A program made the position numbers and the translations under genes. Shown piece by piece: positions 1-64,000 of a DNA stretch of 64,000 bases (the stretch's first letter is position 1; each line of letters starts with the position of its first letter). The stretch is from Euzebya pacifica. Its GTDB lineage: Bacteria > Actinomycetota > Nitriliruptoria > Euzebyales > Euzebyaceae. The stretch lies in NCBI RefSeq assembly GCF_003344865.1, contig NZ_CP031165.1, positions 992,001-1,056,000 on the forward strand. The letters run 5' to 3'. The notes under the pieces were generated by a model. It was not told the origin of the DNA and did not search any database. It was given only the letters and a program-made list of their open reading frames with translations.

Positions 1-1097
1 TCGCCCCCATCGGTGGGCGTGGGGGTGGGCTCCGTGGTCGGGTCGGGCTGGACGTCGGTCGCCAAGGCCGTCTGGATCGCGTCGAACGTGGTCTCGCTGA
101 CCGCGGCGGTGCCACCGATCACCCACGCCTCGTCGAACTCGCCTGCCCGCTCCTGCAACCACTGCCGAACGGACTCGTCCAGGGTCTCGGTCGGGACCAG
201 GACCAGGACCGCCGGCAGGTACGGCAGGAGTGCTCCGGAGGCCAGGGCATCGGGGTAGGCCTCGGCGGTCGTGAACACCACGGTCCGCGGGACATCGGTG
301 GACTGGCGAGTTCCCGACGTGTCGAGGGCCTCGTCGGCCGCGGCCAGCGCGGTGGTGTAGCGCGAGTCGCCCGCCACCCGCGTGACGGTGGCGCCGGTCG
401 ACGCGAGCTCGGCCTCGACGACCGGACCAACGGCGAGCTCGCCGCCCACGATGACGATCTCGGAGGGAGCGAGCGCGGTGATGGCATCCCGCGTCGCCTG
501 GGGCAGCAGGTCCGGCGCGGTCAGCAGGACGGGAGTGCCGTCGAGGGCCAGGTTGGCCGCCGACAGCGCGTCGGGCCACGCCCGGTCGGGATCGGAGTGG
601 GTGCCCGGCGCCACGATCACGCGTCCGCCGGTGGCCGCTCCACCGGCCTCCGCCACAGCGGCCGCCGTGGCGAACCGGTCAGCACCGCTGAGGCGTTCCA
701 CCACCAGGCCGGCGTCCGAGAGCTGGTCGGCGACCGCCTCGCCGACCGCCGCCTCGCCGCCGAGGATCGTGGCGGCGGTGGCCCCGAGCCTGGTGATCTC
801 CTCCGCCACCACCGTCGGCAGGGCGTTGGGCGCCGTCAGCAACACCGGGGCGCCGAGGAGCCCGGCCAGGGGCGAGCCGGCCAAAGCGTCGGCGAACCCG
901 TCCGCGCGCGCCAGCACCACGTGGTCAGCGGTCGGGAAGAACCGCTGTGACACCGCCACCGCCGTGCCGATTCGGTCCCCCGCCGCCACCCGCTGCAGGG
1001 TGACGGGCTCGTCGGGTTGTCCCAGCACCGGAGTGCCGAGCAGCCCGACGACGAGCAGGAGGACAACGCCGAGGACGGCGAACGGACGGTTGTGCAT
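1..1097 (-). CDS. Cell wall-binding repeat 2 (CWB2) surface protein, 3' part outside window
   Basis: The frame opens at ATG 1097, about 8 nt after a GAGGGAAG ribosome-binding site, and stays open to base 1, so the C-terminus is missing. The first 26 or so residues are a signal peptide (hydrophobic GVVLLLVVGLLG ending near LGQP). Three repeats follow, each with the CWB2 pattern: DRIGTAVAVS, ADGFADALAGSPLA and APVLLT; then DRFATAAAVAE and WPDALSAANLA; then DSRYTTALAAA and YPDALASGALL. Glycine-rich LGGEAAVG, VGGELAVG and IGGTAAVS turns separate them. The visible end is a Pro/Thr linker (TEPTPTPTD), so a further domain, often a hydrolase or adhesin in this family, probably lies beyond the window. 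CWB2 repeats bind secreted proteins to wall polymers. Family call is firm; the role is unknown because the effector part is absent. Confidence 0.85.
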   Translation of the reverse strand, partial: MHNRPFAVLGVVLLLVVGLLGTPVLGQPDEPVTLQRVAAGDRIGTAVAVSQRFFPTADHVVLARADGFADALAGSPLAGLLGAPVLLTAPNALPTVVAEEITRLGATAATILGGEAAVGEAVADQLSDAGLVVERLSGADRFATAAAVAEAGGAATGGRVIVAPGTHSDPDRAWPDALSAANLALDGTPVLLTAPDLLPQATRDAITALAPSEIVIVGGELAVGPVVEAELASTGATVTRVAGDSRYTTALAAADEALDTSGTRQSTDVPRTVVFTTAEAYPDALASGALLPYLPAVLVLVPTETLDESVRQWLQERAGEFDEAWVIGGTAAVSETTFDAIQTALATDVQPDPTTEPTPTPTDGG

Positions 1098-1192
1098 GGC
1101 TGGCTTCCCTCATTCGACGGGCACGCCCGGACGGGGCGTGGTGGCATGCCGCGGCCCACCCGGAGCGGGTGTCTGCGGCGACGGGGTGTGGA

Positions 1193-1660
1193 CTAGGGGA
1201 GGAGGAGGTCGATCTGGTACCGCTCGCACACCTCGACCAAGCGCGCCACGTCGGGCGGTTCGGGCTCGGGGTGTTCGTCCGCAGCGATCGGGAAGCCGTA
1301 GTCGGCGACCATGTCCTCGAACTGCGCCGGCGTGGTGATCTGCAGGATGCGTCCGCCCTCGGGACCCATCTCGAAACGGTGGGGCAGCCCCTTGGGCAGC
1401 CAGCAGAATCCACCGGCCTCGTAGGTCACCTCTTCGTTGTCGCACCAGAAGGAGGCCGACCCCTCCAGGACGTAGAACATCTCGTCCTCGATCCGGTGGA
1501 TGTGTGGCGGTGGGCCGAAGCCCGGGGGCGCCTCGAACTCGATGATCGACATCGCGCCGTCGGTGGCCTTCCGCCCGGCGAGGACCCGGTTGCGGCCGGC
1601 CAGGAACTGATACCAGTCGCCCTCACCGGGGCCGTGCAGGGTTGGGGTTTGCATGCTCAT
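1193..1660 (-). CDS. Cupin-domain protein (155 aa)
   Basis: A single-domain cupin of 155 residues. The conserved metal-binding barrel motifs are visible: PPPHIHRIEDEMFYVLEG (cupin motif 1, with two His and a Glu) and GLPHRFEMGPEGG (motif 2, His). The ORF is open further upstream, but ATG 1660 is chosen because GGAGGA lies 8 nt before it and homology to cupins begins there. It could be a small-molecule dioxygenase, isomerase or binding protein; nothing in the sequence fixes the substrate. An operator-like palindrome lies about 80 bp upstream and is repeated in front of the LuxR gene at 3266, suggesting that regulator controls this gene. Confidence 0.8.
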   Translation of the reverse strand: MSMQTPTLHGPGEGDWYQFLAGRNRVLAGRKATDGAMSIIEFEAPPGFGPPPHIHRIEDEMFYVLEGSASFWCDNEEVTYEAGGFCWLPKGLPHRFEMGPEGGRILQITTPAQFEDMVADYGFPIAADEHPEPEPPDVARLVEVCERYQIDLLLP

Positions 1661-1740
1661 CAGGCGTCCTCCATAAGCAGTGGCGAGGGCCCGCCCCTCG
1701 CGTCCTCCTCGACGATGCGTGCGATGTGCGCACGCGGCGA

Positions 1741-1756
1741 TCCCCAATGTTGGGTA
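1741..1756. promoter_or_regulatory. Operator-like palindrome upstream of cupin gene
   Basis: TCCCCAA-TG-TTGGGTA, a near-perfect 7+2+7 inverted repeat. The 16-mer CCCAATGTTGGGTAGC at 1743-1758 is identical to the reverse complement of 3201-3216, in front of the LuxR-family gene. Relative to the downstream gene both copies have the same orientation. The dyad size suits a dimeric LuxR-type HTH, but binding is inferred. Confidence 0.6.
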
Positions 1757-1776
1757 GCGGTCCGGCGCACGCGTAG

Positions 1777-2544
1777 TCAGAAGAGGACAGGTACCGCCAG
1801 CAGGCCCTGCCCCGGCACTCGCCCGCTCACCGTCCGGGCCCAGGCGATGGCGTCCACCTCGATGCCCGGTCCGTCGGCGCCCTGCACGAACGTGCCGCCG
1901 CCGGGGCCCGTCAGCTCCATGCGAACCGGCTGCCCGTGCTGCTGGAGCCACTCGGCCACCGCGTCGTGGACGACGATGCGGTCGAGGTCGCCGGACCGGT
2001 CTGCGGCAACCCCGGTCGCCTGCTCGATGTCAACGGTGTGCAGCCAGACGTCACGGGTGTAGATCACGTCCATCAGGTGTCCCAGCCGGACGCTGCCGGG
2101 GAGTCCGTCCATCGACGACCCGCCGGTGTCCAGCGGCACCGGCACCCGACGGAGCAGGCCGCCCGTGCGGACACGCCCCCGGATCGCGCGGGGTGCCACC
2201 TCGCGCAGTGCGGTGATGCGTTCGGCGGCCGAGAGGTGCGCGTGGTCCCTCACCTGGAGGTCGTTGAGGGCGTCCAGCGAGTTGCCGTCGAAGGCCTTGG
2301 CACGACGCTTGCCGTGTATGCCCTGGCGCAACATCTCTCGTCGGGAGGCGTTGCCCTTCGCCGCCCCGATCAGGTGGCCGACCATGTCCGCGACATCCCA
2401 GCCATCGCAGTCGGTCGGGGTGGACCAGCTGTCGGCGTCGAGCCGTTCGAGCAGGTCCAGCAGCTGGGAATAGGCACGTGCGGCCACCTCCTCCGCGTCG
2501 TCGCGTGTGATCCTCGGGATGTCCTGGGTCGGGAGTGCGGTCAC
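1777..2544 (-). CDS. DinB-like / maleylpyruvate isomerase-family protein (255 aa)
   Basis: The N-terminal half matches the DinB-like four-helix fold of the mycothiol-dependent maleylpyruvate isomerase family, with the hallmark stretch DADSWSTPTDCDGWDVADMVGHLIGAA around residues 36-62: W, P, C, W-D-V and the H that helps bind metal. A second conserved part is GHLMDVIYTRDVWLHTVDI near the middle, with Asp and His of the metal site. Family members are mycothiol S-transferases or isomerases and many are annotated only as TIGR03083 proteins. The GTG start at 2544 overlaps the stop of the upstream tetR gene (GTGA), so the two are translationally coupled and likely one operon. The substrate cannot be read from the sequence. 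Confidence 0.75.
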   Translation of the reverse strand: MTALPTQDIPRITRDDAEEVAARAYSQLLDLLERLDADSWSTPTDCDGWDVADMVGHLIGAAKGNASRREMLRQGIHGKRRAKAFDGNSLDALNDLQVRDHAHLSAAERITALREVAPRAIRGRVRTGGLLRRVPVPLDTGGSSMDGLPGSVRLGHLMDVIYTRDVWLHTVDIEQATGVAADRSGDLDRIVVHDAVAEWLQQHGQPVRMELTGPGGGTFVQGADGPGIEVDAIAWARTVSGRVPGQGLLAVPVLF

Positions 2545-3137
2545 TGGTCCTGTCCTTCCTGGAGGTGGTGCACGAACATCGCGATGGCGGCCGGGACCAG
2601 CCGGCGGTACCGGTCACCGCCGGGATCGTTGGCGGCCTGCTGCGCGGCGAGCCCGGCCCCGATCGCCGCGAACAGGTCGACGTCGGCGGGGTCGACGACG
2701 CCGACCGCAGCGAGGTCCGCCACGAACGTGGCGTAGTAGGACTGCGAGACGGCATAGGCGGACTCACCGGGTTCCCATCCCGGTACCGCCCGTGTGAACA
2801 TCAGCTGGTAGCGCGGCAGGCTCGCCGCACAGAAGTCGAGGAAGGCTTCCGTCCCCGCGATCAGCGCGGCCGTGGGGTCCTTCCTGGGGGCGGTTCGCCC
2901 CTCCATGTGGCGGTGCAGCGCCGTCCAGCCCTCGGCGAACATGGCGTCGTGGATGGCGTCCTTGCCATCGAAGTACTCATACAGCGACGGGGCGCGCATG
3001 CCCACCGCAGCGGCCAGGTCCCGCAGGGACAACGAGGCGATCCCGTCCCGTTCGGCCAGGGCCCAGGCCGCAGTGATGATCTCCTCGGTCCGGCGGAGTC
3101 GCCGTCGGGCGACTGCGCTGCGTCCGGCGGTCGTCAT
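2541..3137 (-). CDS. TetR/AcrR-family transcriptional regulator
   Basis: A 198-residue one-domain repressor. The HTH spans about residues 16-62 (TEEIITAAWALAERDG, then LSLRDLAAAVGMRAPSLYEYFDGKDAIHDAM), the classic TetR signature with the Y-Y/F motif. A TetR C-terminal ligand domain of the WHG kind follows. The start at ATG 3137 has AGGAGA 6 nt upstream. The gene overlaps the DinB-like gene by 4 bp and is divergent from the LuxR-family gene. A palindrome (3155-3170) lies 17 bp before the start, consistent with autorepression. Ligand unknown. Confidence 0.88.
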   Translation of the reverse strand: MTTAGRSAVARRRLRRTEEIITAAWALAERDGIASLSLRDLAAAVGMRAPSLYEYFDGKDAIHDAMFAEGWTALHRHMEGRTAPRKDPTAALIAGTEAFLDFCAASLPRYQLMFTRAVPGWEPGESAYAVSQSYYATFVADLAAVGVVDPADVDLFAAIGAGLAAQQAANDPGGDRYRRLVPAAIAMFVHHLQEGQDQ

Positions 3138-3154
3138 TCGGCTCTCCTAACATC

Positions 3155-3170
3155 GTTCGGTTTTCCGAAC
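3155..3170. promoter_or_regulatory. Candidate TetR operator GTTCGG-tttt-CCGAAC
   Basis: A perfect 6+4+6 inverted repeat directly upstream of the tetR start and within its likely promoter region. Its position fits self-regulation by the TetR protein and possibly an effect on the divergent gene. No footprint evidence; inferred from symmetry and location. Confidence 0.5.
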
Positions 3171-3202
3171 AGCATTAGGCAAGAGCCGTCTCGCGTCAGG
3201 GC

Positions 3203-3218
3203 TACCCAACATTGGGTA
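3203..3218. promoter_or_regulatory. Operator-like palindrome upstream of LuxR gene
   Basis: TACCCAA-CA-TTGGGTA, a perfect 7+2+7 inverted repeat ending 47 bp before the GTG start at 3266. It shares a 16-bp identical core with 1743-1758. A TTG-initiated ORF would begin inside the palindrome, which argues for the later GTG start. Confidence 0.6.
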
Positions 3219-3265
3219 CCGTGCCGCCCTGTTCCGCGGAGCGCCCACGGGTTACGGTGCGTGTC

Positions 3266-4381
3266 GTGAACACCATCCGTGAAGCTGAGGGGCTTTCGCG
3301 CAGGTTGCGGGACCTGGACGCGGAGATGCCGGTCGTGTCGATCCTGCAGCAGTCCGCCAACATCATCGGTACGGTCGTGCCGTTCGACGCCTGTGCGGTG
3401 ACCAGCACCGACCCGAGCTCGCTGCTGCCAGCCGGCGCGGCCTACATCAGGATGTTCCCCGCCGAATCGTGCGGTCCGTACTGGGACAAGGAGTACCTCG
3501 AGCCGGATGTCATGAGCATCGCGGGGCTGCACGAGGGCGGCGGCGCCCCGCAGACGTTGCACCGGGTCACCGCCGGTCGCCCCGACCGCAGCTCGCGTCA
3601 CCGCGAGATCCTCAGCGGCCTCGGCCTGGACGCCCAGCTCCGTTCGACCATCTCCACGACCGCCGGTTGCTACGGCCTGGTCGACCTCGTCAGGGGCGAG
3701 GGCGAACCGGACTTCACCGACGACGAGCTGGTGGTCGTCGACCTGGTCCGGCCAGCCATGGCGGACCTGCTCCGGACCGCGCTGGCACGCCCCCAGGTCG
3801 GGGTCGACGGCCTGCCGACGTCCTCGGCGGTGGTCATCATCGGCGAGGGCGGGGACATCCTCTCCATGACCCCCCAGGCCAAGGAGCTGATCAGCCTGAT
3901 CCCCGAGGCGGTGAACACCTCGGACTCATCGGCCTTCCTGAACGCCATCGTGCACGCCATCTGGGCCCGCGCGCGCTTCCTTGCCGGTGGCTTCGATGCC
4001 CCGGAGGCCAGCACCAGGGTCGCCCTCCTCGACGGCCAGCGGGTGACCCTCCGGGGCACGTGCACCCGCACGCCCGACGGCCGCATGGGACACACGGTCC
4101 TGACGATCGAGCCGACCAGGACCTCCGAGCTCGGACCGCTCGTCGTCGCCGCCCACGAGCTGACCACGCGCGAGGAGGAGATCGTGTCCCTCCTCCTGCG
4201 TGGTGACAGCGCACAGCAGATCAGCTCGGGCCTGGAGATCTCCATCCACACCGTGCGGACGCACATCCGGTCGATCCACGACAAGATGGGCATCAGCTCG
4301 CGAGCCGAGCTGACCCGGCTGTTCATCGACGAGGAGTTCTTGCCCAACGTCGACCTGATCGCCACCTCCGGGGCGCACTGA
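3266..4381 (+). CDS. GAF-like / LuxR-type HTH transcriptional regulator (371 aa)
   Basis: The C-terminal 65 residues form a LuxR HTH: LTTREEEIVSLLLRGDSAQQISSGLEISIHTVRTHIRSIHDKMG, with the conserved E, V-R-T-H and K of the family. The roughly 270 residues before it are a GAF/PAS-like sensory region; no receiver domain is seen, so activity is probably ligand-controlled. The frame is open from TTG 3212, but that codon lies inside a palindrome; GTG 3266 (or 3257) is the more likely start. It is divergent from tetR. The palindrome at 3203-3218 recurs before the cupin gene, so the likely regulon is itself plus that gene. Ligand unknown. Confidence 0.8.
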   Translation: MNTIREAEGLSRRLRDLDAEMPVVSILQQSANIIGTVVPFDACAVTSTDPSSLLPAGAAYIRMFPAESCGPYWDKEYLEPDVMSIAGLHEGGGAPQTLHRVTAGRPDRSSRHREILSGLGLDAQLRSTISTTAGCYGLVDLVRGEGEPDFTDDELVVVDLVRPAMADLLRTALARPQVGVDGLPTSSAVVIIGEGGDILSMTPQAKELISLIPEAVNTSDSSAFLNAIVHAIWARARFLAGGFDAPEASTRVALLDGQRVTLRGTCTRTPDGRMGHTVLTIEPTRTSELGPLVVAAHELTTREEEIVSLLLRGDSAQQISSGLEISIHTVRTHIRSIHDKMGISSRAELTRLFIDEEFLPNVDLIATSGAH

Positions 4382-4485
4382 CCCGTTGGCGAGGAGGAGG
4401 GGGAGGAGCGGCAGGTACGATGCGCCCGCTCGGGGTGCCCGTCGTGCGCCCACCCAAGACTCCCCAACAGAGGAAGTGAAGCCTC

Positions 4486-5478
<993 letters not shown>

Positions 5479-5513
5479 GACCCGGCCCCTCGGCTCCGGC
5501 CGAGCTCGGAACC

Positions 5514-5555
5514 ACGACGGCCGGCTGGTGCATCGCACCGGCCGGCCGTCGTCGT
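5514..5555. terminator. Bidirectional hairpin between mdh and hydrolase gene
   Basis: A long G+C-rich inverted repeat, ACGACGGCCGG...GGTGC / GCACC...CCGGCCGTCGT, lies between the convergent stops at 5478 and 5573. No T-run follows, as is common for actinobacterial terminators. It could serve both genes. Confidence 0.7.
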
Positions 5556-5572
5556 GTCATGCGTGATCAGTG

Positions 5573-6667
5573 TCAGGCCTCCACGGCATCCCGTGGGGGC
5601 GAGGCATCACGGTGCCGCGGGTCGGGCACCAGCGCGTGCCGCCGGACGTGGTCGTGGACCAGGTGGATGGTGTCCGCAGGCCGCTCCAGCGGCAGCTGGT
5701 GTCCGCTGCCGGGGACGACCTGCAGCCGGGCGTCCGGCAGGAGCTCCACCAACCGCTGGGCGTGGGAGGGCGGCGTCAGGCGGTCGTTGGTCGCCGTCAG
5801 GACCAGGGTGGGGACGTGAAGGCGGGACGCGCCCTCGCGGAGGTCCAGCACATCGATCTGGTGGGCGAACCCGACCCTGACGGACGGCGGGCACGCGAGG
5901 AAGAGGCGATGCGTCAGCTCGACCGCGGAGTCCGGTGCGTCGGGGCTGAGGGCCAGCGTTCGGACCAGCCGGCGGTTGATCGGCGTGGAGGGCACCGGGG
6001 TCGGCACCTTCGCTGCCTGCCGCAGTAGCTGGTGGACCACCCGGTTGGTGGTGCCGGTCAGGGCGGCGACGGCGTCGGAGACCAGCTCGTGCACGGCGGT
6101 GTTGGCCAGCACGGTGGCGCGGACGTCGTGGCGGGACGGCTGTGTTCGGCCGGCCCACGCCATGACCGTCATACCGCCCATGGAGTGCCCGACGAGCACC
6201 ACCGGGGTTCGCGTGGGCACCGTGGCATCGAGCACCGCAGCGAGGTCGTTGCCGAGGTGCTGCAGGTCGAACCCGTCACGTCCCGGTCGTCCCGAGCGGC
6301 CGTGCCCCCGCTGGTCGTAGGTGACGGTCAGCAGGCCGCGCCGTGCCAGGGCCTCGGCATGCCCGGTCCAGAACTCCCCGGACATGGTCCAGCCGTGGAC
6401 GAACACCACGGCAGCTGGAGCGGACCGGTCACCGTGCACGGTCGTGTGCAGGCGAAGGCCATCGGTCGTGGCCACCCCCTGCGGGACGGTCTCGGTGCTG
6501 GGGCGACGACGACGGAGGCGGGCCATGCCGGCCGCGGCCGAGCCGATGGCCACGCCGGCGGCGGTTGCGGCAAGGCCGATACCGGGAAGGCTGCGTCCAT
6601 CGCTGGTGGGGCGGGTGGTCGGTGATCCGGTGGGGGCTCCGGACGCCACGGCGGGTGCGTCACTCAT
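5573..6667 (-). CDS. Alpha/beta-fold hydrolase with N-terminal membrane segment
   Basis: About 364 residues. An N-terminal stretch (LPGIGLAATAAGVAIGSAAAGMARLRRRRP) looks like a single TM or signal-anchor helix followed by basic residues. The hydrolase core then shows the oxyanion region VFVHGWTMSG, the DQRGHGRSGRPG loop, the nucleophile elbow VVLVGHSMGGMTV (Ser) and a late catalytic His in PGSGHQLPLERP; the acid is probably in TATNDRLTP. Substrate unknown; esterase, lipase and haloperoxidase-like annotations are all possible. ATG 6667 is preferred over an upstream TTG (6703), although neither has a strong ribosome-binding site. Confidence 0.85.
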   Translation of the reverse strand: MSDAPAVASGAPTGSPTTRPTSDGRSLPGIGLAATAAGVAIGSAAAGMARLRRRRPSTETVPQGVATTDGLRLHTTVHGDRSAPAAVVFVHGWTMSGEFWTGHAEALARRGLLTVTYDQRGHGRSGRPGRDGFDLQHLGNDLAAVLDATVPTRTPVVLVGHSMGGMTVMAWAGRTQPSRHDVRATVLANTAVHELVSDAVAALTGTTNRVVHQLLRQAAKVPTPVPSTPINRRLVRTLALSPDAPDSAVELTHRLFLACPPSVRVGFAHQIDVLDLREGASRLHVPTLVLTATNDRLTPPSHAQRLVELLPDARLQVVPGSGHQLPLERPADTIHLVHDHVRRHALVPDPRHRDASPPRDAVEA

Positions 6668-6872
6668 ATGCGCCACCGTATGATGGCACGCTAACTGTTG
6701 CAAGCATTGGGCCTCTTCGTGCTGGTCTGCCCCGCCCCGTCGGTCATCCTGTCAGACGTCGACGGTGCCCGACGACAGCCCGTGAAAAACATGGCACGCA
6801 GCGCTCGTGTCCAGCAACGGCCGACGGCCGGCCCGGGATGGGCCGACCGTCGGGATGTACGTGGTCGTCGCT

Positions 6873-6899
6873 CGGGCGGTTCGTGCTGCGAACCGCCCG
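6873..6899 (-). terminator. ahcY terminator hairpin
   Basis: CGGGCGGTTCG-TGCTG-CGAACCGCCCG, a perfect 11-bp stem with a 5-nt loop, 4 bp beyond the ahcY stop. A second G+C-rich dyad (about 6822-6854) lies further on. Strong intrinsic-terminator candidate without a U-tract. Confidence 0.75.
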
Positions 6900-6903
6900 G
6901 TGC

Positions 6904-8352
6904 TCAGTAGCGGTAGTGGTCGGGCTTGTAGGGTCCCTCGACGTCCACGCCGATGTACTCGGCCTGGGACTTGGTCAGCTCGGTGAGCTTCACACCCAGG
7001 GCGTCGAGGTGCAGGCGTGCGACCTTCTCGTCCAGGTGCTTGGGGATCGTGTAGACGCCGACGGGGTACTCCTCGGTCTTCGTCCACAGCTCGATCTGGG
7101 CGATCGTCTGGTTGGTGAAGCTGTTGGACATCACGAACGACGGGTGGCCGGTGGCGTTGCCCAGGTTCAGCAGGCGACCCTCGGACAACACGATGATGTT
7201 GGAGCCATCGGGGAAGGTCCACTCGTGGACCTGCGGCTTGATCTCGGTCTTGGTCACGCCGGGGATGCGGGCCAGGCCGGCCATGTCGATCTCGTTGTCG
7301 AAGTGCCCGACGTTGCCGACGATGGCCTGCGGCTTCATCCGCTGCATCTGCTCGGCGGAGATGATGTCCTTGTTGCCGGTGGAGGTGATGAAGATGTCAG
7401 CGGTCTCCAGGACGTCCTCGAGGGTCGTCACCTGGTAGCCGTCCATCGCCGCCTGCAGGGCACAGATCGGGTCGATCTCGGTGATGATGACCCGAGCGCC
7501 CTGGCCGCGCAGTGACTCAGCGGAGCCCTTGCCCACGTCGCCGTAGCCGCACACGACGGCAGTCTTGCCGCCGATGAGGGTGTCGGTGGCGCGGTTGATG
7601 CCGTCGATCAGCGAGTGGCGGGTGCCGTACTTGTTGTCGAACTTCGACTTGGTCACCGCGTCGTTGACGTTGATGGCCGGGAACAGCAGGCTGCCGTCGC
7701 GCTCGAACTCGTACAGGCGCATGACGCCCGTCGTGGTCTCCTCGGTCACGCCCTTGATCTGCTTGCCCATCTCGGTGAACCGGGTGGGGTTCTCGGCCAG
7801 CGAGCGGTTCAGCAGGTCGAGGATGACGCGGTACTCGTCGCTGGCCTCCTCGTCGGCCGGCGGGACGACGCCGTTGGCCTCGAACTCGGTGCCCTTGTGG
7901 ATCAGGAGCGTGGCGTCACCGCCGTCGTCCAGGATCATGTTCGGGCCGTCCGGGAAGTCCAGCATCTGCTCGGTGCACCACCAGTACTCCTCCAGCGTCT
8001 CGCCCTTCCAGGCGAACACCGGAACACCCTGGGGGTTCTCGGGGGTACCGTCCCGACCGACGACGATCGCCGCAGCGGCGCCGTCCTCGGTGGAGAAGAT
8101 GTTGCACGAGCACCAGCGCACGTCGGCGCCGAGGTCGACCAGGGTCTCGATGAGGACCGCGGTCTGGGTGGTCATGTGCAGGGATCCGCCGATCCGCGCG
8201 CCGGCCAGCGGCTGGCTGTCGCGGTACTCCTCGCGGAGGGCCATCAGGCCGGGCATCTCGTGCTCGGCCAGGCGGATCTGGTGGCGTCCGGCCTCGGCCA
8301 GCGCCAGGTCCTTCACCTTGAAGGACAAGTTCTCGATCGTGTCAACGTTCAC
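6904..8352 (-). CDS. ahcY: Adenosylhomocysteinase
   Basis: S-adenosyl-L-homocysteine hydrolase of the activated methyl cycle, splitting SAH to adenosine and homocysteine with bound NAD. Diagnostic stretches: [22 protein letters not shown] near the N-terminus, the Cys of [33 protein letters not shown] with the catalytic Lys/Asp, and the Rossmann loop [23 protein letters not shown]. The C-terminus KPDHYRY is the tail that closes the active site. GTG 8352 follows GGAGGA at about 9 nt and gives 482 residues, the usual family length; the longer ORF upstream lacks family similarity. A terminator follows, and a 284-bp leader precedes it. Confidence 0.97.
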
Positions 8353-8636
8353 TGTGGGTTTCCTCCATCGTCTCGACAACCGCCACGTCGTCGTGGCGGC
8401 GAGGGGGTGATGGGTGCAAGGGCAGCGGACACGTCGGGTGGGATGCCCGGCAACACGTGCCTCCTCGCGAACCGTTGTGCACGTCCGGCGTGGCCCTTCT
8501 GGGCCTCGCACTGCAACGCCGATCGCAGGTCACCAAGCATAAACCCGTGGTCCGGGGGATGCAGTCGGCCGAACGGCGGATGCCGACCGACGCCACTGGG
8601 GCCCGACCAGCGGTCGGGCCCCCGGGGTGTGATCGC
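8353..8636 (-). promoter_or_regulatory. Long 5' leader/promoter region of ahcY with hairpin
   Basis: These 284 bp between the ahcY start and the stop of the next upstream gene hold no supported ORF. A perfect hairpin, CCGCCACG-TCGT-CGTGGCGG, lies at 8380-8399, 14 bp upstream of the GGAGGA Shine-Dalgarno (8361-8366). I looked for the conserved core of SAH and SAM riboswitches and could not recognise it, so a riboswitch is only a possibility raised by gene identity and leader length. Confidence 0.4.
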
Positions 8637-9341
8637 TCAGGAGGGCGTGTCGGTCCGCGCCGCGCCCTCGATCCGGTCGTAGACGGCTGGCCAGAAGCGG
8701 TCGCGTGCCGCCCAGATCCCACCGACGCCGAACTTGATGACGATGATCAGGCCGAGGGAACCGACGATGGTGGTGAAGAGCGTGGAGACCACGTCCTGGG
8801 CCACGTCGATCTGGTCGAGCGCCGCGAAGATGCCCAGCATCCAGATGGCGACCGTCACGATGCTGCGGGCGATGCCGCCCCAGTCCATGTTGGCGTAGAA
8901 GGGCTGCAGCACCTGGTTGACCGCCCGCACCAGGAGACCGGTGATGATGATGATCACCATGGCCACGATGGCCTTCGGGACGAACGCCACGACGGAGTTG
9001 ATCAGGTCCGAGATCGGGTTGGGGCCGAAGACGCTGATCGCCAGCTGCAGGCCGAGCAGCAGGACCGCGTAGTAGACGATCATGGCGACGAAGCCACCGG
9101 CGTCGTCGAAGCCGGCGCGGGCCAGGGGCTGGCCGATGCCCGCCCGGTCCATCGTGCGGTCGAAGTGAACCCGCTGGAGGAGGAAGGTGGTGGCCTTGCG
9201 GAACGCGCCCGCGACGAACCGGGCCACCAGGAGGATGAGGAGGAACGCCAGGAGCCTGGGCACGAAGGTCACCACGGCATCCACGGCGTTCTCCAGGGGA
9301 GTCTGCCAGTCGAAGCTCTGGGCCAGGACGAGAGGGGTCAT
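8637..9341 (-). CDS. Conserved TM-helix (mechanosensitive-channel-like) membrane protein
   Basis: A 234-residue membrane protein with four to five hydrophobic helices: FVPRLLAFLLILLVARFVAGAF, AMIVYYAVLLLGLQLAISVFG, FVPKAIVAMVIIIITGLLVRAV, IVTVAIWMLGIFAAL and VGSLGLIIVIKFGVGG. The repeated pattern (a helix with AF/VPK followed by A-x-x-V, then FD-RxxxRAGIGQPLARAGFDDAG) is that of the conserved TM helix repeat family, related to small-conductance mechanosensitive channel pore helices. It lacks the MscS beta domain. Role could be osmotic or membrane stress. The start at ATG 9341 has GGCGGA upstream. Confidence 0.75.
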   Translation of the reverse strand: MTPLVLAQSFDWQTPLENAVDAVVTFVPRLLAFLLILLVARFVAGAFRKATTFLLQRVHFDRTMDRAGIGQPLARAGFDDAGGFVAMIVYYAVLLLGLQLAISVFGPNPISDLINSVVAFVPKAIVAMVIIIITGLLVRAVNQVLQPFYANMDWGGIARSIVTVAIWMLGIFAALDQIDVAQDVVSTLFTTIVGSLGLIIVIKFGVGGIWAARDRFWPAVYDRIEGAARTDTPS

Positions 9342-9474
9342 TGCGGTGTCCGCCTTCCGGTACGAAGGACCGGCCGGCCCGGCTGAGGGAAACCGAACCG
9401 GCCGGACGAGGGACCGTGCCGGACTGGCCGGTGGTCGCTCGTACTTCTTCGACTCGAACTTCCCGGCAAAGTTT

Positions 9475-9506
9475 CGCCCCCTCGCCGGAGTTGTCGGGAG
9501 GGGGCG
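9475..9506 (-). terminator. Hairpin downstream of hemolysin III gene
   Basis: CGCCCCCT at 9475-9482 pairs with AGGGGGCG at 9499-9506, 19 bp past the stop of the hemolysin III-like gene. It is a plausible terminator separating that gene from the TM-helix protein gene. Confidence 0.6.
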
Positions 9507-9525
9507 GAGGTCTCGGGCGGACGCG

Positions 9526-10200
9526 TCAGACGATGTAGCGGATGATCACCAGGTAGTGGCAGATCGAGGCAGCGATCACGAGCAGGTGGAAGACCTCGTG
9601 GAAGCCGAACCACTCGGGGAAGGGGTCGGGCTTCTTCGCGGCGTAGACCACGCCACCGATGGTGTAGAGCACGCCACCCAGGATGATGAGGGCGGTCCCA
9701 GCGAGCGGGAGCGCAGCCGCGATCTTCCACATCGGCACCACCATCAGCCAGCCGATGGCCAGGTACCCGGAGGTGCGGAGCCACCGCGGCGCGGTGATCG
9801 GTGAGATGGCGATGCCCGCCCCGGCCACGGCGATCACCCACGCGATCACCAGGCTCCACAGGCGCCACGATCCGGTCAGCGCATGGAAGGCGATCGGGGT
9901 GAACGTGCCCGCGATGAACAGCACGATCATCGCCGTGTCTGCGCGTCCCCACCACACCCGCACCCGTCCACGCCACCTGGGCACGTGATAGCTGCCCGAC
10001 GTGGCGTAGAGGCCCACGAGCAGCGCCCCGAAGATGCCGGTGGTGATCCTGTTGGCGCCCGTGGCGTTCCACACGAGCACGACGGCCATGACGGCGGCGA
10101 TCGGCGCCATGGCCAGGTGCGTGACCCCGCGGAGCCGTGGCTTGACGACCTCGACGGCGTGGGCGGCCCTCCGGCTGACTGCGTCCGGGGTGAGGCTCAA
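9526..10200 (-). CDS. Hemolysin III / PAQR-family membrane protein
   Basis: A 224-residue seven-helix membrane protein of the HlyIII/AdipoR (PAQR) superfamily. The conserved metal site is visible: SGSYH in the early helices (S-x3-H), the Asp of GRADTAMIVLFIAG, and FHEVFHLLVIAASICHY at the C-terminus (H-x3-H). Bacterial members are linked to membrane fluidity and pore-forming activity, but the function here is unproven. The start is an unusual TTG at 10200, chosen because AGGAGA lies 6 nt upstream and the topology begins correctly. It is divergent from purN. Confidence 0.85.
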   Translation of the reverse strand: MSLTPDAVSRRAAHAVEVVKPRLRGVTHLAMAPIAAVMAVVLVWNATGANRITTGIFGALLVGLYATSGSYHVPRWRGRVRVWWGRADTAMIVLFIAGTFTPIAFHALTGSWRLWSLVIAWVIAVAGAGIAISPITAPRWLRTSGYLAIGWLMVVPMWKIAAALPLAGTALIILGGVLYTIGGVVYAAKKPDPFPEWFGFHEVFHLLVIAASICHYLVIIRYIV

Positions 10201-10364
10201 GAAGGGTCTCCTGGTCGATCGCGGTGCGCCCGGTCCGAGGGGGGAACCGGGCCACAGGGTCAGATCGAGACGACCCCGTCACCGAATACGATATGCGCTC
10301 GGCCGCCGACCCGGGTCGGTCGATCGGAGGAACACCTGTTGAACGGCAACCGAAGAGGCCAGCG

Positions 10365-10973
10365 ATGACGGCGATGCCCACCCAACGGGCGCGGATCGTC
10401 GTGCTCATCAGTGGTTCCGGCAGCAACCTGCAGGCGCTTGTCGACGCCGGAGAGCTCGGTGGTGACCTCGTGCTGGTCGTCAGCGACCGGCCCGGGGCGG
10501 GGGGACTGGCGCGCGCCGCACGGGCGGGCATCCCCACCGCAACCGTGGCCCTCGCCGATCATCCCGATCGGCAGGCGTGGGAGCAGGCGCTGATCGACGC
10601 CGTCGCGGCAGCCGAACCGGACCTGGTCGTGCTGGCCGGGTTCATGAAGATCCTGACCGGCGCGTTCGTGGACCGCTGGCCCACGGTCAACGTCCACCCG
10701 TCCCTCCTGCCGGCGTTCCCCGGCGCGCGTGCGCCCGAGGAGGCCATCGCCTGGGGTGTCAAGGTCAGCGGCGTGACGGTGCACTACGTCGACGAGAAGG
10801 TCGACCACGGTCCGATCATCGCCCAGGAAGCCGTCCCGCTGGAGGACGGCGACACCTCCGATACCCTCCATGCCCGAATGCAGGCGGTCGAGCACCGGCT
10901 GCTTCCCGAGGCCGTGGCGCTGATCTGCGCCGGCCGGGTCACCATCGACGGCCGTCACACGAGGATCCAATGA
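10365..10973 (+). CDS. purN: Phosphoribosylglycinamide formyltransferase (GART)
   Basis: Third step of de novo purine synthesis: transfers a formyl group from 10-formyl-THF to GAR. Visible motifs are the phosphate-binding loop VLISGSGSNLQALVD, LAGFMKILTG with the folate-binding region, and the active-site block VNVHPSLLPAFPGARAPEEAIAWGVKVSGVTVHYVDEKVDHGPIIAQ (catalytic His and Asp, Asn nearby). 202 residues from ATG 10365 (AAGAGG upstream) fits the family. It overlaps purH by ATGA, so the two are coupled. The later purH step also uses 10-formyl-THF, for which folD at 17.5 kb can supply precursor. Confidence 0.96.
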   Translation: MTAMPTQRARIVVLISGSGSNLQALVDAGELGGDLVLVVSDRPGAGGLARAARAGIPTATVALADHPDRQAWEQALIDAVAAAEPDLVVLAGFMKILTGAFVDRWPTVNVHPSLLPAFPGARAPEEAIAWGVKVSGVTVHYVDEKVDHGPIIAQEAVPLEDGDTSDTLHARMQAVEHRLLPEAVALICAGRVTIDGRHTRIQ

Positions 10974-12517
10974 CCGACGACACCACCACCCCTGTTCGCC
11001 GCGCGCTCGTCAGCGTCTACGACAAGGCAGGGTTGACCGAGCTCGCCGCGGGGTTGGCCGCTGCCGGCGTGGAGATCGTGTCCACCGGCTCGACCGCCGC
11101 CCGCATCCGTGATGCCGGCGTCGCCGTCACCGAGGTGCAGGAGGTCACCGGCTTCCCCGAGATGATGGACGGCCGCGTCAAGACCCTGCACCCGGCGGTG
11201 CACGCGGGGATCCTGGCGGACCGCGACAACGAAGCCCACCTGCAGGCGCTGGCCGACCACGCCATCACGGCGGTCGACCTGGTCGTGGTCAACCTCTACC
11301 CGTTCCGCGACACGATCGCCGACCCGGATGTCACCCGCGCAGCCGCGATCGAGATGATCGACATCGGCGGCCCGACGATGGTGCGGGCGGCGGCGAAGAA
11401 CCACCGGCACGTCGGCGTGGTCACCTCGCCCGACGCCTACGTCGACGTCCTGTCGGAGATCACCGACGGGGGTGGCCTGTCACTGGCGACGCGCACCCGA
11501 CTTGCCGCTCAGGCGTTCGCGCACACCGCGTCCTACGACGCCGACATCGCGGCGTGGTTCGCCAGCGGCGAGGCGTTCCCCGACCGCTTCGGTCCCGTCT
11601 ACTCCCGCAAGCAGACCCTGCGGTACGGCGAGAACCCCCACCAGGCGGCGGCGTACTACGTCGAGCGCGGCGAGCCGTGGGGCCTCGGCAGCTCCCGCGT
11701 GCTGGGCGGCAAGGAGCTGTCCTACAACAACATCCTCGACACCGACGCGGCGTTCGGGATGGCGATGGACTTCGAGGATCCCTGCATCGCGATCATCAAG
11801 CACACCAACCCGGCCGGCCTGGCCGTGGCGGACTCGCTGGCCGAGGCCTACCCCCGAGCCTTCGAGGGTGACTCCGTCAGCGTCTTCGGCGGCATCGTCG
11901 CGGCGAACCGGACGATCGACGCGGCCACCGCCCGTCAGATCGTGGAGGTCTTCACCGAGGTCGTCGTGGCGCCGGGCTTCGACGACGACGCCCTGGAGAT
12001 CCTGCGCACCAAGGCCAACCTCCGGATCCTCGCGATCGACCGTCCGACCCGCGGGACCGGTGACCGGATCATCCGCTCCGTGGCCGGGGGCCTGCTGGTG
12101 CAGGAACCGGATTCGGCCCCGGAGACGCCCGACACCTGGACCATCCCCACCCGGGCGAAGCCGGACGAGGCAACGCTTGCCGAACTGCAGTTCGCCTGGA
12201 CCGTGTGCAAGCACGTGAAGTCCAACGGGATCGTCCTCACCGCTGACCGGGCCGTCGTGGGCGTGGGCGCCGGCCAGATGTCGCGAGTGGACTCGGTGAA
12301 GATCGCCGTGGAGAAGTCGAGTGGACGCCACACCGGCTCGGTCCTGGCCTCCGACGCCTTCTTCCCCTTCGCCGACGGCCCCGAGGCCGCCATCGCCGCT
12401 GGGGTCAGGGCGATCGTCCAGCCCGGCGGGTCCATGCGTGACGCCGAGGTGATCGCCGCCTGCGACGCCGCAGGCGTGCCCATGGTCTTCACCGGCCGTC
12501 GTCACTTCCGGCACTGA
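10970..12517 (+). CDS. purH: Bifunctional AICAR formyltransferase / IMP cyclohydrolase
   Basis: The last two steps of IMP synthesis in one 515-residue protein. The N-terminal MGS-like cyclohydrolase domain shows LVSVYDKAGLTELA, IVSTGSTAARI, TGFPEMMDGRVKTLHP and DIGGPTMVRAAAKN. The C-terminal transformylase domain shows LRYGENPHQAAAYY, GKELSYNNILD, AIIKHTNPAGLA (catalytic Lys-His), VSVFGGIVAANR, CKHVKSNGIVL and DAFFPFADGPEAA, ending in the typical RHFRH. The start ATG lies within the purN stop (10970-10973), supporting an operon. Confidence 0.98.
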   Translation: MTDDTTTPVRRALVSVYDKAGLTELAAGLAAAGVEIVSTGSTAARIRDAGVAVTEVQEVTGFPEMMDGRVKTLHPAVHAGILADRDNEAHLQALADHAITAVDLVVVNLYPFRDTIADPDVTRAAAIEMIDIGGPTMVRAAAKNHRHVGVVTSPDAYVDVLSEITDGGGLSLATRTRLAAQAFAHTASYDADIAAWFASGEAFPDRFGPVYSRKQTLRYGENPHQAAAYYVERGEPWGLGSSRVLGGKELSYNNILDTDAAFGMAMDFEDPCIAIIKHTNPAGLAVADSLAEAYPRAFEGDSVSVFGGIVAANRTIDAATARQIVEVFTEVVVAPGFDDDALEILRTKANLRILAIDRPTRGTGDRIIRSVAGGLLVQEPDSAPETPDTWTIPTRAKPDEATLAELQFAWTVCKHVKSNGIVLTADRAVVGVGAGQMSRVDSVKIAVEKSSGRHTGSVLASDAFFPFADGPEAAIAAGVRAIVQPGGSMRDAEVIAACDAAGVPMVFTGRRHFRH

Positions 12518-12524
12518 GCCGATC

Positions 12525-12977
12525 GTGACCGACGGCGACCCCCGCCCCGAGGCGACGAGCGATGCCCGCTCGGCCAGCGACCCGGCGGTGCCGACGCAGG
12601 CCGAGGTCGACGGACGCCGCCTGCTGAGCCTCGACGCAGCCGTGGCCGCCTCGAAGGGCCTGCTGGCCATGGGTGCGGCGGGGTCGATCGGCCGGTCGAC
12701 GAGAGTGCCGGCTGGGTTCGTGCGCGTGGCCGGTGCCGCCTGGACGGTGTGGGCCGGGGCGTCGGCCGTCGGGGCCGTCGCCGAGGACTGGCAGTCACCC
12801 CTGCGGCGCGCGGTTGCCGTCAACGTGGGCAGCGGCGCGGCGTTGCTGGGCCTCGTGGTGGCGCGGGGTGGCCGCGGCGGCCGGTTCGCGCTCGGCCTGG
12901 CATCGGTGCAGGCGGGGGCGCTGGCACTGGTCCAGGTCCGGACGCTGGTGCGGGCGCAGGGTCCAATCGTCGCCTGA
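12525..12977 (+). CDS. Small membrane protein of unknown function
   Basis: A 150-residue protein starting with GTG 7 bp after the purH stop, so probably the third gene of the pur operon. The first 40 residues are polar and acidic; the rest contains two to three short hydrophobic segments ([50 protein letters not shown]). I recognise no family and no catalytic motif. Codon usage resembles its neighbours. A strong hairpin follows about 50 bp downstream. Confidence 0.65.
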   Translation: MTDGDPRPEATSDARSASDPAVPTQAEVDGRRLLSLDAAVAASKGLLAMGAAGSIGRSTRVPAGFVRVAGAAWTVWAGASAVGAVAEDWQSPLRRAVAVNVGSGAALLGLVVARGGRGGRFALGLASVQAGALALVQVRTLVRAQGPIVA

Positions 12978-13029
12978 GCCAGGTCGGGGGCCTGCGGTTC
13001 GTCGCTCGATCCTGTCCCCGGGATCAGCA

Positions 13030-13065
13030 ACGGCCAGCACACCCACTACGGAGCGTGCTGGCCGT
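13030..13065 (+). terminator. Terminator of the purN-purH operon
   Basis: ACGGCCAGCAC and GTGCTGGCCGT form a perfect 11-bp stem around a 14-nt loop, 53 bp after the last stop of the operon. It also separates the operon from the minus-strand micro-ORF locus that ends at 13122. Confidence 0.75.
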
Positions 13066-13121
13066 CGAAGCCGTTTCGGGCGCACAACAGGAATCCCCCG
13101 TTCGCGCCACGGCGGCGGGTA

Positions 13122-13244
13122 CTACTTCGCGAGCAGCGCGGTCACCAGACCGAACACTCGGCCGAGGGCCGGGCGTCGGATCTCGTACTTGACCGGACGG
13201 GTGGGCCTGCCACCAGCAACGCGTTCGTCAATCATCACGGACAC
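13122..13244 (-). CDS. Putative 40-aa microprotein downstream of GASWA peptide gene
   Basis: A short frame starting at GTG 13244 (two further in-frame starts at 13238 and 13235), with AGAAGG 7 nt upstream. It encodes a 40-residue basic peptide: MIDERV near the start, an Arg/Pro-rich middle (GGRPTRPVKYEIRRPALG) and a hydrophobic end (VFGLVTALLAK). About three quarters of its third codon positions are G or C, as in neighbouring genes, which supports coding. It lies 88 bp downstream of the GASWA-repeat gene on the same strand, probably on the same transcript. No family recognised. It could be a membrane-associated small protein or a helper of the repeat peptide; function is unknown. Confidence 0.45.
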   Translation of the reverse strand: MSVMIDERVAGGRPTRPVKYEIRRPALGRVFGLVTALLAK

Positions 13245-13298
13245 GGGTCTGCCTTCTTTCTTGGGTATCGCGAAGTTTTTTTCTAAAGGCGGGTGACC

Positions 13299-13322
13299 GT
13301 CGTGCCGAAGAACCGACACGAC
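13299..13322 (-). other. Intercistronic RNA hairpin in micro-ORF transcript
   Basis: On the minus strand GTCGTGTCG and CGGCACGAC form a 9-bp stem (one G-U pair) with a 6-nt loop between the two micro-ORFs. A run of seven A residues (complement of 13276-13282) lies just beyond. This pocket is notably A+T-rich for the genome. It may set the relative expression of the two peptides; on this strand it is not followed by a U-run. Confidence 0.45.
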
Positions 13323-13332
13323 AGGCAAGTAA

Positions 13333-13428
13333 CTAGGCCCAGGAGGCTCCGGCCCAAGAGGCACCGGCCCAGCTTGCACCGGCCCAAGAAGCTCCAGCCC
13401 AGGATGCGCCATCGGTCTTGCGGGTCAT
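13333..13428 (-). CDS. GASWA pentapeptide-repeat micropeptide (31 aa)
   Basis: ATG 13428 has GAAGGA 8 nt upstream and encodes MTRKTD followed by five consecutive GASWA units and a stop. The units use different synonymous codons (Ser: TCC, TCT, AGC, TCT, TCC; Ala: GCA, GCT, GCA, GCC, GCC), so the protein repeat has been kept while the DNA drifted; this argues strongly for real coding. The pentad matches the G-x-(S/G)-W-x tails of the subtilases at 24.5, 28.5 and 32.6 kb. The frame is open upstream to GTG 13491, and that extension would add a very hydrophobic stretch (VLVLLFVFSFVC) resembling a signal or membrane segment, but without a ribosome-binding site. It is divergent from a membrane EAL protein. 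Function unknown. Confidence 0.7.
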   Translation of the reverse strand: MTRKTDGASWAGASWAGASWAGASWAGASWA

Positions 13429-13587
13429 TGCAGTTCCTTCCAGAGAACAGACAAACGAAAACACGAATAACAGGACGAGCACACTCGGCACGTTGCAGCG
13501 TGTCGGGTGCGCCTGCCTGTAGGTTAAGTTCTCCGCGCGGCCACGTAAACCTCTTGCACGGAGAAAACTCCGCGGAGTAATGACGAC
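13429..13587. promoter_or_regulatory. Divergent promoter region between GASWA gene and EAL gene
   Basis: These 159 bp must drive both the micropeptide gene (minus) and the membrane EAL gene (plus). It holds a T/A-rich stretch near 13445-13475, a TACGTG element (complement of 13542-13547), and two competing dyads next to the EAL gene start: CGGAG-AAAA-CTCCG (13559-13572) and ACTCCGCGGAGT (13567-13578). The latter contains the GGAG Shine-Dalgarno at 13574-13577. Confidence 0.5.
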
Positions 13588-16077
13588 ATGCAGCGCTTCC
13601 CCTCGCCCGCTGACCGCCTCACGGCGGTCCTTGGGCTGATTGCGACTGCTGCGTGGGCCATCGTGACGCCCACATACGAGGCTGTGTACACCGGCATCCT
13701 CCCGGTGGTCCTCCTCTTTGCGGCTTTTATGGTGGCGGAGTGGTTCCCACTGGGGCTCGAGTTCCGCGGGCAGTCCTTCCACAGCACGCTGTCGGGACTG
13801 GTGATCGTGCTCGGTGTCATCGTCGTCGGCCCCGTCCCGACACTGGCTGCTCGAGTGGTGGCTGGACATGTGGCGCTTCGGTACCGATGGGCAAACAGCT
13901 GGGAGAAGCTGCGCTTCAACGCGGCAGCGCATGCGGCGGAGGTATGGGTCCAAGCGACGGTATTCGCAGTCGTTGCGGGCGATGCCGCCCTGCTCGAGGC
14001 GCGAACGGTGGTGGCGATCCTCGTCGCGATTGCCGTCTCCGAGGCGTTCTCGACTGCCATGGTCCTCCTCGTCATTCGTCTGACGGTCGGACGAATTCGC
14101 CTGGACCAGCTGAAGCCGACGCTCGTTGCGATCCTGGCCACGCTTGCGATCTCCAGTGCCGCTGCCACGGTGGCGTCGAGGCTCGTGGAGGCGGAGACAG
14201 TGACCGCCGTGGCGTTCGCCGGAGTCCTCGGCCTGCTGATCGTGACCAACCGCTCGCGCCACGCCCTGTCGCAGAAGCACCGGTCGGTCGCCTCCCTCTA
14301 TACCTTCATGGAGGGGATCCAGGGGCAGACCAGCGTCCAGCACCTGCTGGCCAACGTCCTGGAGGAAGCGGCTGAGGTCACCGGCGCCAAGCAGACCGGC
14401 ATCGTGCTGATCACCGGCGACGTGGCGGTGCGGCTGGACTCCCTCGGCGCGGGGCTGCTGTCGTCCGAAGAGCTCCCGATGAGCGAGGCCAAGCGCCTGG
14501 TCGCCGGGGCGGTGGACGGCCTGACCGTCGACGCCGGGGGCCGCAACCCCTACCTCCACATCGTCGGGCCACTCACCGAGCAGCTCCTCCTGGCCAGCTT
14601 CGCCCACGAGTCCGTCGAGGGTGCCCTGGTCCTCCAGGGACGGCGCGGCACGATGCCGAAGTTCGACACCGACGACGTGGCGCTGGCCTGTGCGCTGGCC
14701 CGCCATGCAGGGGTCGCGGTGGCCACGTCCCGCCTGGTCGACCAGCTTCGCTCCCGGTCCGTCGAGCTGGAACGGTCCGCGCTGCGGGACCCGGCGACGC
14801 AGCTGCTGAACTTCGAGGGCCTCGTCGATGCGATCCCGCAGCTGGATGCCGGCACCGTCATGGTCGCCGAGCTGCTGGACCTGGAGATGATCGACGCCGC
14901 GTTCGGCCACACCGTCTCCGTCGAGGTCGCCCAGTCCACCGCCGACCGCCTGCGGCGGTTCGGCGAGGAGCACGGCTTCACCGTTGGCCGCATCGGTCCC
15001 GACCGCTTCGCCGCGGTCATGCCGGGCATGGAGCACCGGCTCGACGCACGCGACGCGATCAACAGCCTTCGCCAGTCACTTCGTGGGCCCATCACCCGAA
15101 CCCACCTGCAGCTCGAAGCGCGGTTCTCCTTCGCCGCCGCCTCGGCACCTCGCCACGGCACCGACGTCGGTGAGCTGCTCCGCCGGGCCACCAACGCCCT
15201 CGTCGAGCACGGTGCCGACGGGTCGGCCGAGATCGCCTGGTTCACCAGCGACCTCGACAGCGCCGCAACCGAGCGCCTGGAGCTGGCCAGCGACCTGCGA
15301 CGCGCCATCGACAACGACGGCCTGTCGATCGCCTACCAGCCCAAGGTCAACCTGAAGACCGGGCAGATCGACGGCGTCGAGGCGCTCGCCCGCTGGGCCC
15401 ACCCAACCCGTGGCTACGTCTCACCCGCACAGTTCATCGACGTCGCCGAGCGCACCGGCCTGATCCGTCCGCTGACCCTCTGGGTCGTCGACAGCGCCAT
15501 CCGGCAGGCCGCCGAGTGGGAGAAGACCGGCTGCGACATCTCCGTGGCCGTCAACCTGTCCACCGTGGTGATGCAGGAGGAGTCGCTGGCCCGCCACATC
15601 ATCGACCGGTGCCGCGAGCACGAGGTCCCCGGCCACCGGCTGACGCTGGAGATCACCGAGTCCCAGATGATGGGCGACCTCGAGCGCAGCAGCGGCATCC
15701 TGGCGCTGTTCGACGCCGCGGGCATGCGGGTGTCCATCGACGACTTCGGGACCGGCTACTCCTCGCTGGCCCAGCTGAAGGGGCTGCCCGTCGACGAGGT
15801 CAAGATCGACCGTGGTTTCGTGACCCACCTGGCCAGGGACGCCGACGACCGGGCCATCACCGAGGCGATCCTGAAGATGGCCAAGAGCCTGCGACTGCAC
15901 GTGGTGGCCGAGGGGATCGAGGACCAGACGTCGCTGGACCTGCTGACCGCCATGGGCTGCGACAGCGGACAGGGATTCCACCTGCACCGCCCCATGAGCG
16001 CCGAGGCTGTCGGCGTCCTGCTCCGGCGCCAGGACCCGAGCATCCCCACCGTCCTCCCGCTGCGGCACGCCCGGTAG
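13588..16077 (+). CDS. Membrane GAF-GGDEF(degenerate)-EAL c-di-GMP phosphodiesterase
   Basis: 829 residues. Residues 1-220 form about seven hydrophobic helices carrying the pattern SFHSTLSG...VVGPVP...WEKLRFNAAAHAAEV, also found in the three GGDEF-EAL proteins at 22-32 kb. A GAF-like region follows (about 235-385), then a GGDEF domain whose signature reads GPDRF (470-474), so cyclase activity is unlikely. The EAL domain is complete: GVEALARW (EAL 598-600), [33 protein letters not shown] and GQGF. Expected activity: hydrolysis of c-di-GMP to pGpG at the inner face of the membrane, perhaps with the dead GGDEF as a GTP sensor. ATG 13588 lies 10 nt after GGAG. It is divergent from the GASWA micropeptide gene. 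Confidence 0.9.
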   Translation: MQRFPSPADRLTAVLGLIATAAWAIVTPTYEAVYTGILPVVLLFAAFMVAEWFPLGLEFRGQSFHSTLSGLVIVLGVIVVGPVPTLAARVVAGHVALRYRWANSWEKLRFNAAAHAAEVWVQATVFAVVAGDAALLEARTVVAILVAIAVSEAFSTAMVLLVIRLTVGRIRLDQLKPTLVAILATLAISSAAATVASRLVEAETVTAVAFAGVLGLLIVTNRSRHALSQKHRSVASLYTFMEGIQGQTSVQHLLANVLEEAAEVTGAKQTGIVLITGDVAVRLDSLGAGLLSSEELPMSEAKRLVAGAVDGLTVDAGGRNPYLHIVGPLTEQLLLASFAHESVEGALVLQGRRGTMPKFDTDDVALACALARHAGVAVATSRLVDQLRSRSVELERSALRDPATQLLNFEGLVDAIPQLDAGTVMVAELLDLEMIDAAFGHTVSVEVAQSTADRLRRFGEEHGFTVGRIGPDRFAAVMPGMEHRLDARDAINSLRQSLRGPITRTHLQLEARFSFAAASAPRHGTDVGELLRRATNALVEHGADGSAEIAWFTSDLDSAATERLELASDLRRAIDNDGLSIAYQPKVNLKTGQIDGVEALARWAHPTRGYVSPAQFIDVAERTGLIRPLTLWVVDSAIRQAAEWEKTGCDISVAVNLSTVVMQEESLARHIIDRCREHEVPGHRLTLEITESQMMGDLERSSGILALFDAAGMRVSIDDFGTGYSSLAQLKGLPVDEVKIDRGFVTHLARDADDRAITEAILKMAKSLRLHVVAEGIEDQTSLDLLTAMGCDSGQGFHLHRPMSAEAVGVLLRRQDPSIPTVLPLRHAR

Positions 16078-16146
16078 CCAATCAGCCCCGGGTGTCGGTG
16101 CCCCGTTCCGGACGTCCCCCTCGGTGGCAGTTACTGTGGCGGTGGA

Positions 16147-17517
16147 ATGGACGTCGCGTCGATGGGTGCCGGAGCGGTGGTTGCCGGCCGCCGGCTCGTC
16201 GCCCCGCTCGGGCGCGGTGGCGAGGGCGAGGTCTGGGAGGCCGAACGGCCCGACGGCACGCCGTGCGCGCTCAAGGTGATCCGCCCCGAGGTGCTGGCGG
16301 GATCCGACGACGTCCGTCGCCGCGGCCGCTGGCTGGTCCGCATCGACCATCCTGCGCTGGTCCGTGTGACGCGGGGTGGCCGGTTCACCGCAGGGGACCT
16401 GGCCGGCTGGGGCTTCGTCGAGATGGACCTCGTGACGGGTGACTCGCTGGCGACGGTCGGTCCCGTGCCCGACGCGCTGGAGGCGCTGGCCGACGTTGCC
16501 GAGGCGCTGGACCTGCTGCACGCGGGTGCGTGGTCCGACGGCGTCCCGCTGGTCCACCGTGACGTCAAGCCCGGCAACCTGATCGCGACCCGCGACGGCC
16601 TGGTGCTGGTCGATCCCTCGACGATGCGGGGGCTCGACACCACCGACCTCACCCGGGTCGGGACGCCGGCGTACCTGGCTCCTGAGGTCGTCACCGGACG
16701 GTTCGGACCGTTGGCCGACGTCCACTCGCTGGCGGCCACCGGCATCGCCCTCCTCACGGGGCTGCGCGCCCACGCGCTGACCGAGCTGTTGGCGGAGCTG
16801 CGCGAGGATCCTGCTGGGCACGACCTTCCCGGCGGGTTGCTGGCCGGTGTGGCGACCGACCCGGCGCGGCGGCCGGGAACCTGCGCCGCGGTGGTCGATC
16901 CGCGCGCCCGCATCACGGTCGCTCCGCCGTCGGACCCCGTGGTGCACGAGGATCCGCGTCAACCCACCCTCCTCCTCCCGGTCCACGACATCCACCGCCA
17001 TCCCGAGGACCCAGTCGACGACGCGGACGCCCGGCTGGGCTGGCCGCTGGCGGCGCTGGCGGTCGTCCTGCTCACCCCCTCCGTGGCCTGGGCGCTGGGC
17101 GGCGACGGTGCGGCGTCGGTGATGGTCGGCGTGTTCGCCCTGGCCACGGTGCTGCACCTGATCGTGCACGTCGTCACGGGTCGGGCCGCGCTGGCCCTGT
17201 TCGCCCCGCCGTGGGCCTGGGGAGACCTGCTCGCCGGGCTGGACGATGCCGGTGACGATCGCGGCCGCTGGTTGGCCGACACCGTCGCAGGGCTGCTGCT
17301 GCTCGGCAGCGGCGCCGTCGGGCTGGCCGTCGTCGAGGCACTGCCGCGCTGGACCCCCCTCGCAGTGGTGCTCGTGGTCCTGCTGCTGATCGTGGTCGTG
17401 GCTGCACACGCCCGGACCGCGGGGCGGTTCGGGTGGGCGCTCGCCTGGACCCTGTGGCTGCCGGTCAGGCTCGTCGGGGCGGTCCCTCGCGTCGTGGTCA
17501 GCGGGGGTCGACGCTGA
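16147..17517 (+). CDS. Membrane-anchored Ser/Thr protein kinase with atypical DFG
   Basis: 456 residues. The kinase domain (about 12-265) shows the Gly-rich loop LGRGGEGEVW, the ATP-binding Lys in CALKVI, the catalytic loop LVHRDVKPGNLIA (Asp, Lys, Asn) and the GTPAYLAPEV activation segment. The Mg-binding motif is DPS instead of DFG; the Asp is kept, so activity is possible. After a short linker, about four C-terminal helices follow (LAALAVVLLTPSVAWAL, VGVFALATVLHLIVHVV, VAGLLLLGSGAVGLAVV, LAVVLVVLLLIVVVAAHA) without an obvious extracytoplasmic sensor such as PASTA. It begins 69 bp after the EAL gene and 33 bp before folD. Target unknown. Confidence 0.88.
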   Translation: MDVASMGAGAVVAGRRLVAPLGRGGEGEVWEAERPDGTPCALKVIRPEVLAGSDDVRRRGRWLVRIDHPALVRVTRGGRFTAGDLAGWGFVEMDLVTGDSLATVGPVPDALEALADVAEALDLLHAGAWSDGVPLVHRDVKPGNLIATRDGLVLVDPSTMRGLDTTDLTRVGTPAYLAPEVVTGRFGPLADVHSLAATGIALLTGLRAHALTELLAELREDPAGHDLPGGLLAGVATDPARRPGTCAAVVDPRARITVAPPSDPVVHEDPRQPTLLLPVHDIHRHPEDPVDDADARLGWPLAALAVVLLTPSVAWALGGDGAASVMVGVFALATVLHLIVHVVTGRAALALFAPPWAWGDLLAGLDDAGDDRGRWLADTVAGLLLLGSGAVGLAVVEALPRWTPLAVVLVVLLLIVVVAAHARTAGRFGWALAWTLWLPVRLVGAVPRVVVSGGRR

Positions 17518-17550
17518 TCCATCGGGTCAGGCGTGCCATCATGCGGCGAC

Positions 17551-18420
17551 ATGAGCGCCCAGATCATCGACGGCAAGGCCGTCGCCGCAGCCCAACGCGA
17601 CCGCATCGCCGCCGAGGTGGCGGACCTGACCGCTGCGGGGGTGCAGCCGGGACTCGCCGCCGTCCTCGTGGGTGACGACCCGGCCAGCCACGTCTACGTC
17701 GGCATGAAGGAGAAGGACTGCGCCGCGGTGGGCATGCGCTCGCTGGGTGCTCGCCTGCCGTCCGACGTCACCCAGGAAACGCTCCACGCCGAGATCGACC
17801 GGCTCAACGAGGACCCCCAGGTGCACGGGATCATCGTGCAGATGCCCCTGCCCGACCACCTCGACGAGGTCGCCGCGCAGGACCGCATCGCGCCCGAGAA
17901 GGACGTCGACGGCCTTCACCCGCACAGCCAGGGACAGCTGATGCGCGGGGTGCCCACCTACGTGCCGGCAACCCCGCTGGGCTGCCAGGTCCTGCTCGAG
18001 CACTACGACATCCCGCTGTCGGGTGCCAACGTCGTGATCGTGGGCCGGTCCACCCTCGTCGGTCGTCCGCTCGCCATGCTGCTCAGCCGCAAGGGCGTCG
18101 ACGCGACCGTCACCTGCTGCCACTCCCGCACCAAGGACCTGGCCGCCCACACCCGCGGGGCCGACATCGTCATCATGGCCGTCGGCGTCGCGCGCATGCT
18201 GACCGCGGACATGGTTCGCGAGGGGGCCGTCGTCATCGATGTCGGGATCACCCGCGGCGAGGACGGCAAGCTCGTGGGTGACGTCGACTTCGACGGGGTC
18301 GCCGAGGTCGCCGGCTGGATCACACCCGTGCCCGGCGGCGTCGGCCCGATGACCCGCGCCATGCTGCTGGAGAACACCCTGCGTGCCGCGCGGACACAGT
18401 CGGGTCAGCCGTCGTCCTGA
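17551..18420 (+). CDS. folD: Methylenetetrahydrofolate dehydrogenase / cyclohydrolase
   Basis: Bifunctional enzyme converting 5,10-methylene-THF to 10-formyl-THF with NADP; it supplies the formyl donor used by PurN and PurH. 289 residues from ATG 17551. Motifs: LAAVLVGDDPASHVYVGMKEKDC (active-site Tyr and Lys), GIIVQMPLPDHLD, the APEKDVDGLHP signature, PATPLGCQVLLEHY, VVIVGRSTLVGRPLAMLL (nucleotide-binding) and the C-terminal TPVPGGVGPMTRAMLLENT signature. A GTG at 17533 is also in frame, but the family starts at MSAQIIDGKA. The 3' end overlaps the convergent adenylate cyclase gene by 16 bp. Confidence 0.97.
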   Translation: MSAQIIDGKAVAAAQRDRIAAEVADLTAAGVQPGLAAVLVGDDPASHVYVGMKEKDCAAVGMRSLGARLPSDVTQETLHAEIDRLNEDPQVHGIIVQMPLPDHLDEVAAQDRIAPEKDVDGLHPHSQGQLMRGVPTYVPATPLGCQVLLEHYDIPLSGANVVIVGRSTLVGRPLAMLLSRKGVDATVTCCHSRTKDLAAHTRGADIVIMAVGVARMLTADMVREGAVVIDVGITRGEDGKLVGDVDFDGVAEVAGWITPVPGGVGPMTRAMLLENTLRAARTQSGQPSS

Positions 18421-19472
18421 GCCCTGCGCAGGGCGTAGGGTCGGCGACGGCCGATGCCGTGGAGTGAGACGGGCGCCAACCTGCGCAGGTCGAAGTCGCC
18501 GGACAGCGGCTCCTTCAGCTGGTCGGAGACCAGCACGCTGTGGCGGCGGGCGAGGTCGGTCAACCGGGCAGCTTCGTTGACCGGTGGGCCGAAGTAGTCG
18601 CCGCCGCGCAGCAGCGCTGGCCCATGGGCGATGCCCGCGCTGGTCGGGATCGACTCCTCGTCGTCGTCTGCCCGGTCCGACACCAGCCCGAAGAGGGCGG
18701 TGGCGAGCTCCACCGGGTCGAGCGCCACGAACATGCCGGCGTCCCCCATGAACTTGACCAGCGACACCGCGGGATGGGCCTCCACGACAGCTTGGCAGTC
18801 GGACTCGAACCGGGTCAGGACCTCGTCCAGGCCGCTGGGGTCGACGCGGGCCGACAACGAGGTGTAGCCGACCACGTCGACGAATCCGACAGCGACGTCC
18901 ACGGTCTCGCCCTCCGAGCGCAAGGACTCCACGACGATGTCGGACGTCATCAGCTCGAGGATCACGCGGCGGTAGCTCGCCCCGACCAGCTCCGAGGACA
19001 GGTCCAGCAGGGGCTTTGCGACCTCCGACAGGGCCACGCCGGCATCCACGGGGTCGGGGTGGTCCCGCCTGGCCGCGTCGATGAAGACCGTCCGTGCGGT
19101 GTCGAGCGTGCGCAGGGCCAACGCCCGCAGGATCGGGATGTCGGCGCGGATCTGCTCCAGCACCTCCTCCTCGGGCAGGACCTGCAGCAGTCGGGCGATC
19201 AGGGCGAGGTGGTGGATGCCGGACTCGGAGTACCTGGCGTCGTCCCCGACGCCGGCGACCCGGTCGATCGTCTCGGCGACGTGCAGGGACAGGCCGGCAC
19301 GTCCGGCGGCCTCCTCGCGCGTGAAGTCCCGCCCGCCACCGATCAGGTGGTCGACGAGCGCCATCGTCACCCGGTCGGCGTCCACCGCATCCGTCGCAGC
19401 CTGCACCGACATGCCGAGGCGGAACAGCCTGCGGATCTGGCGGGCACGGTCCGGATCGGCATGGGAGGTCAC
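18405..19472 (-). CDS. Class III adenylate cyclase with N-terminal regulatory domain
   Basis: About 355 residues. The C-terminal catalytic domain has the class III signature: metal-binding Asp in VGFVDVVGYTSLSARV, the second Asp in VKFMGDAGMFVA, and GDYFGPPVNEAARLTDLA with the transition-state residues. The N-terminal 150 residues (RQIRRLFRLGMSVQAATDAV...TREEAAGRAGLSLHVAETIDRVAGV) resemble the helical autoinhibitory domain of the mycobacterial Rv1264 type, which responds to pH and fatty acids. Product: cAMP from ATP in the cytoplasm. GTG 19472 is chosen since the regulatory domain begins there; the frame is open further. It overlaps folD tail-to-tail by 16 bp and is divergent from the small acidic protein gene. 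Confidence 0.87.
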   Translation of the reverse strand: MTSHADPDRARQIRRLFRLGMSVQAATDAVDADRVTMALVDHLIGGGRDFTREEAAGRAGLSLHVAETIDRVAGVGDDARYSESGIHHLALIARLLQVLPEEEVLEQIRADIPILRALALRTLDTARTVFIDAARRDHPDPVDAGVALSEVAKPLLDLSSELVGASYRRVILELMTSDIVVESLRSEGETVDVAVGFVDVVGYTSLSARVDPSGLDEVLTRFESDCQAVVEAHPAVSLVKFMGDAGMFVALDPVELATALFGLVSDRADDDEESIPTSAGIAHGPALLRGGDYFGPPVNEAARLTDLARRHSVLVSDQLKEPLSGDFDLRRLAPVSLHGIGRRRPYALRRAQDDG

Positions 19473-19547
19473 TGCCGTCCAAGTCTGCCCTGCGACCGGC
19501 CACGAGCGGTACAGTCCCGACGCACCGACGGATCCAGGGGTTCGATC

Positions 19548-19829
19548 ATGGCCAGAGAGCGCAAGAACGCACCGGCACGGCCGACCGGCCGGGTTCGCAG
19601 CGGTGGCCCCGAGCGGGTGGATGGCGTCCGGCGACGCGCCATCGTGGCGACGGCCGAGATCGACCTGGACGAGGAGGACCTGCGGGCCCTGGCCGACGAG
19701 GGGATCGATCCCGACGAGGTCCAGGTCCTCGCCCGTACCCCGCGCGAGGACATCGACGTGTCGATGTTCGACCGGCCCTCTGCCCACGACGACCTCGAGG
19801 GCCTGCTGGCCGAGGACGGCGGCGACTGA
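19548..19829 (+). CDS. Small acidic hypothetical protein (93 aa)
   Basis: ATG 19548 follows AGGGG. The first 35 residues are basic (RERKNAPARPTGRVRSGGPERV), the rest very acidic (EIDLDEEDLRALADEGIDPDEVQVLARTPREDID, DDLEGLLAEDGGD). No Cys, no TM segment and no family recognised. It lies between the divergent cyclase and acs, 102 bp before the latter. A DNA- or RNA-binding or protein-interaction role would fit the charge split, but this is only a guess. Confidence 0.6.
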   Translation: MARERKNAPARPTGRVRSGGPERVDGVRRRAIVATAEIDLDEEDLRALADEGIDPDEVQVLARTPREDIDVSMFDRPSAHDDLEGLLAEDGGD

Positions 19830-19931
19830 CCCGCCCGGTCGCCGCGTTGGCTCGACAGGGACACCCTGTTGGCGCTAGACCTGCCGGTACGCCGTTTCCA
19901 CTGCGCCGAGCCGACAGAAGGGCACTGAGCG

Positions 19932-21887
19932 ATGAGCGAGTCCAGCCTCGAGAACCTGTACCACGAAGGCCGTGCCTTCCCGCCACCGGACGCGTTCGCC
20001 GCGCAGGCCAACGTCTCGGACGACGGGGTGTACGAGCAGGCGGCCAAGGATCCGGAGGCGTGGTGGGCCCAGCAGGCCGAGCACCTTCGGTGGACGACGC
20101 CGTGGGAGCAGGTGCTCGAATGGAACCCCCCGCACGCGAAGTGGTTCGTCGGTGGACAGCTCAACATCGCCGACAACTGCCTGGATCGGCACCTGGAGGC
20201 CGGTCGGGGCGACCGGGTGGCGTACTACTGGGAGGGTGAGCCGGCCGACGAGCGGCGCACGATCACCTACGCGGAGCTGCACGAGGAGGTGTGCCGGTTC
20301 GCCAACGTGCTGAAGGCGCGAGGGGTGGGCAAGGGCGATCGGGTGGCGATCTACCTGCCCATGATCCCCGAGCTGCCGGTGGCGATGCTCGCGTGCGCCC
20401 GGATCGGGGCGATCCACTCGGTGGTGTTCGCCGGGTTCTCCTCCCAGGCGCTCGCCGATCGCATCGATGATGCCGATGCCCGGCTGGTCATCACCGCCGA
20501 CGGCGCCAACCGGCGTGGCAACACCATCGGGTTGAAGGAGGCGGTGGACGCCGGCATCGAGCGGGCCGAGTCCGACCGGGTGTCGACCGTGATCGTGGTC
20601 AACCGCACGGGTACCGACGTCGACATGGTCGATGGTCGTGACGTGTGGTGGCACGACGTGATGGACGGCGCGTCGGCGGACTGCCCGGCCGAACCGATGG
20701 ATGCCGAGGACGTCCTGTACATCCTCTACACCTCCGGTACGACGGGGAAGCCGAAGGGGATCGTGCACACCACCGGTGGCTACCTGACCCAGACCACTGC
20801 CACGCATCGGCTGACGTTCGACCTCAAGCCCGAGACCGATGTGTACTGGTGTGCCGCCGACATCGGGTGGGTGACCGGCCACAGCTACATCGTCTACGCG
20901 CCGCTGGCCAACGGGGCCACGTCGGTGATGTACGAGGGCACCCCCGACTTCCCCGACAAGGACCGGTTCTGGGACATCGTGGACCGCTACGACGTCTCGA
21001 TCCTCTACACCGCGCCGACCGCCATCCGGGCGTTCATGAAGTGGGGCACGGAGTATCCCGAGCGGCACGACCTGACGTCGCTGCGGGTGCTCGGCACCGT
21101 CGGTGAGCCGATCAACCCCGAGGCGTGGATGTGGTACCACCGTCACATCGGTGGCGAGTCCGCCCCGATCGTGGACACGTGGTGGCAGACCGAGACAGGC
21201 GGCCACATGATCACCCCGCTGCCCGGCATCACCCACGCCCGGCCCGGATCGGCCATGACCGCCTTCCCCGGCATCGACGCCCGCGTCGTGGACATCGAGG
21301 GCAAGGAGGTCGGCAACGGCGAGGGTGGCTACCTGGTCATCGCCAAGCCGTGGCCGTCGATGCTGCGGACCATCTGGGGCGACGACCAGCGGTACCGGGA
21401 CACCTACTGGTCACGGTTCGGGCCCGATACCTACTTCGCCGGCGACGGCGCCAAGCTCGACGAGGACGGCAACATCTGGCTGCTCGGCCGCGTCGACGAC
21501 GTCATGAACATCTCGGGGCACCGGCTGTCCACCACCGAGGTCGAGTCGGCGCTGGTCGACCATCCTTCCGTGGCCGAGGCCGCGGTGGTGGGTCGCGCCG
21601 ACGACCTCACTGGTCAGGCCATCAGCGCCTTCGTGACGCTCCGCGGCACCCACGAGCCATCGGAAGACCTCGAGGCCGAGCTGAAGGCGCACGTCGCGGA
21701 GGTCATCGGGAAGATCGCCCGTCCCGCCGAGATCTACTTCACCCCGGACCTGCCGAAGACCCGCTCCGGCAAGATCATGCGCCGACTGCTCAAGCAGATC
21801 TCGGAGGGCTCCGACCTCGGCGACGCCACCACGCTCGCCAATCCCGACATCGTCAACGCCCTGCAGCAGGCCGCCAGGGGCCGGTGA
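19932..21887 (+). CDS. acs: Acetyl-CoA synthetase
   Basis: AMP-forming acetate-CoA ligase, 651 residues, activating acetate to acetyl-AMP and then acetyl-CoA. Core motifs: [21 protein letters not shown] (P-loop of the ANL superfamily), [40 protein letters not shown], the hinge Asp region [23 protein letters not shown], and [15 protein letters not shown] with the catalytic Lys near the C-terminus, the usual site of acetylation control. ATG 19932 is preceded by AAGGG. The last 35 bp overlap the 3' end of the minus-strand GGDEF-EAL gene. Confidence 0.98.
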
Positions 21888-24375
21888 CGCCTGTCCCGCG
21901 TCGAGCGGGGTCCGCGACGACGTGAAGGGTGCGGTGGCCGTGGTGCCGCCGCACCCACTCCACGACGGCCTCGGGTCCCATCGGCCGGGCGATCCCGAAT
22001 CCCTGGCCGCGGGTGCATCCCATGTCGCGGAGCGTCTGCTGGACCTCATCGGTCTCGATGCCCTCCGCGACGATGTCGAAGCCCATCTCGGTGCAGAGCC
22101 GGATGATCCCGGCGACCAGGGGCAACGATCCGGTCCCGTCCAGCATCGGCAGGACGAAGGACTTGTCGATCTTGACCTCGTCGACCGGCAGCTGGGCCAG
22201 GTAGGCCAGCGAGGAGTATCCGGTGCCGAAGTCGTCGATCGCGGTTCGGACGCCCAGTCGCTGGAGGCGGGCCAGGACCTCCAGGGTGCGCTGGGGGTCA
22301 CCGATGACGCTGGACTCGGTCAGCTCGAGGGTCAGCCGGTCGGCGCGGACGCCGTGGGCGTCCAGCGTGGTGGCGACCAGGCGAGGCAGGCCCGTGTCCA
22401 GCAGCGAGGTCGCGCTGACGTTCACCGAGACGGGCAGGTCCTCACCGGCGTCGAGCCACCGGCGGTGCCACGACAGCGCCGAGTCGAGCACACGATGGGT
22501 GAGGTCGGTGATCAGGCCGGACTGCTCGGCGACACGGACGAACTCCTCGGGACTGACCGGCCCGAGGTCCGGATGGGTCCAGCGGGACAGGGCTTCCATG
22601 GTGACCACGCGGTCGGTCTGCAGGTCGACGAGCGGCTGGAACACCAGGTTGATGTCGCCGTTGCCGAGCGCTGATCGGAAACCGGAGCTGATGGCGAGCT
22701 GGCGCATCGCCCGGCCTCCGGCCGCCGCACCGAAGACGGCCACGCCGCCGCCCCGCGCCTTCGCCTCGTACATGGCGAGGTCGGCATGGGTCATCAGCTC
22801 GTCGGCATCCCGGCCGAGGTGGGGATACGTGGCGATGCCGACGCTGCAGCCGACCTGCAGGGTGTAGGACCCCAGCTGCACAGGCGCCCCGATCGCGTCA
22901 CGGATGCGCCCTGCCACATCGCGGGCGCTGACCTCGCCACCGTCGATGATCACCGCGAACTCGTCGCCGCCCAGGCGGCAGACCAGCCGGGCCTCGTCCA
23001 CGAACGGGGTCAGGCGCTGGCCGATCACGCCCAGGACCTTGTCTCCTGCGGCGTGGCCGAGGGCGTCGTTGATCTCCTTGAAGTTGTCGAGGTCGATCAG
23101 CAGCACGGCGAACGTGGTGTCCTCGACCAGGGCCGCCTCGATGGCGATGATCAGGGCCGCGCGGTTGGCCAGCCCGGTCAGCGGGTCATGGGTGGCCTCG
23201 AACGTCGCCTGCTCGGCCTGTGCTCGCAGCGCTGCACCGCGATGGGCGTTGGCCAGCGCCACGGCGGCGTGGTTGGCCAGCATGCCGACGGTCTGACGGT
23301 CGGCTTCACCCGTTGGGGACCTGCGGCTGTAGCCGACGACGAGCCAGCTGTCGGTCGCCGCGTCGACGGGCGCGGCGATCGTGCCGCCGGGGGCGTGACG
23401 TGCGCCCGGACCCGCTGCGCGGATGGCCGCGAGCCGCGCTTCCTCCAGCATCGTCCAGCTGTCGGCATCGGCGCCGTACCACGTCCGCCTGCCCGTGTCG
23501 GGGTCGGCCAGGCTGATCGCCGCGGCGGGGGCGTCCAGGATGCGACGGGTCGCGGTCGCCATCAGCATCGCGGTCTCCTCGGGCGTGGACTCCCCGGTGA
23601 TGCCCTGGGTGATGGCGATCAGGCTGGACTGCAGGTCCTGCGCCTCGACGAGCTGGACGTGCGAGCGATAGGCCAGCATCAGGACCCCGAGCACCACCGC
23701 GGGGGCCCACAGCAGCGTCGGCTCGGTCCGGTACAGCACCACCCCGACGGTGGTTGCCGCCGCGGTGGCCAGCGAGGGGCCGAGGCCGTCACGCAGTCCG
23801 CGCAGGGCCAGGCCCCGGACGAGCCGTCCCTGTGTGGCCGAGATGGCCCCGACCTTGGCGACCGCACCGGTCACGGCCACGGACACGGCGATCGCGACGA
23901 TGGCCAACGACGCCCGGGGTCCTCCGGTGATCGAGGACGCGCCGAGCAGATCCAGGACGTTCAGGACGATCAGCGTCTCGATCCACAGGTAGCCCACGTT
24001 GTAGGCGGTCTTGTAGGGCTCCTGGCGCCTGAGCACCTGCAGGCCGACGATGCCGCCCACGAGGCGTGCCCCCACGAGCAGGAGCGGCGACACCGCGAAG
24101 GCCCCGAGCACGAGCGGAACCTCCGACAGCGTCAGCCGGTGGGAGACGTGGCCGACGCGCGCAGACAACGACCACCGCTCCGTGACGGCGACCAGTGCGG
24201 TCAGCAGCAGCACCCGGAGGACGTCGCCGCCCGTGATCGGCGACCTCGGCAGGACCAGCGTGCCCACCGTGCTGATCACGGCGACCGCGGCGGTCAGCAT
24301 CCACACGCGACGAACCGCCCCGGGGGGCGGTCCGTTCGATGTGGTGGCCTGCGGCATGTCGGCGGTGTGATCCAT
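21853..24375 (-). CDS. Membrane GAF-GGDEF-EAL protein, copy 1 (pairs with subtilase 24458-25963)
   Basis: 840 residues from ATG 24375; the frame is open to GTG 24432. About seven helices (22-240) carry [14 protein letters not shown] and [15 protein letters not shown], the pattern shared with the other three paralogues here. A GAF-like region (about 250-380) precedes an intact GGDEF (469-473, [11 protein letters not shown]) without an RxxD inhibitory site, then an intact EAL (594-596, [10 protein letters not shown]) with [33 protein letters not shown] and GQGF. Both diguanylate cyclase and phosphodiesterase activities are therefore possible. It follows the subtilase gene by 82 bp on the same strand. 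Its 3' end overlaps acs by 35 bp. Confidence 0.92.
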
Positions 24376-24457
24376 GAAGAAGGTGACCCCCGTCCCCCTG
24401 TGGATCGGCGCACCCCCGAGTGACCTGAGCACACCCTCGGTGAGGACGGCTACTCAT

Positions 24458-25963
24458 TCAGTCCCATTGGGTGCCGTCCCAGCCCCAGCCGTCCCAGCCC
24501 CAGCCGTCCCAGCCCCAGCCGTCCCAGCCCCAGCCGTCCCAGCCCCAGCCGTCCCAGCCCCAACCGTCCCAGCCCCAGCCGTCCCAGCCCCAGCCGTCCC
24601 AGGTCGTCCCGGTCCACTCCGCGGTGTCCCAACCCCAGCCGTCCCAGCCCCAACCGGTCCACTCGGTGTTGTTCCAGGTGCCGCCGTCCCACGACGTCAG
24701 CGCCGTGGCCTCGGCGGCCCACACGACGCTGTCGAAGGGCTGGCCGAAGATGTCCTGCTCGCCGGTCAGCGGACTGTCGCCGAGGAGGTGGTAGGAGCCA
24801 CGGGCACCCTCCAGGGTGCCGGTCCCCGAGCTCAGGAGGTGCACCTGGGCACCGATGACGTCGGAGGTACGGGCCTGGGTCAGGTTCAGCATGCCGGGGG
24901 CCTCACCCGTCCCGTCCTGCCGCAGGACCTTGCTGCCGTCGACGATGCGTGCCTTGACGTCGTCGGGCGTCAACGACGGGTCGTCCTCGAGCATCAACGC
25001 CACGCCGGCGCCGACGACAGCAGCGGCCTGCGACGTGCCGTTGCCGCGGAACAGGTCCCCGGGCCGCTGGGCCCCCGGGAACGTGGTGTCCAGGTAGCCG
25101 CCGGGCACACGGGCGGAGACCATGCCGACGCCGGGGGCAAGCACGTCCGGTCCGCGAGCGGGGGTGCCGGCCGGGGAGAAGGTGGCCACGGTGTCGTCGG
25201 ACACCCGTCGCGTGCCCTGCGTGTCCACGGCGCCGACGGCGATCACCCACGGGTTGGTGGCCGGGTTCACCAGGGAGTCCCGGACCTGCCCGTCGTTGCC
25301 CGCCGCGGTGACGACGGTGATGCCGTTGTGCCATGCGGTCTCGACGGCGTGGGACAGGGGATCCACCAACGGGTCCTGCGTGGAGTCGGTGCCGTAGGCC
25401 AGGACGAGGACACGGATGTTGTGCTCCTCGCGGTGCTGCACGACCCAGTCGATGCCGGCGATGACCTGTGAGACGTCGACCGCACCGTTGTACGCACCGA
25501 CCTTGACCGACAGCAGCGTGGCATCCGGGGCCAGTCCGGGGGCGTCCAGGCGGTCGGAGGTGATGATGCCGGCAAGGTGTGTGCCGTGGCCGTACACGTC
25601 GTAGTGCTGGGCCTGCTCCGCCTGGGAGTCCAGCGAGATGTCGGGGCCGTGGACGACATCGGTCAGGCCGACGACTGGGGCAACACCCGTGTCGATCAGG
25701 GCGATGCCGATCCCCCGTCCGGTGAGGCCTCGCTCGTGCAGGCGGGTTGCCCGGACGGCCTCGGCGACATGGTCCAGCGTCGCGGTTGTGCCCTCCGCCT
25801 CCCACGAGACCGCCTCGTCAGCGCTCGGCGGGCTGGGCAGCTCGCTGGAGCGGGCGGGCAGGTCGTCGGCGTGGGCGGGGAGCGGGATGTTCCCCACCAC
25901 GCTGGTGAGGAGCACGACGAGGAGCAGGCGGACGAGGCGGGGGCGGGATGCGGCGGTCATCAC
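24458..25963 (-). CDS. Secreted S8 subtilase with GWGWD-repeat C-terminus, copy 1
   Basis: 501 residues. A signal peptide (MMTAASRPRLVRLLLVVLL..., cleavage near AHA/DD at 32) is followed by the S8 catalytic domain: Asp91 in ALIDTGV, His126 in YGHGTHLAG, oxyanion Asn223 in AAGND, Ser311 in GNGTSQAAA. The usual GTSMAxP signature is changed to GTSQAAA. A linker with the DIFGQPFDSVVW motif leads into a Trp-rich tail (424-501): two GWGWD units, a spacer, then eight perfect GWGWD units (457-496) and GTQWD. No sortase or LPXTG signal. The gene leads into the GGDEF-EAL gene downstream. Substrate unknown; the tail may act in anchoring, binding or signalling. Confidence 0.92.
   Translation of the reverse strand: MMTAASRPRLVRLLLVVLLTSVVGNIPLPAHADDLPARSSELPSPPSADEAVSWEAEGTTATLDHVAEAVRATRLHERGLTGRGIGIALIDTGVAPVVGLTDVVHGPDISLDSQAEQAQHYDVYGHGTHLAGIITSDRLDAPGLAPDATLLSVKVGAYNGAVDVSQVIAGIDWVVQHREEHNIRVLVLAYGTDSTQDPLVDPLSHAVETAWHNGITVVTAAGNDGQVRDSLVNPATNPWVIAVGAVDTQGTRRVSDDTVATFSPAGTPARGPDVLAPGVGMVSARVPGGYLDTTFPGAQRPGDLFRGNGTSQAAAVVGAGVALMLEDDPSLTPDDVKARIVDGSKVLRQDGTGEAPGMLNLTQARTSDVIGAQVHLLSSGTGTLEGARGSYHLLGDSPLTGEQDIFGQPFDSVVWAAEATALTSWDGGTWNNTEWTGWGWDGWGWDTAEWTGTTWDGWGWDGWGWDGWGWDGWGWDGWGWDGWGWDGWGWDGWGWDGTQWD
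24476..24595 (-). repeat. 15-bp tandem repeat (8 units) encoding GWGWD
   Basis: Eight almost identical 15-bp units (CCGTCCCAGCCCCAG on the + strand) lie in frame within the subtilase gene, with one variant base pair. Two further units lie near 24626-24655. The near-identity at DNA level suggests recent expansion, unlike the codon-diverged repeats of the other copies; unit number may vary between strains by slippage. Confidence 0.9.
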
Positions 25964-26053
25964 TGGAGGTCTCGGGGGTTCCTCGAGGGTCCTTGAGGAC
26001 GTAGGAGGCCGGCCGCGCGAAGACCATCCGTTCGGACCACGAACACGTAGTCA
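25964..26053 (-). promoter_or_regulatory. Short gap before subtilase copy 1
   Basis: These 90 bp separate the stop of GGDEF-EAL copy 2 (26054) from the subtilase copy 1 start. The gap contains TAGTGACTACGTG (complement of 26042-26055), with the TACGTG core that also occurs before the GASWA locus. A promoter here is possible, but read-through from the upstream pair is equally plausible. No terminator hairpin is evident. Confidence 0.35.
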
Positions 26054-28522
26054 CTAAGAGTTATTTGCCTCTACGCAAAGTGAGTCTCGAGCCTCGGTGG
26101 GGGACCGCCCCCGCACCCAGTCGAGGATTCCGGCGCCGTCGAGTGGTCGGGAGATGAAGTACCCCTGACCGGAGGCGCAGCCCATGTCCTGCAGGGCATC
26201 GAGGACGTCCTGGGTCTCGATGCCCTCGGCGACCACGCTGAAGCCGAGTCGATCGCACAGGCCGATGATGCCTGCCACGAGCCCCCGCGCCCGAGGGTCC
26301 CCGTCCATCGGCAGCACGAACGACTTGTCGATCTTGACGCAGTCGATGGGCAGGTTGCGCAGGTACGACAGCGACGAGTACCCCGTCCCGAAGTCGTCGA
26401 CCGACAGCCGGACGCCGAGGCCGGAGAGACGATCCAGCGCAGCGAGGGTCCGGGTCGGGTCGGTGATCACGCTGTTCTCGGTCAGCTCCAGCGTCAGCCG
26501 GTTCGCCGGCAGGCCGTGGGTGGCCAGATGGCGCTGGACCAGCCGGGGAAGTGCGGCGTCGAGCAACGATCGTGGGCTGAGGTTCACGGCGACCTGGAGG
26601 TCCAGTCCCGCGGCCGCCCACAGGCGTTGCCACTGCAGGGTCGTGTCGAGCACGAAGTGGGTGAGCTCCGTGATCAGGCCCGTCTGCTCGGCCACCGCGA
26701 TGAACTCGTCGGGGCTCACCGCGCCCAGCTCCGGGTGGGTCCACCGGGTGAGGGCCTCCACGCCGGTCACGGCGGACGTCGCCACGTCGATGATCGGCTG
26801 GAACACGACCGTCAGCTGCTGTTCCTGCAGCGCGTGGCGGAAGGCGCTGCTGATCTCCAGCTGGCGCATCGCCCGTCCGCTGGAGTCCGTGCCGAAGACG
26901 GCGACGCCTCCGCCGAGCGCCTTGGCCTCGTACATCGCGAGGTCGGCGTTCTTGAGCAGCTCGCCGACGTCGGTGCCGTGGTCGGGGTACAGGGCCAGGC
27001 CGACGCTGCTGCCGACCAGGAGGTCGTAGGAGCTGATGTGCACCTCGCGCCCGATCTCGCCGTTGAGCTGCTGCCCGAGCGCCACGCAGGCCGCTTGGTC
27101 GCCCGTGGCCACGACCGCGAACTCGTCACCCCCGAGTCGGGACAGCAGGCGGGCGCCCTCGGTGACCGGACCGAGCCGCTTGGCCAGCTCGGTGAGCACC
27201 TCGTCGCCGGCTGCGTGGCCGAGCGCGTCGTTGATCTGCTTGAAGTCGTTGAGGTCCACCAGGAGGACACCGAAGGGCTGATCCGCCTCGATCGCCGTCT
27301 GGATGGCCGATCGCAGGGCCAACCTGTTGGGCAGGCCCGTGAGGGAGTCGTGCCGTGCCTGGTGGTGGGCCTCCGCCGCCTGTCGACGAAGCTTCGTCCC
27401 GCGTTCGGCGTTGGCGAGCACGACCGCGGCGTGGTTGCCGACCATGTGGACGGCGCTGCGGTCGTGGGGCCGGATGGACGCCCGGTCCATGCCCACCGCA
27501 AGCCAGCCCGTCGGAAGGGCGGCGAACACGGTCTCGCGGGCCGAGCCGACACAGCAGCCGGCCTCGTCGTGTCGGCCGTCCAGCGCGAGGTCGTGGTCGA
27601 GCTTGCTCGCCTCCGCCGACCCGACGCCGATCCAGCTCGGGTCGTGGCCGTCGTCGAGACCGTCCAGCCGGATCGCGACGAGCTCGGCGGACAGCAGCGA
27701 CCGAGTCGCCTCGACGAGATGGGTCGCCGTGGCGGTGACGTCCTCCTCGCCGGTGACACTGCGCGTGAAGGTCAGCAGGCCGCCCTGGATGGCGTTGGCC
27801 TGCACCAGTCCGAGCCCCGAGCGGTGGGCCGCCACGATCGCCGTGGTGACCGCGAGCGGCCCCCACAGCAGCAGCGGCGAGACGCCCCACAACGCCAGTC
27901 CCATGACCGCTGCACCACTCGCCACCAAGGACGCGAAGAGCCCCTCCCGCACGGTGGAGACCACCAACGTGCCGGGCGGGGGTCGGCCGGCGGTGATGCG
28001 CATCACCGCCGCCATCGCCAGTCCGCCACCGGTCGCGACGGCGACGGCCACGCTGGTGCCGAGGATCGTGAGGCGCAACCCGTCGTGGAGCCCGTCCGGC
28101 GCGACCGCGGCCGCCAGGCCGATCGCGACAAGGGTCTCGGCGGTGAGGTGGACGATGTTGAACGCGGTCTTGTGGCCGGCCTGTCGACGGAAGACCTTCA
28201 ACCCGACGAACGCGCCGGTGATGCGGGCGAGCAGCAGGACCCCCGGTGAGACGAGCATCAGTCCGACCACGAGCGGAACCTCTCCCAGGGTCAGGTTGTG
28301 GGTCTGCTCACCGATGCGGACGGTCGTGCTGGCCCAGCGTTCGCTGGCGGCGACGGTGGCTGCCAGGCACAGTCCGAGCAGCATCTCGGTCACGCCCACG
28401 GGGGGAAGCGGCATCTGGCTGATCGGCAGGGCGAGCAGCACCGCGGCCAGGGCCGAGGCGATCCAGACGCGCTGTTCCGGCCGATCGACGATCGGGGTCA
28501 GCACGTGTGGGGTCGCGGTCAT
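26054..28522 (-). CDS. Membrane GAF-GGDEF-EAL protein, copy 2 (pairs with subtilase 28526-30013)
   Basis: 822 residues. The N-terminal multi-helix domain carries THNLTLGEVPLVVG and HKTAFNIVHLTAETL, matching copies 1 and 3. A GAF-like stretch precedes an intact GGDEF ([15 protein letters not shown], no RxxD I-site) and an intact EAL ([55 protein letters not shown]). Predicted dual diguanylate cyclase/phosphodiesterase located in the membrane. ATG 28522 lies 3 nt after the subtilase stop (TAG GGC ATG), so the pair is surely co-transcribed and probably translationally coupled. Confidence 0.93.
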   Translation of the reverse strand: MTATPHVLTPIVDRPEQRVWIASALAAVLLALPISQMPLPPVGVTEMLLGLCLAATVAASERWASTTVRIGEQTHNLTLGEVPLVVGLMLVSPGVLLLARITGAFVGLKVFRRQAGHKTAFNIVHLTAETLVAIGLAAAVAPDGLHDGLRLTILGTSVAVAVATGGGLAMAAVMRITAGRPPPGTLVVSTVREGLFASLVASGAAVMGLALWGVSPLLLWGPLAVTTAIVAAHRSGLGLVQANAIQGGLLTFTRSVTGEEDVTATATHLVEATRSLLSAELVAIRLDGLDDGHDPSWIGVGSAEASKLDHDLALDGRHDEAGCCVGSARETVFAALPTGWLAVGMDRASIRPHDRSAVHMVGNHAAVVLANAERGTKLRRQAAEAHHQARHDSLTGLPNRLALRSAIQTAIEADQPFGVLLVDLNDFKQINDALGHAAGDEVLTELAKRLGPVTEGARLLSRLGGDEFAVVATGDQAACVALGQQLNGEIGREVHISSYDLLVGSSVGLALYPDHGTDVGELLKNADLAMYEAKALGGGVAVFGTDSSGRAMRQLEISSAFRHALQEQQLTVVFQPIIDVATSAVTGVEALTRWTHPELGAVSPDEFIAVAEQTGLITELTHFVLDTTLQWQRLWAAAGLDLQVAVNLSPRSLLDAALPRLVQRHLATHGLPANRLTLELTENSVITDPTRTLAALDRLSGLGVRLSVDDFGTGYSSLSYLRNLPIDCVKIDKSFVLPMDGDPRARGLVAGIIGLCDRLGFSVVAEGIETQDVLDALQDMGCASGQGYFISRPLDGAGILDWVRGRSPTEARDSLCVEANNS

Positions 28523-28525
28523 GCC

Positions 28526-30013
28526 CTAGCGCCACTCAGCGGCGTTCCACGACCAGCCGTTCCAGGACCACCCGTTCCAGGACCAGCCGTTCCACGACCA
28601 CCCGTTCCAGGACCAGCCGCTCCACGAGCGGCCCTGCCAGGTCTGGCCGGGCCAGGCGTGGTCGATCCGACCCGACGACGTCCAGCGGGATCCGTTCCAT
28701 CGACCGTTGCTCCAGGACGTCCCGGCTTCCGCCGCGGCGGCCCATCGGGCGGAGTCGAACGGGCGTCCGTGGATGTCCCGTTCCCCGTCCAGCCAGGCGC
28801 CGTCGACCCCGATGTGCATGGATCCACGGGCCAGCTCCAACGACCCGTCTCCGCGGCTGTGCGGGAACTGCTGGGTGGCTCGCCGTGGCCGAAGGCTGCG
28901 GGCAGCCTCGACGTCGATCATGTTCGTGCTGCTGAGCAGGCTCGACACGCCCTGCGAGCTGCGCACGAGGAGCTGCTTCACGTCGTCGGGTGACAGCTCG
29001 GGACGATCCTGGAGCAACAGGGCGGCAGCGCTGGCCACGACCATGGTGGCCTGGGACGTACCGTTGCCGCGGAACCGTCCGTCCGGCTGCCTCGCCTGCG
29101 GGTAGGCGGTGTCCAGGTATCCGCCGGGCGCCTGCAGGGAGACGATGCCGACTCCGGGTGCGAAGACATCGGGGCGTCGCTGGCGGGTGCCGGTCGGTGA
29201 GAACTCCGGGACCTCGTCGTCCAGCCGCGCGCTCGTGCCCTGCGTGTCGACGGCGCCGACGGCGATGACGTAGGGGTTGAGGGCAGGGTTGACCACGCCG
29301 TCCCGTACGGCGCCGTGGTTGCCAGCTGCAACGACGACCACGATCCCGTGGCGCCAGGCCACCTCGATGGCGTGGGACAGGGGATCGTGGATCGGGTCCT
29401 GCGTCCCGTCGGTGCCGTAGGCGAGCGCCAGCACACGGATGTTGTGCTCGTGGCGGTGCTGGACGACCCAGTCGATCGCGGCGATGGTCTGGGACACGTC
29501 CACGGCGCCGTTGGTGGCGCCGACCTTCACCGACACGAGGGTGGCGTCCGATGCCAGCCCGGGGACGTCGGGACGGTCCGAGGCGAGGATGCCCGCCAGA
29601 TGGGTGCCGTGGCCGTAGAGGTCGCGGGCCCAGGCCTCCTCGAACTGTGAGTCCAGCGACAGGTCCGGTCCGCGCACCACGTCCTCGAGGCCGCGGACGT
29701 CGGCGACGCCGGTGTCGATGAGGGCGACCCCGATGCCCGCGCCGGTGAGGCCACGTCGGTGGAGGTTATCGGCACCGACCGCCGTACCGACGTGGTGCAG
29801 CTCGGCGTTGGTGCCCTCCTGCTCCCACGAAACGGACTCCGCCGTGATGTCCAGCAGGGCGAGCGTGTCGCCGAGGAGTCCCCCGAGGTCCAGCGGCAGC
29901 GCGGACCGGCTCGTGTGCCGCGGAGCCTCCGCCGCGACGGGTGTCGTGCCCAGCAGCAGCACGGCCGGCAGGAGCAACGTCGCGAGCTTGTGACTGAGCG
30001 TGATTTTGGGCAT
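28526..30013 (-). CDS. Secreted S8 subtilase with GWSWN-repeat C-terminus, copy 2
   Basis: 495 residues from ATG 30013, chosen because a proper signal peptide (MPKITLSHKLATLLLPAVLLLG, cleavage near VAAEA) starts there although the frame is open to 30103. Catalytic Asp100 (ALIDTGV), His135 (YGHGTHLAG), oxyanion Asn232 (AAGNH) and Ser320 (GNGTSQATM) are present. After the DIHGRPFDSARW linker comes a Trp-rich tail: WSNGRWNGSRW, PGQTWQGRSW, five GWSWN units (466-490) and AAEWR. It is closely similar to copies 1 and 3 across the protease domain (for example YGTDGTQDP, WVVQHR, VIAVGAVDTQGT), so the copies arose by duplication. Substrate unknown. Confidence 0.92.
   Translation of the reverse strand: MPKITLSHKLATLLLPAVLLLGTTPVAAEAPRHTSRSALPLDLGGLLGDTLALLDITAESVSWEQEGTNAELHHVGTAVGADNLHRRGLTGAGIGVALIDTGVADVRGLEDVVRGPDLSLDSQFEEAWARDLYGHGTHLAGILASDRPDVPGLASDATLVSVKVGATNGAVDVSQTIAAIDWVVQHRHEHNIRVLALAYGTDGTQDPIHDPLSHAIEVAWRHGIVVVVAAGNHGAVRDGVVNPALNPYVIAVGAVDTQGTSARLDDEVPEFSPTGTRQRRPDVFAPGVGIVSLQAPGGYLDTAYPQARQPDGRFRGNGTSQATMVVASAAALLLQDRPELSPDDVKQLLVRSSQGVSSLLSSTNMIDVEAARSLRPRRATQQFPHSRGDGSLELARGSMHIGVDGAWLDGERDIHGRPFDSARWAAAAEAGTSWSNGRWNGSRWTSSGRIDHAWPGQTWQGRSWSGWSWNGWSWNGWSWNGWSWNGWSWNAAEWR
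28544..28618 (-). repeat. Five 15-bp units encoding GWSWN
   Basis: In-frame pentapeptide repeats at the 3' end of subtilase copy 2. Codons alternate (GGC/GGG for Gly, TCC/TCG for Ser), so the amino-acid repeat is conserved beyond DNA identity. Confidence 0.85.
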
Positions 30014-30177
30014 GCCTACTGATCGGCATCCGCGAGGAGGGGCTGGAGGGCCGTTCGCGCCGCGGACCGGAAATGGCCCGTGGCGACTACGGTCCATGGT
30101 CACACCGGGCTGCTGGAGGGGTCGACGGCGTCAGGAACTACGTAGCGTGACCATACGTATCGGTGTGTGGTGGCGCT
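30014..30177 (-). promoter_or_regulatory. Promoter region of subtilase copy 2 with TACGTA palindromes
   Basis: These 164 bp between subtilase copy 2 and the stop of GGDEF-EAL copy 3 hold two perfect 8-bp palindromes centred on TACGTA: CTACGTAG (30138-30145) and ATACGTAT (30153-30160), 15 bp apart. GATGCCGATC lies just before the start and recurs reversed before copy 3. No ORF is supported here. A regulator binding site is inferred. Confidence 0.4.
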
Positions 30178-32616
30178 TCACAGGACGATGCTGAGATGCC
30201 GGTCGTCTCGCCAGCGCGCCTGCCAGTCCAGCAGGTCCGCGCCGTCCATCGGCCGGGCGATGTGGAAGCCCTGCCCACGGGAGCAGCCCATGTCGGTCAG
30301 CTTGCGCTGCACCGTCGCGTTCTCGATGCCCTCGCCAACGAGCTCGAAGCCCATCTCGCGGCAGAGGTTGATGATCCCCGACAGCAGCGGGGGCGTGTGC
30401 AGCTCCTCGACCAGCGGGATCACGAAGGACTTGTCGATCTTCACCTCGTCGACGGGCAGCTCCCGCAGGTAGGCCAGGCTGGAGTACCCGGTGCCGAAGT
30501 CGTCGACGGCGAGCCGCACGCCGAGGGCCCGCAACCGGCGGAGAGTCGCGATGGTGATGCTCGGGTCGCTGACGACGCTGGACTCGGTGAGCTCCAGGGT
30601 CAGGCGGTTGGCTGGCACGCGGTGGCGGGACAGGGCGCTGCAGACCATGTCGGCCAGCTGGTCGTCGACCAGGGAGCGGGCGCTGATGTTGACCGCGACC
30701 TGCAGGTCGATACCCGCGGCGGCCCACAGCCGTTGCCACTGCAGCGAGGCGTGGAGGACATGGCGGGTCAGGTCGGTCACCATGCCGTTCTGCTCGGCAG
30801 CGGCGATGAACTCGTCGGGCCGGATGACCCCGAGCTCCGGGTGGCTCCAGCGGGTCAGGGCCTCGACGGCGGCGACCCGCCCGCTCTCGAGGTCGATGAT
30901 CGGCTGGAACACGACGTCGATCTCGCCTCGGTCCAGCGCCATGCGGAAGCCGCTGCTGACCTTGAGGTCCCGCAGCGCCCGTCCGCCGGACTCGATGCCG
31001 TACACATGCGTCCCGCAGCCCCGCTGCTTCGCGCCGTACATCGCAAGCTCCGCGTGCTTGAGCAGCGTCGACGGGTCCGATCCGTGCTCGGGGGCCAGGG
31101 CAACCCCGATGCTGGCGCTCGTGGCGACGTCGTAGCCGTCGACGCTGGTGGTCCGACCGATCAGCAGGTGCAGCCGTTCGGCGACGAGGGTGCATCGGCT
31201 GACATCGCCCTCGACCACGGCCGCGAACTCGTCACCACCGAGTCGTGCGAACACGCGCACGTCCTCGGCGATGGGGGCGACCCGGCGGGTGAGCTCGGTC
31301 AGGACCTGGTCGCCGGCGTGGTGCCCCAGCGCGTCGTTGACCTTCTTGAAGTCGTTGAGGTCCAGCAGCAGCACACCGAAGGCACGGCCGCGCAGGTCCG
31401 CCTCGACGATCGCGGTCAACAACGACTGGCGGTTGGGAAGGCCGGTCAGGGCATCGTGGTTGGCGCGGTGCCGCGCCTCCGCTGCTTGGTCCCGCAGCGA
31501 GTCCGCGGACCGGATGTTCTGCACCACGACGGTGGCGTGCGTGGCGAGCATGCCGACGGTGCGGCGGTCGTGGGGACGGATGCTGTCGCGCTCCAGCGAC
31601 ACCGCGATCCAGCCGGTGTCGAGCGGCACGAAGAGCGTTTCTTCGTCTGCCGGGGGCACTGTCGCCCCGTCGTTGCCTTCGTGCTCGAGCAGCAGGTCCA
31701 GCTCGGCCGCGGTGGCCGCGTCCACCCCGACCCATGCAGCGGACTCGTCGCTGGACGTCGGCAGCCGGACCGCGACATGGCGTGGGGACAGCAGCGTGCG
31801 CGTCTCCTGCACGATGGTGTCGATCGTGGCGTCGAGGTCGCCTGCTGCCGCCACCGCCTTGGTGAAGGTCAGCAGGCGGGCGTGCGAGGCGTTGGCCTCC
31901 ACCAGCTCCAACCACGAACGGTAGGCCACGGTCAGCACCACCGACAGCATGGCCGGGGCGAGGACGAGCACGGGCGACACGGCCCACAGCGCCACCGCGG
32001 CGGCGCCCACGAGCGCCGACGTGATCGCGGGGACGAGGCCGGTCCAGACCGCACGCCGTGCCGGCCCGAGGACCAGGTGGCCCGCAGTGCTGGAGACCGC
32101 CACGGTCATGAACACCACGCCGACGATGTTGACGACGAGGCCGACGACCGCGGCAGCGACCAGGAGCTCGACGTGAACCCCGAGGGCGAGCCCGGTCACC
32201 ACGGCGGTGAGGCCGGCGGCGATCAGCGTCTCGGTCCAGGTCTGCGTGACGTTGAGGGCCGTCTTGTAGCCCTCCTGGCGTCGCAGGACCTGGTTGGCCA
32301 CGACCATGCCGGCGATGCGGGCACCCACGAGGAGGGGGACGGGCAGCAGGAACAGGCCGATCAGCAGCGGAGCCTCGCTGAGCGTCAGGGAGTGGCTCTG
32401 CGTCCCGGTGCGAACGGTGATGGAGACCCACCGTTCGCAGACCGCCACCACGGCAGCGAGCGCGGCGGCCTGCCACAGCTGGGTCCACGATGCAGACCGT
32501 GGCCCCCACAGCGCCGTCGCGGCCAGCAGGGGCGCGGCCACGGGGGCGCAGCCCAGCCAGATGCGTTGGGCGGCCCGCGGGGTGGTCGCGCGGCCGGCAC
32601 CTGCCGTCATGCTCAT
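30178..32616 (-). CDS. Membrane GAF-GGDEF-EAL protein, copy 3 (pairs with subtilase 32613-34097)
   Basis: 812 residues from ATG 32616, which overlaps the subtilase stop (ATGA); the longer ORF upstream only reads the Trp-repeat DNA in another frame. The multi-helix N-terminus has SHSLTLSEAPLLIG and YKTALNVTQTWTETL. A GAF-like region, an intact GGDEF ([12 protein letters not shown], no I-site) and an intact EAL ([52 protein letters not shown]) follow. The AEGIE motif reads GEGIE here, keeping the Glu. Potential dual c-di-GMP synthase/hydrolase coupled to its subtilase partner. Confidence 0.93.
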   Translation of the reverse strand: MSMTAGAGRATTPRAAQRIWLGCAPVAAPLLAATALWGPRSASWTQLWQAAALAAVVAVCERWVSITVRTGTQSHSLTLSEAPLLIGLFLLPVPLLVGARIAGMVVANQVLRRQEGYKTALNVTQTWTETLIAAGLTAVVTGLALGVHVELLVAAAVVGLVVNIVGVVFMTVAVSSTAGHLVLGPARRAVWTGLVPAITSALVGAAAVALWAVSPVLVLAPAMLSVVLTVAYRSWLELVEANASHARLLTFTKAVAAAGDLDATIDTIVQETRTLLSPRHVAVRLPTSSDESAAWVGVDAATAAELDLLLEHEGNDGATVPPADEETLFVPLDTGWIAVSLERDSIRPHDRRTVGMLATHATVVVQNIRSADSLRDQAAEARHRANHDALTGLPNRQSLLTAIVEADLRGRAFGVLLLDLNDFKKVNDALGHHAGDQVLTELTRRVAPIAEDVRVFARLGGDEFAAVVEGDVSRCTLVAERLHLLIGRTTSVDGYDVATSASIGVALAPEHGSDPSTLLKHAELAMYGAKQRGCGTHVYGIESGGRALRDLKVSSGFRMALDRGEIDVVFQPIIDLESGRVAAVEALTRWSHPELGVIRPDEFIAAAEQNGMVTDLTRHVLHASLQWQRLWAAAGIDLQVAVNISARSLVDDQLADMVCSALSRHRVPANRLTLELTESSVVSDPSITIATLRRLRALGVRLAVDDFGTGYSSLAYLRELPVDEVKIDKSFVIPLVEELHTPPLLSGIINLCREMGFELVGEGIENATVQRKLTDMGCSRGQGFHIARPMDGADLLDWQARWRDDRHLSIVL

Positions 32617-34097
32617 TCCCAGCCCTGGGCGTGCCACGACCAGCCGTGCCAGCTCCACCCGTGCCAGCTCCACCCATGCCACGACCAGCCGTGCCACGAC
32701 CAGCCGTTCCAGGTGGACCCGTCCCACGGGACGGCGACGAGGTGGCCGTCAGCCCAGTCGGTGCCCGCCCAGCGCGTGCCGTTCCAGACGCCGTCCTGCC
32801 AGCTGGTGCCCGCAGCTGCCGCCTGTGCCCATGCGCTGCTGTCGAACGGCTGGCCGAACACGTCGACCTCACCGGCCAGCAGGTCGTCGGCCTCTCCGAG
32901 GTGGGTGCTGCCACGGGCCGCCTCCAGGGACCCGGTCCCGGTCGATGCCGGGTGGTCCTGCCCGGTCAGCACCGCGGGGGTGGCCACGGCGCGGGGCAGG
33001 TCGATCACGCCCTGGCCGGTCAGCATGTTGTCCAGACGGGTGGCGCTGCGGGCCAGCACCGCCTTGACGTCGTCGGGGGACAGGTCCGGGCGGGCCTGCA
33101 GCAACAGCGCGGCGGCTCCGCCGACGATCGCCGCGGCCTGGGAGCTGCCGTTGCCGCGGAAGAGCTGGCCATCACGCCGTGCGGCTGGGTAGGTCTGGTC
33201 GAGGTAGCCGCCGGGTGCACCGAGGGACTCGATGCCCACCCCGGGGGCGAACACGTCGGGGCGTCGCTCGGCCGTACCGGGGGCCGAGAACGCCGGCACG
33301 CGGTCGTCCAGCGTCGTCGTCGTGGCCCGGGTGTCGACCGCGCCGACGGCGATCACGTTGGGGTTCGTGGCCGGGTTGACCACCGGGTCGCTGGACTCGC
33401 CGTGGTTGCCGACGGCCACCACGACGGCGATACCGTGGTCCCAGGCGACCTCGACGGCGTGCGACAGGGGGTCCAGCTGCGGGTCCTGGGTCCCGTCGGT
33501 GCCGTAGGCCAGGACCAGGACGCGGATGTCGTGCTCGTCACGGTGCTGCACGACCCAGTCGATGGCGGCGACCGTCTGCGAGACATCGACCGCCCCGTTG
33601 CCGGCCCCGACCTTGAGCGACAGCAGCGAGGCGTCGGGGGCGATGCCGCGGGCGTCGGGACGGTCCGATGCGATCAGGCCGGCGAGGTGGGTGCCGTGGC
33701 CGTAGTCGTCGACGCCGTAGTGACCCTCGACCGGTGCGTCGAGCGACAGGTCCGGGCCGCGGAGGGTGTCTTCCAGGCCGGCCACGTCGGCGACGCCGGT
33801 GTCGATGATGGCGATGCCGACGCCCGCTCCGGTGATGCCGTCGGTGTGGAGGTCGTCTGCGCCGATCGCCTCGGCCACGTGGGCCATGGTTGCCGTCGGG
33901 CCGCCGCCGCCCCAGGCCAGCTCCTCCGCGGAGAGGTCGAGGCCGAGGGAGATGTCGAGCCCCTCCAGGTCCACCGCCAGGTCGACCCCGGGCAGCGAGA
34001 TGCTGATCCCCAGGCCGATCGCTGCAGCTGGTCCGATCGACGTCGCGAGCATGGCGACGGTGACGACGGAGACGACGAGGATGCGCAGACGGCTCAT
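32613..34097 (-). CDS. Secreted S8 subtilase with GWSWH-repeat C-terminus, copy 3
   Basis: 494 residues from ATG 34097, where a signal peptide (MSRLRILVVSVVTVAMLATSIG, cleavage near AAA/IG) begins. The mature N-terminus has a short repetitive hydrophobic region (ISLPGVDLAVDLEGLDISLGLDLS) not seen in copy 1. Catalytic Asp99 (AIIDTGV), His134 (YGHGTHLAG), Asn231 (AVGNH) and Ser319 (GNGSSQAAA, with Ser replacing Thr of GTS). After VFGQPFDSSAW the tail has scattered W-x-G pentads and five GWSWH units (465-489), ending AQGWE. The stop overlaps the GGDEF-EAL copy 3 start by 4 bp. It is the first gene of the three-pair array. Confidence 0.92.
   Translation of the reverse strand: MSRLRILVVSVVTVAMLATSIGPAAAIGLGISISLPGVDLAVDLEGLDISLGLDLSAEELAWGGGGPTATMAHVAEAIGADDLHTDGITGAGVGIAIIDTGVADVAGLEDTLRGPDLSLDAPVEGHYGVDDYGHGTHLAGLIASDRPDARGIAPDASLLSLKVGAGNGAVDVSQTVAAIDWVVQHRDEHDIRVLVLAYGTDGTQDPQLDPLSHAVEVAWDHGIAVVVAVGNHGESSDPVVNPATNPNVIAVGAVDTRATTTTLDDRVPAFSAPGTAERRPDVFAPGVGIESLGAPGGYLDQTYPAARRDGQLFRGNGSSQAAAIVGGAAALLLQARPDLSPDDVKAVLARSATRLDNMLTGQGVIDLPRAVATPAVLTGQDHPASTGTGSLEAARGSTHLGEADDLLAGEVDVFGQPFDSSAWAQAAAAGTSWQDGVWNGTRWAGTDWADGHLVAVPWDGSTWNGWSWHGWSWHGWSWHGWSWHGWSWHAQGWE
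32631..32705 (-). repeat. Five 15-bp units encoding GWSWH
   Basis: In-frame pentads at the end of subtilase copy 3. Ser is TCG or AGC, Gly GGC or GGG, His CAC or CAT, so protein-level selection maintains the repeat. Confidence 0.85.
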
Positions 34098-34132
34098 GGG
34101 ATGCCGATCGGGTCGGGGAGGGGGCGTCCTGA

Positions 34133-34144
34133 GCGTACGTACGC
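34133..34144. promoter_or_regulatory. GCGTACGTACGC palindrome before subtilase copy 3
   Basis: A perfect 12-bp palindrome 36 bp upstream of the array's first gene, inside the 112-bp gap to the FetB-like gene. It contains the TACGTA core seen before subtilase copy 2. It could be the operator for the whole array; inferred from symmetry and position. Confidence 0.4.
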
Positions 34145-34209
34145 ACATCTCACCCCGACATCACCAGTTAGGGCCATTCCTCGTGATCCGATGTGACTAC
34201 CCCCAGTGG

Positions 34210-34977
34210 TCAGGAAAGCACACGCGGTCGCCAGTCAGCGGTGAAGAGTCGGCGCGACAGGACGATGGTGATCGTGGTGGCGCTGGCCGCAACGGCGCCC
34301 AGCACCAGGTACATGACGACGACCTGGACCAGCACCGCGTCCAGCGGGTCGACCCCGGCCAGGATCAGGCCGACCATCGCCCCCGGCAGGAAGACCAACC
34401 CCACCGTTCGCGTCCGTTCGATCTGGGGCGACAGTGCTTCGCGAAGGACCACGCGGACTAGCGGCAGCACGGCCTGCGACGGCGACATGCCGAGCGCCAG
34501 CGACGCCTCCACCTGTCCGCGCTGGTCGGTGAACCGCTCGACCAGCATGCGCGCCGCGACCACCGCGGCTGTCATGGAGTTGCCGACTGCCATGCCGGCC
34601 AGCGGCACCACTGTCCGGCCCTCCACCGGGAACACCTGCAGGCCGAACAGCACGGCCAGCGCGACGAGGGCGGTCACACCGAAGGACACCAGCGCCGCCG
34701 ACAGCACCGCCGGGGCCGTCGGCACCCGCTGGCGGACCGTCCACGCGGCGTAGCCGATCATGGCGACCACCCACAGCCACGACCACCACAGGGGCTGTTC
34801 CGGCCGGATCACCAGCAGCAGCGCCGCCCCGACGACCAGCAGCTGCACACAGGCGAGCACGGCGGATTCCACCAGCGGGCGGACCAGCCCCAAGCGGAAG
34901 CGCCACGAGGCGGCGGCCGCCACGGCCACCAGGACCAACGAGGCCACGACACCCCAGGGGCCGACGTCTCCTTCCAC
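34210..34977 (-). CDS. FetB/UPF0014-family ABC transporter permease
   Basis: 255 residues with six to seven TM helices (ASLVLVAVAAAASW, VESAVLACVQLLVVGAALLLVI, WLWVVAMIGYAAW, LVSFGVTALVALAVLFGL, VGLVFLPGAMVGLILAGVDP, VQVVVMYLVLGAVAASATT). Family motifs are visible: PLAGMAVGNSMTAAVVA, EASLALGMSPSQAVLP, and REALSPQIERTRTVGLVFLPGAMVG. In E. coli FetB pairs with the ATPase FetA for iron export and oxidative-stress resistance. No FetA-like ATPase adjoins here, so the permease seems orphaned or its partner lies elsewhere. The start is GTG 34977. It reads toward the subtilase array, 112 bp away. Confidence 0.82.
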   Translation of the reverse strand: MEGDVGPWGVVASLVLVAVAAAASWRFRLGLVRPLVESAVLACVQLLVVGAALLLVIRPEQPLWWSWLWVVAMIGYAAWTVRQRVPTAPAVLSAALVSFGVTALVALAVLFGLQVFPVEGRTVVPLAGMAVGNSMTAAVVAARMLVERFTDQRGQVEASLALGMSPSQAVLPLVRVVLREALSPQIERTRTVGLVFLPGAMVGLILAGVDPLDAVLVQVVVMYLVLGAVAASATTITIVLSRRLFTADWRPRVLS

Positions 34978-35070
34978 CGCCGCGGCAGCCTACCCGCGAA
35001 CGACCCCATACCATCGGCGGCCGCAGCACGACCGCTGCGATCCATGTCACATCGAGCAAGGAGCCAGACC

Positions 35071-36054
35071 GTGCCCCGCGTGTTCTCGGGAATCCAGCCC
35101 ACCGGCGATGTCCACCTCGGCAACTGGATCGGGGCCATCAGCCGTTGGGCGGCCGACCAGGAGGACGGGCACGTCTTCTGCATCGTCGACCTGCACGCCA
35201 TCACGATCCCCAAGGATCCCGAGCACCTGCGGACCAAGACGCGTGACCTTGCGGCGTGGATCCTCGCGGCGGGCCTCGACCCCGAGGTCGCGACCCTGTT
35301 CGTGCAGTCCCACGTCCGTGAGCACAGCGAGCTCGCCTGGGTCCTGTCCTGCAGCACCCAGATGGGCGAGCTCAACCGGATGGTGCAGTTCAAGGAGAAG
35401 TCGGCCGGCAAGGAGTCGGTCAGCGCCGGGCTGTTCACCTACCCCGTGCTGCAGGCGGCCGACATCCTCCTGTACCAGGCCGACGAGGTACCGGTGGGCG
35501 AGGACCAGCGCCAGCACATCGAGCTGACCCGAGACGTCGCCCAGCGCTTCAACGGCCGGTTCGGTGACACGTTCACCCTCCCCAAGGCGACCATGCCCAG
35601 GGCCGGTGCCCGGGTGATGGACCTGCAGCAGCCCGCGAACAAGATGTCGAAGTCCGCGGAGTCCGACGCCGGCACGATCATGCTGGACGAGACCGAGAAG
35701 AAGACGGCAAAGAAGGTCATGCGGGCCGTCACCGACTCCGGGTCGGAGGTGCGGGCCGGGGAGGACAAGCCCGGCGTCACGAACCTGCTCGACCTGCTGT
35801 CGGCGGTGACCGGACGCGAGATCCCCGACCTCGAGGCCGACTTCGAGGGCAAGATGTACGGTGACTTCAAGAAGGCCGTGGCCGAGGGCGTCAACGAGTT
35901 CCTCCGCCCCGCCCGTGAACGCCACGCCGAGCTCTCCAAGGACCCTGCGGAGCTGGACCGCCTGCTGGCCATCGGCGCCGATCGCGCCCGCAACATCGCC
36001 GAGACCACCATGGACACCGTCCGTGACCGGGTCGGCTTCCTGCCGCCCGCCTGA
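35071..36054 (+). CDS. trpS: Tryptophanyl-tRNA synthetase
   Basis: Class I aminoacyl-tRNA synthetase charging tRNA-Trp. The HIGH-equivalent GDVHLGNW lies near the N-terminus after FSGIQPTG, and the KMSKS loop is PANKMSKSAESD. Other Trp-RS features: ILLYQADEVPVGEDQRQHIELTRDVAQRFN. GTG 35071 is preferred over ATG 35044 because AAGGAG lies 9 nt before it and family similarity starts at VPRVFSGIQPTG; this gives 327 residues. The stop overlaps the start of the ABC-F gene (TGATG). It sits next to an array of Trp-rich secreted proteins, which may be coincidence. Confidence 0.97.
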   Translation: MPRVFSGIQPTGDVHLGNWIGAISRWAADQEDGHVFCIVDLHAITIPKDPEHLRTKTRDLAAWILAAGLDPEVATLFVQSHVREHSELAWVLSCSTQMGELNRMVQFKEKSAGKESVSAGLFTYPVLQAADILLYQADEVPVGEDQRQHIELTRDVAQRFNGRFGDTFTLPKATMPRAGARVMDLQQPANKMSKSAESDAGTIMLDETEKKTAKKVMRAVTDSGSEVRAGEDKPGVTNLLDLLSAVTGREIPDLEADFEGKMYGDFKKAVAEGVNEFLRPARERHAELSKDPAELDRLLAIGADRARNIAETTMDTVRDRVGFLPPA

Positions 36055-37841
36055 TGGCAACCAACATCGTCAGCCTCGAGGCGGTCACCAAGTCCTACGC
36101 CGAGAAGCGGCCGCTGGACGGCATCAACGTGGGCATCGACGACGGTGATCGTTGCGGGGTCATCGGGATCAACGGCTCGGGCAAGTCCACGCTGCTGAAG
36201 ATCATCGCGAAGGTCGAACCGGCCGACTCCGGGCGCGTCGTGCACCGCGGCGGCCTCCGTGTGCGCTACCTCGACCAGCAGCCCGTCCTGACGCCCGACC
36301 TCACCCCCGTCGAGGCGGCCGGCGGCACCCGCGAGGCCGAGGCCTACCTCGACCGTCTTGGCCTCGGTGGCGTCACCCAGCCCGTCGGCACCCTGAGCGG
36401 GGGCCAGCGTCGCCGCGTGGCCCTTGCCGAGGTCCTGGCCGACGACCCCGACCTGCTGATCCTCGACGAGCCCACCAACCACCTCGACCCCGACGTGATC
36501 GAGTGGCTCGAGGGGTTGCTGACCGCCCGGTCCGGCAGCCTGCTGTTCGTCACCCACGACCGGTACCTGCTGGGTCGGCTCGCCACCCGCATCATCGAGG
36601 TCGCCGAGGGCGAGGTGTTCACGCATCACGGGTCCTACGCCGACTACCTCGAGGCGCGGGCAGCCCGACAGGAGCAGGAGCAGGCGGAGGCCCGCAAGCG
36701 CTCCAACCTGGCCCGTGTCGAGCTGGAGTGGCTGCGTCGCGGTCCCAAGGCGCGGACCTCCAAGGCCAAGCACCGCGTCGACAAGGCCACCGACCTCGTC
36801 GCCGCGGCCGCGATCAAGGTCGAGGAACGCGAGATGTCCATCGACCTGCCGTCCCGTCGGCTCGGCTCGAAGGTCACCAACGCCCACAACGCCGGCAAGT
36901 CCTTCGAGGACCGCACCGTCCTGCGCGACGTCGAGCTGAAGGTTCCGCCGAACGCCCGCTGGGGGTTCGTTGGCCCCAACGGCTCGGGCAAGTCCACGCT
37001 GCTGGCCATGCTGGCGGGCCGGATGGAACCCGACGAGGGGTCGGTGCGCATCGGGGAGACCGTCCACATCGGCTGGTACGGGCAGGACCCCACGCCGATG
37101 CCGCCCCGTACCCGCGTGATCGATGCGGTCAAGGAGGTCGCCGAGGAGGCATCCACCGTCGACGGCCTGGTCGTGAGCGCCGGTGACCTGCTGGAGCGGT
37201 TCCTGTTCTCCAAGCCGGCCCAGCGGGCCTACGTCGAGGAGCTGTCGGGTGGGGAACGGCGCCGGCTCGAGCTGCTGCGCGTGCTGGCCGACGCCCCCAA
37301 CCTGCTGATCCTCGACGAGCCGACCAACGACCTGGACCTCGACACCCTCACCGTGCTGGAGGGATACCTCGACAGCTGGCCCGGCGCCATGTTGGTCGCC
37401 AGCCACGATCGGTACTTCCTGGACCGGGTGTGCGACGACCTGTACGCGATCCGCCCCGACGGGACGCTGCGCCACCAACCGGGCGGCTGGACGGCCTACC
37501 GCGAGGCACAGAAGGCCGAGGCGGCTGCGCTGAAGGCCCAGCGGGCAGCCCACGAGGCCGCACAGCGCGAGGCGCGGTCGGGTGACTCCAGCGGGTCTGC
37601 TGGAGGGAACAAGCCCGGCAAGCTGACCTACAACGACAAGCGCGAGTTCGGCCAGCTCGGCGTGGAGATCCCCCGCCTGGAGAAGCGCCGCGACGAGCTG
37701 CACCTGCTGCTCGCCGACGCCGCCGACGACTACGAGAAGGCCCAGGTCCTCTCCGAGGAGCTGACCGCCGTCATGACCCGCCTCGACGAGGCCGAGATGC
37801 GGTGGCTGGAGCTTGCGGAGCGAAGCGAGGCAAGCTCGTGA
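36054..37841 (+). CDS. ABC-F family ATPase (Uup/EttA-like)
   Basis: 595 residues with two ABC domains and no TM segment. Domain 1: Walker A INGSGKSTLLKI, signature LSGGQRRRVALAEVL, Walker B LLILDEPTNHLD. Domain 2: GPNGSGKSTLLAML, ELSGGERRRLELLRVL, LLILDEPTNDLD. The interdomain linker (ARQEQEQAEARKRSNLARVELEWLRRG) is basic, as in ribosome-binding ABC-F factors. The C-terminus (about 500-595) is a coiled coil like Uup. Likely a translation factor resolving stalled ribosomes or a Uup-like protein. The start overlaps the trpS stop. The last ten codons lie in a palindromic repeat element duplicated 80 bp downstream. Confidence 0.93.
   Translation: MATNIVSLEAVTKSYAEKRPLDGINVGIDDGDRCGVIGINGSGKSTLLKIIAKVEPADSGRVVHRGGLRVRYLDQQPVLTPDLTPVEAAGGTREAEAYLDRLGLGGVTQPVGTLSGGQRRRVALAEVLADDPDLLILDEPTNHLDPDVIEWLEGLLTARSGSLLFVTHDRYLLGRLATRIIEVAEGEVFTHHGSYADYLEARAARQEQEQAEARKRSNLARVELEWLRRGPKARTSKAKHRVDKATDLVAAAAIKVEEREMSIDLPSRRLGSKVTNAHNAGKSFEDRTVLRDVELKVPPNARWGFVGPNGSGKSTLLAMLAGRMEPDEGSVRIGETVHIGWYGQDPTPMPPRTRVIDAVKEVAEEASTVDGLVVSAGDLLERFLFSKPAQRAYVEELSGGERRRLELLRVLADAPNLLILDEPTNDLDLDTLTVLEGYLDSWPGAMLVASHDRYFLDRVCDDLYAIRPDGTLRHQPGGWTAYREAQKAEAAALKAQRAAHEAAQREARSGDSSGSAGGNKPGKLTYNDKREFGQLGVEIPRLEKRRDELHLLLADAADDYEKAQVLSEELTAVMTRLDEAEMRWLELAERSEASS
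37809..37841. repeat. REP-like palindromic repeat, copy A (in ABC-F 3' end)
   Basis: GAGCTTGC (37809-37816) pairs with GCAAGCTC (37830-37837) around a GGAGCGAAGCGAG core. It encodes ELAERSEASS, the end of the ABC-F protein. A near-identical copy follows at 37891-37917. Confidence 0.7.
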
Positions 37842-37853
37842 CAGGCCGGGGGG

Positions 37854-37886
37854 CAGACTCGGCCCGACGGAGGAGTGGCGAGTCTG
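37854..37886 (+). terminator. Hairpin after trpS-ABC-F operon
   Basis: CAGACTCG at 37854-37861 and CGAGTCTG at 37879-37886 form a perfect 8-bp stem, 13 bp past the ABC-F stop and between the two palindromic repeats. Possible terminator before orn. Confidence 0.5.
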
Positions 37887-37890
37887 GGCT

Positions 37891-37917
37891 AGCTTGCGAA
37901 GCGAGGCAAGCTCGTGA
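37891..37917. repeat. REP-like palindromic repeat, copy B (before orn)
   Basis: AGCTTGC-GAAGCGAG-GCAAGCT followed by CGTGA, matching copy A with a shortened core. It supplies an in-frame GTG (37914) for the next gene, but the better start is 37932. Related CGAGCTTGCGAG and GAGCGAAGCGAGG words recur in the non-coding region near 43.2-43.4 kb. Confidence 0.65.
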
Positions 37918-37931
37918 ACAAAGGTGTGGAC

Positions 37932-38492
37932 GTGAGTGAACCGTTGAGCTGGCCCCTGGTGTGGGTCGACCTGGAGATGACCGGCCTCGACCCCGAACGC
38001 GAGGTCATCGTCGAGATCGCCGTCATCGTCACCGACGGGCAGCTCGAGCAGGTCCACGAGGGCCCCGACCTCGTCCTGCACACCGACGACGACACCCTCG
38101 CGCGCATGCATCCCCGGGTGAAGGAGATGCACAAGCGCTCGGGGTTGACCGCGGAGATCCGGGCCAGCGAGCTGACCGTCCCCGAGGCCGAGCAGGAGGT
38201 CCTGCGCTTCATCAAGCACTACGTGCCCGCCTCGAGCAGCGCCCCGCTGGCCGGCAACTCCGTGCATGCCGACCGAGCCTTCCTGAAGAAGTACATGCCC
38301 TCCCTCGAGGGGCACCTGCACTACCGCAACGTCGACGTGTCCACGCTGAAGGAGCTGGCCCGCCGCTGGCACCCCGAGATCGTGGAAGCGGCCCCCGCCA
38401 AGGACGGGGGCCACCGAGCCCTCGCCGACATCAGGGAGTCCATCAAGGAGCTCGCCCACTATCGACGCGAGATGTTCGTCCAGGAGGGTTAG
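37932..38492 (+). CDS. orn: Oligoribonuclease
   Basis: DEDDh 3'-5' exoribonuclease of 186 residues that degrades 2-5 nt RNAs; in many bacteria it also cleaves pGpG, finishing c-di-GMP breakdown. Motifs: WVDLEMTGLDPEREVIVEIAV (Exo I, Asp and Glu), GNSVHADRAFLKKYMP (Exo II, Asp), YRNVDVSTLKELARRW, and HRALADIRESI (Exo III, His and Asp). GTG 37932 is chosen for AAAGG 7 nt upstream; GTG 37914 is also in frame but lies in a repeat element. It is relevant here because five c-di-GMP-enzyme genes share the window. Confidence 0.96.
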   Translation: MSEPLSWPLVWVDLEMTGLDPEREVIVEIAVIVTDGQLEQVHEGPDLVLHTDDDTLARMHPRVKEMHKRSGLTAEIRASELTVPEAEQEVLRFIKHYVPASSSAPLAGNSVHADRAFLKKYMPSLEGHLHYRNVDVSTLKELARRWHPEIVEAAPAKDGGHRALADIRESIKELAHYRREMFVQEG

Positions 38493-38500
38493 CCCTCCTG
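38481..38500. terminator. Hairpin whose loop holds both convergent stop codons
   Basis: CAGGAGGG-TTAG-CCCTCCTG: a perfect 8-bp stem with a 4-nt loop at 38489-38492. The loop contains TAG of orn (+) and, on the minus strand, TAA of the YceI gene. One hairpin can thus terminate both genes while lying partly in their coding ends. Confidence 0.7.
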
Positions 38501-39067
38501 CAGGGGCGCCTGGATCTCCAGCTCGATCTTGAGCTCCTTGGACACCAGGACGCCGCCGGCCTCGAGCGGGGCGTTCCAGGTCATGTCGAAGTCCTCGCGG
38601 TCGAGGGTGGTCTTCGCCGAGAACGCGGCGACGGTCTGGCCCCACGGGTTCTTGAACGTGCCCATGTAGTCGGTGTCCAGGGTGACCTCGCGGGTGACGC
38701 CCCGGATGGTCAGGTCGCCGGTGACGACCCAGCCCTTGTCGACGCTGGTGCTGCGGAACGTCAGCTCGGGGAAGTTCTCCACGTCGAGGAAGTCGGGGCT
38801 GCGGAGGTGCTCGTCGCGCTTGCCGTCCTTGGTCTCGATGGAGTCGGCCTTGATGGTCACCTGCACCGCGGAGTCCTCGGGGGTCTCGCCGACGGTGATG
38901 GTGCCCTCGAACTCGTTGAAGTGGCCGCGGACCTTGGTGACGACGAGGTGGCGGGCGACCGCTTCGACGGAGCTGTGGGACCCGTCGATGGTGTAGACGC
39001 CAGCAGCGGGGAAGGGCTGGCCCGCGACGGTGCGGTCGAGGGCGTCGGTGGTGGTGGTGGTGGACAT
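38489..39067 (-). CDS. YceI-family lipid-binding protein
   Basis: 192 residues from ATG 39067. The YceI lipocalin-like beta barrel is recognisable: YTIDGSHSSVEAVARHL at the start (His of the family motif), KVRGHFNEFEGTITV, SPDFLDVENFPELTFRST (the hallmark FLD-x4-P-x2-F), GDLTIRGVTREVTLD, and AKTTLDREDFDMTWN. Family members bind polyisoprenoids or respond to stress. No signal peptide, so it is probably cytoplasmic here. It overlaps orn tail-to-tail by 4 bp. Upstream A+T-rich DNA has two adjacent GTTGAAC repeats that may bind a regulator. Confidence 0.92.
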   Translation of the reverse strand: MSTTTTTDALDRTVAGQPFPAAGVYTIDGSHSSVEAVARHLVVTKVRGHFNEFEGTITVGETPEDSAVQVTIKADSIETKDGKRDEHLRSPDFLDVENFPELTFRSTSVDKGWVVTGDLTIRGVTREVTLDTDYMGTFKNPWGQTVAAFSAKTTLDREDFDMTWNAPLEAGGVLVSKELKIELEIQAPLQEG

Positions 39068-39131
39068 GTTGCGCTCCTGTGTGGTCGAGGGCCCGGTGGC
39101 CCGTCGGCGAGTGATAGTTGGAAACGTAACA

Positions 39132-39145
39132 GTTGAACGTTGAAC
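39132..39145. promoter_or_regulatory. Tandem GTTGAAC repeat upstream of YceI gene
   Basis: Two adjacent 7-bp direct repeats (39132-39138 and 39139-39145) lie in an unusually A+T-rich stretch about 65 bp before the yceI start, where promoter elements are expected. YceI genes are often under MarR-type control; no such regulator is nearby, so this is tentative. Confidence 0.35.
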
Positions 39146-39285
39146 TAGCAACCCCGATGTCGGTGATATCGGTGGAATCCTGTTTCGGGGGCCCCCGCTG
39201 ATACGCTCCCGCCTAGCTGTACACACCCCTCCCGGCCAAGGGTTCCGATGGTCGGTGACGATCTCCGCACTTGGGAGCAGGACCG

Positions 39286-40092
39286 ATGAGCACGATGACT
39301 CCGCGCAGCGACGACGGCGCGATCAAGCCCCTCGAGAAGGCGCCGGTTCCGCACCGCCAACGCCCGAAGATGTGGGTCCGTGACTTCTACGGCACGGCCA
39401 TGGGCAAGAAGTACGTCATGGCGCTGACGGGCATCATCGGCCTCGGGTTCATCGTCATGCACGCCGTCGGCAACCTGCACGTGTTCGAGGGCGCGGAGAA
39501 GTTCACCGAGTACGGCGAGGGCTTGCGCGACCTCGGTGAGCCCTTGGTCCCGCGGACGTTCCTGCTGTGGCTCGGCCGCCTGGGCCTGCTGGGCGCGCTG
39601 GTCGGCCACGTGCACGCCGCGTACTCGCTGACGCTGATGAACCGCAAGAAGCGTCCCGTTGCCTACCAGGCACCGCGGGAGTACATCGCCGCCGACTACG
39701 CCTCCCGCACGATGATCTACACCGGCACGATCGTGCTGGCCTTCATCCTCTTCCACCTCGCCGACCTGACGTGGGGCCTGGCGAACCCGGACTACGTCCG
39801 CGGCGCGATCACCAACAACCTCGTTGCCAGCCTGTCCCGCATCCCCGTGGCGATCTTCTACCTGGTCGCGGTCCTGGCCCTCGGCATGCACATCTTCCAC
39901 GGCACCTGGTCGCTGTTCCAGACCATGGGATGGTCCAGCAAGCGCTTCAACCCCTGGCGTCGCTACCTGGCCATCGGGCTGGCCGTGGTGGTCACGAGCA
40001 TCAACCTGACCTACCCGCTCGGGACGATGTTCGGCGTGATCGACTGCGGCGAGGAGTGCGAAGCCATCGCCGAGGAGTTCTCCGCCGAGTAG
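39286..40092 (+). CDS. sdhC: Succinate dehydrogenase cytochrome b558 subunit
   Basis: 268 residues with five TM helices, the single-subunit diheme anchor type. It holds the axial His candidates: VMHAVGNLHVF, GHVHAAYSLTL, FILFHLADLTWG and ALGMHIFHGTWSLFQTMG. It anchors SdhAB to the membrane and passes electrons from succinate to quinone. ATG 39286 follows GGGAGCAGG. Gene order sdhC-sdhA-sdhB with 44-bp and 11-bp gaps indicates an operon. The YceI gene is divergent upstream; the 218-bp gap holds both promoters. Confidence 0.94.
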   Translation: MSTMTPRSDDGAIKPLEKAPVPHRQRPKMWVRDFYGTAMGKKYVMALTGIIGLGFIVMHAVGNLHVFEGAEKFTEYGEGLRDLGEPLVPRTFLLWLGRLGLLGALVGHVHAAYSLTLMNRKKRPVAYQAPREYIAADYASRTMIYTGTIVLAFILFHLADLTWGLANPDYVRGAITNNLVASLSRIPVAIFYLVAVLALGMHIFHGTWSLFQTMGWSSKRFNPWRRYLAIGLAVVVTSINLTYPLGTMFGVIDCGEECEAIAEEFSAE

Positions 40093-40136
40093 TCCGGCGC
40101 ACGAACGGCTGACGAGAAGAAACCGAGAGGAACGAC

Positions 40137-42059
<1,923 letters not shown>

Positions 42060-42070
42060 GCGATCACCTG

Positions 42071-42811
42071 ATGAAGCTCACCCTGAAGGTCTGGCGGCAG
42101 CCGTCCCCCGACGCGGCCGGATCGTTCGAGACCTACCAGCTCAACGAGGTCAGCGAGGACAGCTCCTTCCTGGAGATGCTCGACCAGCTCAACGAACAGC
42201 TGGTCAACGACGGCAAGGAGCCCGTCCACTTCGACCACGACTGCCGCGAGGGCATCTGTGGGTCGTGTGGCCTGATGATCGACGGGCAGGCCCACGGGCC
42301 CCAGCGGTCGACAGCCACCTGCCAGCTGCACATGCGCCAGTACACCGACGGTGACACCATCACCGTCGAGCCGTGGCGCGCGTCGGGCTTCCCCGTCATC
42401 AAGGACCTCGCGGTCAACCGCTCGGCCTTCGACCGGATCATCGAGGCGGGCGGGTACATCACCGTGCCGACCGGCTCGGCGTCGGACGCCAACCTGACCC
42501 CGGTCCCAAAGGACATCGCCGACGACGCCTTCGACGCGGCGGCCTGCATCGGCTGCGGCGCCTGTGTCGCCGCGTGCCCCAACGGTGCGGCCCAGCTGTT
42601 CACGTCAGCCAAGATGAGCCAGCTGAACATGCTGCCCCAGGGCCAGGCCGAGAAGACCGACCGCACCCTCAACATGGTCGAGACCATGGAGGCGTTCTTC
42701 GGTTCCTGCACCAACATCGGCGAGTGCTCGGTGTCGTGCCCCAAGGACATCTCGCTGGACTACATCGCCCAGATGAACAAGGACTACCTGAAGGCCAAGT
42801 TCAGCGGCTGA
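42071..42811 (+). CDS. sdhB: Succinate dehydrogenase iron-sulfur subunit
   Basis: 246 residues carrying three clusters: [2Fe-2S] in CREGICGSCGLMIDG plus a downstream Cys (ATCQLH), [4Fe-4S] in CIGCGACVAACPNGAA, and [3Fe-4S] in CTNIGECSVSCPKDIS. ATG 42071, 11 bp after sdhA, is chosen by homology; the longer frame upstream is not coding. It transfers electrons from SdhA to the heme/quinone site of SdhC. It is the last gene of the operon, followed by non-coding DNA with a long inverted repeat. Confidence 0.98.
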   Translation: MKLTLKVWRQPSPDAAGSFETYQLNEVSEDSSFLEMLDQLNEQLVNDGKEPVHFDHDCREGICGSCGLMIDGQAHGPQRSTATCQLHMRQYTDGDTITVEPWRASGFPVIKDLAVNRSAFDRIIEAGGYITVPTGSASDANLTPVPKDIADDAFDAAACIGCGACVAACPNGAAQLFTSAKMSQLNMLPQGQAEKTDRTLNMVETMEAFFGSCTNIGECSVSCPKDISLDYIAQMNKDYLKAKFSG

Positions 42812-43396
42812 AATGGTGGCGGGGTTGTTGGTTGGTCCTCGCTCCGCCGTTGTTGGTTGGTCCTCGCTTCGCTCGTCGGGTCCTCGGGCTCTGACCCGAC
42901 GAATCGCTCCCTCGATTCTCGGCCCTCGCTTCGCATCGGGCGCTCCGAGCCTCGCTCGCGTTTCGTCGGCGCCCTGCGGCGGTGCGTAGGCACCTCGGCA
43001 GGCGCCGCACACGACCGGTGTGCGCGTTCGGCGTCGCCTCAGGCTGCCCATGTCGCACACCCTCAGCCGGTGTGTGACATACACGCCGGAGGAAGGTCGC
43101 CATGTCGCACGAACCCTCACCCCGGGTGCGGTCGACCACCCTCGGAGCAGCTCAACGCACACGCCACCTGGACCACCGCAGCCGGACCGGGCACTGACCG
43201 CCGCAGGGCGCCGGCGATCCGTGAGCAAGACTCACAGCCACGAGCTTGCGAGAGGCGAGAATCGGCGGAGCGGATCGTCGGGTCAGAGCCCGAGGACCGT
43301 CCGAGCGCAGCGAGGCAGTGTGAAAGGACCCGACGAGCGAAGCGAGGACCAACAAACAACGGCGCAGCGAGGACCAACCAACACCACAACCACCAG
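42812..43396. repeat. 585-bp non-coding region with long inverted repeat
   Basis: No supported gene between the convergent sdhB and cvnD ends. The arms 42827-42884 and 43325-43382 (58 bp) are inverted repeats with about two mismatches. Just inside, 42882-42902 and 43275-43295 are perfect 21-bp inverted repeats, and similarity continues imperfectly. The right arm has a roughly 29-bp insertion (43296-43324). GAGCGAAGCGAGG-type words are frequent. Inside the loop, CATGTCGCAC occurs twice about 52 bp apart, with a GTGTGTGACATACACG dyad. It could form a large RNA hairpin and act as a terminator, or be a relic of a mobile palindromic element. Confidence 0.7.
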
Positions 43397-44056
43397 TTAG
43401 CCCAGCGTTGCCCTTGCGCGGGCCATGGCGTGGCGGACGACGGAGGCCATCGCGACCTTGACCTGGGCCTTGTCGCGGGCGTCGGTCAGCATGACGGGCG
43501 TGTCCTCGCCGACCTGGAGGGCGTCGCGGACGGCCTCGGGGGAGTGCAGGACCTGGCCGTCGAAGCAGTTGATCGCGACGACGAACGGCACGCCGCGCTG
43601 CTCGAAGTAGTTGATCGCCGGGAAGCACTCCTCCAGGCGGCGGGTGTCGACCAGCACGATGGCGCCGACGGCACCCTGGGTCAGGTCGTCCCACATGAAG
43701 CTGAACCGGTCCTGCCCGGGGGTACCGAACAGGTACAGGTACAGGTCGTTGCCCAGCGAGATGCGGCCGAAGTCCATGGCCACGGTCGTGTGGGTCTTGC
43801 GCTCACCGACGATGGAGGTGTCGTCGACGCCGAGGCTGGCCTCGGTCATCGGGACCTCCGTGGTGAACGGGGTGATCTCGGTGACGGCGGTGACCATGGT
43901 CGTCTTGCCGACGCCGAAGCCTCCGGCGATCACGATCTTGACCGACGTCGGGCCGCGACGCACGGGGCGTGGTGGCGAGGTGTGCATCGAGTTGGCCTCG
44001 TTGTGGGAAGAGCTCTGGTTGTGGGAGGGGCTCTGGGAGGAGTACGTGGCGGTCAT
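43397..44056 (-). CDS. cvnD: Conservon GTPase (CvnD-like)
   Basis: 219 residues, a small Ras/MglA-like GTP-binding protein. P-loop IAGGFGVGKTTMV, switch TEVPMTEASLGVDDT, FGTPGQDRFSFMWDDL (G3) and VAINCFDG (G4-like NxxD replaced by NCFDG). The N-terminal 30 residues are Ser/His-rich and flexible. The start at 44056 lies 2 bp after the cvnC stop. In actinobacterial conservons (CvnA kinase, CvnB roadblock, CvnC DUF742, CvnD GTPase) the four act as a membrane signalling complex resembling eukaryotic GPCR modules. It is the last gene of the operon. Confidence 0.93.
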   Translation of the reverse strand: MTATYSSQSPSHNQSSSHNEANSMHTSPPRPVRRGPTSVKIVIAGGFGVGKTTMVTAVTEITPFTTEVPMTEASLGVDDTSIVGERKTHTTVAMDFGRISLGNDLYLYLFGTPGQDRFSFMWDDLTQGAVGAIVLVDTRRLEECFPAINYFEQRGVPFVVAINCFDGQVLHSPEAVRDALQVGEDTPVMLTDARDKAQVKVAMASVVRHAMARARATLG

Positions 44057-44058
44057 GG

Positions 44059-44406
44059 TTACAGGGCCTCGATTCCGTCGAGCAGTTCACCGAGGAGGGT
44101 GATGTCACGGTGGGCGGGGACGGCGGCCGGGGCCTCCACGGCGCCGGAGTGGGTGATCAGGCCGTATGCGAGCAGGTCGCCGAGCAGCACCCGGATGACC
44201 CCGAGGGGAACGTCGAGGCCGGCGCTGAGGTCAACCAGGGACTGCGGCGTCCGGCACTGCTCCAGCAGCTCGAGCTGCTCGGGGCCGATGTCGTCGCCGG
44301 GCTGGACACCGCTGGCGACGACCATGGACTCCATGGACAGGTTGGCCTCGGCATGCGTCCTGCCGCCGACGAGGGCGTAGGGACGAAGTCGGCGTGCTCC
44401 GGTCAC
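44059..44406 (-). CDS. cvnC: DUF742 protein (CvnC-like)
   Basis: 115 residues, start GTG 44406. It shows the DUF742 pattern: RLRPYALVGGRTHAE near the start, ELLEQCRTPQSLVDLSAGLDVPLGVIRVLLGDLLAYGLITH as a winged-helix-like core, and HRDITLLGELLDGIEAL at the end. It is the third component of the conservon, 13 bp after cvnB and 2 bp before cvnD. DUF742 proteins are thought to interact with the GTPase or kinase; direct function is not settled. Confidence 0.93.
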   Translation of the reverse strand: MTGARRLRPYALVGGRTHAEANLSMESMVVASGVQPGDDIGPEQLELLEQCRTPQSLVDLSAGLDVPLGVIRVLLGDLLAYGLITHSGAVEAPAAVPAHRDITLLGELLDGIEAL

Positions 44407-44419
44407 GTCTTGATCACCC

Positions 44420-44830
44420 TCACCTTGGAAGCTGCGCGCGAAGGTCCTCGATCAGCTGGGGGCTGAGCGCGGTGCCCACCTGATCGCCCAGCGTGCGCAT
44501 CTCGTGACCGATGAGTCCGATGTCGCTGCCGGCGGTGGCGAGCACGGCCAGGACCGCACCGTCACGCAGCGACGTGAGGACGATGTAGCCGTTGTCGTAG
44601 GCCACCATGACCTGCTTGAGGGTGCCGGCGTCGAACACGCGGGACGCGCCACGGGTGATCGATGCCAGCGAGGATGCAACGGCGGCCACGCGGTCGGCGG
44701 TGGCACGGTCGAGGCCTTCGGAGGCGGCGATGAGCAGGCCATCGATGCTGACGACGACCGACTCGATCACGCCGGGCGTGCGGCTGCTGAATCCGCTGAG
44801 GAGCCAGTTGAGGTCGGTTCCGGCGTTCAC
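44420..44830 (-). CDS. cvnB: Roadblock/LC7 protein (CvnB-like)
   Basis: 136 residues from GTG 44830, which overlaps the stop of the kinase gene (GTGA). The roadblock/LC7 fold is recognised from LNWLLSGFSSRTPGVIESVVVSIDGLLIAASEG, ADRVAAVASSLASITRGAS, GTLKQVMVAYDNGYIVLTSLRDGAVLAVLA and IGLIGHEMRTLGDQVG. Such proteins act as GTPase-activating or scaffold partners of MglA/CvnD-type GTPases. A longer open frame upstream only reads the Pro-rich end of cvnA out of phase. Confidence 0.93.
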   Translation of the reverse strand: MNAGTDLNWLLSGFSSRTPGVIESVVVSIDGLLIAASEGLDRATADRVAAVASSLASITRGASRVFDAGTLKQVMVAYDNGYIVLTSLRDGAVLAVLATAGSDIGLIGHEMRTLGDQVGTALSPQLIEDLRAQLPR

Positions 44831-47394
44831 TTGGCGCTGTCCCGCTGAGGGAACGGTGTTGACCACGACGAGGTACCTCCGAAGGGGGTGGTGGGGGGAG
44901 TGGGGTCGGCGGCTGCCGGGGTGTCGTCGACGGGCGCTGCTGGTGCCGCAGGCGCTGGTGGTGCCGAAGGCGCTGGTGGGAACCCGGCCGGACCCGGTGC
45001 CTGGGGCTGGAACCCGGGCTGGGACGTGGCGACGGGCAGTCGGTCGGTCGTGACCTCGGGGGTCGGCGCCGGGGGAGGACCCGAGGCGAAGTCGGAGTCG
45101 AAGCCGCTGATCAGGTCGGCCACGGCGGCGGGGTCGAAGTCGACGGTCCTGCCGTTGCTGGCCCGGGCCAGGCTGATGCCGCTGGCCGGTTCGTCGCCCG
45201 ACGGCTGCCGCTGGGGCAGGAGGGGGGCACGCGTGGGCAGCGTGCTGGCGACGGGCTGCACGTCGGGGGGCAGGGGCGGTGGCGTGGACGGGCTGGCGTC
45301 GAGCAGCCGCTGCATCACCGAGAGGGCGTCTGGTGCGGCGTCCTCGGCGAAGCGCGCTGGTCCCGCAGCCGGTGCCGGCTCGGGGGCCCGTTCCACCGGC
45401 GGCGTGGCCGACAGCAGTGCGGCGGGCTGCACAGGACCGGTGGGGGTGGCTGGCTCGGCTTGCTGGGCCACGACCGAGGCCAGGCCGGCCGGACCGGTGC
45501 GGGCCTGCGGCGGGGTGACGAAGAGGCTGTCCGGAAGCCACACGAGCACGTGCAGGCCGGCCGGTTCGCCGGGACGGATGTCGATGGCGACGCCCAGGCG
45601 CTGGGCCAGCAGGCCAACGACGTAGAGGCCCAGCCGGCGGGACTCCGCAGCTTCCAGCAGCGGTGGGGCCATCAGGCGTGCCTTGGCCTCCTCCAGGTCC
45701 TGGGCGTCCATCCCGAGGCCGCGGTCGGTGACGGTGACGGTGACGCCGCTCGCCTCACGAGCCGTGGTGACCGTCACGCGAGTGTTGGGCGGGGAGAAGT
45801 TCGTGGCGTTCTCGACCAGCTCGGCGAGCAGGTGCGACAGCGGGGTCGCGGCGTAGCCCTTGACGTCGACCGGAATGCCGACGCGAACATCGACGCGCGC
45901 GTACTGCTCGGTCTCGGCTGCTGCGGTACGGATCACGTCCACGAGCGGCTGGTGGGACGCGTCCCCGGACCCGGGCAGCTGGCCGGTCGACAGCAGCAGC
46001 AGGTTCTCGGCGTTGCGACGCATGCGGGTGGCGAGGTGGTCCAGGCGGAACAGCTGCGAGAGCTGCTCGGCGTCCTCCTCACGGTCCTCCATGCTCTCCA
46101 GCAGCGACAGCTGCCGCTCCACCAGCGACTGCTCGCGTCGAGCCACGTCGGAGATGGTCTGGGCCACGCCGTGGCGGGTCCGTGCCTGCTCCAGGGCCAC
46201 CGTGGTGGCCTGGTCGGTGGCGGCACCCAGGGCCCGGGCGAGGTCGCCCAGCTCGTCGCGTCGGTTCAGGAGCTCGGTGCTGACGGCATCGTCGAGGACG
46301 CTGGTGTCCACCTCCTCGCCACGCCCGACCGCCTCCACCGTGCTCGGCAGGGCGGTGGCGATGCGGCTGGCCAGGGTCGTCAGTCGGTTCAGCGGGCGAA
46401 CCACGCTGCGGCTGAGGGCGTACACGAGGTAGGCGCCGAAGAGGAGGGCGAGCACGACGAGCCCGCCGATGACGAAGGTGGTGCGTGTCGCCTCGGTCTG
46501 GAGGTCGTCGGCCGCGGACAGGCTGGTCGCCGCCATCTGCTGCTCGACGGTGCGCAGGGTGCGTGCGGTGTCCCGGTTGTCCGCGGCGATCTCGTCGATG
46601 GCGCCGAGGTTCCCGGCCTGGAGTCCGCCGGCAACGCGCGAGACCTCGCTGGACGGATCGATGTCGGCGGTCTGCTCGAGCAGCGCGACCTCGTCGTCGG
46701 TGGCGAGCCGGCGGAGGGAGTCCAGCCACAGTGCCTGCTGGTTGGCCTGCGCGGACACCCGCCGACCGGCGGTGCCCGAGTCGATGCTGCCGGCCACGGC
46801 CAGCAGGATGGTGTCACCACGGTCGAGGGCGGTGGCCTTCAGACGGGCGTACGCAGCGCTGGCGAGCAGCCGGGTGTGGATGACCGGGTTGGTCACCTCG
46901 GGGATCAGGATGTCGTCGATGCCGAGCAGCGCGCCGACGGGCACGTCGTAGGCCTGCTGGACCTGGGCGTCGAGCATGCTCCCGGCGTCGATGTCACCAC
47001 GACGGACAACGAGGTCGTCGGCGGCGTCGAGTGCCCGCTGGAGAGCGTCGGCGACCGGGCCGGACAGCCCGTCCGTCAGCTCGGGGGAGGCCAGCTCGTG
47101 CAGCCGGGCCAGGCTGGTGTCGGTCGTGGACCGTGCGGCCTGCAGGTCCTCGCCGGACATGTCCATGCCACCGTCGTCGCCGATGTGGAAGGCTTCCAGG
47201 GTCCTCGTGCGCTCGATCTGCAGGTCGTGGACGAGCGAGTACTGCGCGTCCGCGAGGTCCACCAGCGAGGCGAACTGCTGGGTCTGGGCCAGCACCTCGG
47301 TGCTGGCCCGCAGCTGGATGCCGGAGAGGGCCAGCAGGGCCACGGCCGGCACGAGCATCAGGGTCATCAACCGAAGGCGGATGCTGCTGCGCAT
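44827..47394 (-). CDS. cvnA: Conservon sensor histidine kinase (CvnA-like)
   Basis: 855 residues. TM1 (LMTLMLVPAVALLALSG) is followed by a large extracytoplasmic nitrate/nitrite-sensing-like domain (about 30-310: DLQIERTRTLEAFH, DTSLARLHELASPELTDGL), TM2 (FVIGGLVVLALLFGAYLVYAL) and a HAMP linker. The ATPase domain has LLAELVENATNFSPPNTRV, VTDRGLGMDAQDLEEA and RRLGLYVVGLLAQRLGV. The last about 200 residues are Pro/Ala-rich, low-complexity, as in other CvnA proteins. No classic dimerisation-His motif is obvious, which is usual for the family. First gene of the conservon operon. Confidence 0.9.
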   Translation of the reverse strand: MRSSIRLRLMTLMLVPAVALLALSGIQLRASTEVLAQTQQFASLVDLADAQYSLVHDLQIERTRTLEAFHIGDDGGMDMSGEDLQAARSTTDTSLARLHELASPELTDGLSGPVADALQRALDAADDLVVRRGDIDAGSMLDAQVQQAYDVPVGALLGIDDILIPEVTNPVIHTRLLASAAYARLKATALDRGDTILLAVAGSIDSGTAGRRVSAQANQQALWLDSLRRLATDDEVALLEQTADIDPSSEVSRVAGGLQAGNLGAIDEIAADNRDTARTLRTVEQQMAATSLSAADDLQTEATRTTFVIGGLVVLALLFGAYLVYALSRSVVRPLNRLTTLASRIATALPSTVEAVGRGEEVDTSVLDDAVSTELLNRRDELGDLARALGAATDQATTVALEQARTRHGVAQTISDVARREQSLVERQLSLLESMEDREEDAEQLSQLFRLDHLATRMRRNAENLLLLSTGQLPGSGDASHQPLVDVIRTAAAETEQYARVDVRVGIPVDVKGYAATPLSHLLAELVENATNFSPPNTRVTVTTAREASGVTVTVTDRGLGMDAQDLEEAKARLMAPPLLEAAESRRLGLYVVGLLAQRLGVAIDIRPGEPAGLHVLVWLPDSLFVTPPQARTGPAGLASVVAQQAEPATPTGPVQPAALLSATPPVERAPEPAPAAGPARFAEDAAPDALSVMQRLLDASPSTPPPLPPDVQPVASTLPTRAPLLPQRQPSGDEPASGISLARASNGRTVDFDPAAVADLISGFDSDFASGPPPAPTPEVTTDRLPVATSQPGFQPQAPGPAGFPPAPSAPPAPAAPAAPVDDTPAAADPTPPTTPFGGTSSWSTPFPQRDSAK

Positions 47395-47473
47395 GTGTGT
47401 GGTTCTTCCGTTCAGTGGCGACGTCGGACGTGGGGAGGTGTCCCTTTCCCCACTTCTTCGGTCGAAGGGCCGG

Positions 47474-49309
47474 TCACCTTGAGGGAACGGTCGCCTCGTG
47501 CCGGTGGGTGATGCGCTGTGCGCCGGCGGGCCCGCGGCCTGCGGCCGCCAGCAGCGCGGCCGGCAGCTCCTCGATGCGGTCCTTCAGCACGAACGGAACC
47601 TGCAGCTCGGCTTCGTACCGTTCGAGCTCCGGCGCGGATGTGGCGGACCAGAAGATGAACCGTTGATCGGGCAGCTGGCGTCGCACGGCGACCACCACGT
47701 CGGGCCCCGACACCTCGGGCATCATGACGTCGCAGAGCACGAGGTCGGGGCCGAGCTCACCGATCTCGGCGATGGCCGTCTCGCCCTCGGCGGCTTCGCC
47801 GATCACGATCAGGTCGGTACCGCTGGACTCGAGGATCCGGCCGGCGAGCAGCCGCATCGCGGGGTCGTCGTCGACGATGTACACGGTCAGCGACTCGGCG
47901 TCGCTGGGGACGACGACGCTGCGGTCCAGCACCTCTGGTCGCTGCTCCTCCGGGACGCCCTTGCGCTCTCGCTTGTCGGCCAGCATGGCTTCGTCGGCCT
48001 TCACGACCAGGTCGAGGTCGAGCGCCTCGCCCGGCGCGGCGATCGCCCAGCCGACGCTGGCACCGATCTCGGCTGGACCGCCAGTGGTCACGTAGACCTG
48101 GTTGAGCAGCTCCTGCAGTCGTTGGGCGATGTGGGTGACCTCGAGGTCGGCCATGCCCGGGTGCAGGTCCTCGCAGAGGACGACGAACTCGTCGCCGCCG
48201 AGACGAGCCGCGGTGTCGGAGGAGCGCAGGGTCGACCGCAGGCGAAGCGCCACCTGCACGAGCACCTCGTCGCCCACGGCGTGGCCGAGGCGGTCGTTGA
48301 CGCCCTTGAAGCCGTCGAGGTCCACGACGATCAGGCCGGTCCCGGCCCCGCGTCGCACCGCCGTCTGGTGGGCCTCGGCGAGGCGGTCCATCAGCATGGT
48401 GCGGTTGGGCAGACCGGTCAGGCCGTCGTGCAGCGCCCGGTGTCGCAGCTGTGTGGTCTCGGCGCGGGAGGCCACCTCGGCCTCGTGCCGCTCGGTGACG
48501 TCGGTGACGGTGATGACCACGGCCGGGTCCTCCGGGGCCTGGCTGCCGGGCAGCAGTCGCGTGGAGGTGTTGACCCAGCGGAAGGTGCCGTCGGGGCGTT
48601 CCATGCACAGCAGCAGGTCATCGACGGGGCAGCCCTCGAGGGCACGCCTGCCCGGAAGGTCCTCGGTCGTGATGGGCCGGCCGTGGCGATCGGTGAAGGC
48701 GAAGCCCTCGAGGCTGTCGGCCCGACCCAGCGTCGCCTCGGCATCGATCGCGAACAAGTGACACGCGGCCGGGTTGATCCGGAGGACGCGGCCTGCCCCG
48801 TCGAGCACGACCAACGCCTCGGCCAACGAGTCGAGGATGGTCCTGTGGGTCGCCTCGGCCTTCGCTGCCCGGTCTCGTTGTTGTGCCAGCCGCTGCGCCA
48901 CGACCTGGATGAGGCAGATGGCGAGTGCTGCGGCGACGACCAGGGACTGGGCAGTGGCCGCGATCACGGTGGACAGCACGACGAGCACGGCGAGGTCGAG
49001 CTGCGGGGTGGCCGAACGCTCGCGACGCCGCCACAGGCCTGCCAAACCCGCAGAGAGGGCCAGCGACCCGATCGCCGCGACGAGTCGGCTGGAGTCCAGG
49101 AGTGGGACGACGGCTGCCACACCGGCAAGCGCGGCGAGCAGGAAGGCGGGCCGACGATGCAGCACGGCGAGGAACGCCACGGCTCCGACCGGGGACCACG
49201 TGGGACTCCCAGCGGCAACCGGGGCCAACGCCAGCGCCTGGAGCGCACCGGTGCCCGCGGCGACCAGGAGGAAGGCTGCTGCAGCGCGGGGACGAGGGAG
49301 GGGGGTCAT
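47474..49309 (-). CDS. Membrane PAS-GGDEF diguanylate cyclase with C-terminal REC domain
   Basis: 611 residues. About six N-terminal helices (1-140), a PAS domain (about 150-275: ILDSLAEALVVLDGAGRVLRINPAACHLF), then GGDEF with DPLTG-like HDGLTGLPNR, ARLGGDEFVVLCED and an RxxD inhibitory site (RSSD five residues before GGDEF). After a linker comes a receiver domain (about 470-590): acidic pocket YIVDDDPAMR, phosphoacceptor Asp in LVLCDVMMPEVSG, Lys in FVLKDR. REC at the C-terminus of a cyclase is the reverse of the common REC-GGDEF order. The start overlaps the stop of the upstream histidine kinase (ATGA), so that kinase is the likely phosphodonor. Confidence 0.92.
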   Translation of the reverse strand: MTPLPRPRAAAAFLLVAAGTGALQALALAPVAAGSPTWSPVGAVAFLAVLHRRPAFLLAALAGVAAVVPLLDSSRLVAAIGSLALSAGLAGLWRRRERSATPQLDLAVLVVLSTVIAATAQSLVVAAALAICLIQVVAQRLAQQRDRAAKAEATHRTILDSLAEALVVLDGAGRVLRINPAACHLFAIDAEATLGRADSLEGFAFTDRHGRPITTEDLPGRRALEGCPVDDLLLCMERPDGTFRWVNTSTRLLPGSQAPEDPAVVITVTDVTERHEAEVASRAETTQLRHRALHDGLTGLPNRTMLMDRLAEAHQTAVRRGAGTGLIVVDLDGFKGVNDRLGHAVGDEVLVQVALRLRSTLRSSDTAARLGGDEFVVLCEDLHPGMADLEVTHIAQRLQELLNQVYVTTGGPAEIGASVGWAIAAPGEALDLDLVVKADEAMLADKRERKGVPEEQRPEVLDRSVVVPSDAESLTVYIVDDDPAMRLLAGRILESSGTDLIVIGEAAEGETAIAEIGELGPDLVLCDVMMPEVSGPDVVVAVRRQLPDQRFIFWSATSAPELERYEAELQVPFVLKDRIEELPAALLAAAGRGPAGAQRITHRHEATVPSR

Positions 49310-51150
49310 GGTGAGAGCGGTGCCATCTCATCGACACGCGCGGCGCGGACCTGAGCACAGGGCAGGCCGATGACCACGCGGGCTCCGCCGCCCGGGGCGT
49401 CCTCGAGGTGTATTCGTCCCTCCATGCGTTCGAGCTGGGCGCGAGCAAGCGTCAGTCCGATGCCAGTGCCCGCAACGGTGCCTGCCTGGGCATCGTGGCC
49501 GCGATGGAATCGCTGGAACACCCGTTCGCGGTCGTCGGGTGCCACCCCGGGCCCGTGGTCGTCCACCACGATCTCGATCATGTCCGGCCCCGCGGCCGGA
49601 CGGACGCGGACATGGACCGGGGCGTCCTCGGGGGAGTAGCTGGCGGCGTTGTCCAGCACGTTGTGCAGGGCTCGGCGGACGGCCACCGGGTCGCCGCTGG
49701 CTGTGGGGGCCGATCCATCGATCGTGACGTCGATCCGGTTCGCGAACGGCAAGCGCTCGATGACGTCGTCGAGCAGGCGTTCGAGGTCGAGGTCCATCGT
49801 GACCGGCGGAGGCTGTTCGTGCTCCAGTCGGGCGAACTCCAGCACCTCCTGCAGCAGGTCCGACATCGACTCCGCGCCCCGTGCGAGCTGGCCGACGAAG
49901 TCCTTGCGGTCCTCCTCGCTCAGCTCGTGGCTGTGATGCTCCAGCAACGAGGCGAACCCCCGGATCGAGGTCAGCGGCGTGCGCAGCTCGTGGGACACCG
50001 TGACCAGGAACTCGGTTCGTGACTGGTCGGTGCGCCGCAGCTCCTCGTTGGCTGCCTCGAGCTCGGCCTGGCTGCGCCGCAGGTCAGCGGTGCGAACCTC
50101 GACCTGCACCTGCGCGGAGGCCTCACGGGTCCGGAGCACGTGCCCGAGGACCGCGATGACGATGGTCAGCAGCAGCCCGGCAACGCCGAGGGCGACCACC
50201 GGCCACCGGTTGGTCCGGGCGAAGGCGGGCGTCGGTGCGGTGCGCACCTCCCACGTGCGTCCGGCCACCTCCAGCCGGGCGGAGGAGATCGTGGCCGTGG
50301 ACGGATCCCCGACGAGGAGCGTCGGCTCGATCGATCCGCCGGCGCCGGGGCCGAGGTCCCAGACCTGGACGTCCAGGCCGAGGGCGTCGGCTGGGCCCCG
50401 CTCGATGAGCGCGGCAGGCTCCACCGCGGCCAGCAGTCCCCCCACGAACTCCTCACGCCGTGCGTCGACCGTCGGGGGGATGTCGCCGGTGCGATAGGTC
50501 GGGACGAACAGGATGACGGCGGCGGGGTCGTCGGGCACGACGAGCTCCACCGCCGCGCTGACGGTGATCAGGCCGGTGTCCCTCGCGCCCTCGATCCCGA
50601 GCAGCCGGCGGGGTTCGCTGGCGAGGTCGAACCCGAGGGCGCTGCTGTTGGGTTCCGAGGGGACGACGCGTTCGACGACATAGGCACGATCCGTCGGGGT
50701 GGGGTGGACCGTCACATCCACGCCGTCGCGGTCGCTGATGGCGTTCTCGTAGGCGGCGAGGGCTCGTCGGTCGACGTGCCGGAAGAGGGCCACGGCCCGC
50801 GCGAGTGGGATGGTGCCCTGGGCGAACCCGTTCTCGAGGGTCGTGGTCAGCTCGCGGGTGTGGATGGGCCAGTCGTGGAGGACCGGGTGCGCCACCGCGT
50901 GGTCGGCTGGATGGGCCAGCGCCTGTGTCGTGGCGGTGTCGCGCATGGCGATCAGCGACGACTCGAGGGCATGGAGGTCGGCGTGGAGCGCCGCGAGCAG
51001 GGCGTCGGTGGCCCGGTCGACCTGGTCGGCGTGGTCGCGTCCCATCGAGGTGGCCAGGCCCACGGTCACGAGACCGGTCAGGAGCAGGCCGAGCACCACG
51101 GCAAGGGTGGCCGCTCGTTGGAAGACCGCTCGCTGGAGGACGTGGGGCAT
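49306..51150 (-). CDS. Sensor histidine kinase with large extracytoplasmic domain
   Basis: 614 residues: TM1 (14-34), an extracytoplasmic region of about 285 residues with CHASE-like features (DHADQVDRATDALLAALHADLHALESSLIAMRD, GFAQGTIPLARAVALF, YVVERVVPSEPNSSALGFDLASEP), TM2 (VVALGVAGLLLTIVIAVLGHVL), a coiled-coil, then HisKA (FLVTVSHELRTPLTSIRGFASLLE, phospho-His) and HATPase (NVLDNAASYSPED, VDDHGPGVAPDDRERVFQRFHRG, GTGIGLTLARAQLERMEG). It overlaps the GGDEF-REC gene by 4 bp. The signal is unknown; the CHASE-like domain suggests a small extracellular ligand. Confidence 0.9.
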   Translation of the reverse strand: MPHVLQRAVFQRAATLAVVLGLLLTGLVTVGLATSMGRDHADQVDRATDALLAALHADLHALESSLIAMRDTATTQALAHPADHAVAHPVLHDWPIHTRELTTTLENGFAQGTIPLARAVALFRHVDRRALAAYENAISDRDGVDVTVHPTPTDRAYVVERVVPSEPNSSALGFDLASEPRRLLGIEGARDTGLITVSAAVELVVPDDPAAVILFVPTYRTGDIPPTVDARREEFVGGLLAAVEPAALIERGPADALGLDVQVWDLGPGAGGSIEPTLLVGDPSTATISSARLEVAGRTWEVRTAPTPAFARTNRWPVVALGVAGLLLTIVIAVLGHVLRTREASAQVQVEVRTADLRRSQAELEAANEELRRTDQSRTEFLVTVSHELRTPLTSIRGFASLLEHHSHELSEEDRKDFVGQLARGAESMSDLLQEVLEFARLEHEQPPPVTMDLDLERLLDDVIERLPFANRIDVTIDGSAPTASGDPVAVRRALHNVLDNAASYSPEDAPVHVRVRPAAGPDMIEIVVDDHGPGVAPDDRERVFQRFHRGHDAQAGTVAGTGIGLTLARAQLERMEGRIHLEDAPGGGARVVIGLPCAQVRAARVDEMAPLSP

Positions 51151-51219
51151 GTCGAGGGTCCACTCGGCCCGTGGCGGCCGAACCTGAGCGGCAGGCCCGC
51201 CGATCCCGAAAAAGAGGGG

Positions 51220-52209
51220 TCAGGAACGCTGCGCGGTCCTGAGCACGTCCTGGGCGGCGCGTGTCGGGCTGCGGGTGCCGGCACGAACGGACTGCGCCGC
51301 CTGGTCCAGGGCCGCGGCAGAGGCCGGGTCGGCCCGGAACGCCGCCAGCAGACCCTCGACGACCTGGTCGTGGAGCCACTGCAGGTCCTGCTGGCGTCGC
51401 AGCACCGCCAGCTGACCGGACGTCGTCATGTGGTCGTGGTGTGCAGCGACGGCGTCGGCGACCTCCTCGATCCCGCGGCCCTCCAGGGCAGAGGTGAGCA
51501 CGACGGCCGGGTCCCAACCCGGGTGCCGTCGTCGCAGCAGGGCAAGGCCCTGGCGGGCATCGGCCGCGGCCATGCGCGCTGCCGGGGCGAGGTTGCCATC
51601 GGCCTTGGTGACCACGACGACGTCGGCCAGCTCCATCACCCCGCGCTTGATGCCCTGCAGGTCGTCCCCTGCGCCCGGGGGAAGCAGCAGCACCATCGTG
51701 TCGATGATGCCGGCGACCGCCGTCTCGGACTGCCCGACCCCGACGGTCTCGACCATCACCTGGTCGAACCCGGCGGCCTCGCACAGCAGCAGGACCTCGC
51801 GTGTCCGCCGTGCGAGGCCCCCGAGGGAGTCGCCGGCGGGCGAGGGTCGGATGAAGGCCTCCGGCCGTGCGGCCAGCCGCGGCATCCGGGTCTTGTCGCC
51901 CAGGATCGACCCGCCCGACTGGGTGGAGGAGGGGTCCACTGCCAGGACGGCGACCCGTTGGCCCCGGGCCTCGATCTGGTGCAGGCCGTAGGCCTGCAGG
52001 AACGTCGACTTGCCGGCGCCGGGCGGTCCGGAGACGCCCAGGCGGATCGACGTGCCGGTGTGCGGGAGCACCGCGTCGAGCAGGGCCGCTGCCCGGGTGC
52101 GATGGTCGGGCCGGGTCGACTCGACGAGGGTGATGGCACGGGCCAGCGCCCGCCGGTCACCCTCGACCAGGCGGGCTGCCAGCGTCTCGACCGACGGCGC
52201 CTCAGGCAT
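51220..52209 (-). CDS. meaB: Methylmalonyl-CoA mutase-associated GTPase MeaB
   Basis: 329-residue G3E-family GTPase that protects and reloads B12-dependent methylmalonyl-CoA mutase. Walker [56 protein letters not shown], Walker [11 protein letters not shown] (ETVGVGQ is the family hallmark), and NKxD-like VVTKADGN. The start ATG 52209 overlaps the mutase stop by 8 bp. Upstream codons in the same frame read the mutase end and are not used. Encoded on one transcript with its client enzyme. Confidence 0.95.
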
Positions 52210-54328
52210 CGAGCAGGGACAGGACCTCACGTGCAGCCGTCGGGATGTTGGTCCCGGGACCGAAGATCGCGGCGACGCCTGCCTCGCGGAGCATCGCGTG
52301 GTCCTGCGGCGGGATGACGCCGCCGCACACGACCAGGATGTCCCCGGCACCGGCGTCGCGGAGCTCCTCGATCAGCTGCGGGACGAGGGTCTTGTGGCCG
52401 GCCGCCTGTGAGGACACGCCGATGATGTGCACGTCGTTGTCGATGGCGTCGCGCGCAGCCTCGGCCGGGGTCTGGAACAGCGGGCCGACATCGACGTCGA
52501 AGCCGAGGTCGGCGAACGCGGTGGCGATGACCTTCGCCCCGCGGTCGTGGCCGTCCTGGCCCATCTTGACGACAAGCATGCGGGGACGTCGGCCGTGGTC
52601 GTCGGCGAAGGCCTCGACATCGGCGACGACGGCAGCGAAGCCCTCGTCGCCCTCGTAGGCAGCCCCGTAGATGCCGCTGATGGACCTGATCGTGGCCTGG
52701 TGGCGTCCGAAGACGACCTCCATCGCGTCGCTCATCTCACCGACCGTGGCGCGGGCGCGTGCGGCGGCAACGCACAGCTCCAGCAGGTTGCCGTCACCCC
52801 TCGCACCTGCGGTCAACGCGTCGAGGGCGGCCCGGCAGGCGTCGTCGTCCCGCTCGGCCCGGACGCGTTCGAGCCGGGCGACCTGGGCCTCGCGGACGGC
52901 GGTGTTGTCGATGTCGAGCACGTCGACCTGCTCGACATCGTCGGGGACGTAGGCGTTCACGCCCACCACGACGTCCTCGCCGCGGTCCACGCGGGCCTGA
53001 CGGCGCGCCGCAGCCTCCTCGATGCGCAGCTTCGGCATGCCCGACTCGACGGCCTTGGTCATGCCGCCCAGCTCCTCGACCTCCGCGATGATCGTGCGGG
53101 CGCGGTCGGCCAGCGCGTGGGTCAACGACTCGACGTAGTAGCTGCCGGCCAACGGGTCGATCACGTTGGGGATGCCGGTCTCCTCCGACAGGATCAGCTG
53201 GGTGTTGCGGGCGATCCGGGCCGAGAAGTCCGTCGGCAGGCCGAGCGCCTCGTCGAAGGAGTTGGTGTGCAGGCTCTGCGTCCCGCCGAGCACCGCAGCC
53301 ATGGCCTCCACCGCGGTACGGACCACGTTGTTGTAGGGGTCCTGCTCGGTCAGGCTGACCCCGGAGGTCTGGCAGTGGGTGCGCAGCATCCGGCTCTTGG
53401 GGTTGGTCGGCTCGAACTGCTCCATCAGCTCGCCCCACAGCAGGCGGGCGGCCCGCAGCTTGGCGACCTCCATGAAGAAGTTCATGCCGATGGCGAAGAA
53501 GAACGACAGGCGAGGGGCGAACGCGTCGACGTCGAGCCCGGCGGCACGGGCAGCACGCACGTACTCCACCCCGTCGGCGAGGGTGAACGCCAGCTCGAGG
53601 TCGGCGGTCGCCCCTGCCTCCTGCATGTGGTACCCGGAGATGGAGATGGTGTTGAACCGCGGCATCTCCCGCGAGGCGTAGCCGATGATGTCGGAGATGA
53701 TCCGCATCGACGGGCCCGGCGGGTAGATGTAGGTGTTGCGGACCATGAACTCCTTGAGGATGTCGTTCTGGATGGTCCCGCTGAGCTGCTCGTGCGCCAC
53801 CCCCTGTTCCTCGCCGGCGACGATGTAGCAGGCCATGATCGGCAGCACCGCCCCGTTCATGGTCATGGACACGCTCATCTCGTCCAGCGGGATGCCGTCG
53901 AACAGGATCTGCATGTCGGCGACGGAGTCGATGGCCACACCGGCCTTGCCCACGTCACCGACGACGCGGGGGTGGTCGGAGTCGTAGCCACGGTGGGTTG
54001 CCAGGTCGAACGCGACGCTCAGGCCCTTCTGGCCGGCGGCCAGCGCCCGTCGGTAGAAGGCGTTGGACTCCTCGGGGGTGGAGAAGCCGGCGTACTGGCG
54101 GATCGTCCACGGCCGGTTGGCGTACATGGTGGCGTACGGACCGCGGGTGTAGGGCGGGAAGCCGGGGTACCCGGGCTCGGGAAGGTCCGCGACGTCCTCC
54201 GCGGTGTACAGCGGCTTGACGTCGATGCCCTCAGGCGTGCGCCACGGTCGGTCCTCGGGGGCAACCCCCTTGAACTCCTTCGTGGCCCTCTCGGTCCAGG
54301 CGGCTCGGTCCGGCATGGCATCGCTCAT
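52202..54328 (-). CDS. mutB: Methylmalonyl-CoA mutase, catalytic (large) subunit
   Basis: 708 residues: TIM-barrel substrate domain and C-terminal B12-binding domain. Substrate region: [35 protein letters not shown] (conserved Tyr and Arg), [55 protein letters not shown]12 motif: [22 protein letters not shown] (His as lower ligand, DxHxxG). Interconverts succinyl-CoA and methylmalonyl-CoA in propionate and branched-chain metabolism. No small subunit gene (mutA) adjoins; it either acts as a homodimer or pairs with a subunit encoded elsewhere. ATG 54328 or the Met 5 codons later may start it. Confidence 0.96.
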
Positions 54329-54385
54329 GGCCAGACAGCGTAGATCCGTGTCGCTCCGCAGGACGATTCGTCCAGCTGGCTGGGT

Positions 54386-55546
54386 TCAGGCGGGGACCTC
54401 GACGCGGACCCGACGGGCCAGGGTGATGGCAACGAGTGCGACACCGATCGCGGCCGCGGCGTAGGCAGACCCCGTCCCACCGCGTTCGGCGACGGCCCCC
54501 AGGAACAACGAACCGAGTCCCTCTGCCGCCATGACCGCGGTGATGGCGGACGCGACGGCGGCGCCGAGCAGGTCCTTCGGTGCCGCCCTGGTGAACGCGG
54601 TCTGCCCGAGGACCATGACGCTGAGGGCCAGTCCGAGCAGCAGGTTGGCGAGCGCCATCCACGCCGGATGCCCCGTTGCGGCGATCGCCCCGAAGACCAA
54701 CGTGACGGCCACGGCGGCGAGGCCGATGACCATCGGCCCTGCTCGCTCGAGGTCGTGGCGGTGGCCCAGCAGCACCCCACCGATGGCGGATCCGACGGCC
54801 TGGGCAGCGAGCACGGCCGGCAACCATCCGCTGTCGGCGGCAACCGCCGGGGCGAGGGTCTCGGGCAGGGCCGACACGGCGGCGAACGCCACCAGCACGA
54901 CCATGTAGAAGCCGATCTGCCGGTCGTCGAACCACAGCCTGGCGCCCTCGAACGCACCACGGCGTACATCCATCGAGCCGCGACTCCGCGGCAGCGCGAG
55001 CGCCAGCGCGGCGGCGAGCGCGAACGTGGCCGCGTCCAGTCCCAGGGACAGGGCGGCACCGAGCACCACGGTGATGGCGCCCCCGACCGCGAGTCCGAGG
55101 GCTGCGGTCGCGTCCCCGGTGGCCTTCTGGAGCGCGACGACGGGGCCGAGGAGCTCCTCGGGCAGCTCGGCGCCAGCGATGGCGTGGCGCAGCGCCGCGG
55201 CTGTCGGGCGAAGCGCGCCGACCACTCCCGCGGCGACGAGCAGCGGCCACAGGCCACCGAAGACGAGCGGCAACAGCACCGCGAACGTGCCCATCCCGTA
55301 GGTGACGACCAGGCCGCGGCTGCGCTCGAACCGGTCCAGCCACGGACCGATCAGGACGGTCGCGGCGATGGCGGCGCCGCCCTGCACCGCGAAGAGCGCC
55401 CCGGAACCGATCGGCGTGCCGGACCGTTCGTAGGCGAGCACGACCAGACCCGCCAGGCCGATCCAGTCCCCGAGCCCGGACACGGCAGCCGACAGGAAGA
55501 GCGCACGTGCACGTCGGTCGACGAACACCTCTCGGTACTGCTTCAC
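54386..55546 (-). CDS. MFS transporter
   Basis: 386 residues with ten to twelve hydrophobic helices and the MFS layout of two halves joined by a loop near residue 190 (PRSRGSMDVRRGAFEGARLWFDDRQI). The first half has GLGDWIGLAGLVVLAYERSG and the loop WLDRFERSRGLVV, typical of MFS motif A degenerate forms in the NRE/enterobactin-exporter-like group. GTG 55546 follows AGGGAGAGG. Substrate unknown; could be a drug, siderophore or metabolite exporter. Monocistronic, 57 bp upstream of the mutase gene on the same strand. Confidence 0.85.
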   Translation of the reverse strand: MKQYREVFVDRRARALFLSAAVSGLGDWIGLAGLVVLAYERSGTPIGSGALFAVQGGAAIAATVLIGPWLDRFERSRGLVVTYGMGTFAVLLPLVFGGLWPLLVAAGVVGALRPTAAALRHAIAGAELPEELLGPVVALQKATGDATAALGLAVGGAITVVLGAALSLGLDAATFALAAALALALPRSRGSMDVRRGAFEGARLWFDDRQIGFYMVVLVAFAAVSALPETLAPAVAADSGWLPAVLAAQAVGSAIGGVLLGHRHDLERAGPMVIGLAAVAVTLVFGAIAATGHPAWMALANLLLGLALSVMVLGQTAFTRAAPKDLLGAAVASAITAVMAAEGLGSLFLGAVAERGGTGSAYAAAAIGVALVAITLARRVRVEVPA

Positions 55547-55741
55547 GCCTCTCCCTTGCCCCCCGGGATCACTGTCGGGTCACAAGATAGACCGTTGGTT
55601 CCGTGTATCGCGAACCAGTCGCAGCAAGGCGTGGGTTGCGCATCCGGTGAGTGTGCCACCACCGTCCGCGCAGGGGTGGCCCCCGTCCACGGTCCTCCGC
55701 CGGCACCGCGCAGGGAGCTGCCACGGCGGCGGGGTCGTCGG

Positions 55742-58321
55742 TCAGCTGGTGCGGGCCACCGTGTTGGGGATGACGCTGGGCTCGTCGAGCACACGATCGT
55801 CGTCGCCGAAGTCCAGCCACGTGGTGGACCGGGCCACCTCGCCGACCCCTCGCTGGGTCCAGTCGCAGACCCCGTCCGGGAAGATCTCCAGCAGCTGTCC
55901 CCACTCCTCGGCGGTGAACGACACGCCGGGGTAGTCAGCCCGCTCGGGCATGGTCAGGCGGCACTTGACGATGTCCTCGGTGGTCGGGCCACCGGCCGCG
56001 ATGCGGGGGCTGCCGCCGACGCGGAACACCTGCTCGCAGATCCCGTCGCCCCCTGCGGACGCAAGGCCCGGCGCGGCCAGCGGCATGGGGGAGTAGCCGG
56101 CCGTGGTGACCACGCAGCTGTCGGTGGCCTGCGCGGGTCGGGCCGCGGCGACCTCGTCGGCCCACGATCCGTCGTCGGAGACCCCACCGCCGGCGGTGCG
56201 GGCCGTCTCGATGTCGTCCAGCCACGTGGCCATCGTCGACCATGCGTCGTTGGTCAGCAGGACACCCGACCAGATGGCGTGGGCGGATCGCTCACCGAAG
56301 GTCTCCAGCAACCGCTCGGCCATCATGTAGCCGCGGACCTGGTCGTGGAAGCCGAGGATCGGCACCGGGTCGGCGTACAGGTTCACGTCGATGATCGGGG
56401 CCTGGTCCATCGCCCCGCGACCCGTGACGAAGCCGAAGCGGTAGAGGTCCTCGACCAGGTCGACGTCCATCGCCATGCGCGGCTGGACCTCGCCGGGTTC
56501 CGCGTGGGGGGTCTCGCCCGGGTGCCAGGGGCCGTAGCCCTCGTCGTCGAAGGAGCCGACGTTGCGGTTGAGGTCCAGGAACCGGGCGGGGTCGATCACC
56601 CCGTCCAGCAACGCGCGGTAGCCGTACTGGACGCCGACGTTGTCGACGGGGCGGCGTGCCCAGCCGGTGTCGGGATCCACGCCCAGGTAGTGGACGAGGT
56701 TGTCCTGCAGGGTGCAGCGCTGGGTCACGCCGGGGATGTTCACTGCCCCGTCCTCACGGGAGTAGCGCAGGTCCGCGGGGATGCGCGAGCAGTCGACGTC
56801 GGCGACCAGCAGGTCGGCGAACATGTCGTCCCAGTCCTCGCAGATGCCCTGGAACTCGTGGCCCGTGATGGCGTTGCGCTGCTCCAGGGTCAACCCGCCG
56901 GCGAACACCGGCAGCTCGCGGCCGAGTCCGTCCTGCAGCTGGTCCTGGCCGGGCAGCAGCTGGGTGTCCAGCGCGAAGTACTGCCGCAGCAGACGACAGT
57001 CGGCCGGGCTCATCGCGGTGGTGATCACATCGGGGAAGCTGACGAGCGGCAGCCCGCCGTCCTGGAGGCCCGGGTAGGAGTTCATGGTCGTGTGCTGCTG
57101 GATCGCGCCGCCCGATGCGCCGTTGCCCATGATCCAGTCGAACCGACCGTAGGCCTCGATCAGGTGCTCGCGAACCATCATCATGGTCTCCGCCGACAGC
57201 ACCGAGTTGCAGTGCGTGTTGAAGATCGTCATCGACGAGTGCGGGACCAGGTAGCCCTGGAGGACCGCCGGACGGAACACCTCCGGACCGACGTCGAGGG
57301 CCTCGCCGCCGGCGTCGACGCCACCGGACAGCACCTCGTTGGGGGTGTTGATGCCCTGCTGGCGACCGATGCCGCAGGAGGCTCCCCAGTTGTAGACGAC
57401 CTTGCCGTTCCACGCGTCGGGCATCTCGAAGGGGACCTCTGGACCACGGGCAGCCGGGTCGTCGAGGATGGCCACGCGGGTGATGCCGCGGTTGATGGTG
57501 CGGGTCTCGACGCGGGCGATGGCCGGTACGACGTCGCCCTCGGTCGTGACGGTCATCGACAGGTCGGCGGGGTAGTCGCCCCAGGGGTCGAGCAGCGGCT
57601 TCCAGTCCAGCGCCAGGCCAGCGGCGGACTCGTCGTCGGCCGCCTGCACGGGGTCGAAGTCAGTGGGGTCGCCGGCACCGGCGAGGTAGTACCACCGCAC
57701 GTACGGGTCGATCGAGCAGTCGTCGTCGAGCTGCTGGGGATAGGCCTTGCCGTCGGTGCCACGGGGTTCCGGGGAGAAGTCGTGGAGGTCCCCGACGCGA
57801 CAGGCGAAGGGCACCTGGTGGGGGCCGGAGAACACCGGACCGGTGATCGGGTGGTTGTCGATCGGGAGGGTTGCGGTGCGGCTGCCGTGCATCGGGTGGG
57901 TGGCCACCACGGTCACGTCGTTGCCGCCGACCACGAGGTCGTCGACCAGCCCGACGTGCATGCTGCGGCCGGGGTGCAGCTCGTCGGGTTCGGCGACGAA
58001 GTCGCCGGTGACGTCGGCCCCGTTGACGGTGATCCGCAGGTTGTCGCCGTCGGTGACGCCACGCACACCGATCAGCGCGTCCCCACCGGTGACGGTTGCG
58101 GCCCGCGTCGACAGCACGGCCAGCTCGAGCTGTCCGTCCGCGAGCGGCCCGGCGGTGCCGGTGAAGTCGTCGGCCTCGGCGAGCACGCCGGCATCGGACG
58201 TGTCGCCGTGGTCGGACTGCGCGCCGGCGAAGCCGGGCAGCACGACGAGCAGGGCGAGCGCGAGCAACGACGACAGGCCCCGGCGGTGCAACGGACGGAT
58301 GGTGGTGATGGACGTCGACAT
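55742..58321 (-). CDS. Secreted DUF6351-like alpha/beta-hydrolase-fold protein
   Basis: 859 residues. A signal peptide (SLLALALLVVLPGFAGAQ) leads to a beta-rich N-terminal part and then the region typical of DUF6351: HQVPFACRV, PYVRWYYLAG, IARVETRTINRGITRVAILDDPA, WNGKVVYNWGASCGIGRQQG, then an elbow GNGASGGAIQQHTTMN that looks like a hydrolase nucleophile (G-x-S-x-G). Reminiscent of tannase or polyhydroxyalkanoate-depolymerase folds, but no substrate is established. It begins 3 bp after the ceramidase-like gene stop, so the two form an operon. Many Cys residues suggest disulfides and extracellular action. Confidence 0.78.
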   Translation of the reverse strand: MSTSITTIRPLHRRGLSSLLALALLVVLPGFAGAQSDHGDTSDAGVLAEADDFTGTAGPLADGQLELAVLSTRAATVTGGDALIGVRGVTDGDNLRITVNGADVTGDFVAEPDELHPGRSMHVGLVDDLVVGGNDVTVVATHPMHGSRTATLPIDNHPITGPVFSGPHQVPFACRVGDLHDFSPEPRGTDGKAYPQQLDDDCSIDPYVRWYYLAGAGDPTDFDPVQAADDESAAGLALDWKPLLDPWGDYPADLSMTVTTEGDVVPAIARVETRTINRGITRVAILDDPAARGPEVPFEMPDAWNGKVVYNWGASCGIGRQQGINTPNEVLSGGVDAGGEALDVGPEVFRPAVLQGYLVPHSSMTIFNTHCNSVLSAETMMMVREHLIEAYGRFDWIMGNGASGGAIQQHTTMNSYPGLQDGGLPLVSFPDVITTAMSPADCRLLRQYFALDTQLLPGQDQLQDGLGRELPVFAGGLTLEQRNAITGHEFQGICEDWDDMFADLLVADVDCSRIPADLRYSREDGAVNIPGVTQRCTLQDNLVHYLGVDPDTGWARRPVDNVGVQYGYRALLDGVIDPARFLDLNRNVGSFDDEGYGPWHPGETPHAEPGEVQPRMAMDVDLVEDLYRFGFVTGRGAMDQAPIIDVNLYADPVPILGFHDQVRGYMMAERLLETFGERSAHAIWSGVLLTNDAWSTMATWLDDIETARTAGGGVSDDGSWADEVAAARPAQATDSCVVTTAGYSPMPLAAPGLASAGGDGICEQVFRVGGSPRIAAGGPTTEDIVKCRLTMPERADYPGVSFTAEEWGQLLEIFPDGVCDWTQRGVGEVARSTTWLDFGDDDRVLDEPSVIPNTVARTS

Positions 58322-58324
58322 GGC

Positions 58325-60022
58325 CTACAGCTCCCCGAGCATCGCGATGGTGGACTCCAGCACCATGTCGCCGGTGCACCGGTCGACGGCGTAGCTGTCC
58401 TCGTAGTTGACGACCAGGACGCCACCGGCCACGAAGCCGGCGCCCTGCATGTTCGCCTCGTTCAGCTCGAACTGCTGGGGCATGTAGCCCAAGGCGTCGT
58501 TGGCCTGGCCGAGCGGCATGGTGACCAGTGCGGGCGAGCGTTCCTTGACGGTGTTGGTCAGGTTGGCGAAGACCTCACCCGGTGCGGCGGACAGGGCAAA
58601 GTCCTCGCCGATCCGAATCGCGCTGGCCTGGAGCTCGACGCTGGTGGGTGAGGCCGACAGGCACGGGGCCGTCTCGGGGGTCTTGCCCGTCCGGATGGTT
58701 GCGGGGGTGGGGACGAAGGTCCGGTCGAAGAAGCCCGGCAGGCCCAGCGCGTTCAGCGGGGCGTTGGTGACCGGCTGCTGCCAGATGGTCGCCGTCGAGC
58801 GGACGTCGGTGGTGGTCAGCACGTGTCCCTCGCCGACGGCGGGGATCAGGTCGGCGAGCGCGGTGGATCCGGTCCGTCCGCTGCGGTTGGTCATGTTCCC
58901 CAGCCCCGTCATGAGGTGCATGCCCATGCCGCCGAAGCGGTCCTCCAGTCGGCGGGTGAACACGCCGACCCAGTCGGCGTGTGCTGTGGCCTCGAAGTTG
59001 CCGAAGGAGGTCGGGTGCGCCGCATAGGCGCCGACGGTGGCGATGACGTCGCCGTCCTCGGCATCCACGGCCCGCAGCCAGGCAAGCTGCTGCTCCTCTG
59101 CCGAACGGTAGGTGTCGCGGCGCTCGCTGTTGAACCGGCGCGCCCGCTCCTCACCGACCTCGACGTGGGCGGGGACCATGTTGGCGTGGGCCTCGCGGAT
59201 GGACTGCTCGATCGCGCCGTAGGCCTGGTTGAAGTACCAGTCGGGCACGTAGCCCCAGCCGCCCAGCAAGTCGACAGATGCGTGGGAGTGGGTCGAGGCG
59301 ATCACGAACGCCGACGGGTCGATGTCCAGCTCGCCGCCCAGGCGTTCGGCGATCTCGCGGGACCCACAGCCGACGGGCAGCTGGGACGGCACGCACTTGT
59401 TGGCGTACTCGTACAGGAAGCCCTCGGCGTCGATCACGGTGACGACGGCGGTGTCGTCCCCGTCGGACAGCACGATGGTGCGGGCGAACAGGCCGTAACC
59501 GGTCTCGGGGTCGTCGTCGGCGACGTAGCCGGGGTCACCGGGCGCTCGATCCCAGTCCAGGATCGGGTTCACCGGTCCGATGCCGAACCCGCCCTGGTAC
59601 AGGCAGTCGGGGTTCTCCGGCCACGGGCTGGCCGTCGCGGTCGCCAGGTGGGCGGGGTGCTCGGGGTCCCCCAGGGACTCGGTGAAGAACGACTCGCTGA
59701 GCGTCGTGCAGGCGGCGGCGTTCTCCTCGCCCTGCAGCCAGGTGGCCCCGGGGAAGGTCGCCGCCATGCCCTCGGGGTCGGGATACAGCGAGACCTTCGC
59801 GGCACCGACGAGCAGCTGCCCTGCTCCGAGCGGGGCGTCGTCGACGACCTCGAAGGCGTCGAGGGCCCCGCTGGCGGTCCCGACCGCGGCGTCGATGTCG
59901 GGCGCCGGCGCGATGACCGCCCCCGCCCATGCGACGGACACGGTCAGGGCGGCGGCGAGGACCGTCACCAGCAGGCGGCGGGCGGTTCCGCCCGGACCAC
60001 GGGACAGCAGTGCGTGCAGCAT
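58325..60022 (-). CDS. Secreted neutral/alkaline ceramidase-like protein
   Basis: 565 residues from ATG 60022 (AGGGAG 8 nt upstream). Signal peptide near residues 15-40 (LLVTVLAAALTVSVAWAGAV). The ceramidase N-terminal domain pattern is visible: LLVGAAKVSLYP at the start, THSHASVDLLGG (zinc His region), NSERRDTYRSAEEQQLAWLRA, and VGAYAAHPTSFG. The usual nucleophile motif GDVSPN reads GNMTNR, so the catalytic Ser may be lost or replaced by Thr; activity is doubtful or altered. Family members hydrolyse N-acyl sphingosines. Upstream partner of the DUF6351-like gene and divergent from the sigma factor gene. Confidence 0.72.
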   Translation of the reverse strand: MLHALLSRGPGGTARRLLVTVLAAALTVSVAWAGAVIAPAPDIDAAVGTASGALDAFEVVDDAPLGAGQLLVGAAKVSLYPDPEGMAATFPGATWLQGEENAAACTTLSESFFTESLGDPEHPAHLATATASPWPENPDCLYQGGFGIGPVNPILDWDRAPGDPGYVADDDPETGYGLFARTIVLSDGDDTAVVTVIDAEGFLYEYANKCVPSQLPVGCGSREIAERLGGELDIDPSAFVIASTHSHASVDLLGGWGYVPDWYFNQAYGAIEQSIREAHANMVPAHVEVGEERARRFNSERRDTYRSAEEQQLAWLRAVDAEDGDVIATVGAYAAHPTSFGNFEATAHADWVGVFTRRLEDRFGGMGMHLMTGLGNMTNRSGRTGSTALADLIPAVGEGHVLTTTDVRSTATIWQQPVTNAPLNALGLPGFFDRTFVPTPATIRTGKTPETAPCLSASPTSVELQASAIRIGEDFALSAAPGEVFANLTNTVKERSPALVTMPLGQANDALGYMPQQFELNEANMQGAGFVAGGVLVVNYEDSYAVDRCTGDMVLESTIAMLGEL

Positions 60023-60193
60023 CAAGGGCTCCCTGGAAGTTCGGCTCACCATGGATTTCGACCACCGAGACCCGGTTTCCTGCTGTGGGATGTCACGAGC
60101 ACGTCGTGCTGTGTCACGAGCGGAGGTGCCTGTCCGTCGTGGTCGGTGGACAGGTCTTGCCCCTCGGGGCGCGGAAGGAGAGGGTCAACGACG

Positions 60194-61051
60194 ATGGATG
60201 ACGACGTGGTTCGGACCTGGGCGGGGGAGCGGCCGCGGCTGCTCGGCCTGGCCTATCGGTTGACGGGGTCGCGGGCCGACGCCGAGGACCTCGTGCAGGA
60301 GGCGTTCGGCCGGTTGGCGGTGGCCGAGGGCGTGGCACAGCCGGCGGCATGGCTGACGACCGTCACCACCCGCTTGGCCATCGACCACCTGCGCCTGTCC
60401 CGCGTGCAACGGGAGGTCTACGTGGGGCCGTGGTTGCCCGAGCCGGTCGAGGAGGGGTTCGCTGATCCGGGCGACGACCTCGAGCTGGCCGAGTCGGTGT
60501 CCCTGGCCCTCCTGCGGGTCATGGAGTCGATGACACCCGTCGAACGGGCCGCGTTCGTGCTGCACGACGTGTTCGGGTACTCCCACCGGGAGGTCGCCGA
60601 CATGCTCGACCGCAGCCACTCGGCCATCCGGCAGGCGGCCGCACGTGGCCGTCGTCGGGTCCGGGAACAACGCCCACCGTTCGAGCCGGACCGCGCCCGG
60701 CGTCAGGACGTGGCCGAACGGTTCCTCGAGGCGGCGCGGGGCGCAGACCTCGATGGCTTGATGGCGGTGCTCAGCCCGGACGTGGTGTTCCGCTCCGACG
60801 GCGGCGGGGTCGTCCATGCCGCACGCAAGGAGCTCGTGGGCGCCGACCGCGTCACCAAGTTCCTGCTGGCGCTGGCGGCCGGTCGCCCCGACGGCACGGC
60901 CGAGCTGGCCTGGGTCAACGCGTCCCCGGCGCTGCGGTTGTCGGCCGATGGGGCGCTGGTGTCGGTGATGGCCCTGCAGGTCGGACCGGACGGTCGGATC
61001 GCGGAGATCAACGCGGTCCTGAACCCGGCGAAGCTCGGTGGCATCACCTGA
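60194..61051 (+). CDS. ECF sigma factor, ECF41/SigJ-like with SnoaL-like C-terminal domain
   Basis: 285 residues from ATG 60194 (AAGGAGAGGG upstream). Region 2: LLGLAYRLTGSRADAEDLVQEAFGRLA; region 4: MTPVERAAFVLHDVFGYSHREVADMLDRSHSAIRQAAARGRRRVRE. The C-terminal 110 residues form the NTF2/SnoaL-like extension with the DGGG motif (FRSDGGGVVHAARKELVGADRVTKFLLALA), the hallmark of ECF41, which regulates activity in place of an anti-sigma factor. ECF41 genes usually adjoin a carboxymuconolactone-decarboxylase or oxidoreductase gene; here the neighbour is the divergent ceramidase-like operon, a candidate target. Confidence 0.92.
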   Translation: MDDDVVRTWAGERPRLLGLAYRLTGSRADAEDLVQEAFGRLAVAEGVAQPAAWLTTVTTRLAIDHLRLSRVQREVYVGPWLPEPVEEGFADPGDDLELAESVSLALLRVMESMTPVERAAFVLHDVFGYSHREVADMLDRSHSAIRQAAARGRRRVREQRPPFEPDRARRQDVAERFLEAARGADLDGLMAVLSPDVVFRSDGGGVVHAARKELVGADRVTKFLLALAAGRPDGTAELAWVNASPALRLSADGALVSVMALQVGPDGRIAEINAVLNPAKLGGIT

Positions 61052-61068
61052 GGAGCGGGTGCCGCTCC

Positions 61069-61926
61069 TCAGTCGGTGTCGTGCCGGGGCCTGGCCGAGG
61101 CGGCCAGCGTGGCGAGGCGGCCGGGCCTGACGACCGCCGAGGGGTGGGTGCCCACCGCCAGCCGGTGCCCCAGCTCGCCAAGGGCGATGTCGCGGTCGGT
61201 GGCAACGAGGAAGGCGTTGCCGGGGTCCTTGAGGTTGGCGACTCCGCGGTCGGCCACGACGAAGACGGTGCTGAAGACCTGCCGAGCCGTGGCTGCCTGC
61301 GCGGCCACCACGGGATACGGCGGCTGGTCGACGAGGTTCACCACGTAGACCCCGCCGGGTACGAGCACCCGTCGGACATGGTCGAGGAACTCCACCGTCG
61401 CAAGCTGACGCGGGGTCTCCAGGCCGACGAACGCATCGCCGACCACCATCAGCGCCTGACGCTCGCCGAGGCGTTCGATGCCGGTGCGTGCATCGCCGCT
61501 GCGCACGATCAGGTCCGGCTGCTCCCGCAGCCCGAGCTGTTCGCGGGCGACCCGGATCACCGCCTTGGACCGCTCCATGACCAGCTGCGTGTCCACGGGA
61601 CGACCGGCAGCCCTGGCTCGGGCGAGCAGCGCGCGGGGCAACGCGAACGCCCCGCCACCGAGGTGGACGATCGTGCCGGGGTCCCCGTCGGTGTCAGGAC
61701 GCAACACCTCCACCAAGCGGCCGAGCCTGTCGAGGTAGCCCAGCGCCAGATGGGTCGGGTCGCCGGTGTCGACCGCACCGTGGACGTGCTGGTCGATGGC
61801 CAGCAGCGAGACCCGGGGTCGGGCCGGATCATCGGCGACGCGCACGACGCCCACGCCGGTCGGGACCCCGACGGGCGGATCGGACGGTGTGGTGCGGTCG
61901 GGCCGACGACGGCGTTGGCGTCCCAC
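61069..61926 (-). CDS. Spermidine-synthase-like fold protein (SAM-dependent methyltransferase-like)
   Basis: 285 residues. Rossmann-type motifs: IVHLGGGAFALPRALLARA (nucleotide-binding GGG), TQLVMERSKAVIRVAREQLGL (acidic residue after strand 2), DLIVRSGDARTGIERL, and LMVVGDAFVGLETPRQLATVEFLDHVRRVLVPGGVYVVNLVD (end of the core sheet). The pattern is that of polyamine-synthase-like proteins fused-type (SpeE family), lacking the strict GGGxG(x)xxR. Enzymatic identity is uncertain. GTG 61926 starts 5 bp after the stop of a small Cys protein gene. Convergent with the sigma factor gene. Confidence 0.72.
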   Translation of the reverse strand: MGRQRRRRPDRTTPSDPPVGVPTGVGVVRVADDPARPRVSLLAIDQHVHGAVDTGDPTHLALGYLDRLGRLVEVLRPDTDGDPGTIVHLGGGAFALPRALLARARAAGRPVDTQLVMERSKAVIRVAREQLGLREQPDLIVRSGDARTGIERLGERQALMVVGDAFVGLETPRQLATVEFLDHVRRVLVPGGVYVVNLVDQPPYPVVAAQAATARQVFSTVFVVADRGVANLKDPGNAFLVATDRDIALGELGHRLAVGTHPSAVVRPGRLATLAASARPRHDTD

Positions 61927-61931
61927 CGCCG

Positions 61932-62111
61932 CTACTGCTGCTGCGCGGCGGCCCGGTCGCCCGGCCCGTCAGCCGGTCGGGCGATCGATCGGACCGGCTG
62001 GACCTGCTGCGGCTGGGCGGACCGGATCCGGACGCGATCACCACCACACGACGGCCCGTCCCGATGGGGGCGGCCGCACCGCTTGCACAGGGGCTCGTTC
62101 TCGCGGTTCAT
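61932..62111 (-). CDS. CxxC microprotein (59 aa)
   Basis: ATG 62111 encodes a 59-residue peptide with CKRCGRPHRDGPSC near the N-terminus, a C-x2-C ... C pattern that could bind zinc, followed by a Gln/Arg/Pro-rich tail ending AAAQQQ. The ribosome-binding site is weak. It abuts the spermidine-synthase-like gene (5-bp gap), so probably one transcript. No family assigned. It may be a small zinc-ribbon protein; coding status is moderately supported. Confidence 0.45.
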   Translation of the reverse strand: MNRENEPLCKRCGRPHRDGPSCGGDRVRIRSAQPQQVQPVRSIARPADGPGDRAAAQQQ

Positions 62112-62208
62112 CGTCACGACGCTACCCGGCCGGACGAGGGGTCGGACCGGGGCGGATGGCAAGGAAGTCGTCACACTCTCCCGACGTCCGGGGGGTGAAG
62201 ATGCTTTC

Positions 62209-62940
62209 ATGTCGACCATCACCATGAACACATCGACGCAGGCCCCGCCCGAGTCCTCCGCCCAGATCCTCGTCGTCGAGGACGACAAGACCGTGGCCGA
62301 GGTCGTGTCGCGCTATCTCGTCCGGGAGGGGTTCGGGGTGGAGCACGTGGCCGACGGTGGCGTGGCGCTGGCCCGTGTCCAGGACCGGATGCCCGACCTG
62401 ATCGTGCTCGACCTGATGCTTCCGGGCGTCGACGGTCGCGAGGTGTGCAGGCGGGTCCGTGCGGTCAGCGACGTGCCCATCATCATGCTGACCGCGCTCG
62501 GCGAGACCGGTGACCGAATCGCGGGCCTCGAGCTCGGGGCCGACGACTACCTCGCCAAGCCGTTCAGTCCTCGTGAGCTGGTCGCACGCGTCAAGAACGT
62601 GCTGAAGCGCTCGGGCAGCGGCGACGGACGGGCGGACAACAGCTCCCAGCTGGAGGTCGGCGGCATCCGACTGGACCGCAAGTCCCGCGAGGTCGAGATC
62701 GAGGGTCGCAGCGTCGACCTGACCCAACGCGAGTTCGACCTGCTGGCCTTCCTGATGGAGCACCCCAAGGAGGTGTTCCGCCGCGAGGTCCTGCTCGAGC
62801 ACGTCTGGGGCTACACCTTCGGGGACACCTCGACCGTGACGGTCCATGTCCGCCGGTTGCGCGAGAAGATCGAGCCGGACCCGTCCAACCCCACGTTCGT
62901 GCAGACCGTGTGGGGTGTGGGGTACAAGTTCGGACCATGA
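62209..62940 (+). CDS. OmpR/PhoB-family response regulator
   Basis: 243 residues. Receiver domain (about 18-135): LVVEDDKTVAEVV, phosphoacceptor Asp in LIVLDLMLPGVDG, Thr in IIMLTALG, Lys in LAKPFSP. The winged-helix DNA-binding domain is at 150-240: VDLTQREFDLLAFLMEHPKEVFRREVLLEHVWGY and TVTVHVRRLREKIEPD. It overlaps the kinase gene by ATGA. ATG 62209 is chosen since a first 15-residue leader (MSTITMNTSTQAPPE) then leads into the receiver; the longer frame upstream is not coding. Targets are not identifiable here. Confidence 0.95.
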   Translation: MSTITMNTSTQAPPESSAQILVVEDDKTVAEVVSRYLVREGFGVEHVADGGVALARVQDRMPDLIVLDLMLPGVDGREVCRRVRAVSDVPIIMLTALGETGDRIAGLELGADDYLAKPFSPRELVARVKNVLKRSGSGDGRADNSSQLEVGGIRLDRKSREVEIEGRSVDLTQREFDLLAFLMEHPKEVFRREVLLEHVWGYTFGDTSTVTVHVRRLREKIEPDPSNPTFVQTVWGVGYKFGP

Positions 62941-64000
62941 GTCCCGCGGACCAGCCGACACCGAGCACCGTCAAGAGCTCGCGCACGTCGGCGGTCGTCG
63001 CCGGTGTCGTCGGCCTGATCGTCGTGATCGGCATCGCCTCGGCGCTGGGGAAACCCGCGGCGGACACGATCGAGCTGATCATGATCGCGGGCGGGGCCGC
63101 GCTCATCACCGGAGCCCTCGGTGGGCTGGCCCTGCACCTGTTGCGCGGCCGTTCCTTCTCCGCCCAGGTCGTGGTCGTCGCCCTCACCTCCACCGCTGCC
63201 GTCACGGCCGGCTCGTTGGCGGCGGGCAACGCGATGTTCCTGGAGACCCGTGACCTGCAGACCCTTGCCGTCGTCGTCCCCGTCGGGGCGGTCGTCGCCA
63301 TCGTCGCGGCCCTGCTGCTGGGTGAGCGGGTCGGTGCGGCCAGCCGATCCCTGGGCGAGGCCGCTCGTCGCCTGGGCGACCTCGAACATGCGCTGGACCC
63401 CGACGAGCACGGCGTCATGCCGGAATCGATGATCCGCGAGTTCGCCCGCCTCGCCGAACAGCTGGAGGCGACCCGCCACGAGCTGGAGATGTCCCGCGAA
63501 CGCGAGCAGGCCACCGACCGGGCCCGCCGTGAGCTGGTCAGCTGGGTGTCCCATGACCTGCGCACGCCCCTGGCCGGCATCCGGGCGATCACCGAGCTGC
63601 TCGAGGACGACATCGTCGACGACCCCGAGGAGATCCGTGGCTACTACGGCACGCTCCGCAGGGAGGCCGACAAGCTGTCGGCGCTGGTCGGTGACCTGTT
63701 CGAGGTCTCCAAGATCGAGGCGGGTGCGCTGCGGCTGGACTACACCGACGTCAACTTCGGCGACCTCGTGAGCGACACGCTGGCGGCGGCGATTCCCGTG
63801 GCCGAGAAGCGGCAGATCCGGGTGTACGGGCGGGTGGCGGATCCGGAGGCCAGCATCGAGGCGTCGCTGCCGGAGATCTCCCGTGTCCTGCGCAACCTGG
63901 TCTCCAACGCCATCCGTGAGTCAGCCGACGGCGGTGCGGTCCTCGTGGAAGCCGGTATCGACACGGCGTGGGAACAGGACTGTGGCTTCCTCGCCGTGCA
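62937..64000 (+). CDS. Sensor histidine kinase (3' end outside window)
   Basis: The frame from ATG 62937 is open to the window end (354 codons), so the C-terminus is cut. Four hydrophobic segments (VVAGVVGLIVVIGIASAL, ELIMIAGGAALITGALGGLALHLL, QVVVVALTSTAAVTAG, TLAVVVPVGAVVAIVAALLLG) show a membrane domain with very short loops, unlike a large extracellular sensor. A coiled-coil, then the HisKA box LVSWVSHDLRTPLAGIRAITELLED (phospho-His) and an N-box start (LRNLVSNAIRESADGG) follow. It overlaps the response regulator stop, a typical cognate pair. Confidence 0.9.
   Translation, partial: MSPADQPTPSTVKSSRTSAVVAGVVGLIVVIGIASALGKPAADTIELIMIAGGAALITGALGGLALHLLRGRSFSAQVVVVALTSTAAVTAGSLAAGNAMFLETRDLQTLAVVVPVGAVVAIVAALLLGERVGAASRSLGEAARRLGDLEHALDPDEHGVMPESMIREFARLAEQLEATRHELEMSREREQATDRARRELVSWVSHDLRTPLAGIRAITELLEDDIVDDPEEIRGYYGTLRREADKLSALVGDLFEVSKIEAGALRLDYTDVNFGDLVSDTLAAAIPVAEKRQIRVYGRVADPEASIEASLPEISRVLRNLVSNAIRESADGGAVLVEAGIDTAWEQDCGFLAV

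Follow-up and report, generated by a model that had tools for sequence, protein, structure and literature searches.

Small peptide genes located beside the gene of a membrane receptor are known from the agr and ComQXPA systems, where the sensor and the signal diverge together while the rest of the system is conserved. Control of a protease by c-di-GMP is known from the LapD/LapG system. Receptors with the fold of the ECF S components have also been described, with outputs of the GGDEF, EAL and kinase types (PMC11109136). In the S-component fold, substrates are bound from the outer side, and the ligand of one such receptor, BtsS, is a small molecule, pyruvate (PMC11109136). In the open-access literature we found no paper on Trp-repeat arrays.

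Here we describe a locus at which a gene for a Trp-repeat micropeptide adjoins a gene for a membrane sensor protein with GGDEF and EAL domains, the two being divergent with their 5' ends facing. The locus and three related units lie in a window of 64,000 nucleotides (the whole stretch of DNA that was analysed); their features are listed in Table 1. We found that Trp-repeat proteins are tied to one type of membrane sensor across several bacterial phyla and, because of this tie, the repeat is likely to be the signal for the sensor.

Table 1. Features of the micropeptide locus and of the related subtilase units, in window coordinates; G002 is the closest of the three other species of the genus.
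Feature	Position	Strand	Remark
Second micropeptide gene, GTG start, 40 aa, MSVMIDERVAGGRPTRPVKYEIRRPALGRVFGLVTALLAK	13122..13244	-	six-member family
Spacer between the two micropeptide genes, with inverted repeat (GTCGTGTCG...CGGCACGAC)	13245..13332	-	89% identical in G002
Trp-repeat micropeptide gene	13333..13428	-	31 aa + stop, MTRKTD(GASWA)x5; translation and G002 ortholog
Shared divergent intergenic region with palindrome CTCCGCGGAG	13429..13587	.	93% identical in G002
Shine-Dalgarno GGAAGG of the Trp-repeat micropeptide gene	13436..13441	-	sequence; identical in G002
Membrane sensor-GGDEF-EAL protein, 829 aa	13588..16077	+	degenerate GGDEF (RIGPDRF), intact EAL motifs
N-terminal sensor domain, aa 1-241	13588..14310	+	predicted ECF S-component fold; high-divergence island vs G002
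Sensor-GGDEF-EAL protein paired with the GWGWD subtilase	21853..24432	-	
Subtilase with GWGWD array tail	24458..25963	-	related unit
Sensor-GGDEF-EAL protein paired with the GWSWN subtilase	26054..28522	-	
Subtilase with GWSWN array tail	28526..30103	-	related unit
Sensor-GGDEF-EAL protein paired with the GWSWH subtilase	30178..32727	-	
Subtilase with GWSWH array tail	32613..34148	-	related unit

A preliminary description of this DNA had reported a 31-residue ORF made of MTRKTD and five GASWA units, preceded by a Shine-Dalgarno sequence, and had argued from synonymous variation among the unit codons that the peptide is selected. Both points are borne out. The ORF (13428..13333, minus strand) translates to MTRKTDGASWAGASWAGASWAGASWAGASWA*, and 7 nt separate the end of the GGAAGG element from the ATG. 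All five GASWA units differ at synonymous sites, with serine coded by TCC, TCT and AGC. The comparison with the G002 ortholog gave dN of 0.075 and dS of 0.635 (dN/dS ~0.12, from few sites). Judged by these features, the ORF is a genuine small gene under selection and is presumably translated. A GTG-started, signal-like extension of the peptide (VPSVLVLLFVFSFVCSLEGTA) was considered and rejected, as it has no Shine-Dalgarno sequence and is interrupted in G002 by an indel with frameshift and a TGA codon. Neither micropeptide of the locus had a Pfam match, the Trp-repeat one (P0001) being searched at E up to 5; for the latter there was also no match in NCBIfam. Repeat families of Pfam were matched neither by the Trp-repeat micropeptide (E up to 5) nor by the tails of the subtilases (E up to 0.001).

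For the comparison within the genus we used four genomes, the source genome (6.37 Mb) and those of three other species. Conservation of the small ORF beside EAL genes had been named beforehand as one of the points on which the proposal should stand or fall; it was found at six loci, in all four genomes. Each of the six has a Trp-repeat micropeptide and a second micropeptide beside an orthologous or paralogous EAL gene, with low dN/dS. At the orthologous locus of G002 the Trp peptide is MTRKTD(GATWA)x6, and the second peptide is almost identical. The source genome also has a paralogous locus, which codes for a 77-residue peptide of GINWA units, and the ortholog of this peptide in G002 has GVNWA units (the G002 contig ends inside this array). 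The Trp peptides of the remaining two species are MEKLGTTPQASPDGWSWTVSSLDGWSWTVTSLDGWSWT (G001) and MNKLGTSWGITDGTSWG... (G003), with a G-x-S-W core every 10 and 8 residues, respectively. The Trp motif across the micropeptides is G-x-[S/T/N]-W, and the spacing of 5 is not universal. None of the six Trp-repeat micropeptides has a Sec signal peptide, nor was a signal peptide found on either micropeptide at any of the six loci.

The order of the two small genes is reversed at the GINWA and GVNWA orthologous loci, thus the two genes stay together through rearrangement. The EAL proteins linked to micropeptides make up one clade (support 100/100), which suggests a single event in which a subtilase-borne array turned into a free peptide, the direction of this change being unrooted. 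All five micropeptide-linked EAL proteins that were checked combine degenerate GGDEF motifs with intact EAL motifs.

The second micropeptide gene, missing from the preliminary description, lies just downstream of the Trp-repeat ORF on the same strand. Its product is basic, has an amphipathic end and shows the family motif D-E-[RS]-[VI]-x-G-G-R-P-x-R, of which the core D-E-x-x-x-G-G-R-P-x-R is invariant at the six loci. The gene is 92.5% identical to its counterpart in G002 (dN 0.036, dS 0.199, dN/dS 0.17-0.18, from few sites). A profile search over 66 genomes of the class returned the six loci at E < 1e-9 and only weak matches elsewhere (E > 0.001). The six members, distributed over four genomes, all adjoin Trp-repeat micropeptides, and the family is restricted to the genus.

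The intergenic region shared by the divergent genes is 93% identical between the two species, yet the adjoining sensor domain reaches no more than about 70% DNA identity. The palindrome in this region is a possible operator. A protein kinase-like gene (Pfam Pkinase) follows the EAL gene directly on the same strand (16147-17517, plus). The annotated neighbours of the micropeptide locus are PurH, a protein kinase, FolD and acetyl-CoA synthetase.

The N-terminal domain of the EAL protein had been described as matching those of three array proteins. The domain indeed aligns, at roughly 23-26% identity, with the EAL proteins encoded beside the three subtilases, but it is absent from the array proteins themselves. 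An AlphaFold2 model of the domain, built from an alignment of 18 relatives, had a mean pLDDT of 88.9. When the model was compared with solved structures by VIA-align, ranks 1-23 were all taken by ECF S components or CbiM/NikM relatives (Z 9.6-13.8, with 151-186 residues aligned), while the next, unrelated entry had Z of 7.5. Foldseek concurred, with TmRibU found at probability 1.00. One member of the sensor family also matches Pfam PF12822 (ECF_trnsprt) at 2.7e-5, and none of the 18 members matches PF07694 (5TMR-LYT) at E up to 5. A profile search of the sequences of solved structures with the sensor alignment gave nothing credible; the S components surfaced by the fold search only. On the basis of the model, the sensor is predicted to be an S-component-fold membrane domain fused to a cytoplasmic output (EAL, GGDEF or kinase-like motifs). 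The EAL domain is, by its intact catalytic motifs, a predicted c-di-GMP phosphodiesterase.

In the sensor alignment (A2) a conserved S-L-S-E-x-P motif was seen between helices 1 and 2, and the NXR motif that marks this place in 5TMR-LYT receptors was not apparent. The most conserved positions among 118 sequences were K107, N111, E51, E70, R102 and G168. With the output in the cytoplasm, the presumed topology of the S-component fold would put these residues at the ends that face outwards, or close to them, in the region of the substrate site of S components.

The usual carrier of an array is an exported S8 subtilase, which has the array as its C-terminal tail and is encoded nearly always upstream of the sensor on the same strand. 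The subtilase array tails are predicted to be disordered (pLDDT about 24-31), in keeping with a flexible tether or with a source of peptides released by cleavage. Most carriers, the subtilase at 24458-25963 among them, have a conserved element GSLEAARG...GExDIFGxPFDxxxWA between the catalytic domain and the array, and this element was modelled at higher confidence than the tail. At ten loci the repeat occurs without a protease: as the micropeptide at six, as a protein of ~140 aa at three, and as a protein of ~81 aa at one. The ~140-residue proteins, found at L158 (about 4.5 kb), L166 (about 4.6 kb) and L170 (about 5.9 kb), have signal peptides, consist nearly entirely of GISWT/GISWV units, and are encoded upstream of genes of the kinase-like type that share the sensor domain. 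The 81-residue protein (L155, about 4200-4440, plus strand) has a signal peptide, ends in EVRWN repeats, and is encoded upstream of a sensor gene with a kinase-like motif. A tandem cluster of the source genome (L053, 3.922-3.938 Mb) has three array genes, with GHQWS, GRSWS and GNQWS tails, and two sensor-EAL genes. We observed that the type of repeat varies between loci of one genome and is uniform inside each locus. The outputs of the sensors vary as well (GGDEF-EAL, GGDEF alone or, by motif, kinase-like).

In the source genome, 56 of 58 exact matches to a four-Trp pentad pattern, forming nine of the 11 clusters, are situated at sensor-domain genes; conversely, an array adjoins all eight strong sensor genes. 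With a fixed criterion (four Trp spaced by 5, no more than 1.5 kb from the start of the sensor), 20 of the 38 loci in a held-out sample of the remaining phylum had an array, compared to none of 24 EAL genes lacking the domain (Fisher 4e-6) and none of 33 positions 3 kb downstream. In the class, where the loci had been looked at beforehand, the same criterion detected an array at 30 of 51. A relaxed criterion proved unspecific (5 of 24 controls), and no result rests on it. An independent scan of named assemblies found the array-sensor pairing at 14 of 23 loci, among them loci in Chloroflexi and Dormibacterota MAGs. By the fixed criterion, about half of the sensor genes at greater distance lack an array; short contigs and shifted spacing account for part of these cases, and some of the sensors perhaps sense something else.

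The preliminary description had proposed that the repeat can work apart from the protease and that the membrane domain is its functional partner. This proposal is supported by the ten protease-free loci, by the difference between the held-out loci and the controls, by the constancy of the domain while both outputs and carriers change, and by the co-divergence of sensor and repeat at this locus. That the partnership consists in ligand binding is what we infer.

The co-divergence is seen in the comparison with G002. The sensor domain has 66% protein identity (34% of residues differ), compared to 96% in the GGDEF-EAL part (4% differ). Synonymous divergence is also higher in the sensor, with dS of 1.19 against 0.36 in the rest of the protein, which points to a segment that is older or was exchanged, rather than to faster protein change alone. 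The other island of divergence is the repeat, where serine is replaced by threonine in every unit and one array has a unit more than the other. No comparable jump was found in three other ortholog pairs, with sensor and rest dS of 0.74 and 0.63, 0.45 and 0.44, and 0.38 and 0.45. In the pair with the GINWA to GVNWA change the sensor had a 3-fold excess of divergence, close to the 2.7-fold observed where the repeat is unchanged. The paired divergence of sensor and repeat, clear at one locus only, is the trace that a specific ligand and its receptor would leave in the sequences.

We propose, with a probability of about 0.6, that the repeat is the ligand, or the precursor of the ligand, of the receptor with the S-component fold, and that the micropeptide acts together with the membrane protein encoded divergently from it. 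The Trp micropeptide would then be a free-standing form of the G-x-[S/T/N]-W-x array with which exported subtilases end in other units. The seven-helix N-terminal domain would act as the receptor, and the repeat would be bound at the outer face of this domain, at the substrate site of S components, either entire or after cleavage into peptides that contain Trp. Binding may set the activity of the cytoplasmic EAL domain, the putative c-di-GMP phosphodiesterase, whose GGDEF partner is degenerate. The second micropeptide would be an obligate companion, probably with a role in the export, maturation or modulation of the signal. The presumed outside-facing position of the binding site and the six micropeptides without a Sec signal, taken together, count against the ligand reading, which has to suppose an export route.

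An unlikely but still appreciable alternative is that the repeat is a module for surface binding or anchoring (to the cell wall, a polysaccharide or the membrane interface) and that the sensor watches the same envelope feature, so that the two are neighbours by joint use and do not bind each other. Aromatic repeats often bind carbohydrate or membranes, and the position of the arrays, at the C termini of exported subtilases and predicted to be disordered, would suit such a role. A generic anchor, however, is expected far from sensors too, while nine of 11 array clusters are at sensors, and a free peptide of 31 aa has nothing to anchor. The locus-specific type of repeat, uniform within each locus, and the joint divergence of sensor and repeat here also argue against anchoring. 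We give a small chance to action of the micropeptide inside the cell, where it might, for instance, regulate the EAL protein at the membrane face or bound to protein, or else regulate the subtilases encoded in the paralogous units. The absence of signal peptides from both micropeptides at all six loci and the basic nature and amphipathic end of the second one point in this direction; against it, the other protease-free repeat proteins do have signal peptides, and substrates of the S-component fold are bound from outside (PMC11109136).

The short length of the peptide, its repeated core and the companion small protein would also be consistent with a precursor of a modified peptide natural product or a bacteriocin. 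We find this improbable, since no modification enzyme or exporter was found beside the gene (the annotated genes around it have housekeeping functions or, in one case, code for a protein kinase) and what is kept across loci is a receptor, not a synthetase. Regularly spaced Trp codons and a hairpin after the ORF are what one would see in a regulatory leader (an attenuator), and a chance reading of DNA repeats could be considered along with it. Such explanations are hardly credible: the Gly and the Ser/Thr/Asn positions are kept as well as Trp, dN/dS is low, the units differ at synonymous sites, and the gene that follows is the second micropeptide only, not a trp gene.

Beyond this locus, the ligand reading can be extended, tentatively and with somewhat less than even confidence, to tandem-repeat Trp peptides as self-made specific signals for S-component-fold receptors in several phyla. 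Each receptor would have its own type of repeat, the receptor and the repeat would be exchanged together as specificity types, and this genus would have reduced the system to two micropeptides and a c-di-GMP phosphodiesterase. Receptors of the S-component fold are widespread and few of their ligands are known, therefore a gene-encoded repeat beside the receptor would provide a predicted ligand sequence for many of them at once, with binding testable by short synthetic peptides. If true, this would be a new class of bacterial peptide signalling that feeds c-di-GMP and histidine kinases. The locus also adds two unannotated families of micropeptides, the second one previously unseen.

Among known systems, the 5TMR-LYT receptors (BtsS, YpdA, KinB; PF07694; PMC11109136) are similar in having a seven-helix domain of the S-component fold, an extra N-terminal helix, and GGDEF, EAL or kinase outputs. 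Unlike them, the sensors described here have no PF07694 match (18 members, E up to 5), and we found no Trp-repeat gene described for 5TMR-LYT receptors. The ECF S components (RibU, FolT, CbiM/NikM) share the fold, and one sensor member matches PF12822; the sensor here, however, is fused to signalling domains and is not part of a transporter. The subtilase units resemble LapD/LapG in that a GGDEF-EAL membrane protein is encoded beside a protease. They differ in their intact EAL motifs, in having no large outer sensor domain, and in a subtilase taking the place of a cysteine protease, while the micropeptide units are free of proteases. As in agr and ComQXPA, a micropeptide gene adjoins a membrane sensor, and sensor and repeat co-diverge, the likeness here being one of linkage and co-divergence only. 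In contrast to those systems, this one has neither a Sec signal nor a known processing enzyme, and it combines a repeated putative ligand with another receptor fold and a c-di-GMP output.
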